This document shows, piece by piece, positions 1-64,000 of a stretch of DNA of 64,000 nucleotides; the stretch's first letter is position 1, and each line of letters starts with the position of its first letter. The notes beneath the pieces are model-generated. The model did no database searches and was not told the origin of the DNA. It saw only the letters and a list, made by a program, of their open reading frames with translations. Origin of the DNA: Asanoa ishikariensis (GTDB lineage: Bacteria > Actinomycetota > Actinomycetes > Mycobacteriales > Micromonosporaceae); contig NZ_FNQB01000001.1 in the NCBI RefSeq assembly GCF_900107455.1, positions 1,922,001 through 1,986,000 on the forward strand. Reading direction: 5' to 3'. Position numbers and translations under genes: made by a program.

Positions 1-1
1 C

Positions 2-304
2 GCCTGGGAGAGCCGCTGGGTCCGCTGGCCCGACCTGTGGCTTCCGAGCGATCCGGCCGACGCTGGGCTCGCCCTGCGGGAGGCGTGGGAGCGGGCCGCC
101 ACCGAGCGGGTCGAGCTCGCCTGCCGCGGCGGCCGCGGGCGCACCGGCACGGCGCTGGCCTGCCTCGCGATCATCGACGGCGTGCCCGCCGCGGAGGCGG
201 TGACCTACGTCCGCCAGAACTACGACCGCCGGGCGGTCGAGACGCCCTGGCAGAAGCGCTTCGTCGCCCGCTTCGCCGCCCCAGGTCCACCCGACCTGAA
301 CTGA
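2..304 (+). CDS. Protein-tyrosine-phosphatase-like protein, C-terminal part (5' end outside window)
   Basis: The frame is open from base 2 to the TGA at 302-304 and gives about 100 residues. It contains a CRGGRGRTG loop, which fits the CX5R(S/T)-type P-loop of cysteine phosphatases (Cys, five residues, Arg, then Thr-Gly). A helical tail follows (AEAVTYVRQNYDRRAVETP), resembling the end of actinobacterial dual-specificity/tyrosine phosphatases. Such enzymes hydrolyse phosphotyrosine or related phosphoesters in the cytoplasm through the Cys nucleophile. The upstream Asp-loop and the start codon lie outside the window, so the full domain cannot be judged. It is convergent with the cobC-like gene across a palindromic repeat. 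Confidence 0.75.
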   Translation, partial: AWESRWVRWPDLWLPSDPADAGLALREAWERAATERVELACRGGRGRTGTALACLAIIDGVPAAEAVTYVRQNYDRRAVETPWQKRFVARFAAPGPPDLN

Positions 305-321
305 CCACCAAACGGGCGACC

Positions 322-371
322 GTTAACAAGGGTCCCTTGCGCTGCGGAAAGCGTTAGGAAGGGACCCTTGC
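322..371. repeat. Palindromic intergenic repeat, copy 1 (hairpin/terminator-like)
   Basis: Perfect 12-base arms at 327-338 (caagggtccctt) and 359-370 form a stem, with an inner 4-bp stem (cgct 340-343 with agcg 350-353). The right arm carries gttaggaaggga, which also occurs as gttaggaagggg in copy 2 at 6146-6200, in the opposite orientation. It sits between two convergent genes, so it probably acts as a bidirectional terminator. It also supplies the last residues (RVPS) and the TAA stop of the minus-strand cobC-like gene. Confidence 0.75.
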
Positions 372-1463
372 TTTCAGCACGGCGGCGAGCTCCCGCGTGA
401 ACGCGTCCGTCGTGGATCGGTCGCGGACCGCCACCCGGAGGAAGTCCGTGCCTAGCCCCGGGAAGGTGTCCCCGCGGCGGACCGCGTAACCACGATCGCG
501 CAGCGCCAGCCGGACCTTGTCCGCGTTCGGGATGCGTAGCAGCACGAACGAGCTCGCCGGCGGCACCGCGACCTCCACCCCCGGGATCTGGGACAGCCGG
601 CCCACCAGGTGGTCGCGGTCGGCGGCCAGGGAGATGGCGATCGCGTGTTCCGCCGCCACCGCGACCGGGCTGGCGCAGGCGATCGCCGCCGCCAGCGCGG
701 GCGTCGAGACCGGCCACAACGGCTGCACCGACGCCAGCCGGGCGACGATGTCGGGCGCGGCCAGCGCGTACCCGATCCGCAGTCCCGCCAGCGCCCACGT
801 CTTGGTCAGGCTCCGCAGCACGATCAGCCCGGGAAGATCCTCGCGGCCGGAGAGCGACGACGGCTCAGCGGCACCCGACGGCCCGAGAGTCGTGTCCGCG
901 AACGCCTCGTCGACCACGAGGATGCGGCCGGGCCGGGCCAGAGCGGCGAGAGACGACGCGGGGTGCAGCACCGACGTCGGGTTCGTCGGGTTGCCGATGA
1001 AGACCAGATCGGCTGACGCCGGGACAAGGGCCGGATCCAGGGTGTACGGCGGCGGCAGCACGACCCGACCCACCTGGTGGCCGGCCGCGAGCAGAGCGGC
1101 CTCGGGCTCGGTGAACTGCGGATGCACCACCACGGGCGACACCGCGGACCGATAGGCCTGGGCGATCAGCACGAACGCCTGCGCGGCCCCCGCGGTGAGC
1201 AGCACCGACGACGGCGACCGGCCGTGCCGGGCGGCGACCGCGGCCCGCGCGGGCTCGGGCGACGGGTAGGCCGCCAGCGAAGCCAGCGACGACGTCACCG
1301 GCCCGAGCAGCCACGGCGGCAGTGGCGCCTGACGGACGTTCACCGCCAGGTCCACCAGACCCGGACCGACCTCGGCGTCACCGTGATGTCCCAACTCGAC
1401 CACGCGCAGAACCGTACCCGGGAACATGAGACGTAGACGTTGCTCGCTTTCGGGTACGGACAT
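354..1463 (-). CDS. cobC: PLP-dependent aminotransferase-fold protein, CobC-like (threonine-phosphate decarboxylase / histidinol-phosphate aminotransferase-like)
   Basis: This 369-residue fold-type I PLP enzyme resembles the Rv2231c/CobC group. CobC-type enzymes decarboxylate threonine phosphate to (R)-1-amino-2-propanol phosphate for the aminopropanol arm of cobalamin. Visible motifs are GNPTNPT near residues 157-163, the PLP-binding DEAFAD at 185-190 and the Schiff-base lysine in SLTKT (K221), followed by LAGLRIGY. The start used is ATG at 1463; an internal ATG (MFPG, residue 13) just before the conserved ELGHHGDAEV segment is an alternative. cobT and a uroporphyrinogen methyltransferase lie 2-3 kb away, which supports a cobalamin role over a histidine role. 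The stop codon and last residues come from the palindromic repeat. It is divergent from the PBP gene with about 25 bases between starts. Confidence 0.8.
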   Translation of the reverse strand: MSVPESEQRLRLMFPGTVLRVVELGHHGDAEVGPGLVDLAVNVRQAPLPPWLLGPVTSSLASLAAYPSPEPARAAVAARHGRSPSSVLLTAGAAQAFVLIAQAYRSAVSPVVVHPQFTEPEAALLAAGHQVGRVVLPPPYTLDPALVPASADLVFIGNPTNPTSVLHPASSLAALARPGRILVVDEAFADTTLGPSGAAEPSSLSGREDLPGLIVLRSLTKTWALAGLRIGYALAAPDIVARLASVQPLWPVSTPALAAAIACASPVAVAAEHAIAISLAADRDHLVGRLSQIPGVEVAVPPASSFVLLRIPNADKVRLALRDRGYAVRRGDTFPGLGTDFLRVAVRDRSTTDAFTRELAAVLKARVPS

Positions 1464-1489
1464 ATCAGCTTATGTCCTAGTTTTAGTTG

Positions 1490-3646
1490 GTGATTAAGCG
1501 CACCCTCTCCGCGACCAGTCGGTTCGCTCCGCTGCTGCGGGCCGGGCTCATCGCCGGCGTCGTCGTGGCGGCGGTGGCCTATCCGCTGGTGGCCGTCGGC
1601 GGTCTCGGCGCCAAGAAGGGCGCCGACGCGTTCAACAACATGCCGAACCAGCTCAACGTCAAACCCCCCGCGCAGACCAGCTACGTGTACGCGGCCGACG
1701 GCAAGACGCTGCTGACGATGTTCTACGAGGAGCATCGCAAGTATGTCCCGATCGCCGACATGTCGCCGTACATCCAGCAGGCCATCGTCGCGAGTGAGGA
1801 CCAGCGCTTCTACGAGCACAACGGCGTCGACCCGAAGGGCATCGCCCGCGCGTTCGTGGCCAACCACCAGAGCGACGGCGTCCAGCAGGGTGCGTCGACC
1901 CTGACGATGCAGTACGTCCGGATGGCCCAGCGCGACGGCGCCACCACCCCCCTCGAGGTGCAGCAGGCGACCGAGCAGACCAGCGCCCGCAAGCTGCGCG
2001 AGATGCGTCTGGCGCTCGCGGTCGAGAAGCAGTACTCGAAGCAGGAGATCCTCGAGCGCTACCTGAACTCGGCCTACTTCGGACACCGGGCGTACGGCAT
2101 CTACGCCGCGTCCGAGGTGTTCTTCTCCAAGTCGCCCAAGGACCTGTCGCTGGTCGAGGCGGCCACGCTCGCGGGTCTGGTCAAGGCGCCCACCGAGTAC
2201 GACCCGGCGACGCAGGACAAGCTCGCGGCGACCGCCCGGCGCAACTACGTGCTCGACAACATGCAGAAGATGGGCTACCTGAGCCCGCAGGACAACGCGG
2301 CCACCAAGCAGTTGCCGATCCAGCTCAACCTGAGCACCCCGGCCAACGACTGCATCTCGGTGCCGAAGAACCTCAACAGTTGGGGCTTCTTCTGCGACTA
2401 CCTCAAGGCCTGGTGGGTGGAGCAGACCGCGTTCGGTGACAACGCCTCGATGCGCGAGGACAACCTGCGCCGCGGCGGCTACAAGATCGTCACCTCGCTC
2501 GACCCGAACATCCAGAACATCGCCGAGACCAACGTCATGGCGAAGGAGAAGGCGTCCAGCAAGTTCGCGCACGGCCTCGTGGTCGTCCAGCCCGGCACCG
2601 GCCTGGTCAAGGCGATGGCCGTCAACCGCGTGTACTCGCTGGACCAGACCAAGAACGGCACCCACTCGGACCCGGCCAAGGCCGCGAAGATCAAGGGCAA
2701 CTACCCGAACACGGTGGTGCCGTTGCTCGGCGGCGGAGACATGCCGGGCTACCAGGCCGGTTCGACGTTCAAGATGTTCACCATGCTGGCCGCGCTGGAC
2801 GCCGGGATGCCGCTGTCCACCGCGTTCGACTCGCCGCAGCGGCTGGTCTCGCAGTACCTGGGCGAAGGGCCCGGCTCCTGCGGCGGCCGCTGGTGCCCGT
2901 CGAACGCCTCGGGCGCGATGACCGGCCGGCACGCCATGTGGTCCGGCTTCGGCAAGTCCGTCAACACGTACTTCGTCCAGCTCGAGCAGAAGGTCGGCGC
3001 GGACAAGGCGGTCCGGATGGCCGAGCGGCTCGGCCTGACCTGGCGCACCGACGTCGACCAGATGATGGCCAAGCCGCCGCGATCCAAGACCTGGGGCGCG
3101 TTCACCCTCGGCGTCTCCGACGTGACCCCGCTGGAGATGGCCGGCGCGTACGCCACCGTGGCCGCCGACGGCGTCTTCTGTGAGCCGCTGCCGGTGACCT
3201 CGATCCAGTCGCCCGACGGCAAGCAGGTCACCTGGAAGAACCCGAACGGCGACGTGGTGGACGTGGCCAAGCCGCGCTGCCGCCAGGAGGTCACCCCGGA
3301 CGTGGCCCGCGCCGCCGCCGACGCCGCCCGCTGCCCGACCGGCGGAAAGGCGCAGACCGGCTCCTGCCAGGAGTGGTCGACCGCGCCGAGCGTGACCCCG
3401 ACGGTGGGGCGTCCGGTCGGCGGCAAGACGGGTACCACGGACAGCACCCGGTCGGCCTGGTTCGTCGGCTTCACCCGGGAGCTGGCGGCGGCGAGCTTCA
3501 TCGCCGACCCCGACAACCCGTTCAACGCGGTGGGTGACGCGCAGTCGCAGAAGCCGATCGACTCGGCCGCGCAGACGCTGCGCGACGCGCTGAAGGGCCA
3601 ACCGATCCAGAACTTCCCCGCACCGTCACCAGCGATCGTCAAATGA
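1490..3646 (+). CDS. Class A penicillin-binding protein (bifunctional transglycosylase/transpeptidase)
   Basis: This is a bifunctional peptidoglycan synthase anchored by one N-terminal membrane helix (about residues 16-40). The GT51 glycosyltransferase motifs are visible: EDQRFYEHNGVD with the catalytic Glu, then QGASTLTMQYVR. The transpeptidase domain has all three motifs: the active serine in AGSTFKMFTM (SxxK), SVN in GKSVNTYF, and KTGTT near the C-terminus. At about 718 residues the length is usual for actinobacterial enzymes without PASTA domains. TTG at 1487 and GTG at 1490 are adjacent candidates. GTG is preferred as the commoner start; no clear Shine-Dalgarno is seen, so the message may be leaderless. 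A strong terminator follows the stop directly. Confidence 0.93.
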   Translation: MIKRTLSATSRFAPLLRAGLIAGVVVAAVAYPLVAVGGLGAKKGADAFNNMPNQLNVKPPAQTSYVYAADGKTLLTMFYEEHRKYVPIADMSPYIQQAIVASEDQRFYEHNGVDPKGIARAFVANHQSDGVQQGASTLTMQYVRMAQRDGATTPLEVQQATEQTSARKLREMRLALAVEKQYSKQEILERYLNSAYFGHRAYGIYAASEVFFSKSPKDLSLVEAATLAGLVKAPTEYDPATQDKLAATARRNYVLDNMQKMGYLSPQDNAATKQLPIQLNLSTPANDCISVPKNLNSWGFFCDYLKAWWVEQTAFGDNASMREDNLRRGGYKIVTSLDPNIQNIAETNVMAKEKASSKFAHGLVVVQPGTGLVKAMAVNRVYSLDQTKNGTHSDPAKAAKIKGNYPNTVVPLLGGGDMPGYQAGSTFKMFTMLAALDAGMPLSTAFDSPQRLVSQYLGEGPGSCGGRWCPSNASGAMTGRHAMWSGFGKSVNTYFVQLEQKVGADKAVRMAERLGLTWRTDVDQMMAKPPRSKTWGAFTLGVSDVTPLEMAGAYATVAADGVFCEPLPVTSIQSPDGKQVTWKNPNGDVVDVAKPRCRQEVTPDVARAAADAARCPTGGKAQTGSCQEWSTAPSVTPTVGRPVGGKTGTTDSTRSAWFVGFTRELAAASFIADPDNPFNAVGDAQSQKPIDSAAQTLRDALKGQPIQNFPAPSPAIVK

Positions 3647-3648
3647 GG

Positions 3649-3674
3649 AAAGGGCCCCCACCGGGGGCCCTTTT
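3649..3674 (+). terminator. Intrinsic terminator after the PBP gene
   Basis: A perfect 11-bp stem (aaagggccccc 3649-3659, gggggcccttt 3663-3673) with a three-base loop is followed by a further T and begins three bases after the stop codon. It separates the PBP transcript from cobT. Confidence 0.9.
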
Positions 3675-3698
3675 CACGTCGGACGGGATCATGGGCAC

Positions 3699-4928
3699 AT
3701 GACCCTCCTAGCCGATACCGTGGCCGCGATCGGGCCGCTCGACGCCGCCGCCATGGCGGCCGCCGACGCGCGGCACGCGACGCTGACCAAACCGCCGGGC
3801 TCGTTGGGGGCGTTGGAGGAGTTGGGCGTACGCCTCGCGGGGCTGGCCGGCACGAGCCCGCCGCCGCTCCCGGAGCCGGCCGTGGTCGCGGTGTTCGCCG
3901 GCGACCACGGCGTGCACGCGCAGCGGGTCAGCCCGTGGCCGCAGGAGGTGACCGCGCAGATGGTCGCCAACTTCCTGGCCGGCGGCGCGGTGGTCAACGC
4001 GTTCGCCCGGCAGGCCGGAGCCGGCGTCGTCGTGGTCGACGTGGGCGTCGCGACCCCGCTGATCATCCCGGGCGCCGCGGGCGCTGCGGGCGCTGCGGAC
4101 GCCGTGGGCGCCGTGGGCGCCGTGGGCGCCGTGGGCGCCGTGGGCGCCGTGGGCGCCGTGGACGCCGCGGGCGCCGCGGGCGTCGCGACGGGCGAGCCGC
4201 CGAGCGCGGGTCGGGCCGTCCCGACGCCGGGCCGATCGGTGGAGCCGCTGCTCGTCCACGCGAAGGTCCGCACTGGCACCCAGGACCTCAGCGTCCAGGC
4301 GGCGATGACCCGCGACGAGGCGGTCGCCGCCGTCGAGGTCGGCATCCGGGTGGCCAACGACCTGGTCGACGGCGGCGCGCGCTGCCTGCTCACCGGTGAC
4401 ATGGGCATCGGCAACACGACGCCCGCCGCCGCGCTGATCGCCGCGTTCACCGGCGCCGCGGCGGCGGACGTGACCGGGCGCGGCACCGGCATCGACGACG
4501 AGACGCACGGTCGCAAGGTCGCCGTGGTGCAGCGGGCGCTAGCCCTGCACCGGCCCGACCCGGCCGACCCGGTCGGCGTGCTCGCCTCGGTCGGTGGGCT
4601 GGAGCACGCCGCCCTGGCCGGCTTCGTGCTCGGTGCGGCGGCGCGCCGCGTACCCGTGATCCTGGATGGAGTTATCGCCGACTCGGCCGCGCTCGCCGCG
4701 GCGGCGCTGGCGCCCGACGCGGTCGGCGCGATGGTCGCCGGGCACCGCTCCGCCGAGCCCGGCGCGGCGATCGCGCTGCGGCACCTCGGCCTCGGCCCGC
4801 TGGTCGACCTGGGCCTGCGCCTCGGCGAGGGCACCGGTGCGGTGCTGGCCTGGCCGATCGTGGCCAGCGCGGCGCGGGTGCTGCACGACGTCGCGACCTT
4901 CGACTCGGCCGGAGTGGCCGAGAAATGA
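3699..4928 (+). CDS. cobT: Nicotinate-nucleotide--dimethylbenzimidazole phosphoribosyltransferase (CobT)
   Basis: CobT transfers the phosphoribosyl group of nicotinate mononucleotide to dimethylbenzimidazole, giving alpha-ribazole phosphate for the lower ligand of cobalamin. Family features are the N-terminal LTKPPGSLGALEELG, FAGDHGVHAQRVSPWP, the glycine-rich TGDMGIGNTTPAAAL, and VILDGVIADSAALAA near the C-terminus. At 409 residues it is longer than the roughly 350 usual for CobT. The excess is a low-complexity Gly-Ala-Val/Ala insertion of about 36 residues plus a Pro/Ser linker, placed between the ends of two conserved segments (VVDVGVATPLIIP and the VHAKVRTGTQDLS segment). It overlaps the next gene by ATGA at 4925-4928, so the two are translationally coupled. 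Confidence 0.93.
   Translation: MTLLADTVAAIGPLDAAAMAAADARHATLTKPPGSLGALEELGVRLAGLAGTSPPPLPEPAVVAVFAGDHGVHAQRVSPWPQEVTAQMVANFLAGGAVVNAFARQAGAGVVVVDVGVATPLIIPGAAGAAGAADAVGAVGAVGAVGAVGAVGAVDAAGAAGVATGEPPSAGRAVPTPGRSVEPLLVHAKVRTGTQDLSVQAAMTRDEAVAAVEVGIRVANDLVDGGARCLLTGDMGIGNTTPAAALIAAFTGAAAADVTGRGTGIDDETHGRKVAVVQRALALHRPDPADPVGVLASVGGLEHAALAGFVLGAAARRVPVILDGVIADSAALAAAALAPDAVGAMVAGHRSAEPGAAIALRHLGLGPLVDLGLRLGEGTGAVLAWPIVASAARVLHDVATFDSAGVAEK
4071..4178 (+). repeat. In-frame 9-bp tandem repeat inside cobT
   Basis: Twelve consecutive 9-base units run here. Six are the exact unit ggcgccgtg (Gly-Ala-Val), flanked by variants encoding GAA, DAV and DAA. The unit length keeps the frame, so slippage would change protein length in steps of three residues without breaking the gene. 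Confidence 0.9.
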
Positions 4929-6151
4929 GCGATCTCTACCCCTTGGCGCTGCGCCTCGACGGCCGGTCCGTGCTGGTCGTCGGCGGCGGTGCGGTGGCCA
5001 GCCGGCGCGTGCCCGCCCTGCTGACCGCCGGAGCGGACGTCACCGTGGTCGCCCCGGAGCTGACCCCCACGCTGCACGGCCTGGCCGACGCCGGCCGGGT
5101 CCGCTGGCGACAAAGGCGGTTCGAGCCGTCCGATGTTGACGGCGCCTGGCTCGTCCACGTCGCCGTCGACGACCCCACGGCGGCCGCTCAGGTGTCCGAG
5201 GCAGCGGAGGCACACAGAATCTTCTGCGTCCGGGCCGACGACCGGACGGCCGCGACCGCCTGGACTCCGGCGGTGACCCGGCGCGGCCCGGTCACGGTCG
5301 CGGTGCTCGGTGGCGGCGACCCGCGCCGGGCCGTCGCGACCCGGGACGCGATCGCGGCGTTCCTGTCGGGCTGGACCGGCGCCGCGGCCAGCGCCACCGC
5401 GGTCGGTGCGCCACCGACGACGAAGGGCGGCCAGGTCGCGCTCGTCGGCGCCGGCCCGGGCGACCCCGAGCTGATCACCGTCAAGGGCCGCCGGCTGCTG
5501 GCCGAGGCCGACGTGGTGGTCGCCGACCGGCTCGCACCCGGCCTGTTGCTCGACGAGCTGCGGCCGGACGCCGAGCTCGTGGACGCGGCGAAGAACCCGT
5601 ACGGACCGGCCCGTACGCAGGACGAGATCAACCAGATCCTGGTCGACCGCGCCCGGCAGGGCCTCTCGGTCGTCCGGCTCAAGGGCGGCGACCCGTTCGT
5701 CTTCGGCCGTGGCGGCGAAGAGGTCATCGCGTGCGCCGAGGCCGGCGTGCCGGTCGTCGTCGTGCCCGGGGTGACCAGCGCGGTGGCGGTGCCCGCAACG
5801 GCCGGCATCCCGGTGACCCACCGGGGTGTCGCGCACGAGTTCACGGTGGTCTCCGGGCACCTGTCGCCGGACGACCCGGAGTCGCTGGTCAACTGGCCCG
5901 CGGTGGCCCAGCAGGCCGGCACGGTCGTGGTCCTGATGGGACTGCGGCACCTGCCGACCATCGCCGCCACGCTGATCGCCCACGGGCGGCCGGGCACGAC
6001 CCCGACGGCGGTGATCCAGGAAGGCACGACCGCGTCCGAGCGGACGGTGACCGGCACGCTGGACACGATCGCGGCGGCGGTGGCGGAGGCGGGCCTGCGT
6101 GCCCCCGCGATCACGGTCATCGGCGAGGTCGTCGGCGCCCTCAACCGTTAG
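4925..6151 (+). CDS. cobA: Fused precorrin-2 dehydrogenase / uroporphyrinogen-III C-methyltransferase
   Basis: This 408-residue protein has two parts. Residues 1-150 form an NAD-binding siroheme-synthase N-terminal domain (VLVVGGGAVASRRVPALL; dehydrogenates precorrin-2). Residues 168-400 form the SAM-dependent uroporphyrinogen-III methyltransferase, with VALVGAGPGDPELITVKG, VVRLKGGDPFVFGRGGEE and VPGVTSAVAVPATAGIPVTHR. It makes precorrin-2 and then sirohydrochlorin at the siroheme/cobalamin branch point. The architecture is CysG-like, so the gene could equally be named cysG; the overlap with cobT suggests cobalamin use. Its TAG stop lies in the palindromic repeat that follows. Confidence 0.92.
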   Translation: MSDLYPLALRLDGRSVLVVGGGAVASRRVPALLTAGADVTVVAPELTPTLHGLADAGRVRWRQRRFEPSDVDGAWLVHVAVDDPTAAAQVSEAAEAHRIFCVRADDRTAATAWTPAVTRRGPVTVAVLGGGDPRRAVATRDAIAAFLSGWTGAAASATAVGAPPTTKGGQVALVGAGPGDPELITVKGRRLLAEADVVVADRLAPGLLLDELRPDAELVDAAKNPYGPARTQDEINQILVDRARQGLSVVRLKGGDPFVFGRGGEEVIACAEAGVPVVVVPGVTSAVAVPATAGIPVTHRGVAHEFTVVSGHLSPDDPESLVNWPAVAQQAGTVVVLMGLRHLPTIAATLIAHGRPGTTPTAVIQEGTTASERTVTGTLDTIAAAVAEAGLRAPAITVIGEVVGALNR

Positions 6152-6200
6152 GAAGGGGCCCTTGTCATCGCGGAAGCGATAACAAGGGCCCCTTCCTTGC
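6146..6200. repeat. Palindromic intergenic repeat, copy 2 (bidirectional terminator-like)
   Basis: Sixteen-base perfect arms lie at 6150-6165 (aggaaggggcccttgt) and 6182-6197, with a C/A mismatch, an inner 5-bp stem (atcgc 6167-6171, gcgat 6176-6180) and a GGAA loop. It shares the gttaggaaggg core and overall architecture with copy 1 at 322-371. It lies between convergent genes and overlaps the TAG stop of the upstream gene. Confidence 0.8.
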
Positions 6201-6203
6201 TCC

Positions 6204-8774
6204 TTACGGCTTGAGCAACCCCGAGAGCAGCAGGGCGCAGCGGACCAGGCCGAGGTGGCTGTACGCCTGCGGGTGGTTGCCCAGTCCGCGTTCGGCCAGC
6301 GGGTCGTACTGCTCCGGCAGCAGGCCGGTCGGGCCCGCCGTGGCGATCATCTGCTCGAACAGCTCCTCGGCGTCGGCCCGGCGCCCGGTGCGCAGGTAGG
6401 CCTCGACCAGCCAGGACGTGCAGATGTGGAAGCCGCCCTCGCGGCCGGGCAGGCCGTCGTCCCAGCGGTACCGGTAGACCACCGGGCCGCTGCGCAGGTC
6501 GGCCTCGACCTTGAGGACGGTCGCCAGGAACCGCGGGTCGTCGTCGGGGAGCAGCCCGGACAGGCCGATCCACAGCGAGGACGCGTCCATCTCCTCGTCG
6601 CCGTACGCCACGGTGTAGGCGCCGGCCTCCTCGTGCCAACCGTGCTCGAGCACGTTGTGCCCGATCCGGTCGCGCAGGGCGACCCAGTCCGGCCGGTCCT
6701 GCCCGGCGTGCTTGCGCACCACGTGCAGCGCCCGGTCGACGGTCATCCAGCACATGACCTTGGAGTAGACGTGGTGCCGCGGCTGGAGCCGGGCCTCCCA
6801 GAGCCCGTGGTCCGGCTCGTGCCAGCGGCGCTCGACCGCCTGCACCATCGCCTCCAGCACCCGCCACTCCTCGTCACGGACGGAGCCGCGGGCGTCGGCG
6901 ACGGCGGCCAGCAGGTCCGCGACCGGGCCGAAGACGTCGAGCTGGAGCTGGTGGTTGGCGAGGTTGCCGACCCGCACCGGGCGGGAGCCCGCGTAGCCGG
7001 GCAGCGTGTCGATTACCGCCTCGGCACCCAGCTCGTAGCCCTCGACCGTGTAGAGCGGGTGCAGCCGCTCCGGGTGGCCGCCGGTGCGCTCGACGCAGCC
7101 GTCGACCCAGCGCAGGAAGCCCTCCGCCTCGTCGAGCGAGCCCAGGTCGACCAGCGCCCGTGCGGTCATCGCCGCGTCGCGCAGCCAGCAGTAGCGGTAG
7201 TCCCAGTTGCGGACCCCGCCCAGCTCCTCGGGCAGCGAGGTGGTCGCGGCCGCCAGGATCGCGCCGGTCGGCTCGTGGGCCAGGCCCTTGAGCGTGAGCG
7301 CGCTGCGGGCGACCAGTTCGCGGCCCTCGCTGGGCAGGTGCAGCCCGCGCACCCAGTCCTTCCACGGCTGCTCGGCCGACTCCTGCCGGTCCTGTGCCAC
7401 GGTCGGGTGCGCGTGCAGGCTGTGCGTGCCGAACCGCAGCTCCAGGAGCTGCTCGCCGTCGAGCTCGGACAGGTCGACGGTGGCGCGTGCCGTGTCGTAG
7501 CCGCCGTCCTCGCTGATCTCCCAGGCGACGCCGGGGGAGTACAGCGCGACCGGCTCGTTGGAGCCGAGCACCAGCAGCCCGTCGCCGAGCGCCTGCAGCC
7601 GCACCTGGACCTGCCCGAACTCGGGCCGTGGCGCGAACTCCAGACCGACTCTGGCGTTGCCGGTGAGCCGGCGGACCAGGGCCGCGTCGCCGGTGGGCGC
7701 GCGGTCGAGCCAGTCCGTGACGGTCAGGCCCGACCAGCGGGTCTCGACGGTCATCGTGCCGGGCCGGTAGCGCTGGCCGAGCGGCAGGCCGCCGCGTTCC
7801 GGCGCGACCGCGAAGTGCCCGGCCGGGCCGCCGCCGAGCAGGTCGGCGAAGATCGCCGACGAGTCCGGCCGCGGGTGGCACAGCCACGTGACCTTGGCCT
7901 CGGGGGTGACCAGCGCGACCGTCTCGCCGTTGGAGAGCATCGAGTGCCGCTCGATCGGCACCGCCGCCTCGCCGAACAGCCAGTGCCGCCGCGTCTGGAG
8001 CAGCAGCCCGAGCAGCCGGGCGGCGTCGATCGGCTCGCCGACCCGGTGACCGGCCTTCGTCTCGCCCGGGCCGATCTTCACGCCCACGTCGGGGCCGTGC
8101 AGGTTGCCGAAGGCGTTCTCGTCGGTGATGTCGTCGCCGATGAAGAGCACGGCGCTGGCCGACATCGAGGTGCGGAGCTGGTCGACCGCCGTGCCCTTGT
8201 GGGTCGGCACGACGGAGATCTCGATGACCTCTTTGCCGTGCGTGACGGTGACCTCGGGCCAGGTGGCCGGTCCGGCCGCCACCATCGCCTTGACCTCTTC
8301 GGCCACCGGCCGCTCCGCCGTGCGGTAGTGCACCGCGACGCTGGCCGGCTTGTTCTCCAGGCGTACGCCCGGCTTGTCCGAGACGATGTCCCGCAGTGCC
8401 ACCTGGAGCCGGGTGCGGACCTCGACCAGCTCGGGCGTGAGTCGCTCGACGAAGCCGATGTCGAACTCGGAGCCGTGGCTGCCGACCAGGTGCACCTCGC
8501 TCGGCAGGCGGGACAGCGTCGCCAGGTCGCGCAGCGCGCGCCCGGACACGACCGCCACGGTGGTCTGCGGCAGCGCCGCCAGGGCGCGCACCGCCGCCAC
8601 ACTCTCGGGCAGGGGTACGGCCAGGGTCGGGTCTTCCACGATCGGAGCCAGCGTGCCGTCGTAGTCGCACGCGATGAGGAGCTGGGGAACCCGGGCGATG
8701 CGACCGATCGCCGCCCGAAGTTCCGGGTCGATCTGGCCGGCGGCCTTCTGATCGACCTCCATCACGTTGGTCAC
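6204..8774 (-). CDS. otsB: Trehalose-6-phosphate phosphatase fused to a GH15 glycoside hydrolase
   Basis: This 856-residue protein joins two enzymes. The N-terminal 260 residues are a HAD-type trehalose-phosphatase: DYDGT with nucleophile Asp37 and Asp39, VVSGR, and the acidic FIGDDITDENAF motif. From about residue 280 a GH15 domain follows, with GGVRNWDYRYCWLRDAAM, a candidate general acid in GLWEARLQPRHHVYSKV and a candidate base Glu in LLPEQYDP. Actinobacterial GH15 proteins include both glucoamylase-like enzymes and trehalases. Both active sites look intact, so the protein might dephosphorylate trehalose-6-phosphate and then act on an alpha-glucoside. Its ATG overlaps the end of otsA by four bases. 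Confidence 0.9.
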   Translation of the reverse strand: MTNVMEVDQKAAGQIDPELRAAIGRIARVPQLLIACDYDGTLAPIVEDPTLAVPLPESVAAVRALAALPQTTVAVVSGRALRDLATLSRLPSEVHLVGSHGSEFDIGFVERLTPELVEVRTRLQVALRDIVSDKPGVRLENKPASVAVHYRTAERPVAEEVKAMVAAGPATWPEVTVTHGKEVIEISVVPTHKGTAVDQLRTSMSASAVLFIGDDITDENAFGNLHGPDVGVKIGPGETKAGHRVGEPIDAARLLGLLLQTRRHWLFGEAAVPIERHSMLSNGETVALVTPEAKVTWLCHPRPDSSAIFADLLGGGPAGHFAVAPERGGLPLGQRYRPGTMTVETRWSGLTVTDWLDRAPTGDAALVRRLTGNARVGLEFAPRPEFGQVQVRLQALGDGLLVLGSNEPVALYSPGVAWEISEDGGYDTARATVDLSELDGEQLLELRFGTHSLHAHPTVAQDRQESAEQPWKDWVRGLHLPSEGRELVARSALTLKGLAHEPTGAILAAATTSLPEELGGVRNWDYRYCWLRDAAMTARALVDLGSLDEAEGFLRWVDGCVERTGGHPERLHPLYTVEGYELGAEAVIDTLPGYAGSRPVRVGNLANHQLQLDVFGPVADLLAAVADARGSVRDEEWRVLEAMVQAVERRWHEPDHGLWEARLQPRHHVYSKVMCWMTVDRALHVVRKHAGQDRPDWVALRDRIGHNVLEHGWHEEAGAYTVAYGDEEMDASSLWIGLSGLLPDDDPRFLATVLKVEADLRSGPVVYRYRWDDGLPGREGGFHICTSWLVEAYLRTGRRADAEELFEQMIATAGPTGLLPEQYDPLAERGLGNHPQAYSHLGLVRCALLLSGLLKP

Positions 8775-10174
8775 GCTGCCTCCACGTCAGGCACGCCCAG
8801 CTCGTTGAGGAACGACCGGGCCCAATGGCCGACGTCGTGGGTGCGGAGGTGTCGCTGCATCAGGCGCATCCGGCGGCGGGCCTCCGGATGTTCGACATGT
8901 ACCGCGCGCAGCAGCGCCTCCTTGACTCCGTCGGGGTCGTGCGGGTTACACAGGAACGACTGTCGTAGTTCCGTCGCGGCGCCGGCGAACTCGCTGAGCA
9001 CCAGCGCTCCTCCGGTGTCGGCGCGCGCCGCCACGTATTCCTTTGCCACTAAATTCATCCCGTCTCGCAGCGGGGTCACCATCATGACGTCGGCCGCGCA
9101 ATAGAGCGCGGCCAACTCGGTGCGACTGTACGACTGGTGAAGGTAGTGGACGGCGGGTACGCCGACGCGACCGAACTCGCCGTTGATCCGGCCGACCTCA
9201 CGTTCGACCTTGACCCGCAGGGTCTGGTAGTGCTCGACACGTTCCCGGCTCGGCGTGGCGACCTGCACCATCACGGCCTCGGGCACGCTCAGCTTGCCGT
9301 CGGAGAGCAGCTCGCGGAACGCCTTGAGGCGCAGCTCGATGCCCTTCGTGTAGTCGAGGCGGTCGACGCCCAGGATGACCATCCGAGGGTCGCCCAGCTC
9401 GGCGCGGATCTGCTTGGCCCGCGCCTGCACCGCCGGGTCGGCGGCCATCCGCTCCATCTCGGCCACGTCGATCGAGATCGGGAAGGCGCCCGCCTTGACC
9501 GGCCGGCCGTCGACGTCGATGACCTGGCCCTCGTAGCGCAGCCCGAGCAGGTGCCGGGCCAGCCGGACGAAGTTCTGCGCGGCCAGGCGCTGCTGGAAGC
9601 CGATCAGGTCGGCGCCGAGCAGCCCGCGCAGGATCTCGGCGCGGAACGGCATCTGCATGAACAGCTCGATCGGCGGGAACGGGATGTGCAGGAAGAACCC
9701 GATCTTGAGGTCGGGCCTCCGCTCACGCAGCATCGCCGGCACGAGCTGGAGCTGGTAGTCCTGGATCCAGACCGTCGCGCCCTCGGCCGCCACCTCGGCG
9801 GCGGCCTCGGCGAACCGGGCGTTGACCAGCCGGTACGACTCCCGCCAGCGACGCTTGAACACCGGCGTCTCGACCGCGTCGTGGTAGAGCGGCCAGATGG
9901 TCGCGTTGGACATGCCCTCGTAGTAGCGCTCGAGGTCGTTCGCGGTCAGTGGCACAGGGTGGATGTGGATGCCCTCGAGGTCGAACGGCTCGGGTGCCTC
10001 CTCGCTGGTGCCCCCGGCCCAACCGACCCAGGTGCCCTTGTGCTCGGCCAGCACCGGGTGCAGCGCCGTCACCAGACCGCCGGGGCTGCGGCGCCATTGG
10101 CGCCCCTCGTCGGTGGTGACCTCGTCAACCGGTAGTCGGTTCGCTACCACGACAAAAGAGCTACGAACCGTCAC
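8771..10174 (-). CDS. otsA: Alpha,alpha-trehalose-phosphate synthase (OtsA)
   Basis: OtsA is a GT20 enzyme that makes trehalose-6-phosphate from a nucleotide-glucose and glucose-6-phosphate in the cytoplasm. Visible motifs are FVVVANRLPV at the N-terminus, RSPGGLVTAL with the donor-site glycines, WVGWAGG, IGFFLHIPFPP, ILGVDRLDYTKGIELRL, and the C-terminal LRDGMNLVAKEYVA and LVLSEFAGAA. The start is set at GTG 10174 because GGAGG lies ten bases upstream; an upstream GTG at 10198 would add eight residues. It is the first gene of a two-gene operon with the OtsB-GH15 fusion, joined by a four-base overlap. Confidence 0.93.
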   Translation of the reverse strand: MTVRSSFVVVANRLPVDEVTTDEGRQWRRSPGGLVTALHPVLAEHKGTWVGWAGGTSEEAPEPFDLEGIHIHPVPLTANDLERYYEGMSNATIWPLYHDAVETPVFKRRWRESYRLVNARFAEAAAEVAAEGATVWIQDYQLQLVPAMLRERRPDLKIGFFLHIPFPPIELFMQMPFRAEILRGLLGADLIGFQQRLAAQNFVRLARHLLGLRYEGQVIDVDGRPVKAGAFPISIDVAEMERMAADPAVQARAKQIRAELGDPRMVILGVDRLDYTKGIELRLKAFRELLSDGKLSVPEAVMVQVATPSRERVEHYQTLRVKVEREVGRINGEFGRVGVPAVHYLHQSYSRTELAALYCAADVMMVTPLRDGMNLVAKEYVAARADTGGALVLSEFAGAATELRQSFLCNPHDPDGVKEALLRAVHVEHPEARRRMRLMQRHLRTHDVGHWARSFLNELGVPDVEAA

Positions 10175-10332
10175 GCTCCGCACACCTCCGGTGATCACGG
10201 GTCCGCCGTCGAGCCTACCTGCGTGGCGTTGCGGACCTAACGGGCCTGGCTGGCCCCCGATGGACGGGATACCCGTACACCCGAGGTAATGATCCTTCCG
10301 TTCGGTTGCTGTTGGATGTCAGGCTCATAGGC

Positions 10333-10887
10333 GTGTCGACACCGGGGCCGAAACCACGCGTGGTGGCTTTTCTGGCCGCCCTGGCGCTGCTGGCTGTGAT
10401 CGGCGGCGCCGGCGGCTGGATCTACGGTGCCCGGATCGCGGACCAGCGGGCATCGAACCCGCAGGTCCAGGAGACGAACGACACGCAGGACACGCCGGAG
10501 TCTCCCGACACGCCGGAGACGCAGGAGCCGCCACGCGGCGAGGACTGCCCGCGGGCGACCCAGGTGGCGGCGGAAGGGGCCGGCTCGCCCGGTGGGCTGA
10601 CGGAGGTCCTGTTCATCCGCACCGAGGACGACCGCCAGGTGTGGATCTGCCGGGACACGGCGGGGACGCTCTTCTACCAGGGCTACATCGGCCCGGCCGA
10701 CGGCGATTTCATCCAGGGGGAGAACGCCCTTTTCCTGACGACTGTCGAGGAGACGGGCGGCGGCTATCTGGCCACGAACCAGACGGACGAGGGCACGACC
10801 ACCTACAGCGTCACCCCGTACCGCCTGACCCAGAAGACCAACGACAAGGAGTCCACGTTCCCGGTCTCGGAGCGCCGCCCGGACTGA
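10333..10887 (+). CDS. Membrane-anchored hypothetical protein with Pro/Thr/Glu-rich linker
   Basis: I do not recognise a named family. The protein has a short N-terminus, one hydrophobic helix (about residues 10-32, VVAFLAALALLAVIGGAGGW), and a low-complexity Thr/Pro/Glu/Asp linker. A compact extracellular domain of about 110 residues follows, with two cysteines (EDCPRATQ and VWICRDT) that could form a disulphide. GTG at 10333 is chosen as start because it places the basic residues right before the helix; the frame extends to an ATG at 10306. It is divergent from otsA. Confidence 0.7.
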   Translation: MSTPGPKPRVVAFLAALALLAVIGGAGGWIYGARIADQRASNPQVQETNDTQDTPESPDTPETQEPPRGEDCPRATQVAAEGAGSPGGLTEVLFIRTEDDRQVWICRDTAGTLFYQGYIGPADGDFIQGENALFLTTVEETGGGYLATNQTDEGTTTYSVTPYRLTQKTNDKESTFPVSERRPD

Positions 10888-10983
10888 GAGCGACGGGGTG
10901 ATGTGGGCGTTCGGCTCGCTACCTGTCAGGATTGACGACGGCGTTCTGCCGGTATCGACAATTACTCGGAGGTAGGCCGCACC

Positions 10984-12660
<1,677 letters not shown>

Positions 12661-12664
12661 CATC

Positions 12665-13120
12665 GTGGCCAGGTTCGTCTACGAGGCCGCCCTGCGGTGG
12701 TCCGACATGGACGTCTACGGGCATGTCAACAACGCGCGCTTCCTCACGCTGTACGAGGAGGCGCGCGTTGCGCTCATGTTCGTCGCGGCGCGCAAGCACG
12801 GGCTGACGTCGCTCGAAGAGGGCGTCGTCATCTCCCGGCATGAGGTCGACTACCTGCGCCCGGTCGACTACGGCGACACCGTGCGGATCGAGATGTGGGT
12901 CGAGGAGATCCGGCCGTCCCGGTTCGTGATCGGCTACGAGCTGTTCGACGACGGTGCGGTGGCGAGCCGGGCCCGTTCGGTGTGCGTGCCGTACGACCTG
13001 ACCGCAGGCCGGCCCCGTCGGCTCTCGGCGGAGGAACGGGCGTTCCTGGCTCCCTACGGCCCGCCGGCGCCGCCGGCTAAGGGCGGCGGCCTGGAGCCCT
13101 CTGCCAGCGTGCCGGCATGA
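12665..13120 (+). CDS. Hot-dog-fold acyl-CoA thioesterase
   Basis: This 151-residue protein belongs to the 4-hydroxybenzoyl-CoA thioesterase-like hot-dog family. The N-terminal RWSDMDVYGHVNNARFLTLYEEAR carries the active-site Asp and the HVNN motif, and the beta strands of the core (VISRHEVDYLRPVDYGDTVRI) follow. It would hydrolyse acyl-CoA thioesters in the cytoplasm; the substrate cannot be inferred. It starts five bases after ettA and overlaps the next gene by ATGA, so it belongs to a three-gene operon with ettA. Confidence 0.9.
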   Translation: MARFVYEAALRWSDMDVYGHVNNARFLTLYEEARVALMFVAARKHGLTSLEEGVVISRHEVDYLRPVDYGDTVRIEMWVEEIRPSRFVIGYELFDDGAVASRARSVCVPYDLTAGRPRRLSAEERAFLAPYGPPAPPAKGGGLEPSASVPA

Positions 13121-13782
13121 CCGCCGCACACGGGCTGGCGTCCCGTTCGGACGCGGGCGCGTTCCTGAGTCGCCTGATCCGCCTCGACGCGGCGACGGTG
13201 GTCCGGCTGCGCCCGGTGGACGGCCGGGTCCAGCTCTGGGCGCCGCTGCCGTGGGGTGTGCTGGTCGGTCGCACGGTGCCCGGCAGTGCCGCCGGCGACG
13301 CCACGGTGTCGGCCGCCGCGCTGTTCGAAGAGGTCGCCCGGGGCGGTCTGGCGCTGCCGCCGCGACGGGACGCGGACTGGCGCTGGCCGCTGCCGCCGGT
13401 CGCCGGTGGCCGGGTCGTGGAGTCCGTGCCGGGCGACGAGGTGCGCCGGGTGGCCACGGCCGCCGCGGGCACGTTGCGCACCGCCACGGCGGAGGGCGTG
13501 GGCGGTCGCGCGGTCGGCCAACGGGCCCTCCGCGACGCCCTGCTCGACCATGTACCGATCGTCGTCAGCGATGGCCAGTCGTCGGTCGATGTCTCACAAC
13601 GGTTGATCCAGGCAGTAGTCCGGATGGGTTTTCTGGGTCAGCCGGACGTATCGCCGACATCATCCATTGATGTGCGTGTATCAGGGAGATGGATAGGCCT
13701 CTCTGCACCGTACGGGGTCGCCTGGCTACCGCCCGTTCAGCAACTCTCCCTAAAACCGACATCGCCTCGTACTTTCGGATGA
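13117..13782 (+). CDS. Conserved actinobacterial hypothetical protein downstream of ettA
   Basis: The 221-residue product is not assignable to a functional family from sequence alone. It is soluble, alanine/arginine-rich in the middle (a helix-rich stretch over residues 95-145), and ends in a pattern that looks like a conserved beta module (VRVSGRWIGLSAPYGVAWLPP). There are no membrane segments or catalytic motifs that I can name. The ATGA overlap with the thioesterase gene and natural GC-rich codon use support it as real. The next gene starts about 130 bases later. Confidence 0.75.
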   Translation: MTAAHGLASRSDAGAFLSRLIRLDAATVVRLRPVDGRVQLWAPLPWGVLVGRTVPGSAAGDATVSAAALFEEVARGGLALPPRRDADWRWPLPPVAGGRVVESVPGDEVRRVATAAAGTLRTATAEGVGGRAVGQRALRDALLDHVPIVVSDGQSSVDVSQRLIQAVVRMGFLGQPDVSPTSSIDVRVSGRWIGLSAPYGVAWLPPVQQLSLKPTSPRTFG

Positions 13783-13911
13783 TACGCAGCCGGCCGTTCG
13801 GGTCCGGCCTGCCGTTGGGGGGGTGCCCTCCGCCGACCTTCCGGGTACCGTCACCCCGGGTCCAACGCAACGTACGCGGACGGATTCGCTGGGGAGTGAG
13901 GTGCGCGAGCG

Positions 13912-14514
13912 ATGCCTTGGTGGTCATGGCGTCCCGGCCACGCCGGTGGGGTTGAGTCCGAGCTTCGAGCGGAGGACGGCAACGTCCGATTGGGAGTGCC
14001 TCCGCAACGTGATCCCAACGCTGTCGTGCTAGAACCATTGGCCGCTCTCGCCGTGCCGGTGCCCGTGCCCCGGGAGACCCCCGACCGGCCCGCGTCGGTC
14101 GAGCAGGTGACACTCCGCCGCCTCGGCGACGCGCTCGACCTGCTCGACATCCGCTACCTCGCCGACGGCGACGGCAGTCTGCTGGCGATGTGGGAACGCC
14201 ACGCGGTGCTGTTCACCCTGGAGGGTCCGGAAGACGAGATCCTGGTGATCCGCGCCCGTCCACACTCGACGGTCCCACCGGACTGGGCCGACCGCGCCTA
14301 CCGCGTCGTCAACGAGTGGAACCACACGCGCCGCTTCTGCAAGGCCTATGTGGGGGATCCAACGGAACGCGGCCAACTCCCCATCTACGCGGAGATCCAG
14401 GTGCCCCTGGGTGCCGGTTCCCACGACGCCCTGCTCGTCGAGATGCTCGACTGCGGCGCCGCCGTCTCCAGCACCTTCGTCGACTGGCTACACGACGAAG
14501 GCGCGTTGCTCTAA
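13912..14514 (+). CDS. YbjN-domain protein
   Basis: Residues 65-200 match the YbjN / bacterial sensory-transduction-regulator fold, which resembles type III secretion chaperones: a strand-helix pattern with LDIRYLADGDGSLLAMWERH, RVVNEWNHTRRFCKAY and IYAEIQVPLGAG. The N-terminal 60 residues (MPWWSWRPGHAGG and a Pro-rich linker) are likely disordered. The molecular role of the family in actinobacteria is not established. The ATG at 13912 is used; a GAGG lies about ten bases upstream. Confidence 0.8.
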   Translation: MPWWSWRPGHAGGVESELRAEDGNVRLGVPPQRDPNAVVLEPLAALAVPVPVPRETPDRPASVEQVTLRRLGDALDLLDIRYLADGDGSLLAMWERHAVLFTLEGPEDEILVIRARPHSTVPPDWADRAYRVVNEWNHTRRFCKAYVGDPTERGQLPIYAEIQVPLGAGSHDALLVEMLDCGAAVSSTFVDWLHDEGALL

Positions 14515-14800
14515 ATCAGCAAAATCTGGTTCTTCGCCCGGGTCCGCGCAGGTGCTGACCGTTGCTCCCGCCGGAGACCGGGCCGGGCCCCAGGGGGCCC
14601 GTCCCTGCCAGGCTCGCGGCACACAACCGATCCGGACAGCCGCGGACGACTGTCCACTGCGGACCCGGAACGATCTACCCACCGCGAAGCTGGCAGCGAA
14701 GCGAAGCGAGCGGTCCCCGGCGGGAGCGACGGTCCGGACCACCGCGGGCCCGGGACCGCTCCTGGCATTTGCTCTTGATCGCCTTGTTCTTCGACAAGCC
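14515..14800. repeat. Gene-free convergent interval with a large imperfect inverted repeat
   Basis: This 286-base gap lies between convergent stops. Arms at 14558-14580 and 14711-14733 match at 21 of 23 positions as inverted copies (core gctcccgccgg). Similarity continues inward around ctgccag(g)ctcgcgg on each side, and inner palindromes such as gggccccagggggccc occur. It looks like a palindromic MITE- or REP-like insertion rather than a gene. It may also serve as terminator for both flanking genes. Confidence 0.6.
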
Positions 14801-16057
14801 TTACGGCAGGGGGAACATCCCGATCCTGCCGTGGTACTCCTTGGCGAGTTTGTCGGTGTCGGAGCCTACGTAGAGGCCGGTTTTGGTGGCGACGATGGCG
14901 CGGGCGCCGATGCCGCGGCTGCGGGTCGGGTTCCAGGGCAGGGCCTTGCCGGTCTTCGGGTTGATCGCGCCGATGCCGGGGCGGTCGACGGCGCCCGGGC
15001 CCTTGGTCTTCTTGCCCTGCGGGTTGTCGAGCCACTGCTGGTGGCCGCCGACGTAGACCGCCGGGCCGGTCACCGACACCGAGAACAGGGTGTTGCCGCC
15101 CGTGTGGTTGACCCAGGTCGGCTTGTGGGCGCCGGTGCCGGCGCTTTCGAAGCGGGCCGCCGAGTCGCACATCTTGCCCGGGCCGGTCAGGGCGCCGGTG
15201 GTGACGGTGACGAAGTACGCGCCGTCGGGGGAGTAGTCGACGCCGCGCAGGTATGTGTCCAGCGACGTGTCGCACTGCGAGCGGAACGCGTCCGTGTACC
15301 AGTTGGCGACCAACGCCTTCGGGCCGGACACGTCGAGCAGCGCGAGCTGGTTGCGGGGCTGGCCGCCGGCGTGGGTGATCGCGCCGACCGCGACCAGGCG
15401 GCGGCCGTCGGGCGACAGGGCCATGTCCTCGACCCGGACGCGGGCCATCTCGGTGGCCGTGAGCTTGGCGTCGAAGCCGGTGTCGACCGCGCCGCTGACC
15501 CCGTCGAGCCGGGCCAGGCCGGCCCGGTTGACACCGTTGATCGCCGAGAACGGGCCGCCCGCGTAGAGCCGCTTGCCGTTGACGGCGAGGGTACGCACGT
15601 CGCCCCAATTGATCTCCGCCTTGAACGGGGCCACACGGGCGCCGGAGGACACCGACAGGCGGGTCAGGCCGCGCGCCGAGGCGCCGTTGACCGTGCGGAA
15701 CGCGCCGCCGACGTAGACCGTGTTGTCCGGGCCCGCGGCGAGCGCGTAGACGGCGCCGTCGACCGCCGGTGCGAACGCGGTGCGGACCACGCCGGTCTTC
15801 GCGTCGAACGCGAACAGGTACGGGCGGCGGACGGACCGGAAGCCGCCCTCGTTGGCGACGCTGCTGAACGTGCCGCCCACCACCACGGTGTTGCCGACCA
15901 CCGCGATCGCGCGGACAGTGCCGTCCAGCGCGTGCGGGGTGAAGTCGACCGGGTCCGCCGTCACGACGGTCGGTTGGGCCACGTCCGCGACGGCAGGCAG
16001 CGCACCGGCGATTCCGGCGGCGATGACCACGGCTGCGGCGATGAGTCGGCGGCGCAT
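14801..16057 (-). CDS. Secreted beta-propeller / delta-60-repeat-like protein
   Basis: The 418-residue precursor has a Sec signal peptide (MRRRLIAAAVVIAAGIAGALPAVA, cleavage near residue 24). Repeated units of about 50-60 residues follow, of the type VYVGGAFRTVNGASARGLTRL, LYAGGPFSAINGVNRAGLARLD and VVVGGTFSSVANEGG. This GG(T/A/P)F spacing is typical of delta-60/beta-propeller repeats in exported proteins. No catalytic motif is seen; a structural or binding role at the surface is likely but unproven. Confidence 0.8.
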   Translation of the reverse strand: MRRRLIAAAVVIAAGIAGALPAVADVAQPTVVTADPVDFTPHALDGTVRAIAVVGNTVVVGGTFSSVANEGGFRSVRRPYLFAFDAKTGVVRTAFAPAVDGAVYALAAGPDNTVYVGGAFRTVNGASARGLTRLSVSSGARVAPFKAEINWGDVRTLAVNGKRLYAGGPFSAINGVNRAGLARLDGVSGAVDTGFDAKLTATEMARVRVEDMALSPDGRRLVAVGAITHAGGQPRNQLALLDVSGPKALVANWYTDAFRSQCDTSLDTYLRGVDYSPDGAYFVTVTTGALTGPGKMCDSAARFESAGTGAHKPTWVNHTGGNTLFSVSVTGPAVYVGGHQQWLDNPQGKKTKGPGAVDRPGIGAINPKTGKALPWNPTRSRGIGARAIVATKTGLYVGSDTDKLAKEYHGRIGMFPLP

Positions 16058-16147
16058 TCGGGAGGGGCTCCTCGGCGTGCGGCCCCCGCGATCCTTCCGC
16101 GGCGGCGGTCGTGCGGATCAACGACCGAGAAGTGCCCTGCGATGCGA

Positions 16148-16567
16148 TTATGTCGGATTTGTAGCGCCTGGTCCGTCCATCGTATTGACCATGAAGTACG
16201 CGGCGCGCTCCAGGTATTCCCAGAGCGTGCGTTCCTGGTCGGCCGGCAGGTCGAGCGAGTCGACGGCGTCGCGCATGTGCCGCAGCCAGGCGTCCCGCTC
16301 CTCCGGGCCGACCCGGAACGGGGCGTGCCGCATCCGCAGCCGGGGGTGGCCGCGGGTGGCGGAGTAGGTGTTCGGGCCGCCCCAGTACTGCATCAGGAAC
16401 AACGTGAGTCGCTCGGTTGCCGGGCCCAGGTCTTCCTCGGGGTAGAGCGGGCGCAACAGCGTGTCGTCCGCCACTCCCTCGTAGAAGCGGGCCACCAGCT
16501 TGCGGAAGGTCGGCTCACCCCCGACGAGCTCGTAGAAGGTCGGCTCGTCCTTGCCTTGTGCAGTCAC
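16148..16567 (-). CDS. glbO: Truncated haemoglobin, group II (GlbO/trHbO-like)
   Basis: This is a small haem protein closely patterned like mycobacterial trHbO. It has [49 protein letters not shown], and [24 protein letters not shown] with the proximal His and the Trp of group II globins. It would bind oxygen or NO/peroxide in the cytoplasm. GTG at 16567 is preferred, with GGAAGG upstream. ATG at 16576 or 16603 would add 3 or 12 residues. Confidence 0.92.
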
Positions 16568-16644
16568 GCCTTCCATCCTGCCAGGCCGGGATCCGAGACC
16601 CATTCACGTGGGACTGTGCCTGCCGCCACAGCTAGCGGATAGAC

Positions 16645-16675
16645 GAAGGCCCGGCACCGTGGGTGCCGGGCCTTC
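16645..16675. terminator. Perfect 14-bp terminator hairpin
   Basis: gaaggcccggcacc (16645-16658) pairs perfectly with 16662-16675 across a three-base loop. It lies just after the stop of the minus-strand DUF5130 gene and upstream of the glbO-like gene, so it should end the upstream transcript. No long T-run follows. Confidence 0.8.
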
Positions 16676-16686
16676 GGGAAGAAGAA

Positions 16687-17148
16687 CTACTCGCCGCGAC
16701 CCGCGCGGGTGGCGAGCTGGTCGAGGCCGCTGATGATGCCGCCGGCCAGGTCGCCGCCGCCGAAGGCGGCCACCATCGACAGCGCGGCCAGCTTGGCGTC
16801 GCGGTCCGGGATGCGCCGGCGGGCGTCACCGCCGGTGACGACCTCGAGCACCCGCTGGTTGGGGCTGACCGCGATCAGTACGGCCGACGCGACGTCGGGT
16901 AGCTGCTGGTGCATCCGCTCCGCGTGGCCGCGGACCGGCTCCTCCAACTCTCCGACGTAGACGGAGAAGACGAGCCCGGTCGCCCGGTCCGCGGTGCGCA
17001 GCGCCTCGTCGAGACGGAGCAACTGGCGGGTGCTGAACGGACCCTCGAGCACCTCGGGCTGGCCGTAGTTGTGCTCTTCGATCAGCTCGGCGCGCTGCTC
17101 GGCCTCGGGGTGCTGCGCGAGCAGAGGGCCGGTTTCACCAGCGGTCAC
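16687..17148 (-). CDS. DUF5130-family protein
   Basis: This is a TPM-domain-like conserved actinobacterial protein. The segment FSTRQLLRLDEALRTADRAT is followed by FSVYVGELEEPVRGHAERM and by AVLIAVSPNQRVLEVVTGG, which fits the DUF5130 pattern. There is no signal peptide or membrane helix, and its biochemical role is unknown. GTG at 17148 is chosen because TTGGAGG stands five bases upstream; the frame extends to an ATG at 17160. It overlaps the end of the preceding small membrane-protein gene by 14 bases, suggesting coupled translation. Confidence 0.82.
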   Translation of the reverse strand: MTAGETGPLLAQHPEAEQRAELIEEHNYGQPEVLEGPFSTRQLLRLDEALRTADRATGLVFSVYVGELEEPVRGHAERMHQQLPDVASAVLIAVSPNQRVLEVVTGGDARRRIPDRDAKLAALSMVAAFGGGDLAGGIISGLDQLATRAGRGE

Positions 17149-17470
17149 TTGCGCCTCCAACCTTGCCGGCCGACGCCGCGGAGGGCACCGGCTCGATCGC
17201 GCCCACCGGGCCGCCGTACGGCGTCGCCGCCGTGGAGAGCGCGCGGGTCTCGCCCGCCTCGATCATGTGGGAGTCCGCCTCTTCCGGCGCGTGGGAGAGC
17301 AGCTCCGGAGCGGACAGGAACCAGACCGGCCGGAAATCGTACGGCCGCCCGGGCCGGTAACGCTTGGGGCGGGGTCCGCCGCCCGCGGCCGCCAGCCCCG
17401 CGATCACCAGCACGGCGGCCGCCGGAATGACGACGAAGTAGAGCACCGTCTCGGTAACTGACAACGCCAA
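17135..17470 (-). CDS. Small single-pass membrane protein, possible cytochrome-oxidase accessory subunit
   Basis: This 111-residue protein has one N-terminal membrane helix (VLYFVVIPAAAVLVIAGLAAA) followed by RPKRYRPGRPYDFRPVWFLSAPE and a low-complexity cytoplasmic tail. Actinobacteria encode similar short proteins annotated as an aa3-oxidase subunit (CtaJ); that match is only a suspicion from architecture. The start is a TTG at 17470, or the TTG at 17464, which sits at better distance from AAAGGG. It is translationally coupled to the DUF5130 gene. Confidence 0.65.
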   Translation of the reverse strand: MALSVTETVLYFVVIPAAAVLVIAGLAAAGGGPRPKRYRPGRPYDFRPVWFLSAPELLSHAPEEADSHMIEAGETRALSTAATPYGGPVGAIEPVPSAASAGKVGGASDRW

Positions 17471-17492
17471 CGCCCTTTCAAAGCCGTCCGGC

Positions 17493-18929
17493 TCAGACGC
17501 CGTTCACGGTAGCGGAGGGCGCGTCCGTCCAGATCGCCGGGTGGCGATCAACACGCCCGGCGATCCGCTCCAGCTGCGCCGCGGCGGCCAGTAGCCGCGC
17601 GTCGTCACCGTAGCGCCCGCTGCACAGGACACCGACCGGAAGGCCGTCCGCGGTCGCGCCGATCGGCACGCTCACCGACGGCTGGCCGGTCACGTTGAAG
17701 ATCGCACAGAATGGCGAGAAGCGCCGCTGGCGGTCGAAATCCTCACCTGGTTCGTCCGCCGAGGTGAACCAGCCGACCTCGGCCTGCGGCACCGCCAGTG
17801 TCGGGCTGAGCAACAGGTCGTAGCCGGCCAGCCGGGCCAGGCCCTGGCGCACCTGGGTCTGCAGCTCGGCCAGCACCGTGATGAGTTGGCCGGCGCCGAC
17901 CGTGTCGCCCCGGGCGCGCAGGTAGCGGGTCAGCGGCAGCAGCGACGGTTCCGCCGCCGGGGGTATCGGCGCCAACGACAGCACGTACCAGAGCGTCTCG
18001 AACAGCGGCCAGATGTCGGGCGTGAGCGGCGCCGCGACCTCCTCGACGTGATGCCCGGCGTCGGCCAGCGCTGTGGCGGCGTCGTCGACAGCTTTCACAC
18101 AGGCGGGATCCACCGGAGTGTCGACCAGCATCGGCGTGGTGAACCGGCCGATCCGCAACCGGCCCGGTGCAGCCGTGCGCGCGGCACCCAGGTAGCCGCC
18201 GCCCGGCGCGGGCGGCGCCAGGTAGGGCTCGCCGACCGTCGGCACCGCCATCGCGTCGAGGAAGGCGGCGGCGTCGGTCACCGTGCGGGCGATCGCGCCG
18301 TGGGTGGGCAGGCCGAACCCGGTGGAGCCCAGCGGGCCTCCGGAGACGACGCCCCGGCTCGGCTTGTAGCCGACCAGGCCGCAGATCGCCGCCGGGATCC
18401 GCACCGAGCCGCCGCCGTCGGAGCCCTGCGCGACCGCCACCAGCCCGGCGGCGACCGCGGCCGCCGCGCCGCCGCTGGAACCGCCGGCCGTGTTGCCCAG
18501 CGCCCAGGGGTTGCGGGCCGGCGGTGCGACCAGGCTCTCCGCGTGGCAGGACGTGCCCAGCTCCGATGTGGTCGTCTTGCCCAGCGACACCGTGCCGGCC
18601 GCTCGCAGGTAGGTCACCACGTCGGCGTCGACCGGCGGCACGTAGTCGGCGAAAGCCGCGGAGCCGAACGTCGTGCGTACGCCAGCGGTCAGGGTCAGGT
18701 CTTTGATCGCGGTCGGCACGCCGTGCAGCGGACCGCGTTGCGGTGCCTGGTCCAGCTCGGCCGCCTCGGCGCGGGCCTGGTCGGCGGTCACGGTCACGAA
18801 GGCGCCGACCCGGTCGCCGAACGCGGCCACCCGGGCCAGGTAGTGCTCGACCAGGTCGGCGCTGGTCAGCTCGCCGCCGGCGATCGCGGCACCCTGTTCG
18901 AGCGCGGTCAGGTCGTGGAGGTCCGCCAT
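17493..18929 (-). CDS. Amidase-signature-family amidohydrolase
   Basis: This is an amidase-signature hydrolase of about 478 residues with the Ser-cisSer-Lys triad: Lys in HGVPTAIKD, cis-Ser in the GGSSGGAAAAVAAG segment, and nucleophile Ser in GSDGGGSVRIPAA. It would hydrolyse a small carboxamide in the cytoplasm; the substrate cannot be assigned. ATG at 18929 is used (MADLHDLTALEQ); an upstream ATG at 18938 is possible. It is divergent from kynU with almost no intergenic space, so promoters must overlap the coding starts. A link to tryptophan/kynurenine turnover is possible from the neighbour but unproven. Confidence 0.9.
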   Translation of the reverse strand: MADLHDLTALEQGAAIAGGELTSADLVEHYLARVAAFGDRVGAFVTVTADQARAEAAELDQAPQRGPLHGVPTAIKDLTLTAGVRTTFGSAAFADYVPPVDADVVTYLRAAGTVSLGKTTTSELGTSCHAESLVAPPARNPWALGNTAGGSSGGAAAAVAAGLVAVAQGSDGGGSVRIPAAICGLVGYKPSRGVVSGGPLGSTGFGLPTHGAIARTVTDAAAFLDAMAVPTVGEPYLAPPAPGGGYLGAARTAAPGRLRIGRFTTPMLVDTPVDPACVKAVDDAATALADAGHHVEEVAAPLTPDIWPLFETLWYVLSLAPIPPAAEPSLLPLTRYLRARGDTVGAGQLITVLAELQTQVRQGLARLAGYDLLLSPTLAVPQAEVGWFTSADEPGEDFDRQRRFSPFCAIFNVTGQPSVSVPIGATADGLPVGVLCSGRYGDDARLLAAAAQLERIAGRVDRHPAIWTDAPSATVNGV

Positions 18930-18960
18930 GCCTCTCATCCTGCCCGGCTACGGTGTCGGC

Positions 18961-20211
18961 GTGCCCGTTGATCGCCTCACCCAGGCCCAGCGACTCGACG
19001 CCGAGGACCCGCTGGCCGCCTTCCGCGACGAGTTCGTCATCGACGAGCCCGATTTGGTGTACTTCGACGGCAACTCGCTGGGCCGCCTCCCCCGGGCCAC
19101 CCGGTCGCGGTTGCGGACTGCCGTCGACCAGGAGTGGGGCGTCGACCTGGTGCGCGGCTGGGACCGCTGGATCGGGCTGGCCCGCGAGGTCGGCGACCTG
19201 CTGGCCGGCGCCGTGCTGGAGGCCTCGCCAGGGGAGGTCACGCTGGGTGACTCGACCAGCGTCAACCTCTACAAGCTGGCGGTCGCGGCGTGCGACGCAC
19301 GGCCCGGCCGTCGTGTCATCCTCACCGACGACGACAACTTTCCGACCGACCGGTACGTGCTGGAGGGTGTAGCAGCGGCGCGCAGCATGACGCTCCGGGT
19401 GCTGCCGTCCGATCCGGACATCGGCGTGACGCTGGCTTCGGTGCGAGAGGCGCTCGACGACGACGTCGCGCTGGTCTCGCTGTCGCACGTGGCCTACCGC
19501 TCGGGCGCGATCGCCGACCTGGCCGGCATCACCGCCGCCGCCCACGCGGCCGGGGCGCTCGTCCTGTGGGACCTGTGCCACTCGGCGGGCGCGGTGCCGG
19601 TGCCGTTGCGCTCGGCGGGGGTCGACCTGGCGGTCGGGTGCACCTACAAGCACCTCAACGCCGGGCCGGGCGCGCCGTCGTTCCTGTACGTCCGGCAATC
19701 GCTGCAGACCTCGCTGCGGCAGCCGATCTGGGGCTGGTTCGGGCAGCAGGACCAGTTCGCGATGGGTCCGGCGTACGACCCGGCGCCGTCGGTGGACCGC
19801 TTCCTGGTCGGCACGCCGCCGGTGCTCGGCGGCTACGCGGCGCTGTGCGGTGTCCAGCTCTCCGCGGCGGCCGGCATCGACCGGATCTTCGCCAAGGGCA
19901 CCGCGTTGGGCGACTTCGCTGTCGACCTCTACGACGAGTGGCTCACGCCGCACGGCTTCGCGCTGGCGTCGCCGCGCTCCGGACGCGGCGCGCACGTGAC
20001 CCTGCACCACCCGGCCGCGTGGCAGATCAGCCAGGCGTTGCGGGACGCCTCGGTGATCCCGGACTACCGCACCCCGGACCGGCTCCGGCTGGGCTTCGCG
20101 CCGCTCTACACCCGGTTCGTCGACGTGTACGAGGGCTTCGACCGCCTCCGCACGATCATGGAGGCCGAGTCCTGGCGGCGGTTTTCCGCGAATCGTTCTC
20201 GGGTTACCTGA
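18961..20211 (+). CDS. kynU: Kynureninase
   Basis: Kynureninase is a PLP enzyme that cleaves L-kynurenine to anthranilate and alanine. Visible features are the N-terminal YFDGNSLGRLP, the PLP-phosphate region DSTSVNLYKL, the LWDLCHSAGAVPV strand with the cofactor-pairing Asp, and the Schiff-base Lys in VGCTYKHLNAGPGAPSF. The length of about 416 residues is typical. GTG at 18961 is preferred; the frame extends to ATG 18928, which would overlap the divergent amidase start. Confidence 0.93.
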   Translation: MPVDRLTQAQRLDAEDPLAAFRDEFVIDEPDLVYFDGNSLGRLPRATRSRLRTAVDQEWGVDLVRGWDRWIGLAREVGDLLAGAVLEASPGEVTLGDSTSVNLYKLAVAACDARPGRRVILTDDDNFPTDRYVLEGVAAARSMTLRVLPSDPDIGVTLASVREALDDDVALVSLSHVAYRSGAIADLAGITAAAHAAGALVLWDLCHSAGAVPVPLRSAGVDLAVGCTYKHLNAGPGAPSFLYVRQSLQTSLRQPIWGWFGQQDQFAMGPAYDPAPSVDRFLVGTPPVLGGYAALCGVQLSAAAGIDRIFAKGTALGDFAVDLYDEWLTPHGFALASPRSGRGAHVTLHHPAAWQISQALRDASVIPDYRTPDRLRLGFAPLYTRFVDVYEGFDRLRTIMEAESWRRFSANRSRVT

Positions 20212-20274
20212 CCGATTTCGGGTCTTTACGCCGTTAGGCGGGGTTATCGTCTCCCCATGCGGAGGGGGGCTTTC

Positions 20275-20877
20275 GTGTCTGTCGTTTCGTTTGCCGCACT
20301 TAGCCGGATCGTGGTGGCTGGGGCTGCCGCGGCCGCTGGGACTGTGCTGATCGTTGGCGTGCCGGCGCACGCCGAACCGCCGTCACCCGCCGCGCCCGCC
20401 TATGGCGAGCAACCTGGTGGCGGTGAGCCCGGCGGAGATGAGCGGCCCGGTGGCGGGCAGGCTCAGGCCGAGGGCACGTGGATCGAGGTCAGCCCCAGCA
20501 CCGTCCAGGCCGGCGACCAGGTCCAGATCAAGGCGAGCTGCAAGGAGAAGGTCGACGAGGCCAAGGCGCACTCGAAGGCCTTCGGCGAGATCGTCCTCGT
20601 GCCGAAGTGGGGCTTCCTGACCGGCGACGCGACCGTGCCGGAGAACACCCGCGCGGGCGACTACGAGGTCAAGCTGACCTGCGTCAAGAGCGGCCACGCG
20701 GACACCAACCTCAAGGTGATCGCGCGGTCCCGCCCGACGCACGGCCCGCACACCGGCGGTGGCGGCCTGGCCGGTTCCGACGGTGACGGGACCCTCGCGC
20801 TGGTCAGCGGGCTGGCCACGGTGACCGCGGGCGCCGGCCTGGCCGTGGCGCTCCGCCGGCGTCGGCGACTGGTCTAG
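20275..20877 (+). CDS. Secreted, C-terminally anchored surface protein (probable sortase substrate)
   Basis: The precursor has a signal peptide ending near VGVPAHA, a Gly/Pro/Glu-rich linker and an Ig-like or adhesin-like domain of about 85 residues with two cysteines (KASCKEK, LTCVKSG). The C-terminal sorting-type tail is a Gly-rich HTGGGGLAG segment, a hydrophobic helix and an RRRRR end. No canonical LPxTG is present. The sortase gene starts five bases after the stop, so this is its likely substrate. GTG at 20275 is preferred because GGAGGGGG lies six bases upstream; ATG 20257 is an alternative. Confidence 0.8.
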   Translation: MSVVSFAALSRIVVAGAAAAAGTVLIVGVPAHAEPPSPAAPAYGEQPGGGEPGGDERPGGGQAQAEGTWIEVSPSTVQAGDQVQIKASCKEKVDEAKAHSKAFGEIVLVPKWGFLTGDATVPENTRAGDYEVKLTCVKSGHADTNLKVIARSRPTHGPHTGGGGLAGSDGDGTLALVSGLATVTAGAGLAVALRRRRRLV

Positions 20878-20882
20878 CCGCC

Positions 20883-21719
20883 ATGTCCGATGACCAGGAG
20901 TCGATCCCGGTCATCCGGGACCTGCTCCGACTGCCGGGGGCAGGCGCACCCCCACCGGTCGCGCCGCCCCCGGGCACCACCTCCGCGCCCGACCCGGTGT
21001 CCCCGCCGGCCTCGGCCGGACCTGCCATCTCGGCCGGACCTGCCACCTCGGCCCGGCTGCTCGGGCTGTCCGAGCGCCCACCCGCGCCCAAGCGCCGCCT
21101 GTTGGGCGTACCCGGCGTGCTCGTCCTGGTCCTGCTCGGGGTGTTCCTGTCCGGGCTCGGGCTCGGCCAGGCGACCGGGGGGTTCTCGATCTCGATGCCG
21201 AACTGGTTCGGCTCGCGCGACGAGCCGCCGCCCCGCGACTTCCCGGTGCTCGAGCCGAGCCGGCCGACCCGGATCACCATCGCGTCGATCGGCGTGGACG
21301 CGCCCGTCAACGACGTGGGCCTGGCCGACGACGGCACGATCGCGGTGCCGCCGGTCGACGAGCCGAACGAGACCGGTTGGTACGACGCCGGACCGACGCC
21401 GGGCGAGTTCGGTCCCGCGGTGGTCGTCGGGCACGTCGACACGAAGACCGGACCGGCGGTGTTCGCCAAGCTGTCCACCCTGGACCCGGGCGACCGGGTC
21501 GAGGTGAGCCGGCGCGACGGTTCGGTGGCGGTGTTCGAGGTCAACTCGGTCGAGCGCTTCGACAAGGGGGACATGCCGGCCGACCGGGTGCACGGCGACT
21601 TCACCCGGCCCGCACTGCGGTTGATCACCTGCGGCGGGCGCTGGGTGGGTGGTGCGACCGGCTACGCCGACAACATCGTGGTGTTCGCGTCGCTGGTGTC
21701 AGCGCGCGACCGCAGCTAA
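20883..21719 (+). CDS. Class F sortase
   Basis: This 278-residue membrane-anchored transpeptidase has a Pro-rich cytoplasmic N-terminus and one membrane helix (VLVLVLLGVFLSGLGLGQA). The extracellular catalytic domain carries His184 in GHVDT, Cys250 in LITCGG and Arg253 close behind. Sortases cut a sorting signal and join the protein to the cell envelope. Class F enzymes are typical of actinobacteria and their motifs are poorly defined. It is in an operon with the surface protein above. Its TAA stop overlaps the stop of the convergent HNH gene (21716-21719). Confidence 0.9.
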   Translation: MSDDQESIPVIRDLLRLPGAGAPPPVAPPPGTTSAPDPVSPPASAGPAISAGPATSARLLGLSERPPAPKRRLLGVPGVLVLVLLGVFLSGLGLGQATGGFSISMPNWFGSRDEPPPRDFPVLEPSRPTRITIASIGVDAPVNDVGLADDGTIAVPPVDEPNETGWYDAGPTPGEFGPAVVVGHVDTKTGPAVFAKLSTLDPGDRVEVSRRDGSVAVFEVNSVERFDKGDMPADRVHGDFTRPALRLITCGGRWVGGATGYADNIVVFASLVSARDRS

Positions 21720-22258
21720 GCCGCGGCCTCGGCCGCCTCGGCGGGCAGGTCGAGCCAACTCGCCCAGCGCGGGTCGGGTGCCCGGTGGCCGAGCACGCGC
21801 CACGCGACTCCTTTGGGCGCCGCCGGCTTGGTGTGCAGCCGCCAGCCGAGCTCGGCCGGGGTCTTGTCGCCCTTGCTGTGGTTGCAGCGCGCGCACGCGG
21901 CGACGACGTTCTCCCAGGCGTGCCGGCCACCGCGGCTCCGCGGGAACACGTGGTCGATGGTCTCGGCCGGACCCTTGCAGTAGGCGCACCGCCAACTGTC
22001 GCGAGCGAATATGGCTCGCCGGGAAAGCCCCACGGTGGCGCGGAAGGGGACCCGGACGTAGCGGGTCAGCCGGACCACCGACGGCACCGGAAGCTCGTGG
22101 CGGACGCTGTGCAGGAAACCATCGCCGTCGGCGACGCAGACTGCCTTGGCGGATAGCACGAGGATCGCGGCTCTTCGCACTGACACGACGCACAGGGGCT
22201 CGTAGGTAGCGTTCAGGACTAATACCCCAGAGCCCACAGTTGGTCGTATGTCAGGCAT
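21716..22258 (-). CDS. HNH endonuclease family protein
   Basis: This is a short HNH-type protein of about 180 residues common in actinobacteria. An N-terminal module (VLVLNATYEPLCVVSVRRA) precedes the zinc-binding HNH core: CAYCKGPAETIDHVFPRSRGG, then NVVAACARCNHSKGDKTP. The paired CxxC motifs and the DH..N..H residues are complete. The cellular target is unknown. ATG at 22258 is chosen because GAGAGGTGAG lies upstream; the open frame extends to 22396 but that part looks non-coding. Confidence 0.88.
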   Translation of the reverse strand: MPDIRPTVGSGVLVLNATYEPLCVVSVRRAAILVLSAKAVCVADGDGFLHSVRHELPVPSVVRLTRYVRVPFRATVGLSRRAIFARDSWRCAYCKGPAETIDHVFPRSRGGRHAWENVVAACARCNHSKGDKTPAELGWRLHTKPAAPKGVAWRVLGHRAPDPRWASWLDLPAEAAEAAA

Positions 22259-22519
22259 CCCGCTCACCTCTCGGTCGTTCTGTCGCCCGCTCCACAGGTC
22301 CGCGATGTGTGGCCGTGGTGCGCAGCGCCACGACCGGCGCCGGCGAGGTGCCTTCGCCCGTGCAGCAATCGTCCCTGATGGGGGACCCGATTGCACGTAC
22401 TAATCGGGGCCCGGGAAGTGAAGTTTTGTTTCGTGTGGTGAGATGGTCGGTTCCGTCCGGTTGCGGCCCGGCTCAGGCCGCCTCATTAGCCGAACGGCCC
22501 ATGCGGTACGAACACACGT

Positions 22520-23551
22520 GTGACTGCCATCGACATGATCATGAACCTCGCCGAGGCATCCCCGTCCCCAGCGCCGACCGCGAGCTGCGCGAAGAATGAC
22601 GCTTTCTGCGGCTGGATGTACGACGTGACCGGTTCGGCCTGGGCGGCCGAAGGAAGCTACTACTTCCTCGTCAAACCGCTGCGGATCGTCGCGATCCTGC
22701 TGCTCGCGGTGGTCGCCCGGTACCTCCTGCACAAGCTGATCAGCCGGCTGGTCCGGACCACCTCCCAGAGCTCCGTGCCGGCCATCCTCAAGCCGCTGCG
22801 CCAGCGAACCCCCACCGCGGCGGTCGCGGACCCGGCCTCCGTCGTGCCCGAGCGGCGCCGCCAGCGGGCCGAGGCGATCGGCTCCGTCCTGCGCAGCCTG
22901 GTGACCGCGTTCGTCTTCTCGATCGCGCTGTTGATGGTGCTCGAGGAGTTGAGCTTCAATCTCGCACCGCTGCTGGCCAGCGCCGGCATCCTCGGTCTGG
23001 CGGTCGGCTTCGGCGCGCAGAGCCTGGTCAAGGACCTGCTCGGCGGCCTGTTCATGCTGCTGGAGGACCAGTACGGGGTCGGCGACACGGTCGACCTGGG
23101 CGAGGCGACCGGTGTGGTCGAGTCGGTCGGGCTCCGGATCACCACCGTCCGGGACGCCCGCGGAGTGCTCTGGTACATCCGCAACGGCGAGATCATCCGG
23201 GTCGGCAACAAGAGCCAGGGCTGGGCCATGCTCATGATCGATATGCCGATCGGTTTCGCCGACGCCGAGGAGGCGACCGAGGTGCTGCGGGCGGCGGTCG
23301 CCAACGTCTATGCCGACCCGGACCTCGCCGAGCACTTCGTCGATGCGCCGGAGGTGCTCGGCGTCGAGACGGTGACCGTCGAGGGCACCGTCATCCGCAC
23401 CATCGCGAAGACCACTGCGGACGGTCAGTACCTGGTCGGCCGGGAGCTGCGCCGCCGGCTGACCGAGGCCCTGGCCAGCGCGGGCATCACCGCGCAGCTC
23501 GCGGCGAACCGGGTGTTCCCCCGTCCGGCCACACCGGAGGGTGGTTCTTAG
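22520..23551 (+). CDS. Mechanosensitive ion channel, MscS family
   Basis: This is a small-conductance mechanosensitive channel that releases solutes on hypo-osmotic shock. It has an N-terminal periplasmic-type segment, membrane helices near residues 50-72 and 130-150, and a pore-lining TM3 with alternating Gly/Ala (LLASAGILGLAVGFGAQSLVKDLLGG). The MscS beta domain (GDTVDLGEATGVVESVGLRITTVRD, IRNGEIIRVGN) and a C-terminal alpha/beta domain follow. The start GTG at 22520 is used. Its position beside a divergent HNH gene gives no functional clue. Confidence 0.92.
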   Translation: MTAIDMIMNLAEASPSPAPTASCAKNDAFCGWMYDVTGSAWAAEGSYYFLVKPLRIVAILLLAVVARYLLHKLISRLVRTTSQSSVPAILKPLRQRTPTAAVADPASVVPERRRQRAEAIGSVLRSLVTAFVFSIALLMVLEELSFNLAPLLASAGILGLAVGFGAQSLVKDLLGGLFMLLEDQYGVGDTVDLGEATGVVESVGLRITTVRDARGVLWYIRNGEIIRVGNKSQGWAMLMIDMPIGFADAEEATEVLRAAVANVYADPDLAEHFVDAPEVLGVETVTVEGTVIRTIAKTTADGQYLVGRELRRRLTEALASAGITAQLAANRVFPRPATPEGGS

Positions 23552-23676
23552 CGGCTCTCTTCACCCATCCCGCACATTGAAGGTCGTGCCGGCCGGGGTC
23601 GCGCGCCAGTTGAACGGTCGGGTATCGTCCGATCGTTCAGTCGGACAAGCGACCCCCTGCCCGTTCGCCCTAGCCA

Positions 23677-23736
23677 GTTGTCAGACGATCGGGCAGAATC
23701 CGTCCCAAGCTCACTTCACCCCCGACGTCTGACAAC
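23677..23736. promoter_or_regulatory. Inverted repeat upstream of the MFS gene (candidate operator)
   Basis: gttgtcagacg (23677-23687) and its exact reverse complement cgtctgacaac (23726-23736) are separated by 38 bases, 56 bases before the chosen MFS start. Arms that far apart could bind a looping dimer or form an RNA stem. Direction and partner are unknown. Confidence 0.4.
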
Positions 23737-23791
23737 GTTGCTCGGTCGCACCGCCACAAGTGGGCTGCCGAGGGCGATGGAGGCTTACGCA

Positions 23792-25126
23792 GTGTCCGAT
23801 GAGACACGACCGTCCAACCGGCCGGCAACCTTTAGCGAGGTTTTCGGCGAGCGCGAATACCGGGCGGTCTTTGCGGCGAGTCTGCTCTCCTGGCTCGGCG
23901 ACTACATCTCCAAAGCCGCGGTCACGGTCATCGTCTATCAGCAGTCGCAGTCCGTCGCCCTGTCGGCCGCCGCGTTCGCGATCAGCTACCTGCCCTGGTT
24001 GGTCGGCGGCCCGCTGCTGGCCACGCTGGCCGAGCGCTACCCGTACCGCAACGTCATGGTCTGCTGCGACCTGGCGCGGATGGCACTCATCGCGCTGATC
24101 GTGATCCCCGGCGTGCCGGTGCCGGTCATGCTGGTCATCCTGTTCGTCGCGACGCTGGCCAACCCGCCCAGTCAGGCGGCCCGGTCGGCGCTGCTGGCGG
24201 TGATCCTGCCCGGCGACAAACTGGTCGTCGGCCTGTCGCTCAACAACAGTGTGAGCCAGGCGGCCCAGGTCGCGGGCTACGCCGTCGGCGCGGGCATCGC
24301 GGCCTTCAACCCCCGCGCGGCGATCGTCGTCGACTCGTGCACGTTCCTCGCCTCGGCGCTACTGATCTGGTTCGGCACGAAGCACCGGCCGCCGGCGATG
24401 CCCGAACACCACCGGTCCAACCTGTTCCGCGAGACCGCCGAGGGCTTCCGCCTGGTCTTCGGCCGCCCGGTGCTGCGCGGCATCGCGCTGCTCGTCTTCT
24501 CCGCGATGCTCTTCTCGATCGTCCCGGAGGGCCTGGCCGCCGCCTGGGCCCAGGAGAAGGCCGAAGGCACCGCGGCCGGCGCCTACCAGGCCCTGATCAT
24601 GGCGGCCAACCCGCTCGGCTTCATCATCGGCGGCCTGGCGATGGCCCGCCTGGTGCCGCCACACGTCCGCCGCCGGCTGGTGCGCCCGTTCGCGGTGATC
24701 TCCCCGCTGATCCTGGTGCCGTCACTGCTCAACCCGTCACCCGTCTGGGTGGCGGTGCTGGCGGCGATCTCCGGGTTCGCGGTGGCCGGCCTGATGCCGG
24801 TGGCCAACGGCCTCTTCGTCCAGGCCCTGCCGCACGGCTACCGAGCCCGCGCCTTCGGCGTGATGGCCACCGGCGTCCAACTCATGCAGGGCGCCGCGGT
24901 CCTGATCACCGGCGTCCTGGCCGAACACTTCGAGATCCCGCTGGTGGTCGGGGTCTGGAGCATCGGCGGGGTCGCGCTGATGCTGTTCATGGCCAGCAGT
25001 TGGCCGAACACCCACCAGTTCGACGTAGCGATCGCGGAAGCCGCCAAGTCCCACCCGGACGCGGAGGAACGCCCGCCGGCCCAACGCGGCCCCTCCAGCC
25101 CCCGCCCGGCCCACGCCCAACCGTAG
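23792..25126 (+). CDS. Major facilitator superfamily transporter
   Basis: About 444 residues with roughly 12 membrane helices. N-terminal FGEREYRAVFAASLLSWLGDYISKAAV is typical of the multidrug/enterobactin-exporter-like MFS subgroup. The loop motif between helices 2 and 3 (LATLAERYPYRNVM) and a hydrophilic Pro-rich tail are visible. The substrate is unknown; drug or siderophore efflux is the usual guess for this subgroup. GTG at 23792 is chosen because GGAGG lies eight bases upstream. ATG 23777 and an upstream open stretch to 23678 are alternatives. Confidence 0.87.
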   Translation: MSDETRPSNRPATFSEVFGEREYRAVFAASLLSWLGDYISKAAVTVIVYQQSQSVALSAAAFAISYLPWLVGGPLLATLAERYPYRNVMVCCDLARMALIALIVIPGVPVPVMLVILFVATLANPPSQAARSALLAVILPGDKLVVGLSLNNSVSQAAQVAGYAVGAGIAAFNPRAAIVVDSCTFLASALLIWFGTKHRPPAMPEHHRSNLFRETAEGFRLVFGRPVLRGIALLVFSAMLFSIVPEGLAAAWAQEKAEGTAAGAYQALIMAANPLGFIIGGLAMARLVPPHVRRRLVRPFAVISPLILVPSLLNPSPVWVAVLAAISGFAVAGLMPVANGLFVQALPHGYRARAFGVMATGVQLMQGAAVLITGVLAEHFEIPLVVGVWSIGGVALMLFMASSWPNTHQFDVAIAEAAKSHPDAEERPPAQRGPSSPRPAHAQP

Positions 25127-25170
25127 GCATCGCCTGCCGGTCTGGACACCACTGCGGGCGGCCCGCCACG

Positions 25171-25722
25171 ATGTCGTCTGTGGATGCCATGGACTTGGCC
25201 CGAATCGCCGAACTGCTGCGTGTCCGTAACGGCATCGACGCGCGGATCGCGGCGATCACCGACAGACCGATGACCTCCGGTCATTTGGGCGAGTGGATCG
25301 CGAGCCAGATCTTTGACATCGACCTCGAACCCTCGGCGGCGAAAGCCGCGGTCGACGGGCGATTCCGATCCGGGGCGTTGGCGGGCCGCACAGTCAACGT
25401 GAAGTGGTATTTGAAACGCGAAGGTCTGGTCGACGTGACCGAGTCCGCCGACCTGGACTATTACCTGGTGCTGGCCGGCCCGCCCGGTCCGGCGGTCAGT
25501 TCACGCGGCACCGTCCGGCCGTGGTGCGTCACCGCGGTCTACCTTTTCGATGCCGAACGGCTACTGCAGCAGTTGAGGGCGGCCGGGGTCCGGATCGGCA
25601 CGGCGAGCAGCGTACGGGCCGCGCATTGGGACGCCGCCGAGATCTGGCCCGAGGACCGGCGCGGGGACGGCGTGGTCGACGCCAGCCAGGCGCGCCAGCT
25701 TCGGCTCCTGTCCGAGGTCTGA
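25171..25722 (+). CDS. Hypothetical protein with restriction-endonuclease-like pattern (DUF6998-like)
   Basis: The 183-residue protein has HLGEWIASQIFDIDLEP followed by a spaced acidic residue and VNVKWYLKREGLVDV. This resembles the E...D...(D/E)xK layout of PD-(D/E)XK-like domains grouped as DUF6998. That match is by eye. It has no signal peptide. ATG at 25171 or 25189 may start translation. It stands alone, three bases before the convergent reductase stop, so no partner methylase is visible. Confidence 0.7.
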   Translation: MSSVDAMDLARIAELLRVRNGIDARIAAITDRPMTSGHLGEWIASQIFDIDLEPSAAKAAVDGRFRSGALAGRTVNVKWYLKREGLVDVTESADLDYYLVLAGPPGPAVSSRGTVRPWCVTAVYLFDAERLLQQLRAAGVRIGTASSVRAAHWDAAEIWPEDRRGDGVVDASQARQLRLLSEV

Positions 25723-25725
25723 CCG

Positions 25726-26706
25726 TCAGGGGCGCCTTGCGGCGGCGGTCGGCAGGAGGCTGGTCGCACAGTCGACGATGGTGTCCGTTGCTGGGCGTGG
25801 GGTGAAGCCCAGCAGTTGTTGGGCCTTGGCCGAGCTGAAGGTCAGGTCGCGTCCGAGCAGCGGGGTCAGCGGCCGCAGCGGCGGCACCACCCGGGCCAGT
25901 GTGCGGACCACGCCGTCCGGGACCCCGCGGGTCGGCACCTTGGCGGCGTGCGCGCCCAGGTGGCTTCGCAGCACGGCGGCGATCTCGGCCAACCACCGGA
26001 ACTCGCCCGCGCCGATGAAGCGTTCGCCCGCGGCGGCCGGTGCGGTCATCGCGCGGATGTGCAGGTCGGCCAGGTCGCGTACGTCCACGATGCTAAAGCC
26101 GAACCGGGGCAGCACCGGTGGGCGGCGGGCCAGCAGGCGGGCGATCACGTCGACCGAGCCGGCGTTGCCAGGGGAGCGCAGCGGGCCGAAGACGGCCGCC
26201 GGCAGCACTGTGGTGAGCTCCGTGTCGCCGCCCTGCGTGGCCATGAAATTCCACGCCGCGCGTTCGGCCAGGAGCTTCGAGCGGCGGTACGGGTTCAGGC
26301 TCGGGTCGTCCGGGTCCGTCCAGACGGTCTCGTCGCTGACGCCGTGCGGGTCCGCGGGCGTCGTGGCGGCGGTCGACGACGTCAGCACCACCCGCCGCAC
26401 GCCCGCCCGGGTCGCCGCGCGCAGGACCCGCAGCGCGCCGTCGCGGGCCGGGCCGATCAGGTCGGCGCGACGGTCCGTGCCGCCCAAGGGTGAGGCGACG
26501 TGCAGCACGTAATCGCAGCCGGCCACGGCCGCGTCCCAGCCGTCGTCCCGGGTCAGGTCGGCGCTCACGACCTCGACCTGGTCGCCGTGCGCCGTCCGCC
26601 CCGGGTCGCGGACCGTCGTCCGGACCGCGAAACCACGGTCCAACAGGCCGGCGATGCACCAGCCGGCGACGAACCCGGTCCCGCCGGTCACCAGTACGCG
26701 TTTCAT
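25726..26706 (-). CDS. NAD(P)-dependent epimerase/reductase (dihydroflavonol-4-reductase-like extended SDR)
   Basis: This is an extended SDR enzyme of 326 residues with the nucleotide-binding VLVTGGTGFVAGW at the N-terminus, DYVLHVASPLGG, LTSSTAATT, and the catalytic YRRSK (Tyr and Lys). The substrate is unknown. ATG at 26706 is chosen because AAGGAG stands nine bases upstream; ATG 26715 is in frame. The divergent TetR gene and two palindromic operators in between suggest induction by a small molecule. Confidence 0.88.
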   Translation of the reverse strand: MKRVLVTGGTGFVAGWCIAGLLDRGFAVRTTVRDPGRTAHGDQVEVVSADLTRDDGWDAAVAGCDYVLHVASPLGGTDRRADLIGPARDGALRVLRAATRAGVRRVVLTSSTAATTPADPHGVSDETVWTDPDDPSLNPYRRSKLLAERAAWNFMATQGGDTELTTVLPAAVFGPLRSPGNAGSVDVIARLLARRPPVLPRFGFSIVDVRDLADLHIRAMTAPAAAGERFIGAGEFRWLAEIAAVLRSHLGAHAAKVPTRGVPDGVVRTLARVVPPLRPLTPLLGRDLTFSSAKAQQLLGFTPRPATDTIVDCATSLLPTAAARRP

Positions 26707-26721
26707 CGTGATCATCTCCTT

Positions 26722-26737
26722 GTCTACGGTTGTAGAC
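26722..26737. promoter_or_regulatory. TetR operator 1
   Basis: gtctac-ggtt-gtagac is a perfect 6-bp-armed palindrome lying 16 bases before the reductase start codon (minus strand). It matches operator 2 except for one central base. Confidence 0.75.
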
Positions 26738-26757
26738 TAACGCGCACGACAGGCCAC

Positions 26758-26773
26758 GTCTACGGTCGTAGAC
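26758..26773. promoter_or_regulatory. TetR operator 2
   Basis: gtctac-ggtc-gtagac is the same palindrome, 36 bases from operator 1 and 20 bases before the tetR start. Two sites in one divergent promoter fit autoregulation plus repression of the reductase. Confidence 0.75.
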
Positions 26774-26792
26774 TTACGACAGGGGAGCGAGC

Positions 26793-27368
26793 ATGGCGGA
26801 AGCCCGCCGCCGGGACGCGGCGGCCACCCGGGCGGCGATCCTGGCCTCGGCCAGGGTGGGGTTCGCGCGCGGCGGCTACGACGGTGTCGGTGTGCGCGAG
26901 ATCGCCGAGGGAGCCGGCGTGACGGCGATGATGGTCAACCGCTACTTCGGGTCCAAGGAGCAGCTCTTCGCCGAGGTCGTCGCCCAGATCATGGCCGAGC
27001 CGACGATCCTGACCCGGGCCAACATCGAGGCGCCCGACTTCGCCGACCGGATCGCCGCGAACCTCGTCGACATCACGGCCGGCGGCGCCACCCCGTTGGA
27101 CGGCTTCCTGATCATGCTGCGCTCGTCGTCGAGCGACCAGGCCGCCGAGATCGGGCGCGCGCAGATCGAGGCGCACTACCACCGTGTGCTGACCGAGGCA
27201 CTGGCCGGCGACCTCGCGCCCCAGCGTGCCGCGATCGTGCTGGCCCTCGTGTCCGGCATCCAGGTCATGCGACAGGTGCTCGCGCTGTCCGCGCTGACCG
27301 ACGCCGACCCCGCTGACCTTCGCGGGCTGCTGGAGCCGTTGTTCCGGCAGCTCGTCCGAGCCCCGTAA
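26793..27368 (+). CDS. TetR-family transcriptional regulator
   Basis: A 191-residue repressor with an N-terminal TetR helix-turn-helix (REIAEGAGVTAMMVNRYFGSKEQLF, residues 38-62) and an all-helical ligand domain. It most likely binds the two gtctac/gtagac palindromes just upstream, controlling itself and the divergent reductase. The MFS gene 48 bases downstream on the same strand may be co-transcribed. The effector is unknown. Confidence 0.92.
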   Translation: MAEARRRDAAATRAAILASARVGFARGGYDGVGVREIAEGAGVTAMMVNRYFGSKEQLFAEVVAQIMAEPTILTRANIEAPDFADRIAANLVDITAGGATPLDGFLIMLRSSSSDQAAEIGRAQIEAHYHRVLTEALAGDLAPQRAAIVLALVSGIQVMRQVLALSALTDADPADLRGLLEPLFRQLVRAP

Positions 27369-27415
27369 GCAAGAGCACATCCGGCCAAGATCGAAAACTG
27401 GATAGGCTGGCCGTC

Positions 27416-28582
27416 GTGCGTAATGTCGTAATCACGGCCTTCGTCTTCTGGACCGTCATGCTCGGCACGACGGTACCCACGCCGCTCTATCCGCTCTACG
27501 AGCAGTCGTTCGGCATCGTTCCGGTCGAGATCACGGTCCTTTTCGGCGTGTACGCGCTCGGCGTCGTCGTCGGCCTGCTGACCCTCGGCCGGCTCTCCGA
27601 CCAGATCGGCCGCAAACCCGTGCTGGCCATCGCGCTGCTGCTCTCCGCCGCCGCCGCGGCACTGTTCCTCGTCTCCGACAGCCTCGGCATGCTGCTCGCC
27701 GCCCGGGTGATCTCCGGCTTCTCGGCCGCCCTGGCCACCGGCGCCGGCACCGCCGCGATCGCCGAGCAGCTACCCGAACGCCGCAAGTGGCTCGGTCCCG
27801 TGCTCGCCCTGCTGGCCAACATGGGCGGCCTGGCCTCGGGCACGATGCTCTCCGGCCTGCTGGCCCAGTGGGCGCCCCACCCGCTGCGGCTGAGCTGGGT
27901 GGTCGACCTCGCGCTCATCGCGGCCAGCCTGATCGGGCTCACCCTGGTCGCGGAGACGGTCCGCCGCGGCCGCGCCACGTTCCACCTCGAACGGCTCCGG
28001 ATCCCGCACGAGATCCGGGGCGACTTCATCCGGGCGGCGGCCACCGGCGGTGCCGGATTCGGCGTGCTCGGCGTGCTCACGTCGGTCACCGGCATCCTGC
28101 TCGGCGTGGAGCTCGGCAAGCACGACCCGGCGCTGACCGGGTTCGTGGTGTTCCTCGGGTTCGTCTCCACGGCCGCGGGGCAGCTCATCGACCGCCGGTT
28201 GCCGCCCCGGCTGTCATTGCCGCTCGCCTGCGTGGCCCTGATCGTCGGCGCGGCGTTGATCGCTTCCGCGGTGCTCGGCGCCGCACTGCCGCCCCTGCTG
28301 GCCGCCGCGGTGGTGGTCGGCCTCGGCACCGGCAGCGCGGTCAGTGCCGGCCTGCGGGCAATCGCGACCGGTGTGCCGCCGGAACGCCGCGGTGGGGCCT
28401 TCTCGGCCCTGTTCGCGATCCTCTACACGCTGCTCGCCCTGCCGGCGATCGGCGTCGGCATCGTCATCGAGTACGCCGGCCTGCGCTGGGCGGGCGGCAT
28501 CTTCACCCTCGTGGTCGCGCTCCTGGCCGCGGCGGTGCTGATCAGCCTCAGCTCCCGCCGCCGCCAACCCAGCCACGCGTGA
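27416..28582 (+). CDS. MFS transporter (drug-resistance type)
   Basis: A 388-residue transporter with 12 predicted membrane helices. The MFS motif between helices 2 and 3 is clear (LGRLSDQIGRKPVLAIALLL), and VISGFSAALATGAGTAAIAE marks helix 4. The C-terminus is a short basic tail. The likely role is efflux of a small compound. Its position directly behind tetR suggests it belongs to the same regulon. Start is GTG at 27416. Confidence 0.88.
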   Translation: MRNVVITAFVFWTVMLGTTVPTPLYPLYEQSFGIVPVEITVLFGVYALGVVVGLLTLGRLSDQIGRKPVLAIALLLSAAAAALFLVSDSLGMLLAARVISGFSAALATGAGTAAIAEQLPERRKWLGPVLALLANMGGLASGTMLSGLLAQWAPHPLRLSWVVDLALIAASLIGLTLVAETVRRGRATFHLERLRIPHEIRGDFIRAAATGGAGFGVLGVLTSVTGILLGVELGKHDPALTGFVVFLGFVSTAAGQLIDRRLPPRLSLPLACVALIVGAALIASAVLGAALPPLLAAAVVVGLGTGSAVSAGLRAIATGVPPERRGGAFSALFAILYTLLALPAIGVGIVIEYAGLRWAGGIFTLVVALLAAAVLISLSSRRRQPSHA

Positions 28583-28588
28583 CAAACG

Positions 28589-28626
28589 CGAAAGGCCCAG
28601 CCCATGAACGCGAGCCGGGCCCTTCG
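28589..28626. terminator. Bidirectional terminator-like hairpin
   Basis: cgaaaggccc (28589-28598) pairs with gggcccttcg (28617-28626) with one mismatch, between convergent genes. The 18-base loop is long, so strength is uncertain. Confidence 0.55.
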
Positions 28627-28636
28627 TGACAGTAAG

Positions 28637-30391
28637 TCAGGCTGAGGCGGTCGCCAGCACTCCGAACTCGGAGTACGGCGGCAGCCCCTGCCAGGTCACC
28701 TGGGCCGAGTCGATGAAGTATTGCTGGCCCGGGTCCCAGGTGTGGCCCTTCGCCCGGCGGTGGTAGATGTAGCCGAACGGGTGCGTCCGGTAGATCAGGC
28801 CACCGTCTGCCTTGACGCGGGTGATGATGCCCAGGTCGACCGAGCGCGGCACCGGCCGCCAGCCGCCCGCGTTCTCCAGGTCGCCCCGGCCGATCATGAT
28901 CGTGCCGCCGGCCACCGACTCCGCGAACGACTCCGGGTTGCCGAACTTGCGGCGGATCGTCTCGTTGCGGTCCTCGAGGTGGACGAACTCGGCGCCCTTG
29001 CCGACCATCGTCGCGCCGGAGTAGTGCCGGCCCAGGACCAGGTCCCACAGGTGCTCGGGGCCGTACGTGTCGTCGTCGTCGACCTTGGTCACCAGGCTGC
29101 CGTTGGAGCGCGCGGTCACGAGGCCGAGCCCGGTGCCGAAGTCGACGTGGGCCGGCACCTCGACCACGGTGACCGGCCGCGCGGACCGGGCCACCCAGGC
29201 GGTGAGCGCGTCCGGAGCCGGGCAGCCGTGCAGGCCGACCACGATCTCCAGCTCGGGGTACGACTGCTTCTCCAGCGCGTCGAGCACCGGACCGAGGATC
29301 TCCGGCCGCCGCGTCATGAGGATCGCGCTGACGCTCGGGAGCTGGCGCAGCAGCGGGAAGCCCTCCGCGGCGAGGCGGGGGAGCACCAGCTCGGACGAGT
29401 GGCCGCGCAGCGCGGCCCGGCGCTGCCGGATGCTGTGCACTTCCAGCGCCACGGAGTCGGTGACGTCGGGCGCCGGCTCGGCCAGGATCGCGGCGAGCTC
29501 CGGCGCGAGCAGCTTCGCCACCGCGGGCTGCAGGTCGGGCGCCAGCAGCACCGCGCCGGTCGCCGCCACCTGCACCAGCAGCGCGGCCGCCTGGGCGGGG
29601 TCGCCCTGGTAGCCGGCGAGGTCGCCGACGTCGATGGTGGCCCGGCGGCGGACCATCTCGATGGTGAGCTGGTCGAGGCCGATCCCGTCGAGCCGGCCGG
29701 AGCGCACGGTCGGCCCCGACTGGGCGTCGCCGAAGACCAGTCGCTGGGTGCCCTTGACCGTGCGGTCGGGGCGGCCCCGCGGGTTGATCCGGATCGCGTC
29801 GAGCAGCACCGCGCCGCCGGCCTGGGCCGCGTCGCTGGTCAGCACGACACCGGCCGCGCTCGGGTCGGCGGCCGGGTCGGCCGTCAGCAGCACGTCCGTC
29901 GGCCGGATCTCGTCGGGCTTCGGCAGCTTGCCGACGCGTGCGCTCGGCGGCAGGAACGCCGGAGGTGTGCCGGTCGCGGCGATGTCGGCGCTGGCCGGCA
30001 TCGGCATCCGGCGCACCGGGAGCAGCGCGTTGAGCGCGCTGCGCACGATGTCGCGCAGCGGCAGCGGCTCGTGCAGGCGGAACGTGACCGAAGCCACACC
30101 GCGCCAGCGCAGCGGCAGAGACACCTGGTGCCGGCGCAGCCTGGGCAGCGGGTCGACGGCGCCGGCCCAACCGGGCCGGATGGTCTGCCAGATCGTCATG
30201 ATCCGGACGGCGCGGGCGGGTGCCACCGACTCCGGCGCCGCCATCAGCTCACGCAGGTGACCCGGGCTGGCCGCGAGGATCAGGACCCGTTGCCGGGGCA
30301 GCCGGATGACCCGCAGACCGATCAGGCGCTTGATCCGGTTGAGGCGGCCGCGCGGCCGGGGGCAGTCGAGCAGGGACCAATATGACGACAC
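28637..30391 (-). CDS. Large glycosyltransferase family 2-like protein
   Basis: About 584 residues. The C-terminal half (from about residue 330) is a GT-A-type domain: VSAILMTRRPEILGPVLDAL, LEIVVGLHG, the acidic VDDDDTY metal/nucleotide motif, and GGTIMIGRGDLENAGG. The N-terminal 300 residues are not recognised; they contain basic, probably membrane-peripheral segments and an alanine-rich region. GTG at 30391 is chosen because it begins five bases past the upstream gene's stop. The open frame extends further, but that part overlaps the upstream gene out of phase. It probably glycosylates a surface polymer or lipid, with the neighbouring GT2. Confidence 0.78.
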   Translation of the reverse strand: MSSYWSLLDCPRPRGRLNRIKRLIGLRVIRLPRQRVLILAASPGHLRELMAAPESVAPARAVRIMTIWQTIRPGWAGAVDPLPRLRRHQVSLPLRWRGVASVTFRLHEPLPLRDIVRSALNALLPVRRMPMPASADIAATGTPPAFLPPSARVGKLPKPDEIRPTDVLLTADPAADPSAAGVVLTSDAAQAGGAVLLDAIRINPRGRPDRTVKGTQRLVFGDAQSGPTVRSGRLDGIGLDQLTIEMVRRRATIDVGDLAGYQGDPAQAAALLVQVAATGAVLLAPDLQPAVAKLLAPELAAILAEPAPDVTDSVALEVHSIRQRRAALRGHSSELVLPRLAAEGFPLLRQLPSVSAILMTRRPEILGPVLDALEKQSYPELEIVVGLHGCPAPDALTAWVARSARPVTVVEVPAHVDFGTGLGLVTARSNGSLVTKVDDDDTYGPEHLWDLVLGRHYSGATMVGKGAEFVHLEDRNETIRRKFGNPESFAESVAGGTIMIGRGDLENAGGWRPVPRSVDLGIITRVKADGGLIYRTHPFGYIYHRRAKGHTWDPGQQYFIDSAQVTWQGLPPYSEFGVLATASA

Positions 30392-30395
30392 GCGG

Positions 30396-31439
30396 CTAGG
30401 GTACGGCGTCCGGCACGCGCGGTTCAGCCCTGGCCGGCCGGGTTGCCCGGCGGACCATCCGGACCTGCATCCGGCGCCCCGCCCGCAACGCCTCGAAGAG
30501 CAGGAATGCGTTGCGCGCGACCAGGCGGTGCTTGACGCCCTCGTCGCCGGCCGGCAGGGGGTAGCCGCCCGCCGGCCGCTCGGCCCGGTAGAAGGCCACG
30601 ACGCGGGCGAAGAACTCGCGGCGCAGGTGCTGCGGCAGGCGCGCGCTGTGGTTGAGCACCCGGAGCACGTGCCAGATCGCCCGTTCGAAGATCGGTGAGC
30701 GCAGCGCCGCGTCGGCCGGGCCACGGCCGTTCAGGAACTGGAACACGAACTCCCACTGCCCGATGACGTCCATGTGCCGCGGGCTGACGGTACGGGTGAT
30801 CGAGCCCGTCGGCCGCTGGCGGTAGGCGTACGCGGTGAAGTCCAGCAGGGTGATCCGCTCGGCGGCGATCATCAGGGGCACCGAGAACGCGACGTCCTCG
30901 TACCAGCCGGGACGGAACACCAGGCCCAGGTCGACGAGCAACTGGCGGCGGATCACCTTGTTGCAGGCGATGTGCAGGAGCTTGACCAGCCCTGGCACCT
31001 CGGCGAGGCGGAATGTGTCGGGCGCCGGGCCGGCCTTGCCGACCGTGGACTCCGAGACGCGCCCGGTGTCCCAGACCTTGGCGAAGCCGGTGATCAGCAG
31101 GTCGGCCTCGGTCTTCGCCAGTCGGTCGGCGACCTCCTGGACCGCCCCCTCGGTGAGCCAGTCGTCACTGTCGACGAACCAGACGTAGTCACCCGTCGCG
31201 GCGGCGAGGCCGGCGTTGCGCGCCGCGCCGAGCCCGCGGTTGGTCGGAAAGCTGAGCACCCGGACGCGGCTGTCGCGGGCGGCGTAGTCGGCCAGGATCG
31301 CCGCGCACCCGTCGTCGGACGCGTCGTCGACGGCGATCAGCTCGAGGTCAACAAAGCTCTGACCGAGGATCGAGTCGAGACACTCGGCCAGGTATTCCTC
31401 GACCCGGTAGACCGGGACCACCACACTGAGCAGCGCCAT
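30396..31439 (-). CDS. Glycosyltransferase family 2
   Basis: A 347-residue GT-A glycosyltransferase: LSVVVPVYRVEEYLAECLDSI at the N-terminus, LIAVDDASDDG, NRGLGAARNAGLAAATGDYVWF, and the DxD-type VDSDDWL. The C-terminal part resembles proteins that build cell-wall or teichoic-acid-like polymers. No membrane helix is seen. ATG at 31439 follows AAGGAAGG at ten bases. It forms an operon with the downstream large GT (four-base gap). Confidence 0.9.
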   Translation of the reverse strand: MALLSVVVPVYRVEEYLAECLDSILGQSFVDLELIAVDDASDDGCAAILADYAARDSRVRVLSFPTNRGLGAARNAGLAAATGDYVWFVDSDDWLTEGAVQEVADRLAKTEADLLITGFAKVWDTGRVSESTVGKAGPAPDTFRLAEVPGLVKLLHIACNKVIRRQLLVDLGLVFRPGWYEDVAFSVPLMIAAERITLLDFTAYAYRQRPTGSITRTVSPRHMDVIGQWEFVFQFLNGRGPADAALRSPIFERAIWHVLRVLNHSARLPQHLRREFFARVVAFYRAERPAGGYPLPAGDEGVKHRLVARNAFLLFEALRAGRRMQVRMVRRATRPARAEPRVPDAVP

Positions 31440-31507
31440 CCCGTGCTGCCTTCCTTCGCGGGAAATGGGTGAAGTCTAGGGCGGGTGGTCAAGCCCCGGC
31501 AGCCCCG

Positions 31508-32029
31508 TCAGAACAGGCCCGCGAACCAACTCCAGGCGCTGACGACCCAGTCGATCTGGCGCAGGTACGCGATGCCCACGCCGGCCAGGAAGACGGCGGT
31601 GACGAGGTGGGCGCCGCGCGCGGACCGGCGTACCCGGCCGAGCTGTTTCTCCCACACGACCCGGCCGACCACCCGCGCCAGCGCGTACAGGCCGAGCGCG
31701 ACCAGGCCGGTCAGCACGAAGAGGGCGAACGGGGTGCCGAGGTTGCCGCCGTCGGAGATGGCCCACAGGCCCCAGCAGACGAAGGCGAACAGCGCGCCGG
31801 TGAGCATCAACCGGGCGCCGCGGCGGAACAGCCGGAGCTCTTCGGAGAACACCGGGCGCGGGATCGAGCCTGTCTCGCCGGGCCAGCCGGTGCCGGTCGG
31901 AATGTGCGGTCCCGTCGGCTCGGCGCGTCTGGCCGGACCCACCTGCGCCCGCCCGCTCCGGAACGGATTCTGGCCCTCGGGCGGCATCTCGACGGTGCGC
32001 TCGGCCCACGGCTCGCGTTGGTCGGTCAT
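31508..32029 (-). CDS. Hypothetical membrane protein, three predicted helices
   Basis: An N-terminal hydrophilic, Pro/Gly-rich stretch of about 75 residues is followed by helices LMLTGALFAFVCWGLWAI, FALFVLTGLVALGLYALARVV and LVTAVFLAGVGIAYL. I recognise no family. ATG at 32029 is preceded directly by a GTG at 32032, with GGAAGGGGG upstream serving either. Confidence 0.75.
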   Translation of the reverse strand: MTDQREPWAERTVEMPPEGQNPFRSGRAQVGPARRAEPTGPHIPTGTGWPGETGSIPRPVFSEELRLFRRGARLMLTGALFAFVCWGLWAISDGGNLGTPFALFVLTGLVALGLYALARVVGRVVWEKQLGRVRRSARGAHLVTAVFLAGVGIAYLRQIDWVVSAWSWFAGLF

Positions 32030-32107
32030 CACGCCCCCTTCCTGACGCCAGGGTAGCGAGCCGACAAACCGGTCGCCCCCGGGCCGGCAATCCGGTACGC
32101 AGAACGC

Positions 32108-33337
32108 ATGACTTCCCCCGACGTGGTGCTGCGGCCGGCTACCGCCGACGACTTCGAACCCATCGCCACGATGCTAGGTGTGGTGTTCCACCACACGCAG
32201 GACCCCGCGGTGCTGGCCGTCGAACGGCCCCTGGTGGACCCGACGCGCGGGCTGGTCGCGGTCGACGGTGACACGATCGTCGGCAACGCGGCCTCGTTCG
32301 ACCGCGAGATCGCCGTACCCGGCGGTGCGCTGCCGTGCGCGCACGTCACCGGCGTCGGCGTCCTGCCGACCCACCGGCGGCAGGGCATCCTGCGCCGGCT
32401 GATGGAGCGCCAGCTCCGCGAGGTCTCCGCTGCCGGGCGCGAGCCGATCGCCGCGCTCTGGGCCAGCGAGACGGCGATCTACCCGAGGTTCGGCTACGGC
32501 GAGGCCGGCGCCCGGATCCGTTTCCAGGCCGACCTCACCAGCACCGGGCTGCCCGCGCCAGCGCCCGGCCGACTCCGCGCCGGCTCGCCGGACGCGCTGC
32601 GCCCCGAGTTGGTCAAGGTCTACGACGAGGTCCGGCATCGCCGGCCGGGCTGGTCGAGCCGCGACGAGAACTGGTGGAGCTACTTGCTCGCGGACGTGCC
32701 CTCCGAGCGCGACGGCGCGACGGAGCGGCAGGCGATCGTGCACGAGAACGCCGACGGCACGGTCGACGGCTTCGCGCTGTGGCGGGTCAAGAACGAGTGG
32801 AACGAGGGCGGCCCGGCGGCCGAGGTCCGCGTCGACGAGGTGGTCGCCGCCGGCCCGGACGCGTACCGCGCGCTCTGGCGCTTCTTGTTCTCGCTCGACC
32901 TGACCCGGCGACTGACCTACTCGTTCGCGACGCCCGACGAGCCCCTGTTCCACCTGGTGCCGGAGCCGCGCCGGCTCGGCGCCACCACGGCCGACGGGCT
33001 GTGGGTGCGGCTCGTAGACGTAGCGGCGGCGCTGCGCGGGCGGGCCTACAGCGCCCCCCTCGACGTGGTCGTCGAGCTGACCGACGCGATCCTGCCCGGC
33101 AACGCCGGCCGCTGGCGGCTCTCCACGGACGGCAACACGACGACCTGCGAGCGCACGACCGACCCCGCGGACCTGGCCTGCGACGTGTTGGAGCTGGGCG
33201 CCGCCTACCTCGGCGGCACCTCGTTGGCCGCGCTCGGCCGGGCCGGCCGGGTCCATGAGTGGCGCCCCGGCGCGTTGGCCGCCGCCGACGCCGCCTTCCA
33301 CTGGCACCAGGCTCCCGGCGGAGCGGAGGTGTTCTGA
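32108..33337 (+). CDS. GNAT acetyltransferase, Eis family
   Basis: This 409-residue protein has the Eis-type layout. An N-terminal GNAT domain has the acetyl-CoA loop VGVLPTHRRQGILRRLM and the aromatic IYPRFGYGEAG. A second degenerate GNAT domain and an SCP2-like C-terminal domain ending in a terminal Phe carboxylate follow. Eis enzymes acetylate amines, including aminoglycosides and peptides. In a soil actinomycete this could mean resistance or a metabolic role; the substrate is unknown. Start ATG 32108. Confidence 0.9.
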   Translation: MTSPDVVLRPATADDFEPIATMLGVVFHHTQDPAVLAVERPLVDPTRGLVAVDGDTIVGNAASFDREIAVPGGALPCAHVTGVGVLPTHRRQGILRRLMERQLREVSAAGREPIAALWASETAIYPRFGYGEAGARIRFQADLTSTGLPAPAPGRLRAGSPDALRPELVKVYDEVRHRRPGWSSRDENWWSYLLADVPSERDGATERQAIVHENADGTVDGFALWRVKNEWNEGGPAAEVRVDEVVAAGPDAYRALWRFLFSLDLTRRLTYSFATPDEPLFHLVPEPRRLGATTADGLWVRLVDVAAALRGRAYSAPLDVVVELTDAILPGNAGRWRLSTDGNTTTCERTTDPADLACDVLELGAAYLGGTSLAALGRAGRVHEWRPGALAAADAAFHWHQAPGGAEVF

Positions 33338-33379
33338 CGGGGGGAACGGGTACGGTGCTCGACAATGGGAGGAGGCGCG

Positions 33380-33811
33380 ATGGGTGACAACGAACGGCGT
33401 CGGCGGCGCCAGCGCCACCCGGCGGACCGGCCCGTGCCGGCACCGCCACCGTCCGATCCCGACGACGGCCTGCCCTCGGCGACCACCCCCGAGGTGCACG
33501 ACCCCGCGCCACCACCCGCTCCCCGCCGCCCCGATCCCAGCGAGAGCCGGCCGCGCCGCCCGGCCGGCCCGCGCCCGATGGGTGGGTTGCCACCGTCGGA
33601 GGAACGCGAGGCCGAGCGCGGGCTGCGCGGGTTGGTCGGCTCAGGCGCGTCCCAGGTCGGCATCACCGCGGCGATGCGGGCCCGCGACGCGTCCCGGCCC
33701 AGCGCGGCGGAAGAGGCACAGGCGATGGAGCGCCTGGTCGTCGTCCGCCGCAACTGGGTGCCCCGCGAGGACCTGCCCCGCGGGAGCACCGGCCCACGCC
33801 CCAAGACCTAG
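33380..33811 (+). CDS. Hypothetical Pro/Arg-rich protein
   Basis: The first 75 residues are low-complexity Pro/Arg/Ala and probably disordered. The last 65 residues (EREAERGLRGLVGSGASQVG...MERLVVVRRNWVPREDLP) look conserved and folded. I assign no function. ATG at 33380 follows gggaggagg at five bases. The stop is shared with the convergent rpiB stop (bases 33808-33811, ctag). Confidence 0.7.
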   Translation: MGDNERRRRRQRHPADRPVPAPPPSDPDDGLPSATTPEVHDPAPPPAPRRPDPSESRPRRPAGPRPMGGLPPSEEREAERGLRGLVGSGASQVGITAAMRARDASRPSAAEEAQAMERLVVVRRNWVPREDLPRGSTGPRPKT

Positions 33812-34278
33812 GCGGGCAGCGCCGGCAGTTCCTGGGCGACCTCGTAGTCGGCGACCTCGGCGATCCGGCGGGAGTGCCGCTCGGCGCCCGAGAACTCGGT
33901 CGAGAGGAACGCCTCGACCAGCGCGGTCGCCTCGTCGAGCGAGTGCTGGCGCGCACCGACACCGGCCACGTTGGCGTCGTTGTGCTGGCGGCTGAGCCGC
34001 GCCGTGTCGAGGTTCCAGATCAGCGCGGCGCGTACCCCTCTGATCTTGTTGGCGGCGATCTGCTCGCCGTTGCCGGAACCGCCGATCACCACGCCGAGGC
34101 TGCCCTCGTCGGCCACCACCTTGGCGCCGGTGTGCAGGCAGAACGCCGGGTAGTCGTCCTCGGCGTCGTAGCTGTGCGCACCGACGTCGACCACGTCGTA
34201 GCCGGTTGCGGCGAGGTGGGTGACAAGGTGGGACTTGAGTTCGAAGCCGGCGTGGTCGGAGCCGAGGTAGACGCGCAT
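33808..34278 (-). CDS. rpiB: Ribose-5-phosphate isomerase B
   Basis: RpiB interconverts ribose-5-phosphate and ribulose-5-phosphate in the pentose phosphate pathway. Motifs are MRVYLGSDHAGFELKSHL, DYPAFCLHTGAKV, VIGGSGNGEQIAANKI (actinobacterial-type active loop) and RQHNDANVAGVGARQHS. Length 156 residues is typical. ATG at 34278 begins at the conserved MRVYLGSDH; the open frame extends to 34326 but the added residues look spurious. It lies 13 bases downstream of the DUF1015 gene, probably the same transcript. Confidence 0.94.
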   Translation of the reverse strand: MRVYLGSDHAGFELKSHLVTHLAATGYDVVDVGAHSYDAEDDYPAFCLHTGAKVVADEGSLGVVIGGSGNGEQIAANKIRGVRAALIWNLDTARLSRQHNDANVAGVGARQHSLDEATALVEAFLSTEFSGAERHSRRIAEVADYEVAQELPALPA

Positions 34279-34291
34279 GGTCAGCAGTCTC

Positions 34292-35482
34292 TCAGTGGTC
34301 GCCGAGCTCTGCGAGCACCAGGCCACCTCGCGCCTTCGGGGTGAACCAGGTGCTCTTGCGCGGCATCTTGGCCCGGGCCAGGTTGACCGCCACGAAGTCG
34401 TCGACGGTCACCGGCGCGACCAGGATCGCCAGCTCAGCCCGGCCGGCGTCGACCTCGCCGGTCAGCCACTGCGCCGGGTAGTCGCCGCCGACGTAGGTGA
34501 TCCGCTTGTCGCCGGGCTCCAGGCCCAGCGCGTCGCGCAGGATGATCCGCTCGACCAGCGCGTGGTCGAGGTTCTCGACCCGGCTCACCGCGGGGTCGTG
34601 CGGCAGCGTCACCGCGTGCGCCGCGCCGGCGGCGTACAGGACGACCGAGGTCGGTTGTGGATCGGTCACCGGTGTGACCTGCGCGCCCGCGGCGCGCAAC
34701 GCGTCGAGCAGCTCCGCCGGGGTGCTGGTCAGCTCGCTGATCAGCCGGTTGTAGGGCTGGATCGCGACCGAGCCGGGCGTGGTGATCACGGCGAGGAAGC
34801 GCGGCAGTCCGCCGGTCTGCGCGGCCAGGCTGCGGTGGTTGCCGTCGGCGACGACGAGCTCGCCGCCGCCGGCCAGTGCGGCCAGCCGGTCCTGGGTCTC
34901 GCCGGGGCCGAGCGGCCAGATCGCGTGGGTGCGGCCCGCCTGGTCGAGGTCGGTCGCGGCGGGCGCGCCGGCCGCGTCGCAGGCCTCGGCGAGCGCCGCG
35001 TGCAGCTCCGCGCCCCGCCCGGTCTGCAGCAGGAGCACGGGGGAGAGCAGGTGGCCGACCGCCTCGGCGAGGGCGACCCGCTCGCGCACCTTCTCGATGA
35101 ACACGTCCTCGTTGCGGATCACGAGGCCCGGCTCGTCGGCGCTGGTCGAGATCTGGTCGGTGTCGACCATGGCCCACAGGCCGTACGCGGGCTCCTCGCC
35201 GGGCGCGGTGATCCGGTAGAGCACCATCGCCTGGTCGGCCGGCGTGTAGCTGTCGTCGGCCTTGGCGTCGGTGAGCCGCTGGGCGGCCGTCGGCAGCGAG
35301 TCGAGGAAGGAGCGTCCGCCCGCGTCCGGGGCGCGGTGCGGCATCTCGATCGCGAGCGCGCTGCGCGGGTTGTCGGCGATGATCGCGGTGATCTCGTTGT
35401 CGTCGGCGAACTCGTCGTAGTTCTGCGCGCCGGTGCCGCCGGTGGTGATCCAGGCCCGGGCGATCGGGTGCACGATCGTCAT
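34292..35482 (-). CDS. DUF1015 family protein (SerK-like)
   Basis: The protein of about 396 residues matches DUF1015: ITAIIADNPRSALAIEMPHR near the N-terminus, FIEKVRERVALAEAVGHLLSPVLLL, the glycine-rich VVADGNHRSLAA (HxxxA motif) and a C-terminal AKMPRKSTWFTPKARGGLVL. Some members are ADP-dependent serine kinases; whether this one is cannot be seen. ATG at 35482 starts the conserved part. It is in a row with rpiB. Confidence 0.88.
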   Translation of the reverse strand: MTIVHPIARAWITTGGTGAQNYDEFADDNEITAIIADNPRSALAIEMPHRAPDAGGRSFLDSLPTAAQRLTDAKADDSYTPADQAMVLYRITAPGEEPAYGLWAMVDTDQISTSADEPGLVIRNEDVFIEKVRERVALAEAVGHLLSPVLLLQTGRGAELHAALAEACDAAGAPAATDLDQAGRTHAIWPLGPGETQDRLAALAGGGELVVADGNHRSLAAQTGGLPRFLAVITTPGSVAIQPYNRLISELTSTPAELLDALRAAGAQVTPVTDPQPTSVVLYAAGAAHAVTLPHDPAVSRVENLDHALVERIILRDALGLEPGDKRITYVGGDYPAQWLTGEVDAGRAELAILVAPVTVDDFVAVNLARAKMPRKSTWFTPKARGGLVLAELGDH

Positions 35483-35537
35483 GTCCGAAACGCTACCGAT
35501 GGGCGTGCGAGTGACGGCCGACACCCAGGCGTCCGTC

Positions 35538-35816
35538 TCAGGCTATGGCCACGACACGCGGATCCCGGGCCGCCGGCACCAGCATGTCGAGCCGGTCCAG
35601 GGCGGTCGGGTCACCCGTCGGTGGCGCGATCGGGGCCGGCAGCGCCGCGACCACGTCCATGCCGCAGGGCGCCGCTCCGACCAGGATCGGCGGCGCCAGC
35701 AGGTCGACGACGTGGTCGGGCAGCGCCGGCGCGATGGTTTCCCAGCGGCCTTCGTCGACCGACCAGTAGGCGGCGCCGATGCTCTCGGCGACCTCGTGGG
35801 GAGTGTGCTGCGACAT
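35538..35816 (-). CDS. Short conserved hypothetical protein
   Basis: The 92-residue product begins MSQHTPHEVAESIGAAYWSVDEGRWE, has a hydrophobic, Pro-rich C-terminal half and no membrane helix. GAAGGA stands six bases before the ATG. No family recognised. It is 55 bases upstream of the DUF1015 start on the same strand. Confidence 0.65.
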   Translation of the reverse strand: MSQHTPHEVAESIGAAYWSVDEGRWETIAPALPDHVVDLLAPPILVGAAPCGMDVVAALPAPIAPPTGDPTALDRLDMLVPAARDPRVVAIA

Positions 35817-35883
35817 GGGCGATCCTTCGATGCGAGGGTGCCTTTCGACACCCTACGCAACGAATCGATCAACCAGCCGGAAA

Positions 35884-35910
35884 GGGTCCGATCAGTCGAA
35901 AATCGGACCC
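35884..35910 (-). terminator. Terminator hairpin overlapping the Rv2466c-like stop
   Basis: Nine-base perfect arms, gggtccgat 35884-35892 and atcggaccc 35902-35910. On the minus strand the stem is followed by TTT. It contains the last codons and the TGA of the gene it ends. Confidence 0.7.
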
Positions 35911-36527
35911 ACGTCGCGGGTCCGCTTGAGCTCGAAGAAGCCCGGCGTGCCCGCGACCAGGACGACGCCGTCCCAGAGCCGGCCGGCGGCCTCACCCTTC
36001 GGCGCCGGCGTGACGACCGGGCCGAAGATGGCGACGCGGCCACCGTCCGGGCCGGGCGCGTGGATCACCGGGGTGCCCACGTCCATGCCGACCGGCTTCA
36101 TGCCGGCGTCGTGGCTGGCCCGCAACGCGTCGTCGTACTCGGTGCTCTCGCCGGCCTCGATCAGCGCGGGGTCGAGGCCGACCTCGGCGAGGGCGGCCGC
36201 GTAGAGCTCCGGGCCGCGCTCCTGCTTGCCCGGGTGGATCCGGGTGCCCAGCGCGGTGTAGAGGTCACGCAGCACGGCGTTGCCGTACTTCTGCTCGGCC
36301 GCGATGCAGATCCGCACCGGCGCCCAGGCCGTACGCAGGAAGTTCTTGTAGTTCTCGTCGAGCTCGTCACGGCCGGCATTGAGGACCGCGAGGCTCATCA
36401 CGTGGAAGCTCACGTCCAAAGGGCGGACCTTCTCGGTCTCGAGCAGCCAGCGGGAGGTCACCCAGGCCCAGGGGCAGGCGGGATCGAACCACATGTCGAC
36501 GTTCTGACGGTCATTGCTATCGGACAC
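35892..36527 (-). CDS. Mycothiol-dependent nitroreductase-like DsbA-fold protein (Rv2466c family)
   Basis: A 211-residue thioredoxin/DsbA-fold protein with an N-terminal WFDPACPWAWVTSRW segment carrying the CPW(A) active site, and long helical insertions typical of the Rv2466c group. Family members use mycothiol and can reduce nitro-prodrugs. GTG at 36527 is chosen with AAGGA upstream. It is divergent from pepN over a 174-base promoter region in which I see no clear operator. Confidence 0.88.
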   Translation of the reverse strand: MSDSNDRQNVDMWFDPACPWAWVTSRWLLETEKVRPLDVSFHVMSLAVLNAGRDELDENYKNFLRTAWAPVRICIAAEQKYGNAVLRDLYTALGTRIHPGKQERGPELYAAALAEVGLDPALIEAGESTEYDDALRASHDAGMKPVGMDVGTPVIHAPGPDGGRVAIFGPVVTPAPKGEAAGRLWDGVVLVAGTPGFFELKRTRDVGPIFD

Positions 36528-36701
36528 GGCACGTCCTTGGGGGGATCGGGGGTACGTACCCTGATATTCACCCTCGCCCAACCCTTCTGCCACCGGTGGG
36601 GCACCGTGACGTGGGTTACCGTGGTTGGCCGCGGCGGGCATGGAACACTCGAAAAAGATGTCGCCGGTGTCGTCGGCACAATGCGAATGGGAGAACGAAC
36701 C

Positions 36702-39269
36702 GTGGCTGGTGTGCGCAACCTGACCCAGGCGGAGGCGGCCGAACGAGCGCGTCTGCTCGACGTCACCTCGTACGACATCAGCCTGGACCTGGCCTCCGCC
36801 GGGCAGGGTGACGCGCGCACGTTCCGTTCCACCACCACGATCGTGTTCGACTGCGTCGAGCCGGGCGCCGCCACCTTCATCGAGCTCGCGGCCGCGTCCG
36901 TGCACTCGGCCACGCTCAACGGCACGCCGGTCGACATCAGCGGCTGGGCCGCCGACAAGGGCCTCACGATCACCGGCCTGGCCGCCGCCAACGAGCTCGT
37001 GGTCGAGGCCGACTTCAACTACTCGACCTCGGGCCAGGGCCTGCACCGCAGCATCGACCCCGTCGACGGCGAGACCTATCTCTACAGCCAGTTCGAGACC
37101 GCCGACGCCCAGCGCGTGTACGCGTCGTTCGACCAGCCCGACCTCAAGTCGGTCTACACCTGGCACGCGACGGTGCCGGCCCACTGGAAGGTCATCTCCA
37201 ACTCGCCGGTCGCCGACGTCGAGACGGCTGACTCCGGCGAGGTCAAGACCGTCCACTTCGCACAGTCCGCACGGATGTCGACCTACGTCACCGCACTGTG
37301 CGCCGGGCCGTACCACGAGGTGCGCTTCGAGCACGACGGCATCGACCTGGGCTACTTCTGCCGGGCCACCATGGCGCAGTACTTCGACCCGGACGACCTC
37401 AACCTGATCACCACGCAGGGCTTCGACTTCTACCACGCCCAGTTCGGCGTCCGTTACCCGTTGCCGAAGTACGACCAGCTCTGGGTGCCCGACTTCAACG
37501 CCGGCGCGATGGAGAACTTCGCCTGCGTCACCCACGCCGAGTCGGCGTACGTGTTCCGCTCGCAGGTCACCGACTACGAGTACGAGCAGCGGGCCAACAC
37601 GATCCTGCACGAGCTCGCCCACATGTGGTTCGGCGACCTGGTCACCATGCGCTGGTGGAACGACCTGTGGCTCAACGAGTCGTTCGCCGAGTGGGCCAGC
37701 CACTGGTGCAACACCAACGCCACCCGGTTCACCGACGCCTGGACGACGTTCCTGTCGATCCGCAAGAACTGGGGCTACCGGCAGGACCAGCTCAGCTCCA
37801 CCCACCCGGTCTACTGCGAGATGCCCGACCTGGAAGCGGTCGAGGTCAACTTCGACGGCATCACGTACGCCAAGGGCGCCTCGGTCATCAAACAGCTCGT
37901 CGCGTACGTGGGGATCGAGCCGTTCCTGGCCGGCCTGCGCGCCTACTTCGCCCGGCACGCCTGGGGCAACGCCACCTTCGACGACCTGCTCGGCGAGCTC
38001 GAGTCGGCGTCCGGCCGCGAGCTGCGCAAGTTCGCCGCCCAGTGGCTGGAGACGGCACAGGTCAACACGCTGCGCCCGCAGGTCTCGATCGACGATGCCG
38101 GCCTGTACGAGTCGGTCGTGGTGCTCCAGGAGGCGCCCACTGACTACCCGACGCTGCGTACGCACCGGATCGGGGTCGGCCTCTACGACCTGACGCCCGA
38201 GGGATCGCTGGTCCGGCGGGAGCTGCTGGAGATCGACGTGACCGGCGAGCGCACTGCCGTCGAGCAGCTCGTCGGTGTCCGCGCGCCCGACGTGCTGCTG
38301 CTCAACGACGACGACCTGACCTACGCCAAGCTGCGCCTCGACGAGCGCTCGATGGCCACAGTGGTGCAACACATCGACGGCTTCGACTCGTCGCTGGCCC
38401 GCGCGCTGTGCTGGGCCGCCGCCTGGGACATGCTGCGCGACGCCGAGCTCGCAGCCCGCGACTACGTAGCGCTGGCCCTGACGGGCCTGCCCGCCGAGTC
38501 GGACATCAACCTGGTGACCGCGACGCTGCGCCAGGCCGCCGGCGCCCTGTCCTACTACGCCGACCCGGAATGGGCGCCCACCGGTTGGTCCCAGCTCGCC
38601 GACACGGCCCGCACCGCGATGCTCGCGGCCGCGCCGGGCAGCGGCTTCCAGCTCGCCTGGGCCCGCGCGTTCGCCGCGGCGGCCCGGTCCGACGAGCACC
38701 TGGCCGTCCTGCGCGGCTGGCTCTCCGGCGACAACATCCCGGCGGGCCTGCCGATCGACACGGAGTTCCGCTGGTCGCTCCTGCGCGCCCTGGTCGCCAA
38801 CGGCGCCGCGGACGCCACCGAGATCGAGGCGGAACTGGCCCGCGACCGCACGTCGAGCGGCGAGCGCGAGGCCGCGGAAACGCACGCCCTGATCCCGACG
38901 GCGGACAACAAGGCGTCGGTGTGGCGAGCCCTGACCGAGTCGACGGAGCTGCCGAACTGGCGCAACCGGGCGCTGCTGGTCGGCTTCCAGCACCCGACCC
39001 AGGTCGAGCTGACGGCCCCGTACGCCGCGAAGTTCTTCGAGTCAGCGGCGGCCGTGTGGGCGATGCGCGACTCGGAGCCGGCCCAGGAGTTCGTCGTGTA
39101 CGGGTACCCGACGTACACGATCACGGACGAGGTCGTCGCTTCCGCGGACGCGTGGCTGTCGCAGAGCGGCCTCCCGTCGGCGCTGCGACGCCTGGTCGCG
39201 GAGGGCCGCGACACGACCGAACGCGCCCTGCGCGCCCGCCTCCGCGACATCGCCGCCTCGGAGTCCTGA
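36702..39269 (+). CDS. pepN: Aminopeptidase N (M1 metallopeptidase)
   Basis: An 855-residue cytoplasmic zinc aminopeptidase. The exopeptidase GAMEN motif (NAGAMENFACVTHAE) is present, as is the zinc site HELAH at 303-307 with the third ligand Glu326 in LNESFAEW. The C-terminal helical ERAP1-like domain completes the fold, and the length is typical. GTG at 36702 is preferred, with gggaga upstream and TLxQAEAAERARLLDVT-type N-terminus following. The open frame runs upstream to 35433, but that part overlaps the divergent gene and looks non-coding. Confidence 0.95.
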   Translation: MAGVRNLTQAEAAERARLLDVTSYDISLDLASAGQGDARTFRSTTTIVFDCVEPGAATFIELAAASVHSATLNGTPVDISGWAADKGLTITGLAAANELVVEADFNYSTSGQGLHRSIDPVDGETYLYSQFETADAQRVYASFDQPDLKSVYTWHATVPAHWKVISNSPVADVETADSGEVKTVHFAQSARMSTYVTALCAGPYHEVRFEHDGIDLGYFCRATMAQYFDPDDLNLITTQGFDFYHAQFGVRYPLPKYDQLWVPDFNAGAMENFACVTHAESAYVFRSQVTDYEYEQRANTILHELAHMWFGDLVTMRWWNDLWLNESFAEWASHWCNTNATRFTDAWTTFLSIRKNWGYRQDQLSSTHPVYCEMPDLEAVEVNFDGITYAKGASVIKQLVAYVGIEPFLAGLRAYFARHAWGNATFDDLLGELESASGRELRKFAAQWLETAQVNTLRPQVSIDDAGLYESVVVLQEAPTDYPTLRTHRIGVGLYDLTPEGSLVRRELLEIDVTGERTAVEQLVGVRAPDVLLLNDDDLTYAKLRLDERSMATVVQHIDGFDSSLARALCWAAAWDMLRDAELAARDYVALALTGLPAESDINLVTATLRQAAGALSYYADPEWAPTGWSQLADTARTAMLAAAPGSGFQLAWARAFAAAARSDEHLAVLRGWLSGDNIPAGLPIDTEFRWSLLRALVANGAADATEIEAELARDRTSSGEREAAETHALIPTADNKASVWRALTESTELPNWRNRALLVGFQHPTQVELTAPYAAKFFESAAAVWAMRDSEPAQEFVVYGYPTYTITDEVVASADAWLSQSGLPSALRRLVAEGRDTTERALRARLRDIAASES

Positions 39270-39282
39270 CCGTCGACTCGAA

Positions 39283-39322
39283 CGCCGCGGGAGGCCCAGC
39301 GAACGGCCTGGCCTCCGCGGCG
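39283..39322. terminator. Convergent terminator hairpin
   Basis: cgccgcgggaggcc (39283-39296) pairs with ggcctccgcggcg (39310-39322) with one bulged G. It lies between pepN and a convergent hypothetical gene. Confidence 0.75.
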
Positions 39323-39361
39323 CTTGTCGAGACCAGCCACGGCACGGGTATTCGAGCGGGC

Positions 39362-39862
39362 CTATTTCTCGTGCCAGGGTGGGTCACGCCATGGGCCGAT
39401 CTCTTGGGACGTCGTGAGCGTCAGGATGAAGTCGGGTTCGGTGCGGTCGTGGTCGGCGTCCGGGTCGACGAGTTGCACGATCTCGCAGCCGTACATTCCG
39501 GTCGGGAGGTCGAGGACCCGGTCCGCGCAATGTGGTTCGGGCAGCCGCACGTCGTCGAACTGGGCGGCCATCGCCAGCGAGTCGTAGCTCGCCACGTGGA
39601 GCTGTCCCACGGTCACCCGGATCGGTCCGCGGACTCGCCGGAAGCCCTGCCGCGGTGACACGTCGTCGACCACCACGTCGACGACCCAGGTGTCCTCGCG
39701 GCCCGTTCCCCACACCAGCAGCGACCGGTCCGCCATCGCGGACCGGAAACGACCGAACAGCGTCTCGTACGTCCATTCGTTGCTCACGAACGTCGGATAG
39801 GCGTGGTGGTCGACCAGGGCGATCAGGCCGGAGTCGTCAGTGACCGAGAAGCGTCGGCGCAT
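39362..39862 (-). CDS. Hypothetical protein, 166 residues
   Basis: No family recognised. The sequence is soluble, rich in Asp and aromatic residues (ALVDHHAYPTFVSNEWTYETLFG, DTWVVDVVVDDVSP), with alternating beta-type strands suggesting an immunity- or SMI1-like small domain only by general look. It is followed after 27 bases on the same strand by the HypX-like gene's stop side, so it lies downstream of that gene and may be co-transcribed. Confidence 0.65.
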   Translation of the reverse strand: MRRRFSVTDDSGLIALVDHHAYPTFVSNEWTYETLFGRFRSAMADRSLLVWGTGREDTWVVDVVVDDVSPRQGFRRVRGPIRVTVGQLHVASYDSLAMAAQFDDVRLPEPHCADRVLDLPTGMYGCEIVQLVDPDADHDRTEPDFILTLTTSQEIGPWRDPPWHEK

Positions 39863-39889
39863 GGTCCGGCAGTCTCGCAGGACGCGAGG

Positions 39890-41590
39890 TCAGGCGTAAG
39901 CCCCGCGGTATTCGATGGCTGCTGTCGGTGGGGCGGTGCCGCGTTTGCGGACGAAGTTGGCCACCGCTGACTGGAACTCCGGGCTCGCGAAGTCACGGTC
40001 GATCCTGGCGAGCTCGCGCGCCTGCGTCGCGGCCAGCTCGGCCTCCGTCGGCAAAGGACGCCACCGTGCGCGCCCGGCCCGTTTGCCCGCCTCCCGGTGG
40101 TTCAGGGCGAACTCGTGCACCCACTCCAGCAGGTCGTCTCCGGCCAGGCCGGACGGCGCCAGGTAGTCGACCAGGCCCTGCCTGTGCGCCTGGTAGGCGC
40201 TCAGCGGCAGGCAGTCCAGGAGCAGGTCGGCCCGGGACTGTTCGTCCGGCAGCCGCGCCGGCAATGTCAGGGTGTGGAACTCCGAACCGGTCAGGCCGCC
40301 CATGCCCACGTAGTGGTAGTTGAACGTTCGGCCCGGCACCGCGACCACGACGTCCGCGCACAGGGACAGGAAAGCGCCGCCCGCGCCGGCGTCGCCGTCC
40401 AGCAGGGCGATGACCGAGACGCCGTCGCGGCGGGCCTGGAACATGGCCAGGGCTACCTCGTTGATCGCTCGGATGTTGGCCGAGGCTTCGGTCGGAATGC
40501 CGGCGCGGGCGGCGTACACGTGATTGAGGTTGATGCCGTTGCCGAACGGGCCGCCACCCCCGCCGCGCAGCACGATCTGGTCGACGTCGGTGCGGCGGGC
40601 CGCGGCGGCGATGCTGCTGGCGACCGCGTGGCAGAAGCCCGTCGACCAGGCTCCGTTGTACGCGGCCGCGGTGATCACCGCGACCGGGCCGCGCCGGCGG
40701 GTGGTGACCGGGCGGTACGACGTCGGGTCGCCCTGCCATGCCGGCAGGTAGCCGAGTGCGTCGCGCAGCCACCAGGCGGCCGGCTGTTTGAAGTCGGTCT
40801 TGACGTAGCCGATCCACACGCTGTCGCGCCGGCCGTCTCCGTGCACCGGGCCCGTCGCGACCTGGATGGCGCTGTCCGCTAGCCAGCCGACGACCTCGCC
40901 CTGGTCGCCTCGGCACGGGCCGGCGGGGTGCGCGTCGAAGACGTGGATCGGGTGGCCGAGCAGCCCGGTGCGGACGCCGGGTGCGCCGTCCCGGGCGGCC
41001 ACCCGCCAGACGAGCTCCTCGGCGGGAAGCGACCAGTCGACCGCGCAGTCGTCCTGTCGCAGCACGTCGTTCCACCGGCCGAGGACGTCCGAGTGCTCGT
41101 AGTCGAGGGGGCGCGGGTCCGGCAGCGGGTCGGCCACCACCCGCTCCAGGCCGTTCAGCATGGCGGCCCGGTTCTGGTACGCGTAGATCCAGCTCTTGGT
41201 GGCCGGCCCGGCCGGATAGCGGAACGTGCTCGTGTGCACGACGTCGCCGGTGTCCCAGCCGGCCGCGGCGAGCAGCAGCGTCGTGCCGCCGAACGGCTCG
41301 CGGCGGCACCGTCCCCAGTCGATCGACGAGGCACCGCGGTCACCGAGCCGGCCGGGGTGGTTGATGACGACCCGGCCGAGCAGGTCGTCCGGCACCCGGG
41401 TCGTCAGCGTCGGCGCGAAGACCAGGTCCGGCCCGTACCACCGGTGGGCCTCGACCATGGCCTCGGGCGAGCCGGCCGGCTGGAAGGCGGTCTGGATCCC
41501 GTGGTCCCGCAGCCAGCAGTAGGCCGCCATCGTGGCACCGCCGAACCCGTTGGACAGCAACAGCACCCGTTGTACGCGACGTGAGACCAC
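39890..41590 (-). CDS. HypX/HoxX-like protein: formyltransferase-like domain plus enoyl-CoA-hydratase-like domain
   Basis: The 566-residue protein has the two-domain HypX layout. The N-terminal half resembles tetrahydrofolate-dependent formyltransferases: VVINHPGRLGDRGASSIDW near residues 74-92, GWDTGDVVHTSTF, KSWIYAYQNRAAM. The C-terminal half is crotonase-like: GGPFGNGINLNHVYAAR, ANIRAINEVALAMF, LLDGDAGAGGAFLSLCAD, NYHYVGMGGLTGSEF. HypX proteins make CO from a formyl group for [NiFe]-hydrogenase cofactor assembly. No hydrogenase or hyp genes lie in the window, so a different formyl or acyl chemistry is possible. GTG at 41590 follows GGGAG; the open frame runs on to 42193 but overlaps the divergent SDR. 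Confidence 0.85.
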   Translation of the reverse strand: MVSRRVQRVLLLSNGFGGATMAAYCWLRDHGIQTAFQPAGSPEAMVEAHRWYGPDLVFAPTLTTRVPDDLLGRVVINHPGRLGDRGASSIDWGRCRREPFGGTTLLLAAAGWDTGDVVHTSTFRYPAGPATKSWIYAYQNRAAMLNGLERVVADPLPDPRPLDYEHSDVLGRWNDVLRQDDCAVDWSLPAEELVWRVAARDGAPGVRTGLLGHPIHVFDAHPAGPCRGDQGEVVGWLADSAIQVATGPVHGDGRRDSVWIGYVKTDFKQPAAWWLRDALGYLPAWQGDPTSYRPVTTRRRGPVAVITAAAYNGAWSTGFCHAVASSIAAAARRTDVDQIVLRGGGGGPFGNGINLNHVYAARAGIPTEASANIRAINEVALAMFQARRDGVSVIALLDGDAGAGGAFLSLCADVVVAVPGRTFNYHYVGMGGLTGSEFHTLTLPARLPDEQSRADLLLDCLPLSAYQAHRQGLVDYLAPSGLAGDDLLEWVHEFALNHREAGKRAGRARWRPLPTEAELAATQARELARIDRDFASPEFQSAVANFVRKRGTAPPTAAIEYRGAYA

Positions 41591-41640
41591 GGCAATACTC
41601 CCAATCCGGTCATCCAGTCCAACGACCGAGTCGGTCTCAC
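41581..41640. promoter_or_regulatory. Inverted repeat spanning the hypX-like start
   Basis: gtgagacc (41581-41588) and ggtctcac (41633-41640) are exact inverted copies 44 bases apart, enclosing the GTG start and its ribosome-binding site. A regulator or RNA fold could act here; evidence is the symmetry alone. Confidence 0.35.
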
Positions 41641-41780
41641 CGCCGCGGCGAAACCATTCCGACCATGAATTCGGCACGAGCCCGATTAACGCGCGCCACC
41701 ACCGCGCGACGACGGACCAAATGTCAGCCAGATTCGCCAGAAGCTGCCTTTCGCCCCGAACGCCGGGGAGAAGATGGGCT

Positions 41781-42554
41781 GTGGATCTGGGTCTGGCTGG
41801 CAAGACAGCCGTGGTCACCGGTGCCGGCAAGGGCATCGGGCTCGCGGTCACCCAAACGCTCGCTCGCGAGGGCGTACGCGTGATAGCCGGTTCGCGCACG
41901 ATCACGCCCGAGCTGTCCGAGCTTGCGGGGGTGCACCCGTTCGCGCTCGACCTCGCGACGCCGGACGGACCCGTCCAGCTTCTCGCCGAGGCGCAGAAGC
42001 TCGGCGGCGCCGACATCCTGGTCAACAACGTCGGCGCGACCCGGCCCCGCCCGAACGGGTTCGTGTCGATCACCGACGACGACTGGCTGCAGACCATCAC
42101 GATCAACTTCCTGGCGGCGGTACGCGCGACGCGTGCGGCCTTGCCGCAGCTGCTCGACCGGCGCGGGGTGATCGTGACGGTCTGCTCGGTCAACGCGACG
42201 CTGCCCGACCCGCTGGTGATGGACTACAGCGTGGCCAAGGCCGCCCTGCTCAACTTCTGCAAGGCGCTGTCCAAGGAGGTCGGTCCGCGCGGCGTGCGGG
42301 TCAACACGGTCAGCCCCGGCCCGGTGGAGACCGACCTGTGGCTCGGCGAGCACGGCATGGCGCAGACCGTGGGCGCGGCCACCGGCGCGAAGCCGGGCGA
42401 CGTCCGGGACGCGGCGGCCGGCCAGTCGGCGACGAACCGCTTCACCCACCCGCAGGAGGTGGCGGACCTGGTGGTCTTCCTGGCCAGCGCCCTACCCGGC
42501 AACGTCACGGGCACCGACCACATCATCGACGGCGGTCTCACGACGTCGATCTAG
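41781..42554 (+). CDS. SDR family oxidoreductase (3-oxoacyl reductase-like)
   Basis: A classical SDR of 257 residues: TGAGKGIG cofactor loop at 13-20, NNVG after the fourth strand, catalytic Ser in VTVCSVNA, and Tyr149/Lys153 in YSVAK. The C-terminus has PEEVADLVVFL-type VADLVVFLAS and GTDHIIDGG. It uses NAD(P)(H); substrate unknown. GTG at 41781 follows GGGGAG at ten bases. It is divergent from the hypX-like gene (190 bases between). Confidence 0.9.
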   Translation: MDLGLAGKTAVVTGAGKGIGLAVTQTLAREGVRVIAGSRTITPELSELAGVHPFALDLATPDGPVQLLAEAQKLGGADILVNNVGATRPRPNGFVSITDDDWLQTITINFLAAVRATRAALPQLLDRRGVIVTVCSVNATLPDPLVMDYSVAKAALLNFCKALSKEVGPRGVRVNTVSPGPVETDLWLGEHGMAQTVGAATGAKPGDVRDAAAGQSATNRFTHPQEVADLVVFLASALPGNVTGTDHIIDGGLTTSI

Positions 42555-42720
42555 GCCGAGGCGGACGGATGATGCCGGCGACCTCGTCGGCCACCTCGTC
42601 GGGCGGCCGGGTCGCGTCGACGACGTGCGTCGCGCGGGTGCGCTGCGGTACGACCAGGCGCCGGTGGGCCGGCAACAAGGTGCGTGAGAGGTACGGCTCG
42701 CGGTTCTCCTCGGCCGGTGA
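42538..42720 (-). pseudogene. Remnant of a C-terminal coding segment (possibly kinase/P-loop type)
   Basis: One minus-strand frame reads SPAEENREPYLSRTLLPAHRRLV and then RATHVVDATRPPDEVADEVAGIIRP before a TGA. This looks like the C-terminal end of a nucleotide-kinase-like protein, where a substrate residue or terminal Asp is followed by an amphipathic helix. There is no start codon or N-terminal domain, and the end overlaps the SDR stop. It is probably a gene relic left by rearrangement. Confidence 0.35.
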
Positions 42721-42740
42721 CCGCTGGAGCCGGCGCCGGG

Positions 42741-42754
42741 ATTGGACAGCGATT
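42741..42754 (+). promoter_or_regulatory. Shared 14-base element, copy 1
   Basis: attggacagcgatt begins 66 bases before the start of the FAD oxidoreductase gene. The same 14 bases, same orientation, begin 66 bases before the methyltransferase start at 46310. TTGGAC could serve as a -35 element. Confidence 0.5.
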
Positions 42755-42806
42755 GACCTGTCGAGTGAGCACCTGCGGGGGCGATCCTCAGGTTCGGAGG
42801 TGCACA

Positions 42807-44201
42807 GTGTCCAGAATTCTTGTTCTCGGCGCCGGCCTGTGTGGGCTGTCGACCGCGATGTTGCTCGCCCGTGACGGCCACGACGTCACCGTGCTGGAAC
42901 GCGACCCGGCCGAACCACCGCCGGTCGCGGACGCCTGGGAGGAGTGGCAGCGGCCCGGGGTCAACCAGTTCCGCCTGCCTCACCTGATGGCGGCCCGCTG
43001 GCGGGTCGAGATGGCCCGCGAACTGCCCGGCGTGCTCGACGACCTGGTGTCCGTCGGCGGGCTCCGGGCGAACCTGCTCGCGCTGCTGCCGGCCGCCCAG
43101 CGCGGCGACTGGCGCGCCGGCGACGAGATCTTCGAGACCGTCACCGCCCGCCGGCCCGTTCTGGAAGCGGTGCTCGCAAAGGCCGCCGCGGGTACGGCGG
43201 GCGTCACGATCCGGCGGGGTATCACGGTCAGCGGCCTGCTCACCGAAGGGACCCGCGTCACCGGTGTGCTCGCCGAGGGTGGCCACACGTTGCGGGCCGA
43301 CCTGGTGGTCGACTGCGGCGGTCGCCGCTCGGCGCTCGCGTCCTGGCTGGTCGCCGCCGGTGCGCGGCGCCCGGTCGAGGAGCGGGCCGACTGTGGGTTC
43401 GTCTACTACGGCCGGCATTTCCGCAGCCGCACGGGCGTCCTGCCCGAGGGTCGCGCGAACGTCCTGCAACGGCACGAGTCGGCGTCGATCCTGACGCTGC
43501 CCGGCGACAACGGCACGTGGAGCGTCGCCCTGATCACCAGCGGCCGGGACCGGGCGATGCGTGGCCTGCGTGACCCGGCGCGGTGGGATGCCGCCGTGGC
43601 CACGTACCCCCTGGCGGCTCATTGGTGTGACGGTGACCCGGCGCCCGGAGTGGACGTGATGGCCGGCATCGAGGACCGCCATCGCACGTTCGTCGTCGAC
43701 GGCGATCCGGTGGCGACCGGCGTCGTCGCGGTGGGTGACGCGTGGGCGTGCACGAACCCGTCGCTCGGGCGCGGCGCCGCGATCGGCCTGCTGCACGCCA
43801 TCGGGCTGCGTGACGTGCTGCGCGACACCGACGCCGGCGAGCACGACAAGCTGGTGCACGGCTTCCACGACTGGACGATGGCCAACGTGGAGCCGCTGTA
43901 CCGGGGCACCCTCTGGTTCGACGCCCACCGGCTGGCCGAGCTCGACGCCGACGCGGAAGGTGTGCCGTACCAGCACGGCGACCCGAGGTGGGCGTTCGCC
44001 CTGGCCACGTTCGCCGCGAGCCTGGGCGACCCGGAGATCGCCCGCGCGTACCAGTCGCTGACCTCGTTGTTGGCCACCCCCGACGATCTCCGCGCCCGAC
44101 CCGGCCTGCCCGAGAAGATCATGAGGCTGGGTGGAGGCGCGCCCAACTATCCACTGCCAGGCCCCAGCCGCCGGGAACTGCTCGTGGCGATCGGAGACTA
44201 G
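42807..44201 (+). CDS. FAD-dependent oxidoreductase / monooxygenase-like protein
   Basis: A 464-residue flavoprotein of the geranylgeranyl-reductase/aromatic-hydroxylase fold. It has the Rossmann GAGLCG at 8-13 with LERDP after strand 2, a central LVVDCGGRRSALASWL, and the second FAD motif GDAWACTNPSLGRGAAIGLLHA. It lacks any membrane helix. The substrate is unknown; it may hydroxylate or reduce a metabolite. GTG at 42807 follows cggagg at six bases. The stop overlaps that of the convergent STAND gene by the shared ctag. Confidence 0.88.
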   Translation: MSRILVLGAGLCGLSTAMLLARDGHDVTVLERDPAEPPPVADAWEEWQRPGVNQFRLPHLMAARWRVEMARELPGVLDDLVSVGGLRANLLALLPAAQRGDWRAGDEIFETVTARRPVLEAVLAKAAAGTAGVTIRRGITVSGLLTEGTRVTGVLAEGGHTLRADLVVDCGGRRSALASWLVAAGARRPVEERADCGFVYYGRHFRSRTGVLPEGRANVLQRHESASILTLPGDNGTWSVALITSGRDRAMRGLRDPARWDAAVATYPLAAHWCDGDPAPGVDVMAGIEDRHRTFVVDGDPVATGVVAVGDAWACTNPSLGRGAAIGLLHAIGLRDVLRDTDAGEHDKLVHGFHDWTMANVEPLYRGTLWFDAHRLAELDADAEGVPYQHGDPRWAFALATFAASLGDPEIARAYQSLTSLLATPDDLRARPGLPEKIMRLGGGAPNYPLPGPSRRELLVAIGD

Positions 44202-46201
44202 AGGCGCACGTCGCCGATCTCGATCGTCCACAGCAGATCGGTGAGGTGTTCGAGAGCGCGGGCCAGATAGCGGCGGTACGTGCTCAGCGGCAGGTCGAGG
44301 ACCTGGGCGGCGGCCTCCTGCGTCGGCGCGGGGCGCAGGTACGTGCGATGCAGGACGGCCCGTAGCTGCTCGCCCTTGGGCTCGTCGGCCAGGCGCACGA
44401 CCGCGGCCTCGATCGTGGCGCGTAGCTGCGCCGCGGTCGGCCCGGCGTCGGTCGACGCCAGCGCCGAGCCCATCAGCGGGCTGGCGGCGAGCTGGTCAGG
44501 GCGGTGCAGCACCGGCAGCACCGCCTTGACCGCCGCGCCGAACCGGTCGCGGCCCAACGGCGGTGGGCGGAGCAGCTCGGCCGGCGGTGGTCCGGTCTCG
44601 CCGGAGTGCCCGCGTTCGCGCATCAGGTCGAGCCAACTGTCGACCGGGAGGCGGCGCCAGTCGATGCCGAAGCCGACGTGCCGTTGCCCGTCCAGCTCGA
44701 CGGTGACCAGCGGTGCGAACGCCACGTGCTCGAACCGGGGCGCCCAGAAGTCCGGGTCGGAGGTGATCCCGATCGACCAGGCGAGCGGCCGGGTCAGCCA
44801 TTCGATCACGCTGGAGACCGGCGCGGCGAGCACGGCGTACGGGTCGCGTTCGTACTCGTTGGCGCCCGCGACGACCCGGACGATGTTGACCAGCTCACCG
44901 GGCCGCGTGGGTCCGTGCCGCGCGACGTGGTCGAGGACGGCCCGGACCGCCGGGTCGCGGTCCTCCAGCGCGGACCCGCTGGGACAGAACAGGTGCAGGG
45001 CGAAACCGGCGACACCGTCGGGCGTACGCACGACGTAAAGGTGTTCGGGCTGCTCGTGCAGCCACGCCCGGGTCAGCTCGGCGCCGGCCGGTCCCTCGAA
45101 CCGTTCGACGATCTGGCAGACCTGGTCGTGGTCGTCGGCGCGGCCCGGCACGACAGCGGCGGAGCCCAGCGTCCGCAGGGCCGAGAAGGCGGTCGCGTAC
45201 GGGCTGTTGCGCTGGAGGAACAGGAGCTGCTGGGCGTGCCGCTGCCGGTCCGGGCCGGTGGTGGCGCGCAGACCGGTGACCGTGTGGGCGTGGATCACCC
45301 GGCGGTGCGCGTGGTACCGCTCGGGCATCCGGCGCTCGAACTCGGCGTCCAGCACGGCGCGGGCCAGGTCGTGGACGAACAGCCCGCGCGGGCCACGGGT
45401 GACGAACGGCCGTCGCGCCAGCCAGCGCCACACCTCGGGCGCGTCGGCGCCGACCATGCGTTCGAGCAGGTCCTCGGTGGTCAGCCAGGCGATGGCGCAC
45501 GTCGCGAGGCCGGTCAGGTGCGCGTCGCCCGGCACGTCGCGCAGGAACGAACCGAGCAGCGCGGAGATCAGGTCCGGCGCGTCGGCGAGGGCGGCGGGCA
45601 CCGTGCCGGTCGCCGCGAGATCGGCCAGCAGCGCGATGGTCAGCGGATGCCCCTGGCCGAGCTCCGCCAGGTGCGACCGGATCTCCGGTGCGACGCCGGC
45701 ATGGGCGAGCAGGTCCGTGCTCTCCGCGGAGTCGAAATGATCGAGCTGGTGTACGGCCACGAGCCGCCGCCACCCGGCATCGGTGCGCCAGGGCGCGGCG
45801 GGCGGGTCACAGCCGGCCAGCACGACGACGGTGTCGGCGGACAGGCCCGGCACGAACTCGTCGCGCAGCCAGTCGTCGATCGGACTGAGCTCCTCGTAGC
45901 CGTCGACGAGCAGGACCGCGTCGGCCAGGTCGTGGTGGCTGACGGCGGCGGTCAGCCCGTCGGGCGACGGGTCGACCTCACGACCGTCCACCTGCACGAC
46001 GGTGCGGCCGACGGCGCGGGCGCGGGCGCGGAACTCGGCCAGCAGCGTCGTCTTGCCGATGCCACCGTGGCCGTGCACGAACAGCACCCGTTGCGGCGCA
46101 CGCCCGGCGACGGCGTCGTCGAAGCAGGCGAGCTCCCGGCGGCGCCCGACAAATCGCTCGCGCCGTGCGGTGTCCAGCAGGTCGCCCAGGCTCGTGGTCA
46201 C
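44198..46201 (-). CDS. STAND-type ATPase regulator with degenerate GNAT-like and HTH domains
   Basis: A 667-residue protein. Residues 17-330 are a STAND/AAA-like NTPase: Walker A GHGGIGKTT at 44-52, VLLVDGYEELS (Walker B-like), and a winged-helix-like region. Residues 360-540 have an acyltransferase-like pattern (HLYVVRTPDGVAGFALHLF, NIVRVVAGANEYERDP) without an evident acetyl-CoA loop. The C-terminal helices (TQEAAAQVLDLPLSTYRRYLARALEHLTDLLW) look like a sigma-region-4/HTH DNA-binding domain. It may therefore be a signal-responsive transcription regulator. GTG at 46201 follows GGAGAGGGC. It is divergent from the methyltransferase gene. Confidence 0.75.
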   Translation of the reverse strand: MTTSLGDLLDTARRERFVGRRRELACFDDAVAGRAPQRVLFVHGHGGIGKTTLLAEFRARARAVGRTVVQVDGREVDPSPDGLTAAVSHHDLADAVLLVDGYEELSPIDDWLRDEFVPGLSADTVVVLAGCDPPAAPWRTDAGWRRLVAVHQLDHFDSAESTDLLAHAGVAPEIRSHLAELGQGHPLTIALLADLAATGTVPAALADAPDLISALLGSFLRDVPGDAHLTGLATCAIAWLTTEDLLERMVGADAPEVWRWLARRPFVTRGPRGLFVHDLARAVLDAEFERRMPERYHAHRRVIHAHTVTGLRATTGPDRQRHAQQLLFLQRNSPYATAFSALRTLGSAAVVPGRADDHDQVCQIVERFEGPAGAELTRAWLHEQPEHLYVVRTPDGVAGFALHLFCPSGSALEDRDPAVRAVLDHVARHGPTRPGELVNIVRVVAGANEYERDPYAVLAAPVSSVIEWLTRPLAWSIGITSDPDFWAPRFEHVAFAPLVTVELDGQRHVGFGIDWRRLPVDSWLDLMRERGHSGETGPPPAELLRPPPLGRDRFGAAVKAVLPVLHRPDQLAASPLMGSALASTDAGPTAAQLRATIEAAVVRLADEPKGEQLRAVLHRTYLRPAPTQEAAAQVLDLPLSTYRRYLARALEHLTDLLWTIEIGDVRL

Positions 46202-46243
46202 GCCCTCTCCTTCGGTTGCCCCACTCTCCGCCGCGCGGCGCTC

Positions 46244-46257
46244 ATTGGACAGCGATT
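46244..46257 (+). promoter_or_regulatory. Shared 14-base element, copy 2
   Basis: The sequence attggacagcgatt is identical to copy 1 and starts exactly 66 bases before ATG 46310. It lies in the divergent promoter region between the STAND regulator and the methyltransferase. Confidence 0.5.
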
Positions 46258-46309
46258 AGCCACTATCTGACGTGGTGGGTGAGCGGCGGTCGGGCCGACC
46301 CTGCACACC

Positions 46310-47554
46310 ATGAGATGGACTGTCAGCGCCGCCGCCACCGTCGCGTCGACCTACGCGCTGGACGCGTTCGCCGCCGCGGCGGGTGCTCTGGTCGTGATGT
46401 CGGGCGTACTCGCCGGGCTCTCGCACGGCTGGGTGGTGGTCGTTCTCGTCGGCAGCTACGTCCTCTGGGCGCTGGGACTGCGCACGAACCTGCGCGCGAA
46501 CGGCGCACTGCTCGCGGCGACGGGCACGAGCACGAACGTCCTGTCGAAGGCCGCGTACGACCTGACCCGGCGCTTCGCGCGCAGCGAGCGTGCACCGCGC
46601 GTGGCGGCGGCCGTGGGCTACGCCGGCACGGAGGTCATCAAGGAACTGCCGTACTACGCGGCGGCGTTCGGTGCCGCGGCCGCCACGGAGGCGATCACCG
46701 GGGCGGACGCGCTGGTCTTCCTGGCGGGAGCCAACCTCGGGGCCGCCGTGTACGAGTACGGCCTGGGCCGCCTCACGTCGTGGTTCCTCCGGCGCCGGTT
46801 CGCGTCGTTCGAGCGCGACTGGGTGCCGGGTCGCTACCTGACCGACTACTACAGCACGGTCGAGCCGGACGAACTGGCGACGATCGCCTTCCTGGTCGAC
46901 GCCCTGCGCCACGCGGACCGCGACCAACCGATCCTGTTCTTCGGCGTCGGCCCCACGATGCACCACGTCTTCGCGGCCGCGGACGTGGCCTCCGAGATCC
47001 ACCTGGGCGATTACCTGCCTTCGAACCTGGCTGAGCTGCAACGCTGGATCGACCGCGCGCCGGACGCACACGACTGGCGCCCGTTCGTGTCGTACACGCT
47101 GCGCTGCGAGGGAGTCAGCGAGCCGACCGAGGACGAAGTGACCCTCCGCGAGGACCTCACCCGCAAGAAGATCACGGACCTGATCCAGGTGGACGCCCAC
47201 CACCGCCACCCGGTGAACCGCCGATACGCGACGGTGATCAGCCCGTACTGCGCGGACTCGGCCACGGACAACCTGACGACGTGGCGACAGCTCATGCGCA
47301 ACATCACGGACCTGGTCGAACCCGGCGGCCTGTTCGTCACCGCCGCGCTACACCAGTGCGCCGGCTATACGGTCGGTGACCGCCGCTTCCCGAGCGCGAA
47401 CGTCAGCGAGGACGACCTACGAGCAGCCCTGCGCCCGGACTTCGACCGCTCGAACGAAGTGATCGAAGTCCACTCCACGAACCAGGACGCCACACACGGC
47501 TACGGCGGTGTCCTGCTCTGCCACGCCCGCAAACACCAGCCGCCCGAGCGCTGA
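46310..47554 (+). CDS. SAM-dependent methyltransferase with fused N-terminal membrane domain (NNMT/PNMT-like)
   Basis: A 414-residue fusion. The N-terminal 170 residues contain hydrophobic segments (AAAGALVVMSGVLAGLSHGWVVVVLVGSYVLW and ELPYYAAAFGAAAATEAI...ALVFLAGANLGAAVYE). From about residue 180 a methyltransferase domain of the NNMT/PNMT/TEMT type follows (YLTDYYSTVEPDEL, then ILFFGVGPTMHH near 206-218, IHLGDYLPSNLAELQRWI). Relatives are annotated as N-methyltransferases in guanitoxin-like pathways. The substrate is unknown; the membrane tether suggests a lipid-linked or poorly soluble amine. No clear ribosome-binding site precedes ATG 46310. Confidence 0.82.
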   Translation: MRWTVSAAATVASTYALDAFAAAAGALVVMSGVLAGLSHGWVVVVLVGSYVLWALGLRTNLRANGALLAATGTSTNVLSKAAYDLTRRFARSERAPRVAAAVGYAGTEVIKELPYYAAAFGAAAATEAITGADALVFLAGANLGAAVYEYGLGRLTSWFLRRRFASFERDWVPGRYLTDYYSTVEPDELATIAFLVDALRHADRDQPILFFGVGPTMHHVFAAADVASEIHLGDYLPSNLAELQRWIDRAPDAHDWRPFVSYTLRCEGVSEPTEDEVTLREDLTRKKITDLIQVDAHHRHPVNRRYATVISPYCADSATDNLTTWRQLMRNITDLVEPGGLFVTAALHQCAGYTVGDRRFPSANVSEDDLRAALRPDFDRSNEVIEVHSTNQDATHGYGGVLLCHARKHQPPER

Positions 47555-47569
47555 GGGATCATCTGGTGG

Positions 47570-48922
47570 ATGGACGTCGTCTGGGTGTTGGGTGGGCTGG
47601 CGGCCAACCCCGCGCTCACCCCGGCCGCGCTGGATCGGCTTGTGGCGGTCGGAGGGTGGGCTGTCGACGATGAGCTCGCCGCACGCGCTGACCTGACGGA
47701 CCGCCACGTCGAACAGCTCGCCAGGCACGGCTCCATCTCCGCGCTGGTGACGCTGGTCCGCCGCCGGCGCGTGCCATTGGCGGCAGTCGAGCACCGGCCG
47801 TGGGCGATCGTCGCCTTGCTCGATGACCACGACATCCCCGAGGCATGGCTGTGGCGGGTAGCCGCCGAGCGGGACAGCGAGCTTAGGGCCGAGCTGGCGC
47901 TGGCCGCGGCCTGCCCGCCCGACCTGCTGCGGCTGCTGGCCCAGGACCCGGATCTCGTCAGCTCCGTCGCTGCCTCGGCGGCGCTCACGCCCGCACTCGC
48001 CGAGGAGTTCGCCCGCCATCCGGACGTCGTCGTGCGCCGGGCGGTCGCCGCCAACCGAGACGCGCCCGCCTCGGTGCTCGCGGACCTGGCTGCCGATATC
48101 GGCGACCGCACGGAAGCCGCCTACGAGCTCCAGCTAGCCGTCGCCGGCAACCCCGCTGCCCCGGTAGCCCCCGTGACGGCCCTGGTCGGGCACCCGTCCC
48201 GGCTCGTCCGGCTTGCCCTCGCGGAGCGGTCCGACCTGGATCCGGACAGCTATCGCGCACTGGCGCGCGACGTCGAGGTCCGACGGGAGCTGGCGGCCAA
48301 TCCGGCGGTCGGTGAGCCGTTGATCCGCGAGTTGGCTACCAACGACCTGCGGCGGTGGATCTCGCGCAACCCGGCCCTGCCGCTCGACGTGCTGGCCGAT
48401 CTGGCGGCGGGCATCCGCATCGGCCCTGCCCCGCTGCCGCGCATCGCCTCGGCTACCCAGGTGGAGATCCGCCGGTTCGCGGCTGGACCGCTGCGCGCGC
48501 TGCTGGCCCAGCACCCGGACCTGCCGGCGGACGTCGCCGCCACCATGCCCGACGACCCTGACCCTCGCGTGGCCAGGGCCGTCGCGTCGAATCCGTTGGT
48601 GACGGCCGACCAACTGCGCCGGATGACGGCTCGGCACGGTGGAGCCGTTGCCGCGGGTGTGGTGCGCAACCCGAACTGCCCGCGCGACCTGCTCGACGAC
48701 CTGCTCGGCACGGAGGCCGGTCGCCGGCTGCTGCGCGCGGTCGCCGCGCATCCGAACGCCGCGCCCGCCACCGTCGCGGCGCTGCTCGACCACGACGATC
48801 ACCTGGTCGCGTCGTCGGCTGCCGCGAACCCGGCGCTCCCGGCCGAGGCTGCCGAGCGAATCCTCGCCGTGGTCTCGGAATGTGATCAAGCGGGTAAGTC
48901 TGGGTCTTCGATCTGCTCCTGA
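47570..48922 (+). CDS. Leucine-rich-repeat-variant (LRV-like) helical solenoid protein
   Basis: The 450-residue protein consists of about 24-residue alpha-helical repeats of the type HPDVVVRRAVAANRDAPASVL, NPAVGEPLIRELA, NPALPLDVLADLAAG, HPDLPADVAATMPDDPDPRV, NPNCPRDLLDDLLG and HPNAAPATVAALLDHDD. This matches the LRV/variant leucine-rich-repeat solenoid. No membrane helix or signal peptide. Such scaffolds bind proteins; the partner is unknown. ATG at 47570 is 16 bases after the methyltransferase stop, so the two may be co-transcribed. Confidence 0.85.
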   Translation: MDVVWVLGGLAANPALTPAALDRLVAVGGWAVDDELAARADLTDRHVEQLARHGSISALVTLVRRRRVPLAAVEHRPWAIVALLDDHDIPEAWLWRVAAERDSELRAELALAAACPPDLLRLLAQDPDLVSSVAASAALTPALAEEFARHPDVVVRRAVAANRDAPASVLADLAADIGDRTEAAYELQLAVAGNPAAPVAPVTALVGHPSRLVRLALAERSDLDPDSYRALARDVEVRRELAANPAVGEPLIRELATNDLRRWISRNPALPLDVLADLAAGIRIGPAPLPRIASATQVEIRRFAAGPLRALLAQHPDLPADVAATMPDDPDPRVARAVASNPLVTADQLRRMTARHGGAVAAGVVRNPNCPRDLLDDLLGTEAGRRLLRAVAAHPNAAPATVAALLDHDDHLVASSAAANPALPAEAAERILAVVSECDQAGKSGSSICS

Positions 48923-49447
48923 CCGGCCCTGTCCGTGGGCGCTTCTGTTGATCGAGGAAAATCGGGTATCTGCGTGCGGCTATGCATGATCGGGATCGCG
49001 AGGTATCGTGATCTTCGATCGGTGAATGCGAGCCGGAAATCGACGTGCTGCTGCTTCCACAAACGTCGACAATTTCTTTGCTCTAGTGCAAAGCCGGACT
49101 TTTCTGTTTATCCGGTGTCACTCGTTTTTCGTCCGACCTGACCTGATTAAGTCCGATGTGGATCGCTTCACGCGACGGCAGTCAGATTGCGGCGACAACG
49201 GCTTCCGTGAGTCCGGTGTGGATGATCCCCCTACCGGATCATTCGCGAAGCTCAGCCCCGAAAGGGGATGGCGGCGGGGCGCTCGGAGTGGATCGCCCGC
49301 CGAACGGCCAGTCGAAGCGTCGGGATTCCGACTTTGGTTCGCGGATCATCCCGTTCCGGGTGCAACGCTATTCGCGCCGCGGAATTCACATCCGGAAATG
49401 GCCGCGCTTTTGCGACCGCCGCTGTCGAAAAATTGCTTGGAGTCAGC
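48923..49447 (+). promoter_or_regulatory. 525-base gene-free leader upstream of the exopolysaccharide operon
   Basis: No convincing gene is seen; the DNA is richer in A/T than its neighbours. It contains a hairpin with T-run (49085-49128), two near-identical 14-mers agtccgatgtggat / agtccggtgtggat at 49150 and 49210 (60 bases apart), a shorter tccggtgt at 49111, a ccccGAAAgggg tetraloop hairpin at 49255-49266, and gatgatcc/gatcatcc half-palindromes near 49221 and 49344. It likely holds the promoter and regulatory sites of the operon. Confidence 0.5.
49085..49122 (+). terminator. Two-part hairpin followed by T-run
   Basis: agtg (49085-49088) pairs with cact (49119-49122) and ccgga (49094-49098) with tccgg (49111-49115), followed by cgttttt. 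It could terminate the LRV-gene transcript or act as an attenuator in the leader. Confidence 0.4.
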
Positions 49448-51616
49448 ATGAGTGGGGTTGCGGGAAAATTCATCCATAGTCGGTCGGTGCGCCTGGCGTC
49501 TGCGCTCTGCGTGCCGCTGCTCCTCATCGCGGGTGCGACCCCCGCGAGCGCCGGCACGTCGGTCAAGGCCGACGGAGACCACCAGCACGCGGTCCTCCGC
49601 GGTGCCGTCGCGGCGCCGAAAGCCGTGCCAGGCAAGCCTTTGCCCAAAGTCAGCGGCACGGTGGCGGTCAGGCCCTCGCTGCCCCTCCTCCCGGCGCCCA
49701 GGGGGCTCACGGGCCCGACCCGCACCTCCACCGCCCTCCTCGTCCCGCCGAAGTTGCAGCTACGGGCGCTGATCGTCGGTGTCGATGCCGCCGACTGGGG
49801 CGTGGCCACCTGGAAGCAGACCGTCGACCGGGTCGGTGCCGCGTACGACGTCCTCTATTCGAAGACCGCCCCGCTCACCGCCGCTGACCTCGTGGGGGTT
49901 GACGGAGTCGGCAAATACAACGCGATCCTGTTGACCAGCAGTTCATTGCTCTACGACGCCGGCGGCGGCAGTTTCGTCAGTGGCCTCGACGCGACCGAGT
50001 GGAACACGCTCTGGGCGTACGAGCGCGACTTCGCCGTCCGGCAGGCCGTGCTGTACACGAGCTACGGCGCCTGGCCCGAGGACTACTGCCTCACCGCGTC
50101 GTCCGAGGTCTCGGTCGGTGACACCCCGCTGTCGGCCACCCTTCCCGCCGCCGGGCAGGCGCTGTTCGACGACCTCAAGACCACCGCGGTCGTCAAGATC
50201 CAGCAGTCGTACGTCTACAAGACCCGCATCGCCGCCGGTTGTGCCGCGAGCTCGATCCTGCAGAGCGGCGCCGACATCCTCGGCGTGCAGACCACGTCCA
50301 CCGACGGCCGCGAACGGGCCGCCCTGACGTTCACCTCGAACCAGTACCTGATGCAGAGCAACCTGCTCGCGTACGGCCTGTTCCGCTGGGCCAGCCGCGG
50401 CATGTACCTCGGCGACCAGAAGCACTACCTCCAGGTCGACATCGACGACTGGTTCAACTCGGCGGACCACTACACCCTGCCGAACGGCACCATCGTCACC
50501 GATCCGCCCTACCAGGTCTCGGGTCACGACGCCTACAACCTGCGACAGCGGATGAACAACCTGCGTTCGTGGTTCCCGTTGGCCAACGGCTTCACCTTCA
50601 GCCTGGCCTACAACGGCGCCGACGCGGACCTGACCGCCGTGTCCGGCTGCAGCCCCAACGGCGGCATCGAGACGCTGACCGCGACGAGCCGGTGTCTGCG
50701 CACCTACTTCCGGTGGCTGAACCACACGTACACGCATCCGGAGTTGAACTTCACCACGTACGCCGAGAGCGCGGCCGAGATCACCCAGAACCGCACGCTG
50801 GCCACGACGTTCTCGATGTCGCAGCCCAACACCGTGCTCAAGACCGGTGAATACTCCGGTCTGGGCGTCTACAACCCCGACCCGAACGACGACGTCAACC
50901 CGCCCACCGACTACGGGCTGGGCGCGTCGAACCTCAACTTCCTCCAAGCCGCACGTGACAACGGCGTCCAGTACGTGCACGGCAACATGTCGTTCGCGAG
51001 CCACGTGCCGTCGTGCTTCAACTGCGGCATCGACCACCCGCTCGAGCCGAGCATCATGATCGTGCCGGACTGGCCGACGAACATCGCGTACCACACGACC
51101 ACGCCGGATGAGCAGACCCACTTCTACAACGGGTTCTACGGCCCCAACGGTCGGTTCCCGTTCTTCCCGGTCGACCAGACGTACGCGCAGATGAAGGACT
51201 ACGAGACCAACGTGGCCCTGAGTCACGTGGCCACCGGCTCGATCTACACGCACACGTTCCACATCGCCAACGTCAAGGACTACGGCGGCGGCGAGACGCT
51301 GGTCACCGACTGGGCGCACATGGTGATGCAGAAGTACTCGGCCCTCTACAAGGTGCCGCTGCTCTGCCTCGACTGGGCGACCCTGGCCACCAACGTCAAG
51401 AACCGCACGCGGCACATGGCGGTGAAGGCCGCCGGCGCCAAAGCTGTCTACGACCCGTCGACCGGCACCATCGAGGTCAGCTCGCCGACGGCCGGCCCGC
51501 TGATCGTCACTGGTGCCAGCGCCGCCGGCTACACCACCTACGGTGCCGAGCGCACCTCGACCCTGACCATGGCCGCAGGCGGCACGACGACCGTCATCGC
51601 GAGTCCTCGGTCATGA
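49448..51616 (+). CDS. Secreted Agd3-like polysaccharide deacetylase (CE18-type)
   Basis: A 722-residue exported protein with a signal peptide (VRLASALCVPLLLIAGATPASA). The N-terminal 280 residues have no clear catalytic motif and may correspond to the carbohydrate-binding part of Agd3. The C-terminal part has deacetylase metal-site motifs: VDIDDWFN (Asp at 331-334) and NHTYTHPEL with His426 and His430. Fungal Agd3 removes acetyl groups from GalNAc in galactosaminogalactan. By analogy this protein would deacetylate the polymer made by the operon outside the membrane. ATG at 49448 directly precedes the signal peptide; the longer open frame upstream is not coding-like. It overlaps the next gene by ATGA. 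Confidence 0.85.
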   Translation: MSGVAGKFIHSRSVRLASALCVPLLLIAGATPASAGTSVKADGDHQHAVLRGAVAAPKAVPGKPLPKVSGTVAVRPSLPLLPAPRGLTGPTRTSTALLVPPKLQLRALIVGVDAADWGVATWKQTVDRVGAAYDVLYSKTAPLTAADLVGVDGVGKYNAILLTSSSLLYDAGGGSFVSGLDATEWNTLWAYERDFAVRQAVLYTSYGAWPEDYCLTASSEVSVGDTPLSATLPAAGQALFDDLKTTAVVKIQQSYVYKTRIAAGCAASSILQSGADILGVQTTSTDGRERAALTFTSNQYLMQSNLLAYGLFRWASRGMYLGDQKHYLQVDIDDWFNSADHYTLPNGTIVTDPPYQVSGHDAYNLRQRMNNLRSWFPLANGFTFSLAYNGADADLTAVSGCSPNGGIETLTATSRCLRTYFRWLNHTYTHPELNFTTYAESAAEITQNRTLATTFSMSQPNTVLKTGEYSGLGVYNPDPNDDVNPPTDYGLGASNLNFLQAARDNGVQYVHGNMSFASHVPSCFNCGIDHPLEPSIMIVPDWPTNIAYHTTTPDEQTHFYNGFYGPNGRFPFFPVDQTYAQMKDYETNVALSHVATGSIYTHTFHIANVKDYGGGETLVTDWAHMVMQKYSALYKVPLLCLDWATLATNVKNRTRHMAVKAAGAKAVYDPSTGTIEVSSPTAGPLIVTGASAAGYTTYGAERTSTLTMAAGGTTTVIASPRS

Positions 51617-53244
51617 AAGTAGCGCTGGTGTCGGAGGGCACCTACCCGTACGCCATGGGCGGTGTCAGTGTCTGGTGTGACCAGCTGATGCGCGGGCTCT
51701 CCGACTACCGGTGGGAGATGGTGGCACTCACCGTCGACAACTCGGAACGCCCCGTGTGGCGGCTGCCCGAGAACCTCGACCGGGTGACCGCGATTCCGTT
51801 GTGGGGCCCCGGCGGCGACCGCCGCCGGGGCGTCCCCCCGAAGGAGTTCACCGAGCCGTACCAGGAGTTCCTGCTCAGCCTGGTCACGCCGTTGGACCCT
51901 CGGCCGGAGCGCGCCGTCCGCGAGAACGTGCGGTTCATCGCCGCACTGCGCGGGCTGCACGAGTACGCGGCCTCCGGCGGCGACCTGTCGGCGGCGATGA
52001 TGTCCAACCGCGCGCTGGCGATGATGATGGACGCCTGGCACACGATCCAGGCGGACGGGCTGACCCTGGCCGACGCCACGCAGGGCGCCTGGTCGCTGGA
52101 GCACATGCTGCGGCCGTTGTCGGTGCCCGCCGTGGAGGCCGACGTCGTGCACGCCTCGATGAACGGCCTGTCGATGCTGGTCGGCCTGGTCGCCAAGTGG
52201 ACGCACGGCACCCCGCTGCTGCTCTCCGAGCACGGCATCTACCTGCGCGAGCGCTACATCTCATACCTCGACGAGGACACGCCGCACCCGGTGAAGGTGC
52301 TGATCCTCAACTTCTTCCGGTGCCTCGCCGGCGGCGCCTACCTGGCCTGTGACGCGCTGGCACCGCACTCCGGCTACAACCGGCGCTGGCAGCTACGCAA
52401 CGGCGCCGAGCCGGATCGCATGTGGACGATGTACAACGGCGTCGCCCCCGAGTCCTTCCCGCCCGCGCTGGAGGAGCCGCCGGAGCCGACGATCGTGTTC
52501 GCCGGCCGGGTCGACCCGCTCAAGGACCTGCACACGCTGATCCGGGCGTTCGCCATCGTCCGGGAGAAGCTGCCGGACGCACGGCTGCGGATGTTCGGTG
52601 GCACCCCGGCCGGCAACGAGGTCTACCACGACAGTTGCGTGGCCCTCATCGAGGAGCTCGGCCTGACCGGCGCCGCCGTGCTGGAAGGCCGCATCGAGGA
52701 CATGGTCGAGGCCTACCACAGCGGCAGCATCGTGGCGCTGACCAGCATCTCGGAGGGTTTCCCGTACACGGTGGTCGAGGCGATGGCCTGCGGGCGCACC
52801 GTCGTCTGCACCAACGTCGGCGGAGTCTCGGAGGCCGTCGGCGACGCCGGGTTCGTGGTCGCACCGCGCGACTCGGCCGCCGTGGCCGAAGCCTGCGTGC
52901 GGCTGCTCGACGACGCCGAGCTACGCCACGAGCTGGCCGCGAAGGCGCGCAACCGGGTGCTCGAGCGGTTCACGCTGGCCCAGTCGCTCGACGCCTACCG
53001 CAACCTCTACGAGCGGCTGTCCAACCCCGAGCTCACCGCCGAGCCGGCGCCTCCCGCGCCCGACATGGTGTACGTGGGCCGCGTGGCCATCTCGCGCTAC
53101 GTCGGCCGGGTCGCCCGCGAGATCACCGCCGAGCCGGCGGTGCCGGAAGCGCCGGCCGAGCCGCACGTCGGCCGCGCCACGGTCAACCGCTACGTCGGCC
53201 GGGTCGCACAGTCCGACGTCGAGTCCGCGGAGCAGGCCGCATGA
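51613..53244 (+). CDS. pelF: PelF-type glycosyltransferase (GT4) with repeated C-terminal tail
   Basis: A cytoplasmic retaining GT4 enzyme of 543 residues, longer than usual PelF. N-terminal [23 protein letters not shown] is the PelF/DUF3492 signature. C-terminal donor-site motifs are [15 protein letters not shown] and the E-x7-E pair Glu381/Glu389 in [15 protein letters not shown], followed by [13 protein letters not shown]. PelF polymerises UDP-GalNAc-derived units of Pel. Residues after about 485 carry two copies of a (Y/H)VGR(V/A)...RYVGRVA motif, an extension I do not know from other PelF proteins. It overlaps both neighbours by four bases. Confidence 0.9.
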
Positions 53245-54752
53245 CCCTCACGTCGGGGCAGCCACGCGCGCCCATCATGGCCGCGGCCCGCGAGGTGGCG
53301 GCCGACGCCACCATCGCGATCACGGCCGGCATGGTGGTCACGCCACCGGTGGTCGAGGGCGCGAGGTTCTCCGGCGACCCGCTGGACGCGCTCGTCGACC
53401 GGGTCCGGGAGTCGGCCGGCCGGGCGGTCGACGCCCTCCAGGTGGCCGCGCTGCTCGAGGCCGACGGCGTCACCGACCGGGTGGCCCGCGCCGTGTACGG
53501 CTTCACCGACGTGTTCTACCTCGCCGAAGACGTGTTCCGCCGGGCCGGGGGCGGCGTGCGCCGCCTGCGGCCCGTGGCCCCGCCGCTGCGCGACCCCGCG
53601 CGGGCCGCCCGGGAGATCGCGCACGGCGCGCTCTACCTGCTGCCGGGTGCGCTGTTCCCGGCCGTCGCGGCGGTCATCTCGCCCCGGCCGCTGCTGGTCG
53701 CCCTGCTGGTGGCCGGTGTGCTGGGCTGGGTCTGGGCGGCCGGCGCGAGCTGGCTCGCCTTCCAATGCCTCAACGTCGACGACGAGCTGACCGCCGGCCG
53801 CGTGCTGGCCTGGTCGACGGCGGCCGGGATGGTGGTGGCCGTCCTCGCCGGCGTCGGAGTGACGATGGCGGTCGGCGGCGGCGTCACCGCCGCGGCCCTG
53901 GTGCCGGGCGTCATGGCGTACCAGATGGCCAGCACCGCACTTGTCTTCTACCGCCTGGAGCTGTGGCTCGCGCTGCTGACGGCGCCCGCCGCGGTGCTCG
54001 GCGTCGGCTATCTCCTGGGGGAGATCCAGCTCGTCTGGGCCCTGGGCACCGTGACGGCGTGCGTCGCCGCCGCCCTCGTCGCCGGTGTCTGGCGGGCGCT
54101 GTGGGCCGGCAAGGGACGCACCGTCTCGGCGATCGGCGGACCGCGCGGGCTGTTCCGCGGCCGGATCGGGCCGCTGGCCTGGGTCCTGCTCTACAGCGCG
54201 CTCGCCGCCACGTTCCTGCTACACGCGCAGGTTCCCTACCTGCTGTCGAATGTGGACGTAGTCCTGGTCGTCCTCGCACTGATCGTGACCATGGGTGTGG
54301 TGGAGTGGCGGTCCCGGCGCTTCACGGAAGAGGCGCGACGCCTACTTACCCGGGTCCGCTACCCGAAGGAGTTCCAGCGTCGGGTCTGGGTGCTGCTCGT
54401 CGGCAACCTGGTCGCGTGCTGGCTGACGACGGCCGTGTTCGCGGCGGCCATCTGCTGGGGGCTGTGGTCGCTGGGCCGGCTCAGCCCCGACGCTCTGGCC
54501 ATGGCCGGCGCGCAGGTCGCGATGGCGGGCGCCTACTTGACGGCGTTCGTGCTCGCCGGCCACCTGCGCTACGGCTGGCTCTGCGGCTGCCTCACGGTGG
54601 CCATCGCGGCGAGCCTCGGCACGCCGCACCTGATCGGGGCGTCACCCGACGTACCCGCGACCGTCTTCTACCTGGGCAGTGCCGTGCTGCTGCAGATCCT
54701 CCTGCTGGTGGGTCTTTCTCCGGTGCTGAGCCAGGTCTCGCGCTACCGCTGA
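53241..54752 (+). CDS. Polytopic membrane protein in the PelG position (putative polysaccharide exporter)
   Basis: About 503 residues with an N-terminal cytoplasmic stretch of roughly 120 residues and about 12 hydrophobic segments (e.g. [49 protein letters not shown]). The helix count equals PelG, a Wzx/MATE-like partner of PelF, but I see no specific PelG motif, so homology is open. By position between PelF and sugar-nucleotide genes it probably moves the nascent polymer across the membrane. ATG at 53241 overlaps the PelF stop. Confidence 0.72.
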
Positions 54753-54769
54753 CGAACTGGGGGTTCAAC

Positions 54770-55498
54770 ATGCATGCGGTGATCCTCGCCGGTGGAAAGG
54801 GTGTGCGGCTGAGGCCGTACACGACGGCGTTGCCGAAGCCCTTGGTCCCGATCGGCGAACGCTACGCGATCCTGGAGATCATCCTGCAACAACTCTCCGA
54901 CCAGGGCTTCCGGTCGGTGACCATCGCGATCAACCACCTGGGCCACCTGATCCGGGCGTTCGTCGCCGACGGACGCCGATGGGGCCTGCGCGTGGACTAC
55001 GTCGAGGAGACCGTTCCACTGTCGACGGTCGGGCCGCTGTTCGGGCTGACCGACCGCCTGCCGGAACGGTTCCTGGTGATGAACGGCGACGTGCTCACCG
55101 ACTTGCGCTACAGCGACCTGCTGGAGCACCACGCCCTGTCGGGTGCGCCGCTGACCGTGGCGACGTTCACCCGCACCGTGAAGATCGACTTCGGGGTGCT
55201 GGGGCTGGAGAGCGGCCGGATCGTCGGGTTCACCGAGAAGCCGAGCTACCACTACCCCGTGAGCATGGGCGTCTACGGCATGTCCCGCGAGACGCTCGCT
55301 CCCTACCCGGCGGGGCTCTCGTTCGGCTTCGACGAGCTCATCCTCGACCTGGTCGGCCAGGGCTCCTATCCGTCCACGTACGCGTTCGACGGATTCTGGC
55401 TCGACATCGGCCGGCCCGAGGACTACGACGAGGCCAACCGCAACTTCAACGAGCTCGAGCCGATACTGCTGCCGGCGCGGGCCGGGGTGGCCGCATGA
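54770..55498 (+). CDS. Sugar-phosphate nucleotidyltransferase
   Basis: A 242-residue NDP-sugar pyrophosphorylase: N-terminal [28 protein letters not shown] with the catalytic GGKG..R..P..KP signature, MNGDVLTDL (metal Asp), and [19 protein letters not shown] near the end. It would activate a hexose-1-phosphate for the polymer. The short length (no left-handed helix domain) means no acetyltransferase activity. ATG 54770; overlaps the next gene by ATGA. Confidence 0.9.
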
Positions 55499-56388
55499 AG
55501 GTCCTGCTCTTCGGCGCGTCGGGCTTCCTCGGCGGCCGGGTCCGCGAGGCCTTGGCGGCCGCACCGAGGGTGACCTCGGTCGACTGCCCGGGCCGCGCAC
55601 GCTGCGACCTGGTCGCCTCGGGTGTCGACGAGCTGACCGACCTGGTGCGGGCGGCGGCGCCGGACGCGGTGGTGAACTGCACCGGCCGGCTCAGCGGCAC
55701 CGGTTACGACCTCGCGCTGGCCAACACGCTGGTCACGGCGAAACTGGTCGAGGCCGTCGCCACGGCGGCGCCCGGCGCGCGGCTGGTCCGGCTCGGGTCG
55801 GCCGCCGAATACGGCGTCGTGCCCGACGGCGTCGCGGTCAGCGAGACGGACCCGTGCGAACCCGTCAGCGAGTACGGCGTGAGCCACCTGGCCGCGACCC
55901 GGCTGCTCGACCTGGCCACCGCCGCGGGCCGGGTCGACGGCGTGACGATGCGGGTGTTCAACCCGGTCGGCGCCGGCATGCACCCGGACAACCTGCTCGG
56001 CCGGGCGGCCGCCCTGATCCAGGGTGCCGCGCGCGACGACGCCGACCACGTGACGCTGGCGGCGCTCGGTGCGTACCGCGACTTCGTCGACGTCCGCGAC
56101 GCCGCGGCGGCGGTGACGGCCGCGGTGACCGTGACCGACCCGGCGGCCCGGGTGTTCAACGTCGCCAGCGGGATGGCGGTGACCAGCCGGGAGGCCGTGG
56201 AGCTGCTCGCGAAGGTGTCCGGCTGGTCGGGTGAGATCCGCGAACGCGGCCTCGGCCCGGCCCGCTCGGCCGCCGTCAACTGGATGCTCGGCGACATCTC
56301 GCTGACGCGGGCCGTCCTCGACTGGCAACCGGTGCACTCCCTCGGCGACTCGCTGTGGGACGTCTGGACCGGCGCCGGCGGTAACTGA
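55495..56388 (+). CDS. NAD-dependent epimerase-like protein with altered YxxxK
   Basis: A 297-residue extended SDR-fold protein: [13 protein letters not shown] cofactor loop, [21 protein letters not shown]. The usual catalytic YxxxK is YGVSH here, with Tyr127 kept and His131 in place of Lys. Epimerases of this kind convert UDP-Glc(NAc) to UDP-Gal(NAc), but loss of Lys makes normal catalysis doubtful. It may be a reductase, a binding subunit, or use a different mechanism. Overlaps the nucleotidyltransferase by four bases. Confidence 0.8.
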
Positions 56389-56391
56389 CCG

Positions 56392-57336
56392 ATGGGGGTT
56401 CGTCGCATGCTGGCCTTGCTCGGGACGGCCGTGGTGGTCACCGCGGTCGTGCCGGCGTGCTCCGGCGACCCCGCACCACCATCGGCGTGCTCGCACCCCG
56501 ACACCCAGGTCGTGTCGGCGGGTCGCCTCGACGGTGCTCCTTGGACTTCGGTCAAGACCTGGCTCTACCAGCTCCAGGGGTACGAGGGAGGCGGGCTGGA
56601 CGCGATCGCCGGTGCGCGGGCGGACCTCGCGGTCATCGACCTGGCGCGCGACGCCAAGTCGGACTTCTTCCGGAAGGAAGAGGTCGAGGCCGTCCGCGCC
56701 TCGGGCAAGCGGGTGCTGGCCTACTTCGAGATCGGCAGCATCGAGGACTTCCGGCCCGAGCACCGCGCCGTCGTCGACAGTGGCCTGGTGCTCAACCGCT
56801 GGGACGACTGGCCGGAGGAGCACTTCGTGTGCTTCTGGGAAGAGCCCTGGTGGGAGATCGCCATCCGGCCCCGGATCGACCAGGCGCTGCGGGCCGGCTT
56901 CGACGGGATGTACCTCGACACGCCCCTCGCGTACGAGGAGATCGACCTTGATCTGGTTCCCGGAGCCACCCGGGACAGCCTGGCCGCCGGGATGGCCGCG
57001 TTGATCGTGCGCATCAGCGCGTACGCCAAAGAGCGCTCGCCCGGTTTTGGGGTGTTCCCGCAGAACTCACCGGAACTGCGCCACCAGCGCGGCTACACCG
57101 CCGCGATCGACGGGATCGGCATGGAGGAGCTGTTCTTCCTCGCGACCGACAAGCCGTGCACCGAGAGCTGGTGCGCGGAGAACCTCGCCGAGACGCGCGC
57201 CCTGCGCGCCGCCGGCAAGCTCGTGCTCGCCGTCGACTACGCCGTCGACCGCGACAACATCCGCACCGCGCGCGACAGGTACGCCACCGAGGGATTCGCC
57301 GGCTGCGTGACCGTCCGTGAGCTCGACCGCCCCTAG
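56392..57336 (+). CDS. Lipoprotein GH114-type endo-alpha-1,4-polygalactosaminidase (Ega3/PelA-like)
   Basis: A 314-residue precursor. Residues 1-23 are a lipoprotein signal (MGVRRMLALLGTAVVVTAVV, then PAC with lipid-modified Cys23). The rest is a TIM-barrel GH114 domain: DLAVIDLARDAKSDFF (Asp candidate), RVLAYFEIGSIEDFRPE, GFDGMYLDTPLAYEE. GH114 members such as Ega3 and the PelA N-terminal domain cut alpha-1,4-galactosamine polymers. At the membrane surface it could trim, release or clear the operon's product. ATG 56392; ATG 56407 is alternative. Confidence 0.88.
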   Translation: MGVRRMLALLGTAVVVTAVVPACSGDPAPPSACSHPDTQVVSAGRLDGAPWTSVKTWLYQLQGYEGGGLDAIAGARADLAVIDLARDAKSDFFRKEEVEAVRASGKRVLAYFEIGSIEDFRPEHRAVVDSGLVLNRWDDWPEEHFVCFWEEPWWEIAIRPRIDQALRAGFDGMYLDTPLAYEEIDLDLVPGATRDSLAAGMAALIVRISAYAKERSPGFGVFPQNSPELRHQRGYTAAIDGIGMEELFFLATDKPCTESWCAENLAETRALRAAGKLVLAVDYAVDRDNIRTARDRYATEGFAGCVTVRELDRP

Positions 57337-57363
57337 TAGCTCGTTCGAAGGAGTCGCTCCGTT

Positions 57364-58680
57364 ATGCCCACGTCTGTTGGTGTCGTCGGGATGGGCTATG
57401 TCGGCCTCACCCTGACCGCCGCGCTCGCCCGCAAGGGCTTCGTCGTCCACGGGGTCGACGTCCAGCCCACCGTTATCGACCAGCTCAACCACGGCAAGCC
57501 GCACATCTTCGAACCCGGCGTGGCCGAGGCTTTCCGCGAGCACGTGGGCAGCTCCATCTTCGTCGCCGCCGACCTGCCGAAGTCCGGTGTGGACGTCGCC
57601 GTCATCTGCGTCTCGACGCCGGTCGACGAGCACACGTACCGGCCGAACCTCACCAACCTGGCCGCCTCGGCCCGGTTCGTCGCCGAGCAGTGCGCGCCGG
57701 GCACGCTGGTGGTCGTCCGCAGCACGGTGCCGGTCGGCACCACCCGGCGGGTCGTGCTGCCGGCCCTGCGCGAGGCCTGGGGCGACAACGTGCGCCTGGT
57801 GATGGCGCCCGAGCGCACGATCCAGGGTCAGGCGCTGCGCGAGCTAGTCGAGCTGCCGCAGGTGGTCGGCGGGCTCGACGATGCCAGCCGCGACGCGGGC
57901 CTGGCGTTCTTCGGTGGGCTGGCCCACGAGCTGGTGCCGGTGTCCAACCTGGAGACCGCCGAGATGGTGAAGCTGTCCAACAACTGCCACACCGACCTCA
58001 TCTACTCGTACGGCAACGAGATCGCGTTGATCTCCGAGCGGCACGGCCTCGACCCGCTCGAGGTGATCCGCGCGGCCAACCTGAACTACCCGCGGCCCGA
58101 CCTCGCCAAGCCGGGTTACGTCGGCGGCGGCTGCCTGTCCAAGGACCCGTACATCATGATCGACTCGGCCGGCGACCGCGAGCCGTTCCTGGTCGGCCGC
58201 GCCCGCGCGCTCAACGAGTTCCTGCCGACCCACGTCGCGACGACCGTCGTCGACCGCATCCGCGCGGTCCGCGGCTCGACGCAGGGCGCACGGCTGTCCG
58301 TGCTCGGCTGGGCCTACAAGGGCTGGCCGCCCACCGACGACATGCGCGGCACCCCGATCGCCACGATGATGCCGGTCTTCGCCGAGGCCGGGCTGACCGT
58401 GCTCGGCCACGACCCGATGGTCACCGACGACGTCATCCGGCAGTACGGCGGCCTGCCGGTCAGCCTCGACAAGGCGTTCAGCGAGTCGGACGCGGTGCTG
58501 GTCATCAACGACCACCCGGACTACCGGGCGCTGAACATCGACTCGGTGCTGGGCGCCAACCGCCCGGCGATCATCTACGACTCGTGGCGGATCCTCGACG
58601 AATCAGCGATCGCGGCGGCCGGGGTGCAATACGGGGGCATCGGCTACGTCGGCCGCGGCGGTGCGGGGGTGCCGGCGTGA
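57364..58680 (+). CDS. UDP-N-acetyl-mannosamine/hexosamine dehydrogenase-type nucleotide-sugar dehydrogenase
   Basis: A 438-residue UDP-sugar 6-dehydrogenase: N-terminal VGMGYVGLTLTAALARKG, APERTIQGQALRELVELPQ, KLSNNCHTDLIYSYGNE with the catalytic Lys/Asn set, and the nucleophile Cys257 in GGGCLSKDP. It resembles WecC/WbpO-type enzymes that make uronic acids from UDP-HexNAc by two NAD-dependent oxidations. This suggests the polymer contains an acidic residue such as GalNAcA or ManNAcA. It is preceded by AAGGAG and overlaps the next gene by four bases (GTGA). Confidence 0.9.
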   Translation: MPTSVGVVGMGYVGLTLTAALARKGFVVHGVDVQPTVIDQLNHGKPHIFEPGVAEAFREHVGSSIFVAADLPKSGVDVAVICVSTPVDEHTYRPNLTNLAASARFVAEQCAPGTLVVVRSTVPVGTTRRVVLPALREAWGDNVRLVMAPERTIQGQALRELVELPQVVGGLDDASRDAGLAFFGGLAHELVPVSNLETAEMVKLSNNCHTDLIYSYGNEIALISERHGLDPLEVIRAANLNYPRPDLAKPGYVGGGCLSKDPYIMIDSAGDREPFLVGRARALNEFLPTHVATTVVDRIRAVRGSTQGARLSVLGWAYKGWPPTDDMRGTPIATMMPVFAEAGLTVLGHDPMVTDDVIRQYGGLPVSLDKAFSESDAVLVINDHPDYRALNIDSVLGANRPAIIYDSWRILDESAIAAAGVQYGGIGYVGRGGAGVPA

Positions 58681-59642
58681 ACGTGCTGCTGCTCGGCGGC
58701 GCGGGCTTCATCGGCCTGCACCTGGCCCGGCGGTTGCTCGCCGACGGCCACTCCGTGACGATCGTCGACGACTTCTCCCGGGGTCGCGACGACAAGGACC
58801 TGGACTCTCTCCGTGCCCACGCTGGGGCTTCCATCCTGTCGGCGGACCTGACGTCTCCGGCCACGTGGGATTCGCTGCAGCACGGCTGGGACCAGATCTA
58901 TGTGCTGGCCGCCGTGGTCGGCGTCCGCAACGTCTCGAACGACCCGTGGCGCACCGTCCGGGTCAACACCCTGGTGGCCATGCACGCGCTGGATTGGCTG
59001 GCACCCGGCGACAAGGTCTTCTTCTCGTCGACCAGCGAGGTGTACGCGGGCGGGGTCGACGCCGGCGTCGTGGCGGTGCCGACGGCGGAGGACGCCCCGG
59101 TCATGGTGCGCGACGTCTCTGAGCCACGGTTCGCGTACGCGATCAGCAAGCTCCTCGGCGAAGCCGGCTTCCTGCATGCTTCCCAGGCGCGCGGCTTCTC
59201 GGCGGTGGTGGGTCGCTTCCACAACGTCTATGGGCCGCGGATGGGCGCCGACCACGTCATCCCCGAGATGGCGATGCGCTCGCTGGCGGGGGAGGACCCG
59301 TTCCGGGTGTGGGGTGCGGACCAGTACCGGGCCTTCTGCCATGTCGACGACGCGGTCGAGGCGATGCTCCGGCTGATGGCTTCTCCTGAGGCGTTTGGGC
59401 AGGTGGTGCACATCGGCGACGACAGCCAGGAGACCAACATCGCCGACCTGGCGAAGCTGGTACTGCGCCTCACCGATCGCGACGCTGTTCTGGATCCCGC
59501 ACCGGCCCCGGCGGGCTCGGTCGCGCGACGCTGCCCTGATCTGACTCTGTTGCGGTCTCTCACCGGCTACCAGCCGGCGGTCGACCTGGAGGAAGGTGTC
59601 CGCCGCACAATCGCGTGGTACCGGGACTGGCAGCCGCGATGA
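58677..59642 (+). CDS. NAD-dependent epimerase/dehydratase (UDP-sugar)
   Basis: A 321-residue extended SDR: LLLGGAGFIGLHLARRL cofactor loop, FFSSTSEVYAGG with the catalytic Ser/Thr, YAISK with Tyr154/Lys158, and VVGRFHNVYGPRMG. It resembles UDP-glucose 4-epimerases and UDP-glucuronate decarboxylases, so it may make the UDP-Gal(NAc) or a processed uronic-acid donor. Unlike the other epimerase in the operon its catalytic triad is intact. GTG 58677. Confidence 0.9.
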   Translation: MNVLLLGGAGFIGLHLARRLLADGHSVTIVDDFSRGRDDKDLDSLRAHAGASILSADLTSPATWDSLQHGWDQIYVLAAVVGVRNVSNDPWRTVRVNTLVAMHALDWLAPGDKVFFSSTSEVYAGGVDAGVVAVPTAEDAPVMVRDVSEPRFAYAISKLLGEAGFLHASQARGFSAVVGRFHNVYGPRMGADHVIPEMAMRSLAGEDPFRVWGADQYRAFCHVDDAVEAMLRLMASPEAFGQVVHIGDDSQETNIADLAKLVLRLTDRDAVLDPAPAPAGSVARRCPDLTLLRSLTGYQPAVDLEEGVRRTIAWYRDWQPR

Positions 59643-60337
59643 TCCCCCACGACGAGGCGATCGGCTTCTACTACGGCGCCGGCCGCCTGGACGCGCTCCG
59701 CCGCTACCCGCGGGTGGTCCTGCAGTCCGAGTTCTACAGCACGGCGGAGCTCACTGTTCTGCGTGACGGTGGCACGGAGCCGATGGGCTACCTGTCGCTC
59801 TCGGAGGACCAGGGCCCGCCGGCAGCGTGGCAGCGCGAGGAACGCAACCCGGACTGGGGCGGGGCTTTCGTCCACGTCGGACACCCAGGCTGGGTTGAGC
59901 ACATCGTCGGCCAGGCCAAGGCGGAGATGACGGCCGGGTTCACCGGGCTGTTCCTCGACACACTCAACGTCGAGCTGACGTATCCGGAGGACCTGCCCCA
60001 TCTGCTGGCCCTGATCGCCGCGATTCGTGAGGAGGCCAAGCCGTCGTACATGCTCGCGAACCGCGGCTTCGGCCTGCTGCCGCGCATGACGGAGTTCGTC
60101 GACGGCATCCTGTTCGAGTCGTTCTCGGCCCGCTGGACGGACAACGGCTACGACGCCTGGCCGCCGGACGTGCTCGAGTACAACGCCCAGATCGCGGAGC
60201 AACTCCTGCAGTACGACGTCGACCTGTACGCGCTCGACTACGCGGACACGGAGGGCCTCACGGAGTTCGCCCACCGGCGCGCGGGCCAGTTCGGCCTGTC
60301 CTGCTTCGTCAGCGACCGCGCCCTGTCCCGCATTTGA
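59639..60337 (+). CDS. Second GH114-like hydrolase, no signal peptide
   Basis: A 232-residue protein with the short GH114/TM1410-like TIM-barrel pattern: VVLQSEFYSTAEL, EPMGYLSLSED, AGFTGLFLDTLNVELTYP, YMLANRGFGLLPRM, FVDGILFESFSARW. It keeps the acidic residues of the family but has no signal peptide or lipobox, so it seems cytoplasmic. That is unusual for a hydrolase of a secreted polymer; it may act on cytoplasmic oligomers or proof-read. Overlaps the epimerase by ATGA; last gene of the operon. Confidence 0.82.
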   Translation: MIPHDEAIGFYYGAGRLDALRRYPRVVLQSEFYSTAELTVLRDGGTEPMGYLSLSEDQGPPAAWQREERNPDWGGAFVHVGHPGWVEHIVGQAKAEMTAGFTGLFLDTLNVELTYPEDLPHLLALIAAIREEAKPSYMLANRGFGLLPRMTEFVDGILFESFSARWTDNGYDAWPPDVLEYNAQIAEQLLQYDVDLYALDYADTEGLTEFAHRRAGQFGLSCFVSDRALSRI

Positions 60338-60344
60338 CGGACCG

Positions 60345-60389
60345 GAGATAGCTCAGCAATCATTGCCTCAATGTTTGCTGAGCTATCTC
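60345..60389. promoter_or_regulatory. Long perfect hairpin/palindrome over the ArsR-remnant start
   Basis: Fifteen-base perfect arms (60345-60359, 60375-60389; gagatagctcagcaa) enclose a 5-bp inner stem (cattg/caatg) with a 3-base loop and one T/T mismatch. It begins seven bases after the operon's stop and covers the ATG (60372) of the ArsR remnant. It could be the operon terminator, the old ArsR operator, or both. Confidence 0.7.
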
Positions 60390-60561
60390 TGCGGGCCCGC
60401 ACCCATGCGGCGCTGGGTGACCCGGCACGGCTCGCGATGGTCGACAGGCTTCGCATCGCCGGGAGAGTTGGCGCAGTCGCTCGGCCTGCCGACAAACCTG
60501 GGTGGCACACCACGTCCGCGTTCTCGAGGACGCCGGCCTGGTCCTGAAGACGCGGTCGGAG
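60372..60561 (+). pseudogene. ArsR-family regulator, broken by two frameshifts
   Basis: The parts of an ArsR winged helix are spread over three frames: LRARTHAALGDPARLAMVDRL in the frame starting at 60372, then SPGELAQSLGLPTN one frame over (near 60449), then AHHVRVLEDAGLVLKTRSEG in the third (from 60502). A normal gene would read through all three. The end is cut by the direct-repeat sequence starting near 60557. ArsR proteins are small metal- or signal-responsive repressors; this copy cannot work. Confidence 0.8.
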
Positions 60562-60728
60562 GGGCAGGTCCATCCCTGCGCGGGGTTCTCCGGTCGGGTC
60601 AAGGCTCGCCGAAGGCGCACACGAACCGGCTCGGCCTGGGCGCGGCCGGAGGTTCCCGAGTCGGTCCTGGCGCACGACCGAAGAGATCCCACGAGAACGC
60701 TGATCTCCGATGAGGGCCGGGGTCCGGA
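60557..60728 (+). repeat. Imperfect direct repeat, copy A
   Basis: About 172 bases matching copy B (61461-61637) with conserved blocks: ggttctccggtcgggtcaag, gctcgcc(g/a)aaggcg, gagatccc, gaacgctgatctccga and gagggccggggtccgg. It truncates the ArsR remnant. Confidence 0.65.
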
Positions 60729-60763
60729 GCGGCGCCCCGGTGCTCCGCTGACAAACTCGGCGC

Positions 60764-61057
60764 GTGTCTCCTGATCAGACGTCGTCACCGGTCCCGACGG
60801 TATGGATCTTCCATGGGGAAGGCGCGCCCTTCGCCGCGGGCGTCTTCGTGTCCAGAGCCGAGGGTGTCGCCTGGGCACAGCGACACGGCGTGACTGGACA
60901 ACTGACCGAGTACCTCGTCGGAGACGGCTGTTATGACGTGGCCGTCCGGACGGCCACGTTCAGACCGACCAAGCCGCATCACGGATCGCCGGGCCACATC
61001 GCGGGATTCTCGTCAGGCGGGGAGCACGTCCACATCGTCGATGGATTGCCAGACTGA
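60764..61057 (+). CDS. DUF7710-like small protein
   Basis: A 97-residue protein beginning VWIFHGEGAPFAAGVFVSRAEG after a short linker, then WAQRHGVTGQLTEYLVGDGCYDVAV, FRPTKPHHGSPGHIAGFSSGGEHVHIVDG. The pattern is that of a widespread small domain annotated DUF7710 whose function is unknown; paired tests link it loosely to island DNA. Start GTG 60764 is used. It stands between the two direct repeats. Confidence 0.75.
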   Translation: MSPDQTSSPVPTVWIFHGEGAPFAAGVFVSRAEGVAWAQRHGVTGQLTEYLVGDGCYDVAVRTATFRPTKPHHGSPGHIAGFSSGGEHVHIVDGLPD

Positions 61058-61218
61058 GGCGAGCCCATCCCCGAGCCGGCCGGTGCCCGCCCGGCAGACC
61101 CGCCGCCCCAAACGGCCGCTGGAGCGACACGCGCTCCATCCCTGGCGACTTAGCTCTCGCCGAGAACAGCGATCACCGGAACGTGGGGTGTCCGGGGCTC
61201 GGCCCCGGAGCCAGAATG

Positions 61219-61258
61219 GCTCAAATCGCGCATGAGCCTGCTCATGAGCGATTTGAGC
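61219..61258. repeat. Hairpin next to the tRNA fragment
   Basis: gctcaaatcgcgcatgag (61219-61236) pairs with ctcatgagcgatttgagc (61241-61258) with one mismatch over 18 positions and a 4-base loop. It abuts the 3' end of the tRNA remnant and could be its terminator or a recombination-site arm. Confidence 0.65.
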
Positions 61259-61297
61259 GGGCGACGGGAATCGAACCCGCACCGTCAGTTTGGAAGA
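61256..61297 (-). other. 3' half of tRNA-Gly(UCC): likely attachment-site remnant
   Basis: On the minus strand the sequence gives anticodon loop CTTCCAA (anticodon UCC), a T-arm GCGGG-TTCGATT-CCCGT and acceptor strand CGCCCGCT. The anticodon stem fails to close beyond two pairs on its 5' side, and no D-arm or acceptor 5' strand follows. So only the part from the anticodon loop to the 3' end is present. This is the usual shape of the duplicated att segment left by an integrase that uses a tRNA gene. Confidence 0.8.
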
Positions 61298-61304
61298 CGT
61301 CAAC

Positions 61305-61349
61305 CGGCCAGGTCGCTGAGCGCGAAAGTGCAGCTCAGCGACCTGGCCG
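61305..61349. repeat. 17-bp perfect hairpin flanking the tRNA fragment
   Basis: cggccaggtcgctgagc (61305-61321) and its exact reverse complement (61333-61349) with an 11-base loop. It lies just outside the tRNA homology on the island side. From 61350 to 61460 I see no gene. Confidence 0.75.
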
Positions 61350-61460
61350 TCATGTCCGTGGGGTACCCCAGATGACCCCTTGCGGCACCGTCTACTGGCA
61401 CGTGGATGGCACGGCGATCTTGGTTCTTACCTACCCCTCATCCCGGCGGCTGGATCTCCT

Positions 61461-61637
61461 CGGTCGGGCAGGTTCAACCCTGCGCAGGGTTCTCCGGTCG
61501 GGTCAAGGCTCGCCAAAGGCGACCGCGAAGCGGCTTGGCCTTGGCACGGCCAGAGGTTCCTGTGCAGCCGTCTCGGTGCGCGGCTGAGGAGATCCCTTCC
61601 GGAACGCTGATCTCCGAGGAGGGCCGGGGTCCGGGGC
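61461..61637 (+). repeat. Imperfect direct repeat, copy B
   Basis: About 177 bases, same orientation as copy A (60557-60728). The two bracket the DUF7710 gene and the tRNA fragment. Differences are spread over its length, so duplication is not recent. Confidence 0.65.
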
Positions 61638-61647
61638 ATAGCCCGAG

Positions 61648-61973
61648 TCACTTCTGTGGGTCTGACGCCTCGGTTGGCCCGGCCGTCTGTAGGTCGCCGT
61701 AGTCGCGTGCGAGGTCCAACAGACGTAGGAGGAGCGGTGGGGAATCCGCGGCTCACCGTGTGCCAGGAAGATGGCTTCGCTCGCGGCGGCGGGGGTGAAC
61801 GGACCGTCGGGCGTTAGATCCGGAATGCGGATCTCGATGTAGTCGTTCCGGCCCGGATTCTGTTCGGTCTGGTACAGCTCGTAGCACCAGGCGTCATGGT
61901 CGCCATCATAGAAGTTGTTGACCTCGAAGACCTTGCCGCCGTAGGTCCACTGATGCTGTGACGCGTACTCCAC
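61648..61973 (-). pseudogene. Hypothetical gene with a frameshift near 61740
   Basis: The start MEYASQHQWTYGGKVFEVNN and the middle YIEIRIPDLTPDG look coding. After GEPRIP the frame becomes low-complexity, while the next frame continues PLLLRLLDLARDYGDLQ to a TGA at 61648. One base change in a G-run near 61737-61745 (about residue 80) explains this. It could be real decay or a sequencing error. No family recognised. Confidence 0.6.
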
Positions 61974-62216
61974 GCATGACAGGCTGCCAGAGCCAGAGAG
62001 CCGGCCGGCGCGCGCGGCGGGCCGGAGGTCCAGAGCGCAGTGCCGGGCCGGCGCGCCGCGCTCGCGCGGCGCCTTGATTCATTAGAGGTGGAATCGGCAG
62101 ACGCATCCGCTGGCGGCCATCTCGGTCCGCCTAGTCGCTACTTTCGGGCAGGTACTGTCGACCGAAACCCAGGTAGTATCCATGGCCTCGGCGAGTACGA
62201 CATATGGGGCTACTGG

Positions 62217-62417
62217 ATGACTGAGCTGGGACAGCGCGCCGTGCAGGTCGTCGCGGAGTTGACGGCCGCGTTGGCACGAATCGACAACGATCACCAAGAC
62301 GAAGCCGAATCCGAGCCGACCACTATAGACGTCGAGCTAATCCGGGTACTTGCGTCCGAGCCGTTCGAACTGCCTGAAGCGGCGGAGAAAGTTGTGGCTC
62401 GTGCACATCAGAATTGA
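62217..62417 (+). CDS. Small protein gene upstream of the ATPase
   Basis: A 66-residue acidic, helical product: MTELGQRAVQVVAELTAALA, then a Glu/Asp-rich linker and VLASEPFELPEAAEKVVARA. The frame is open further upstream, but no coding signal precedes the ATG at 62217, and a TAGTAT-like -10 box sits at 62174. It overlaps the ATPase start by 17 bases, so the two are likely translated together. Function unknown; possibly a partner subunit. Confidence 0.55.
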   Translation: MTELGQRAVQVVAELTAALARIDNDHQDEAESEPTTIDVELIRVLASEPFELPEAAEKVVARAHQN

Positions 62418-64000
62418 AGCAGAGACGGGCCACGGTCTCCGGATCATAGAGGAGATCCCTGACTTTCCGATTTCCAAGATCGAAGGGTATAATGGGATCG
62501 GCAAAACCAATGCCATAAAGCTGCTTCGCCTTTGCACAGGAGATCAACCGTTCGAGAACGATCTTTCTGCGTGGCGGACCTTCCGCCGGCACCTCGCGGC
62601 TGCGCGTGTGCAGGTGACGGGTCTCTACGGCGGTCGAACGATTGACATCAACCTAGACCCCGAACGCTGGCCCACAAAACCAGAACCCCTGGGCGACCTG
62701 TTGGGATCCGTCAGGATAGACGGAACGCTGGCGTTGCCAGCTGACATTCCGGACGTTCTGCGAGTGTTCCACATCCTGACGACCGAGACTCCACTCGAAA
62801 TCTTAGCTAAAAGGGCACTGAGAGCGGAGCGCGATCTAAGATCTTGGCTCGAATATGAGGCAGAACCGCGCCAGAATGACCTGGACAAGATAATTGGCGC
62901 GGTCCAGGTAAGAATCAGCGATTGCCTTCCCGCTCAGTTACCGCAGGAGTTGCACGCTGCCGAGTCGGCTCGCAGGCTTTTGAGTGGTGCAACATCGGAA
63001 CTTGACGAGGCTAAGAGACTAGCGGGCCTGTTAGAGAAGGCTGTTGAGGTCGCAGATCGCTTGGACCAGGTCCGCGGTCGAGGACCAGAGCTCGACGCAA
63101 AACTTGGCGAGATACGGCGTCGGCTTGCGGATTTAGACGATCGAAAGCGAACTCTCGATGAGCAAATCGAAGGCGCAAGCGCCTCTCAGACGGCCAACCA
63201 AGCAGCTGAGCATGAGTTTGACTTAGCGCAAAAACACCTTGTGCGACAGGACAAATCTTTCCGACTCGCGAAGACATCCCTCGAGAAGGTCGCGGCCGCA
63301 GCAGGTGTTGCACCCGAGAGGGCACCCGTTTCTAGTCGCATCGCCGACTTGAGCGGGCAGCTTGCGGAGATGGTTGACCTTCTTCCTCAAGTCAATGCAA
63401 CACCAATGCTCATTTCGGTCTTGACTGATCTTGCAGATCGACTTGAGGATGGAGAACGCCACGACCTCGCAGGAAGCGTTCTGATCGAGGCGAGCGACGC
63501 ATTTCCTGGATTGACGGTTTCGCAACTGCGTGACTTGTGCCAAATTCAAGCTGAGAAGCTGTCCCGACGGACGCCGTCTGCCCAAGCGGAGAAGCTCGAG
63601 TCGCAGATAGACAGTGTGCGCAATCAGCTCGACGCTCTTTCGCAGATGGCTGAGAAGCTCGATGAACTTGACATCGCCGAAGGTAACCTTCACCGCGCAG
63701 AGGAGCGGCTGCGCAACGCCGTCGAAGGTTTGCCAGAGCAAGCAGCGCGTACCGTCGAAGAACTCATGGCCAACCGTAATACCCTCGATGATGAGAGCCG
63801 ATCGTTGCAAGGTGACGAGGCGCGCTTCAGCCAGGCGCGTGACCTATTGGGCGGAGGCCTCGACGAAGCGGCACTAGCCGCAGAGCTGCACAGTCTATGC
63901 CAAGAGGCGCGGGTCGACCCTGGACGCGTTCGCGGCCGGCGGGAGCGTCATCTCGCCGAGATCGACGACCTGACTCGCCGGCAGATCGCAATACAGCAGC
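62401..64000 (+). CDS. SMC/RecN-like coiled-coil ATPase, N-terminal part (runs off the right edge)
   Basis: From GTG 62401 (or TTG 62392) the frame stays open for 533 codons to the end of the window. Residues 1-130 are an ABC/SMC-type ATPase head with Walker A GYNGIGKT at 29-36. From about residue 190 the sequence is long heptad-like, Glu/Lys/Arg/Leu-rich coiled coil (e.g. LDEAKRLAGLLEKAVEVADRL). The second head half with the signature and Walker B must lie beyond the edge. Codon use has more A/T third bases than the rest of the window, suggesting horizontal origin. Proteins of this build act in DNA repair or anti-phage defence; which one cannot be told. Confidence 0.75.
   Translation, partial: MHIRIEAETGHGLRIIEEIPDFPISKIEGYNGIGKTNAIKLLRLCTGDQPFENDLSAWRTFRRHLAAARVQVTGLYGGRTIDINLDPERWPTKPEPLGDLLGSVRIDGTLALPADIPDVLRVFHILTTETPLEILAKRALRAERDLRSWLEYEAEPRQNDLDKIIGAVQVRISDCLPAQLPQELHAAESARRLLSGATSELDEAKRLAGLLEKAVEVADRLDQVRGRGPELDAKLGEIRRRLADLDDRKRTLDEQIEGASASQTANQAAEHEFDLAQKHLVRQDKSFRLAKTSLEKVAAAAGVAPERAPVSSRIADLSGQLAEMVDLLPQVNATPMLISVLTDLADRLEDGERHDLAGSVLIEASDAFPGLTVSQLRDLCQIQAEKLSRRTPSAQAEKLESQIDSVRNQLDALSQMAEKLDELDIAEGNLHRAEERLRNAVEGLPEQAARTVEELMANRNTLDDESRSLQGDEARFSQARDLLGGGLDEAALAAELHSLCQEARVDPGRVRGRRERHLAEIDDLTRRQIAIQQ

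Follow-up and report, generated by a model that had tools for sequence, protein, structure and literature searches.

The nine genes at positions 49448 to 60337 of the window (the whole 64,000 nucleotide stretch of DNA analysed), numbered g1 to g9 in order, raise the question of which polymer they direct and whether they form a known type of machine. All are on the forward (+) strand and were found where the first-pass annotation had placed them as a coupled set, except that the last gene starts at 59639. Five of the eight junctions are 4 bp overlaps (g1/g2, g2/g3, g4/g5, g7/g8 and g8/g9), and the remaining three are gaps of 17, 3 and 27 bp. A scan for promoters and terminators returned signals no more than in shuffled sequence. 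The cluster is fairly likely to be a variant Pel/galactosaminogalactan (GAG)-like operon, PelD-free in the locus, that makes and exports a putative galactosamine-type exopolysaccharide in a soil-type actinobacterium. The sequence shows which genes are present and in what order, their homologies, the predicted folds, the linkage and the residues at the active sites; the pathway built on these is a proposal.

The class of locus is already known. Bacterial agd3 operons, some of them actinobacterial, are described in the sections of Bamford et al. 2020 (PMC7229062) used here; they also encode GH114 or spherulin-4 proteins, a multi-span membrane protein and a glycosyltransferase located in the cytoplasm. 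The window cluster shares with them an Agd3 homologue, a glycosyltransferase and a membrane protein of these kinds, GH114-type genes and occurrence in Actinobacteria. The Gram-positive merger proposed earlier as a novelty had thus been reported in 2020. The same sections support transfer of the fungal GAG cluster from bacteria, thus the label 'fungal-type' given to the deacetylase and hydrolase is the wrong way round. By title, no report of actinomycete agd3/pelF operons beyond PMC7229062 was found in the literature covered, which includes few subscription journals. This cluster is unusual in its exporter, in having a hydrolase that is seemingly kept intracellular, and in changes at active sites. 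A PelA-type hydrolase lacking a signal sequence, a dehydrogenase/decarboxylase-like pair and a short-chain dehydrogenase/reductase (SDR) with YxxxH are unmentioned in the sections of PMC7229062 used here.

The identification of g2 (51613 to 53244, +; 543 aa) as PelF, a cytoplasmic GT4 glycosyltransferase, held up in profile searches, as the protein scored 168.9 bits against the NCBIfam PelF equivalog NF038011 (cut-off 100; residues 3–466) and 161.7 bits against Pfam DUF3492. It includes an 11-residue stretch that we take to be the EX7E motif. The C-terminal repeat YVGRVA was considered as a general docking motif and rejected, as among the tails listed it is present only in the window protein and in locus L013.

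The next gene, g3 (53241 to 54752, +; 503 aa), occupies the PelG position and is predicted by modelling to encode a 12-helix protein with the MOP-superfamily fold (MATE/Wzx/MurJ), probably the polymer exporter. Its fold is about as similar to WzxE as to MATE, and it has a conserved N-terminal helical stretch at about residues 47–101. The 12-helix protein in the PelG place noted earlier is thus supported as a MOP-fold protein in that position, but it is not recognised as PelG: none of 19 aligned members, the window protein included, matched the PelG family PF16933 at E up to 1, and comparison of the g3 profile with three PelG sequences gave a probability under 1%. Profile comparison linked g3 to three intermediates (98.3%) but did not link these intermediates to PelG (0.3%). 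As the sole remaining bridge, the distant relative L039, scored 20.7 bits against the PelG model, below the threshold of 29, the name PelG was dropped in favour of 'PelG position, MOP fold'. VIA-align only re-orders Foldseek's own list, and the absence of PelG there is uninformative.

The gene arrangement is conserved, with PelF-like and g3-like genes found together in 38 of 42 related loci (L013–L034 and L061–L080; 41 distinct, as L013 and L062 are one place). The four loci without g3 (L026, L030, L031 and L033) are on short contigs that end at that point, and L071–L080 were retrieved via g3 matches, so that g3 is present in them by construction. Genomes of the family were searched for g3, g9 and g7 with the same settings, and the 200 sampled genomes are taken to be the same in each search, with the best 8 (g3, g7) or best 14 (g9) candidates scored per genome. 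Strong g3 matches (at least 333 bits) were present in 35 of the 200 genomes and strong g9 matches in 34, all of them among the 35, and the dehydrogenase g7 was found in all 35. Strong and weak matches were separated after inspection of the lists, at the step from 333 to 271 bits for g3 and from 331.9 to 39.2 bits for g9. Weaker g3 matches occur in 17 more genomes (52 in all), and weak matches alone to the g9 profile in 21 more (55 in all), several of which point at g6-like genes. The g7 matches in G399, G479, G395 and G360 each include one in-frame TGA, and that in G035 is partial. Both the linkage of the PelA-type hydrolase g9 to the exporter g3 and the presence of g7 in every exporter genome are apparently new.

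The first gene, g1 (49448 to 51616, +; 722 aa), encodes an Agd3-like protein composed of a CBM87 domain, a CE18-type domain and a C-terminal part, preceded by a hydrophobic, signal-like N-terminus. Both domains passed the Pfam cut-off of 27.6 bits (CBM87_Agd3, 40.3 bits; Agd3_CE, 37.2 bits), and a profile built from 20 sequences retrieved Agd3 (PDB 6nwz) at 1.8e-42. Residues of motifs CM1 (D333/D334), CM2 (HxxxH; H426/H430) and CM4 (H605) are kept in all 20 aligned sequences. At the CM3 position the arginine (R613 in Agd3) is replaced by Asp in the window protein and by either Asp or Cys in all 14 members of its group, while all six more distant sequences have Arg. The sections of PMC7229062 used here report that the four Agd3 motifs, the CM3 arginine among them, are essential in vitro and that CM3 is retained by most, though not all, of the bacterial homologues, a remark that is the only point at which they touch on its loss. 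For this reason, the arginine is taken to be required for activity but not to define Agd3 or the CE18–CBM87 architecture. Its loss in this group appears to be new, and deacetylase activity therefore cannot be assumed; what is supported of the secreted Agd3/CE18-like deacetylase claimed previously is the homology.

Two hydrolases had been assigned to GH114, and both do seem to be of the galactosaminidase type, though other families fit them better. The product of g6 (56392 to 57336, +; 314 aa) aligned over residues 42–313 with the GH191 alpha-galactosaminidase 9ep5 (E 9.6e-76; PMC12054363, as far as that source was used here) and is a GH191-like endo-galactosaminidase. It scored 101.2 bits against the broad Pfam GH114 model (cut-off 27) and 136.3 bits against TIGR01370, under the cut-off of 181.25. 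Unlike 9ep5, it is a predicted lipoprotein (lipobox-like VPAC at the N-terminus) encoded within a synthesis operon, and its activity is putative. The product of g9 (59639 to 60337, +; 232 aa) resembles the hydrolase domain of PelA (GH166), as its profile (12 sequences) matched PelA 5tcb at 1.1e-29 and Foldseek gave a TM of 0.82 to the same structure (E 5.5e-18). D107 and E160 (PelA E218) are present in the profile alignment of all 30 family loci counted (the best 30 of 34, the window's own included). The window's g9 on its own matched no Pfam family, and with an E limit of 1, 5 of the 12 aligned members matched Pfam GH114. Assignment to GH114/Ega3 was rejected, as in the fold comparison Ega3 came far behind PelA and GH191, and it is absent from the profile list.

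The start and signal peptide proposed for g9 were not confirmed, and a signal-like N-terminus is absent from the window protein and 11 listed orthologues (for L021 the start used in this check was too long, and 16312 was used elsewhere). Of 30 family loci, 29 could be read (all but L112), and none of these has a signal-like stretch near the start of the barrel; in L098 just 13 open codons precede the barrel. A g8 match is present in all 30 g9 loci, in three of which g8 and g9 are one open frame. From these features, g9 appears to stay inside the cell.

The nucleotidyltransferase and UDP-sugar dehydrogenase predicted earlier are both present. The former, g4 (54770 to 55498, +; 242 aa), scored 108.2 bits against Pfam NTP_transferase, reached no NCBIfam model at its cut-off, and has the UTP-glucose-1-phosphate uridylyltransferase 8x7s as best solved relative (95.5 bits). 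The latter, g7 (57364 to 58680, +; 438 aa), has the Pfam UDPG_MGDP_dh domains and scored 291.3 bits against TIGR03026 (cut-off 189.8); the nearest solved structures are 4r16, a UDP-ManNAcA dehydrogenase (195 bits), and CalS8 (165). The two proteins called epimerases are SDR enzymes by Pfam, and neither is supported as a simple 4-epimerase. In g5 (55495 to 56388, +; 297 aa; Pfam Epimerase, 100 bits), GxxGxxG is intact but the catalytic YxxxK expected of a UDP-Glc/GlcNAc 4-epimerase (GalE/Uge3) is YxxxH, as in 27 of the 30 loci counted (among the 35 strong-g3 loci; both numbers include the window). An SDR with this Lys to His change is apparently new, and as g5 is the likeliest stand-in for GalE, UDP-GalNAc would have to come from elsewhere or be made by other chemistry. 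For g8 (58677 to 59642, +; 321 aa; YxxxK intact), UDP-glucuronate decarboxylases 4lk3/2b69 scored about 119 bits and 4-epimerases 91 bits, so that a 4-epimerase is unsupported; another SDR, 8vr2, scored 111.9 against 119.8, and decarboxylase function is putative. As decarboxylases are the closest solved structures, the uronic acid suggested by the dehydrogenase is no more likely than a pentose.

The earlier statement that no PelD c-di-GMP receptor is visible agrees with Pfam searches, which gave no match to PelD, GGDEF or GAF in the nine genes or three upstream neighbours. All nine genes are assigned and none is left over for PelE. Genome-wide, the PelD model PF16963 was silent in G000 but equally silent in 14 control genomes, and Rfam gave no match at the gathering score in 48500–64000, hence no recognised c-di-GMP riboswitch.

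In the parts of the sources used here (PMC7112168; PMC13254593 for PelADA), the Bacillus cereus pelDEA(DA)FG operon likewise has PelF followed by a membrane protein, and separate deacetylase and hydrolase. It differs in that no PelD was found in the window locus, where the deacetylase is Agd3/CE18-like rather than PelADA (CE26), the exporter is outside the PelG family and the hydrolase lacks a signal sequence. The Aspergillus GAG cluster (Agd3, Ega3, Sph3, Uge3 and Gtb3; sections of PMC7229062) also groups an Agd3-like deacetylase with galactosaminidase-type hydrolases, but uses the integral membrane glycosyltransferase Gtb3 in place of PelF and a MOP protein, and GH114/GH135 in place of GH191/GH166-like hydrolases.

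In the proposed pathway, PelF would act in the cytoplasm to polymerise a UDP-HexNAc, of which UDP-GalNAc is the most likely, and g3 would take PelG's role in carrying the chain across the membrane, with its N-terminal helical stretch as a possible docking site for PelF. Secreted g1 would hold the chain via CBM87 and probably deacetylate it, the membrane-anchored g6 would trim the polymer outside, and g9 could cut chains stalled or accumulating in the cytoplasm. In addition, g4, g7 and g8 may provide another activated sugar, either a uronic acid or a pentose, for decoration or as co-monomer. Several features count against this reading of the operon: the CM3 arginine lost in 14/14 of the window's group, the absence of a profile link from g3 to PelG, the catalytic Lys lost from g5 in 27/30 loci, a g7–g8 pair for which the sources used describe no equivalent in Pel or GAG, and the lack of strong g9 in exporter genome G508 and related locus L019. 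A bolder reading, less likely than not, is that the locus encodes a distinct class of PelD-free Pel-like machine. Its core would be PelF, a new family of MOP exporter having its own N-terminal helical stretch, an Agd3-like protein whose active site has been rebuilt, and a PelA-type hydrolase that polices the nascent chain inside the cell, the cutting of unexported polymer replacing c-di-GMP control.

The same features could be read otherwise. It is rather unlikely, but conceivable, that g1 is inactive as a deacetylase in this group and serves as a polymer-binding or anchoring protein, leaving the polymer acetylated; the consistent Asp or Cys at CM3, with Arg in all six distant sequences, would fit, but retention of the CM1 Asp pair, CM2 His pair and CM4 His in 20 of 20 sequences is unusual for a dead enzyme. 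Loss of this arginine would also suit a different heteropolysaccharide, containing uronic acid or pentose and little or no galactosamine, for which the PelF and Agd3-like parts were borrowed and g3 is a Wzx-like flippase of lipid-linked units, as would the similarity of g3 to WzxE and the presence of g7 in all 35 strong-g3 genomes. However, neither Pfam nor NCBIfam gave any sign, within the nine genes, of an initiating phosphoglycosyltransferase or of a Wzy-type polymerase; the closest relatives of both hydrolases are enzymes that act on alpha-galactosaminide polymers; and loci L021 and L025 keep g1-g2-g3-g9 while lacking g5, g7 and g8. This reading is considered unlikely.

A distinctly improbable alternative is that g9 is exported non-classically, or acts outside after lysis, as an ordinary biofilm-trimming hydrolase. 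The related PelAH of B. cereus carries a signal sequence and is active on biofilm (part of PMC7112168 used here), but g9 has no signal-like N-terminus in the window, the 11 orthologues or the 29 of 30 loci read, forms one open frame with g8, a sugar-nucleotide enzyme, in 3 of 30, and is accompanied by g6 as a separate hydrolase in 9 of the 14 distinct loci holding g9 of the window's group.

If the galactosamine reading is true, many actinobacteria of this family (exporter in 35 of 200 sampled genomes) produce a cationic Pel/GAG-like matrix from a locus that lacks the usual c-di-GMP receptor, and this would bear on their aggregation and attachment. The smallest form observed, g1-g2-g3-g9 in locus L025, would provide a four-gene model for how the polymer crosses one membrane and for the purpose of an intracellular hydrolase.

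The segment 49448–60337 of the window was found to be filled by nine genes on one strand (g1 to g9), with 4-bp overlaps at five of the eight junctions and gaps of 17, 3 and 27 bp at the others, thus it is likely that they form one transcript with coupled translation, and the nine coupled genes of the first-pass annotation were borne out. The window is located in contig C2 of the 9.09 Mb genome, and among named relatives of g1 the closest is that of Asanoa hainanensis (85% identity). An Agd3-like gene was present in three of six genus genomes (G000, the window's own, G001 and G003) and was matched in 12 of 61 relatives. The operon is real and conserved, and its annotation was good in outline. 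Directly upstream lies a leucine-rich-repeat-variant gene (47570–48922). It was also found in G001, where the copy contains one in-frame TAG, and in G003, both of which carry the Agd3-like gene, and was not found in the three of the five genus-mates compared that have no Agd3-like gene.

Profile searches upheld the Agd3/CE18 assignment of g1, with the CBM87_Agd3 and Agd3_CE domains both above cut-off and Agd3 (6nwz) matched at 1.8e-42 by a 20-sequence g1 profile across the CBM and catalytic domain. When the published Agd3 catalytic motifs (CM1–CM4) were mapped onto this profile alignment, CM1 (Asp-Asp), CM2 (HxxxH) and CM4 (His) were kept in all 20 g1-type sequences. The Arg of CM3 is replaced by Asp or Cys in the window g1 and its 13 nearest sequences (L013–L025, at least 50% identity), a group of 14 defined by similarity and not by tree, and is retained in the remaining six, from Chloroflexi and Streptomyces. 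In the account of Agd3 in PMC7229062, all four motifs are reported to be indispensable in vitro, and most bacterial homologues to have CM3. The PelF assignment of g2 also held, as its score exceeds the equivalog cut-off. The C-terminal tail of g2 (53056–53241) includes a repeated YVGRVA-like motif, seen among the relatives compared only in the window and L013; the PelF tails of other relatives are variable and unrelated to it.

Using cuts set after inspection of the score lists, with the best eight (g3, g7) or best 14 (g9) candidates scored per genome, strong matches to the putative exporter g3 (at least 333 bits) were found in 35 of 200 family genomes and to g9 (at least 331 bits) in 34, all of them among the 35, G508 being the sole exception. 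Pairs were matched by hand from the two listings, and 33 of the 34 were on one contig, at most 9.2 kb apart, the pair in G446 being split over two contigs. A g7 match at E ≤1e-80 was identified in 57 of the 200 genomes, including all 35 with strong g3. As relatives of g7 also occur in the 22 without strong g3 (e.g. G377, G368, G015; 19 at 66–74% identity and three at 42–46%), this type of dehydrogenase is evidently common to some other locus too. A g8 match was present in all of the best 30 of the 34 g9 loci. Two Nonomuraea loci lack the dehydrogenase and both SDR genes, namely L025, which consists of g1, g2, g3 and g9 only, and L021, which has these together with g4 and g6. No g9 match was found in the 3 kb remaining past g8 in L019, an otherwise similar locus. 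Of the 14 distinct loci in the window's group that contain g9, only nine also have g6 (missing from L022–L025 and L063), so g9 is, judged by gene content, more firmly part of the core than g6.

The predicted lipoprotein g6 matched the GH191 galactosaminidase 9ep5 at E 9.6e-76 and Ega3 at 4.5e-6, and g9 matched the hydrolase domain of PelA in both profile (1.1e-29) and fold (TM 0.82) comparisons. Hence, for the two GH114 hydrolases annotated previously, the hydrolase-type homology was retained, but GH114 is not the best label for either. Residue E160 of g9 occupies the position of PelA E218, a correspondence seen from the E218A chain in the same search output, and D107 and E160 were conserved in all of the best 30 of 34 family loci. 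In three of these 30 (L106, L107 and L109), g8 and g9 are joined in a single open reading frame with both domains near full length, and as SDR-family sugar-nucleotide enzymes such as g8 are of the cytosolic type, g9 is predicted to be cytoplasmic. No signal-like N-terminus was found in the window copy of g9 or its orthologues, a difference from B. cereus PelAH as described in PMC7112168.

Among the sugar-nucleotide enzymes, g4 is a nucleotidyltransferase with no clear equivalog. The g7 product is a UDP-sugar 6-dehydrogenase closest to UDP-ManNAcA dehydrogenase and next to CalS8, a UDP-Glc dehydrogenase. That of g8 is closest to UDP-glucuronate decarboxylases, with which its STSEVY, YxxxK and RAF positions, which have a role in these enzymes, align. 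Given these affinities, the g7–g8 pair may yield a uronic acid or a pentose, so that the dehydrogenase call stands and the uronic acid it had hinted at is one of two equal options. In g5, GxxGxxG, Ser and Tyr are intact, but 27 of 30 family loci (30 of the 35 with strong g3) have His in place of the catalytic Lys, the exceptions being two with Lys, one of which has no Tyr, and one with Arg; three more distant g5-type sequences retain Lys. An epimerase-like domain on PelD in some Gram-positive pel loci was judged likely inactive in PMC7112168, and it is only an idea that g5 might have a parallel role.

Of the 35 bacterial species in the tree of Bamford et al. 2020 (PMC7229062), 30 have agd3 within or close to a carbohydrate operon, and the present operon is of the same kind as the agd3 operons described there. 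The parts of the 'Gram-positive merger' proposed earlier (Agd3-like protein, PelF and hydrolases) were therefore confirmed in a combination already published, and the operon is a new variant within that class, in which the apparently intracellular hydrolase g9 and the altered active sites are the points worth testing. Neither the nine genes nor the three genes upstream gave a match to PelD, GGDEF or GAF, in agreement at this locus with the earlier remark that no PelD was visible. Across the whole genome, the PelD profile PF16963 gave no match either, as was also the case in all 14 control genomes, and Rfam gave no match at gathering score in 48500–64000.

A second actinobacterial arrangement has PelF-like, PelG and Agd3-like genes in a row (L036, 1–4347; likewise L037), with PelG above cut-off at 470.6 and 459 bits, respectively. 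A third, in L071 (3656–11585) from the same class as the window's host, encodes an alpha/beta hydrolase, DUF3152, PelF-like, g3-like and epimerase-like proteins and Spherulin4, with no Agd3-like match, and L079 is similar in N-termini and gene order. No g1 match at E 1e-5 was found in seven of 42 related loci (L071, L072, L075 and L077–L080), the Pfam content being known for L071 only. The existence of these arrangements suggests that operon parts are exchanged. Downstream of the operon, where neither ARAGORN nor Rfam called a gene at 61260–61300, a short stretch of sequence resembles, by eye, the 3' portion of a minus-strand tRNA gene.
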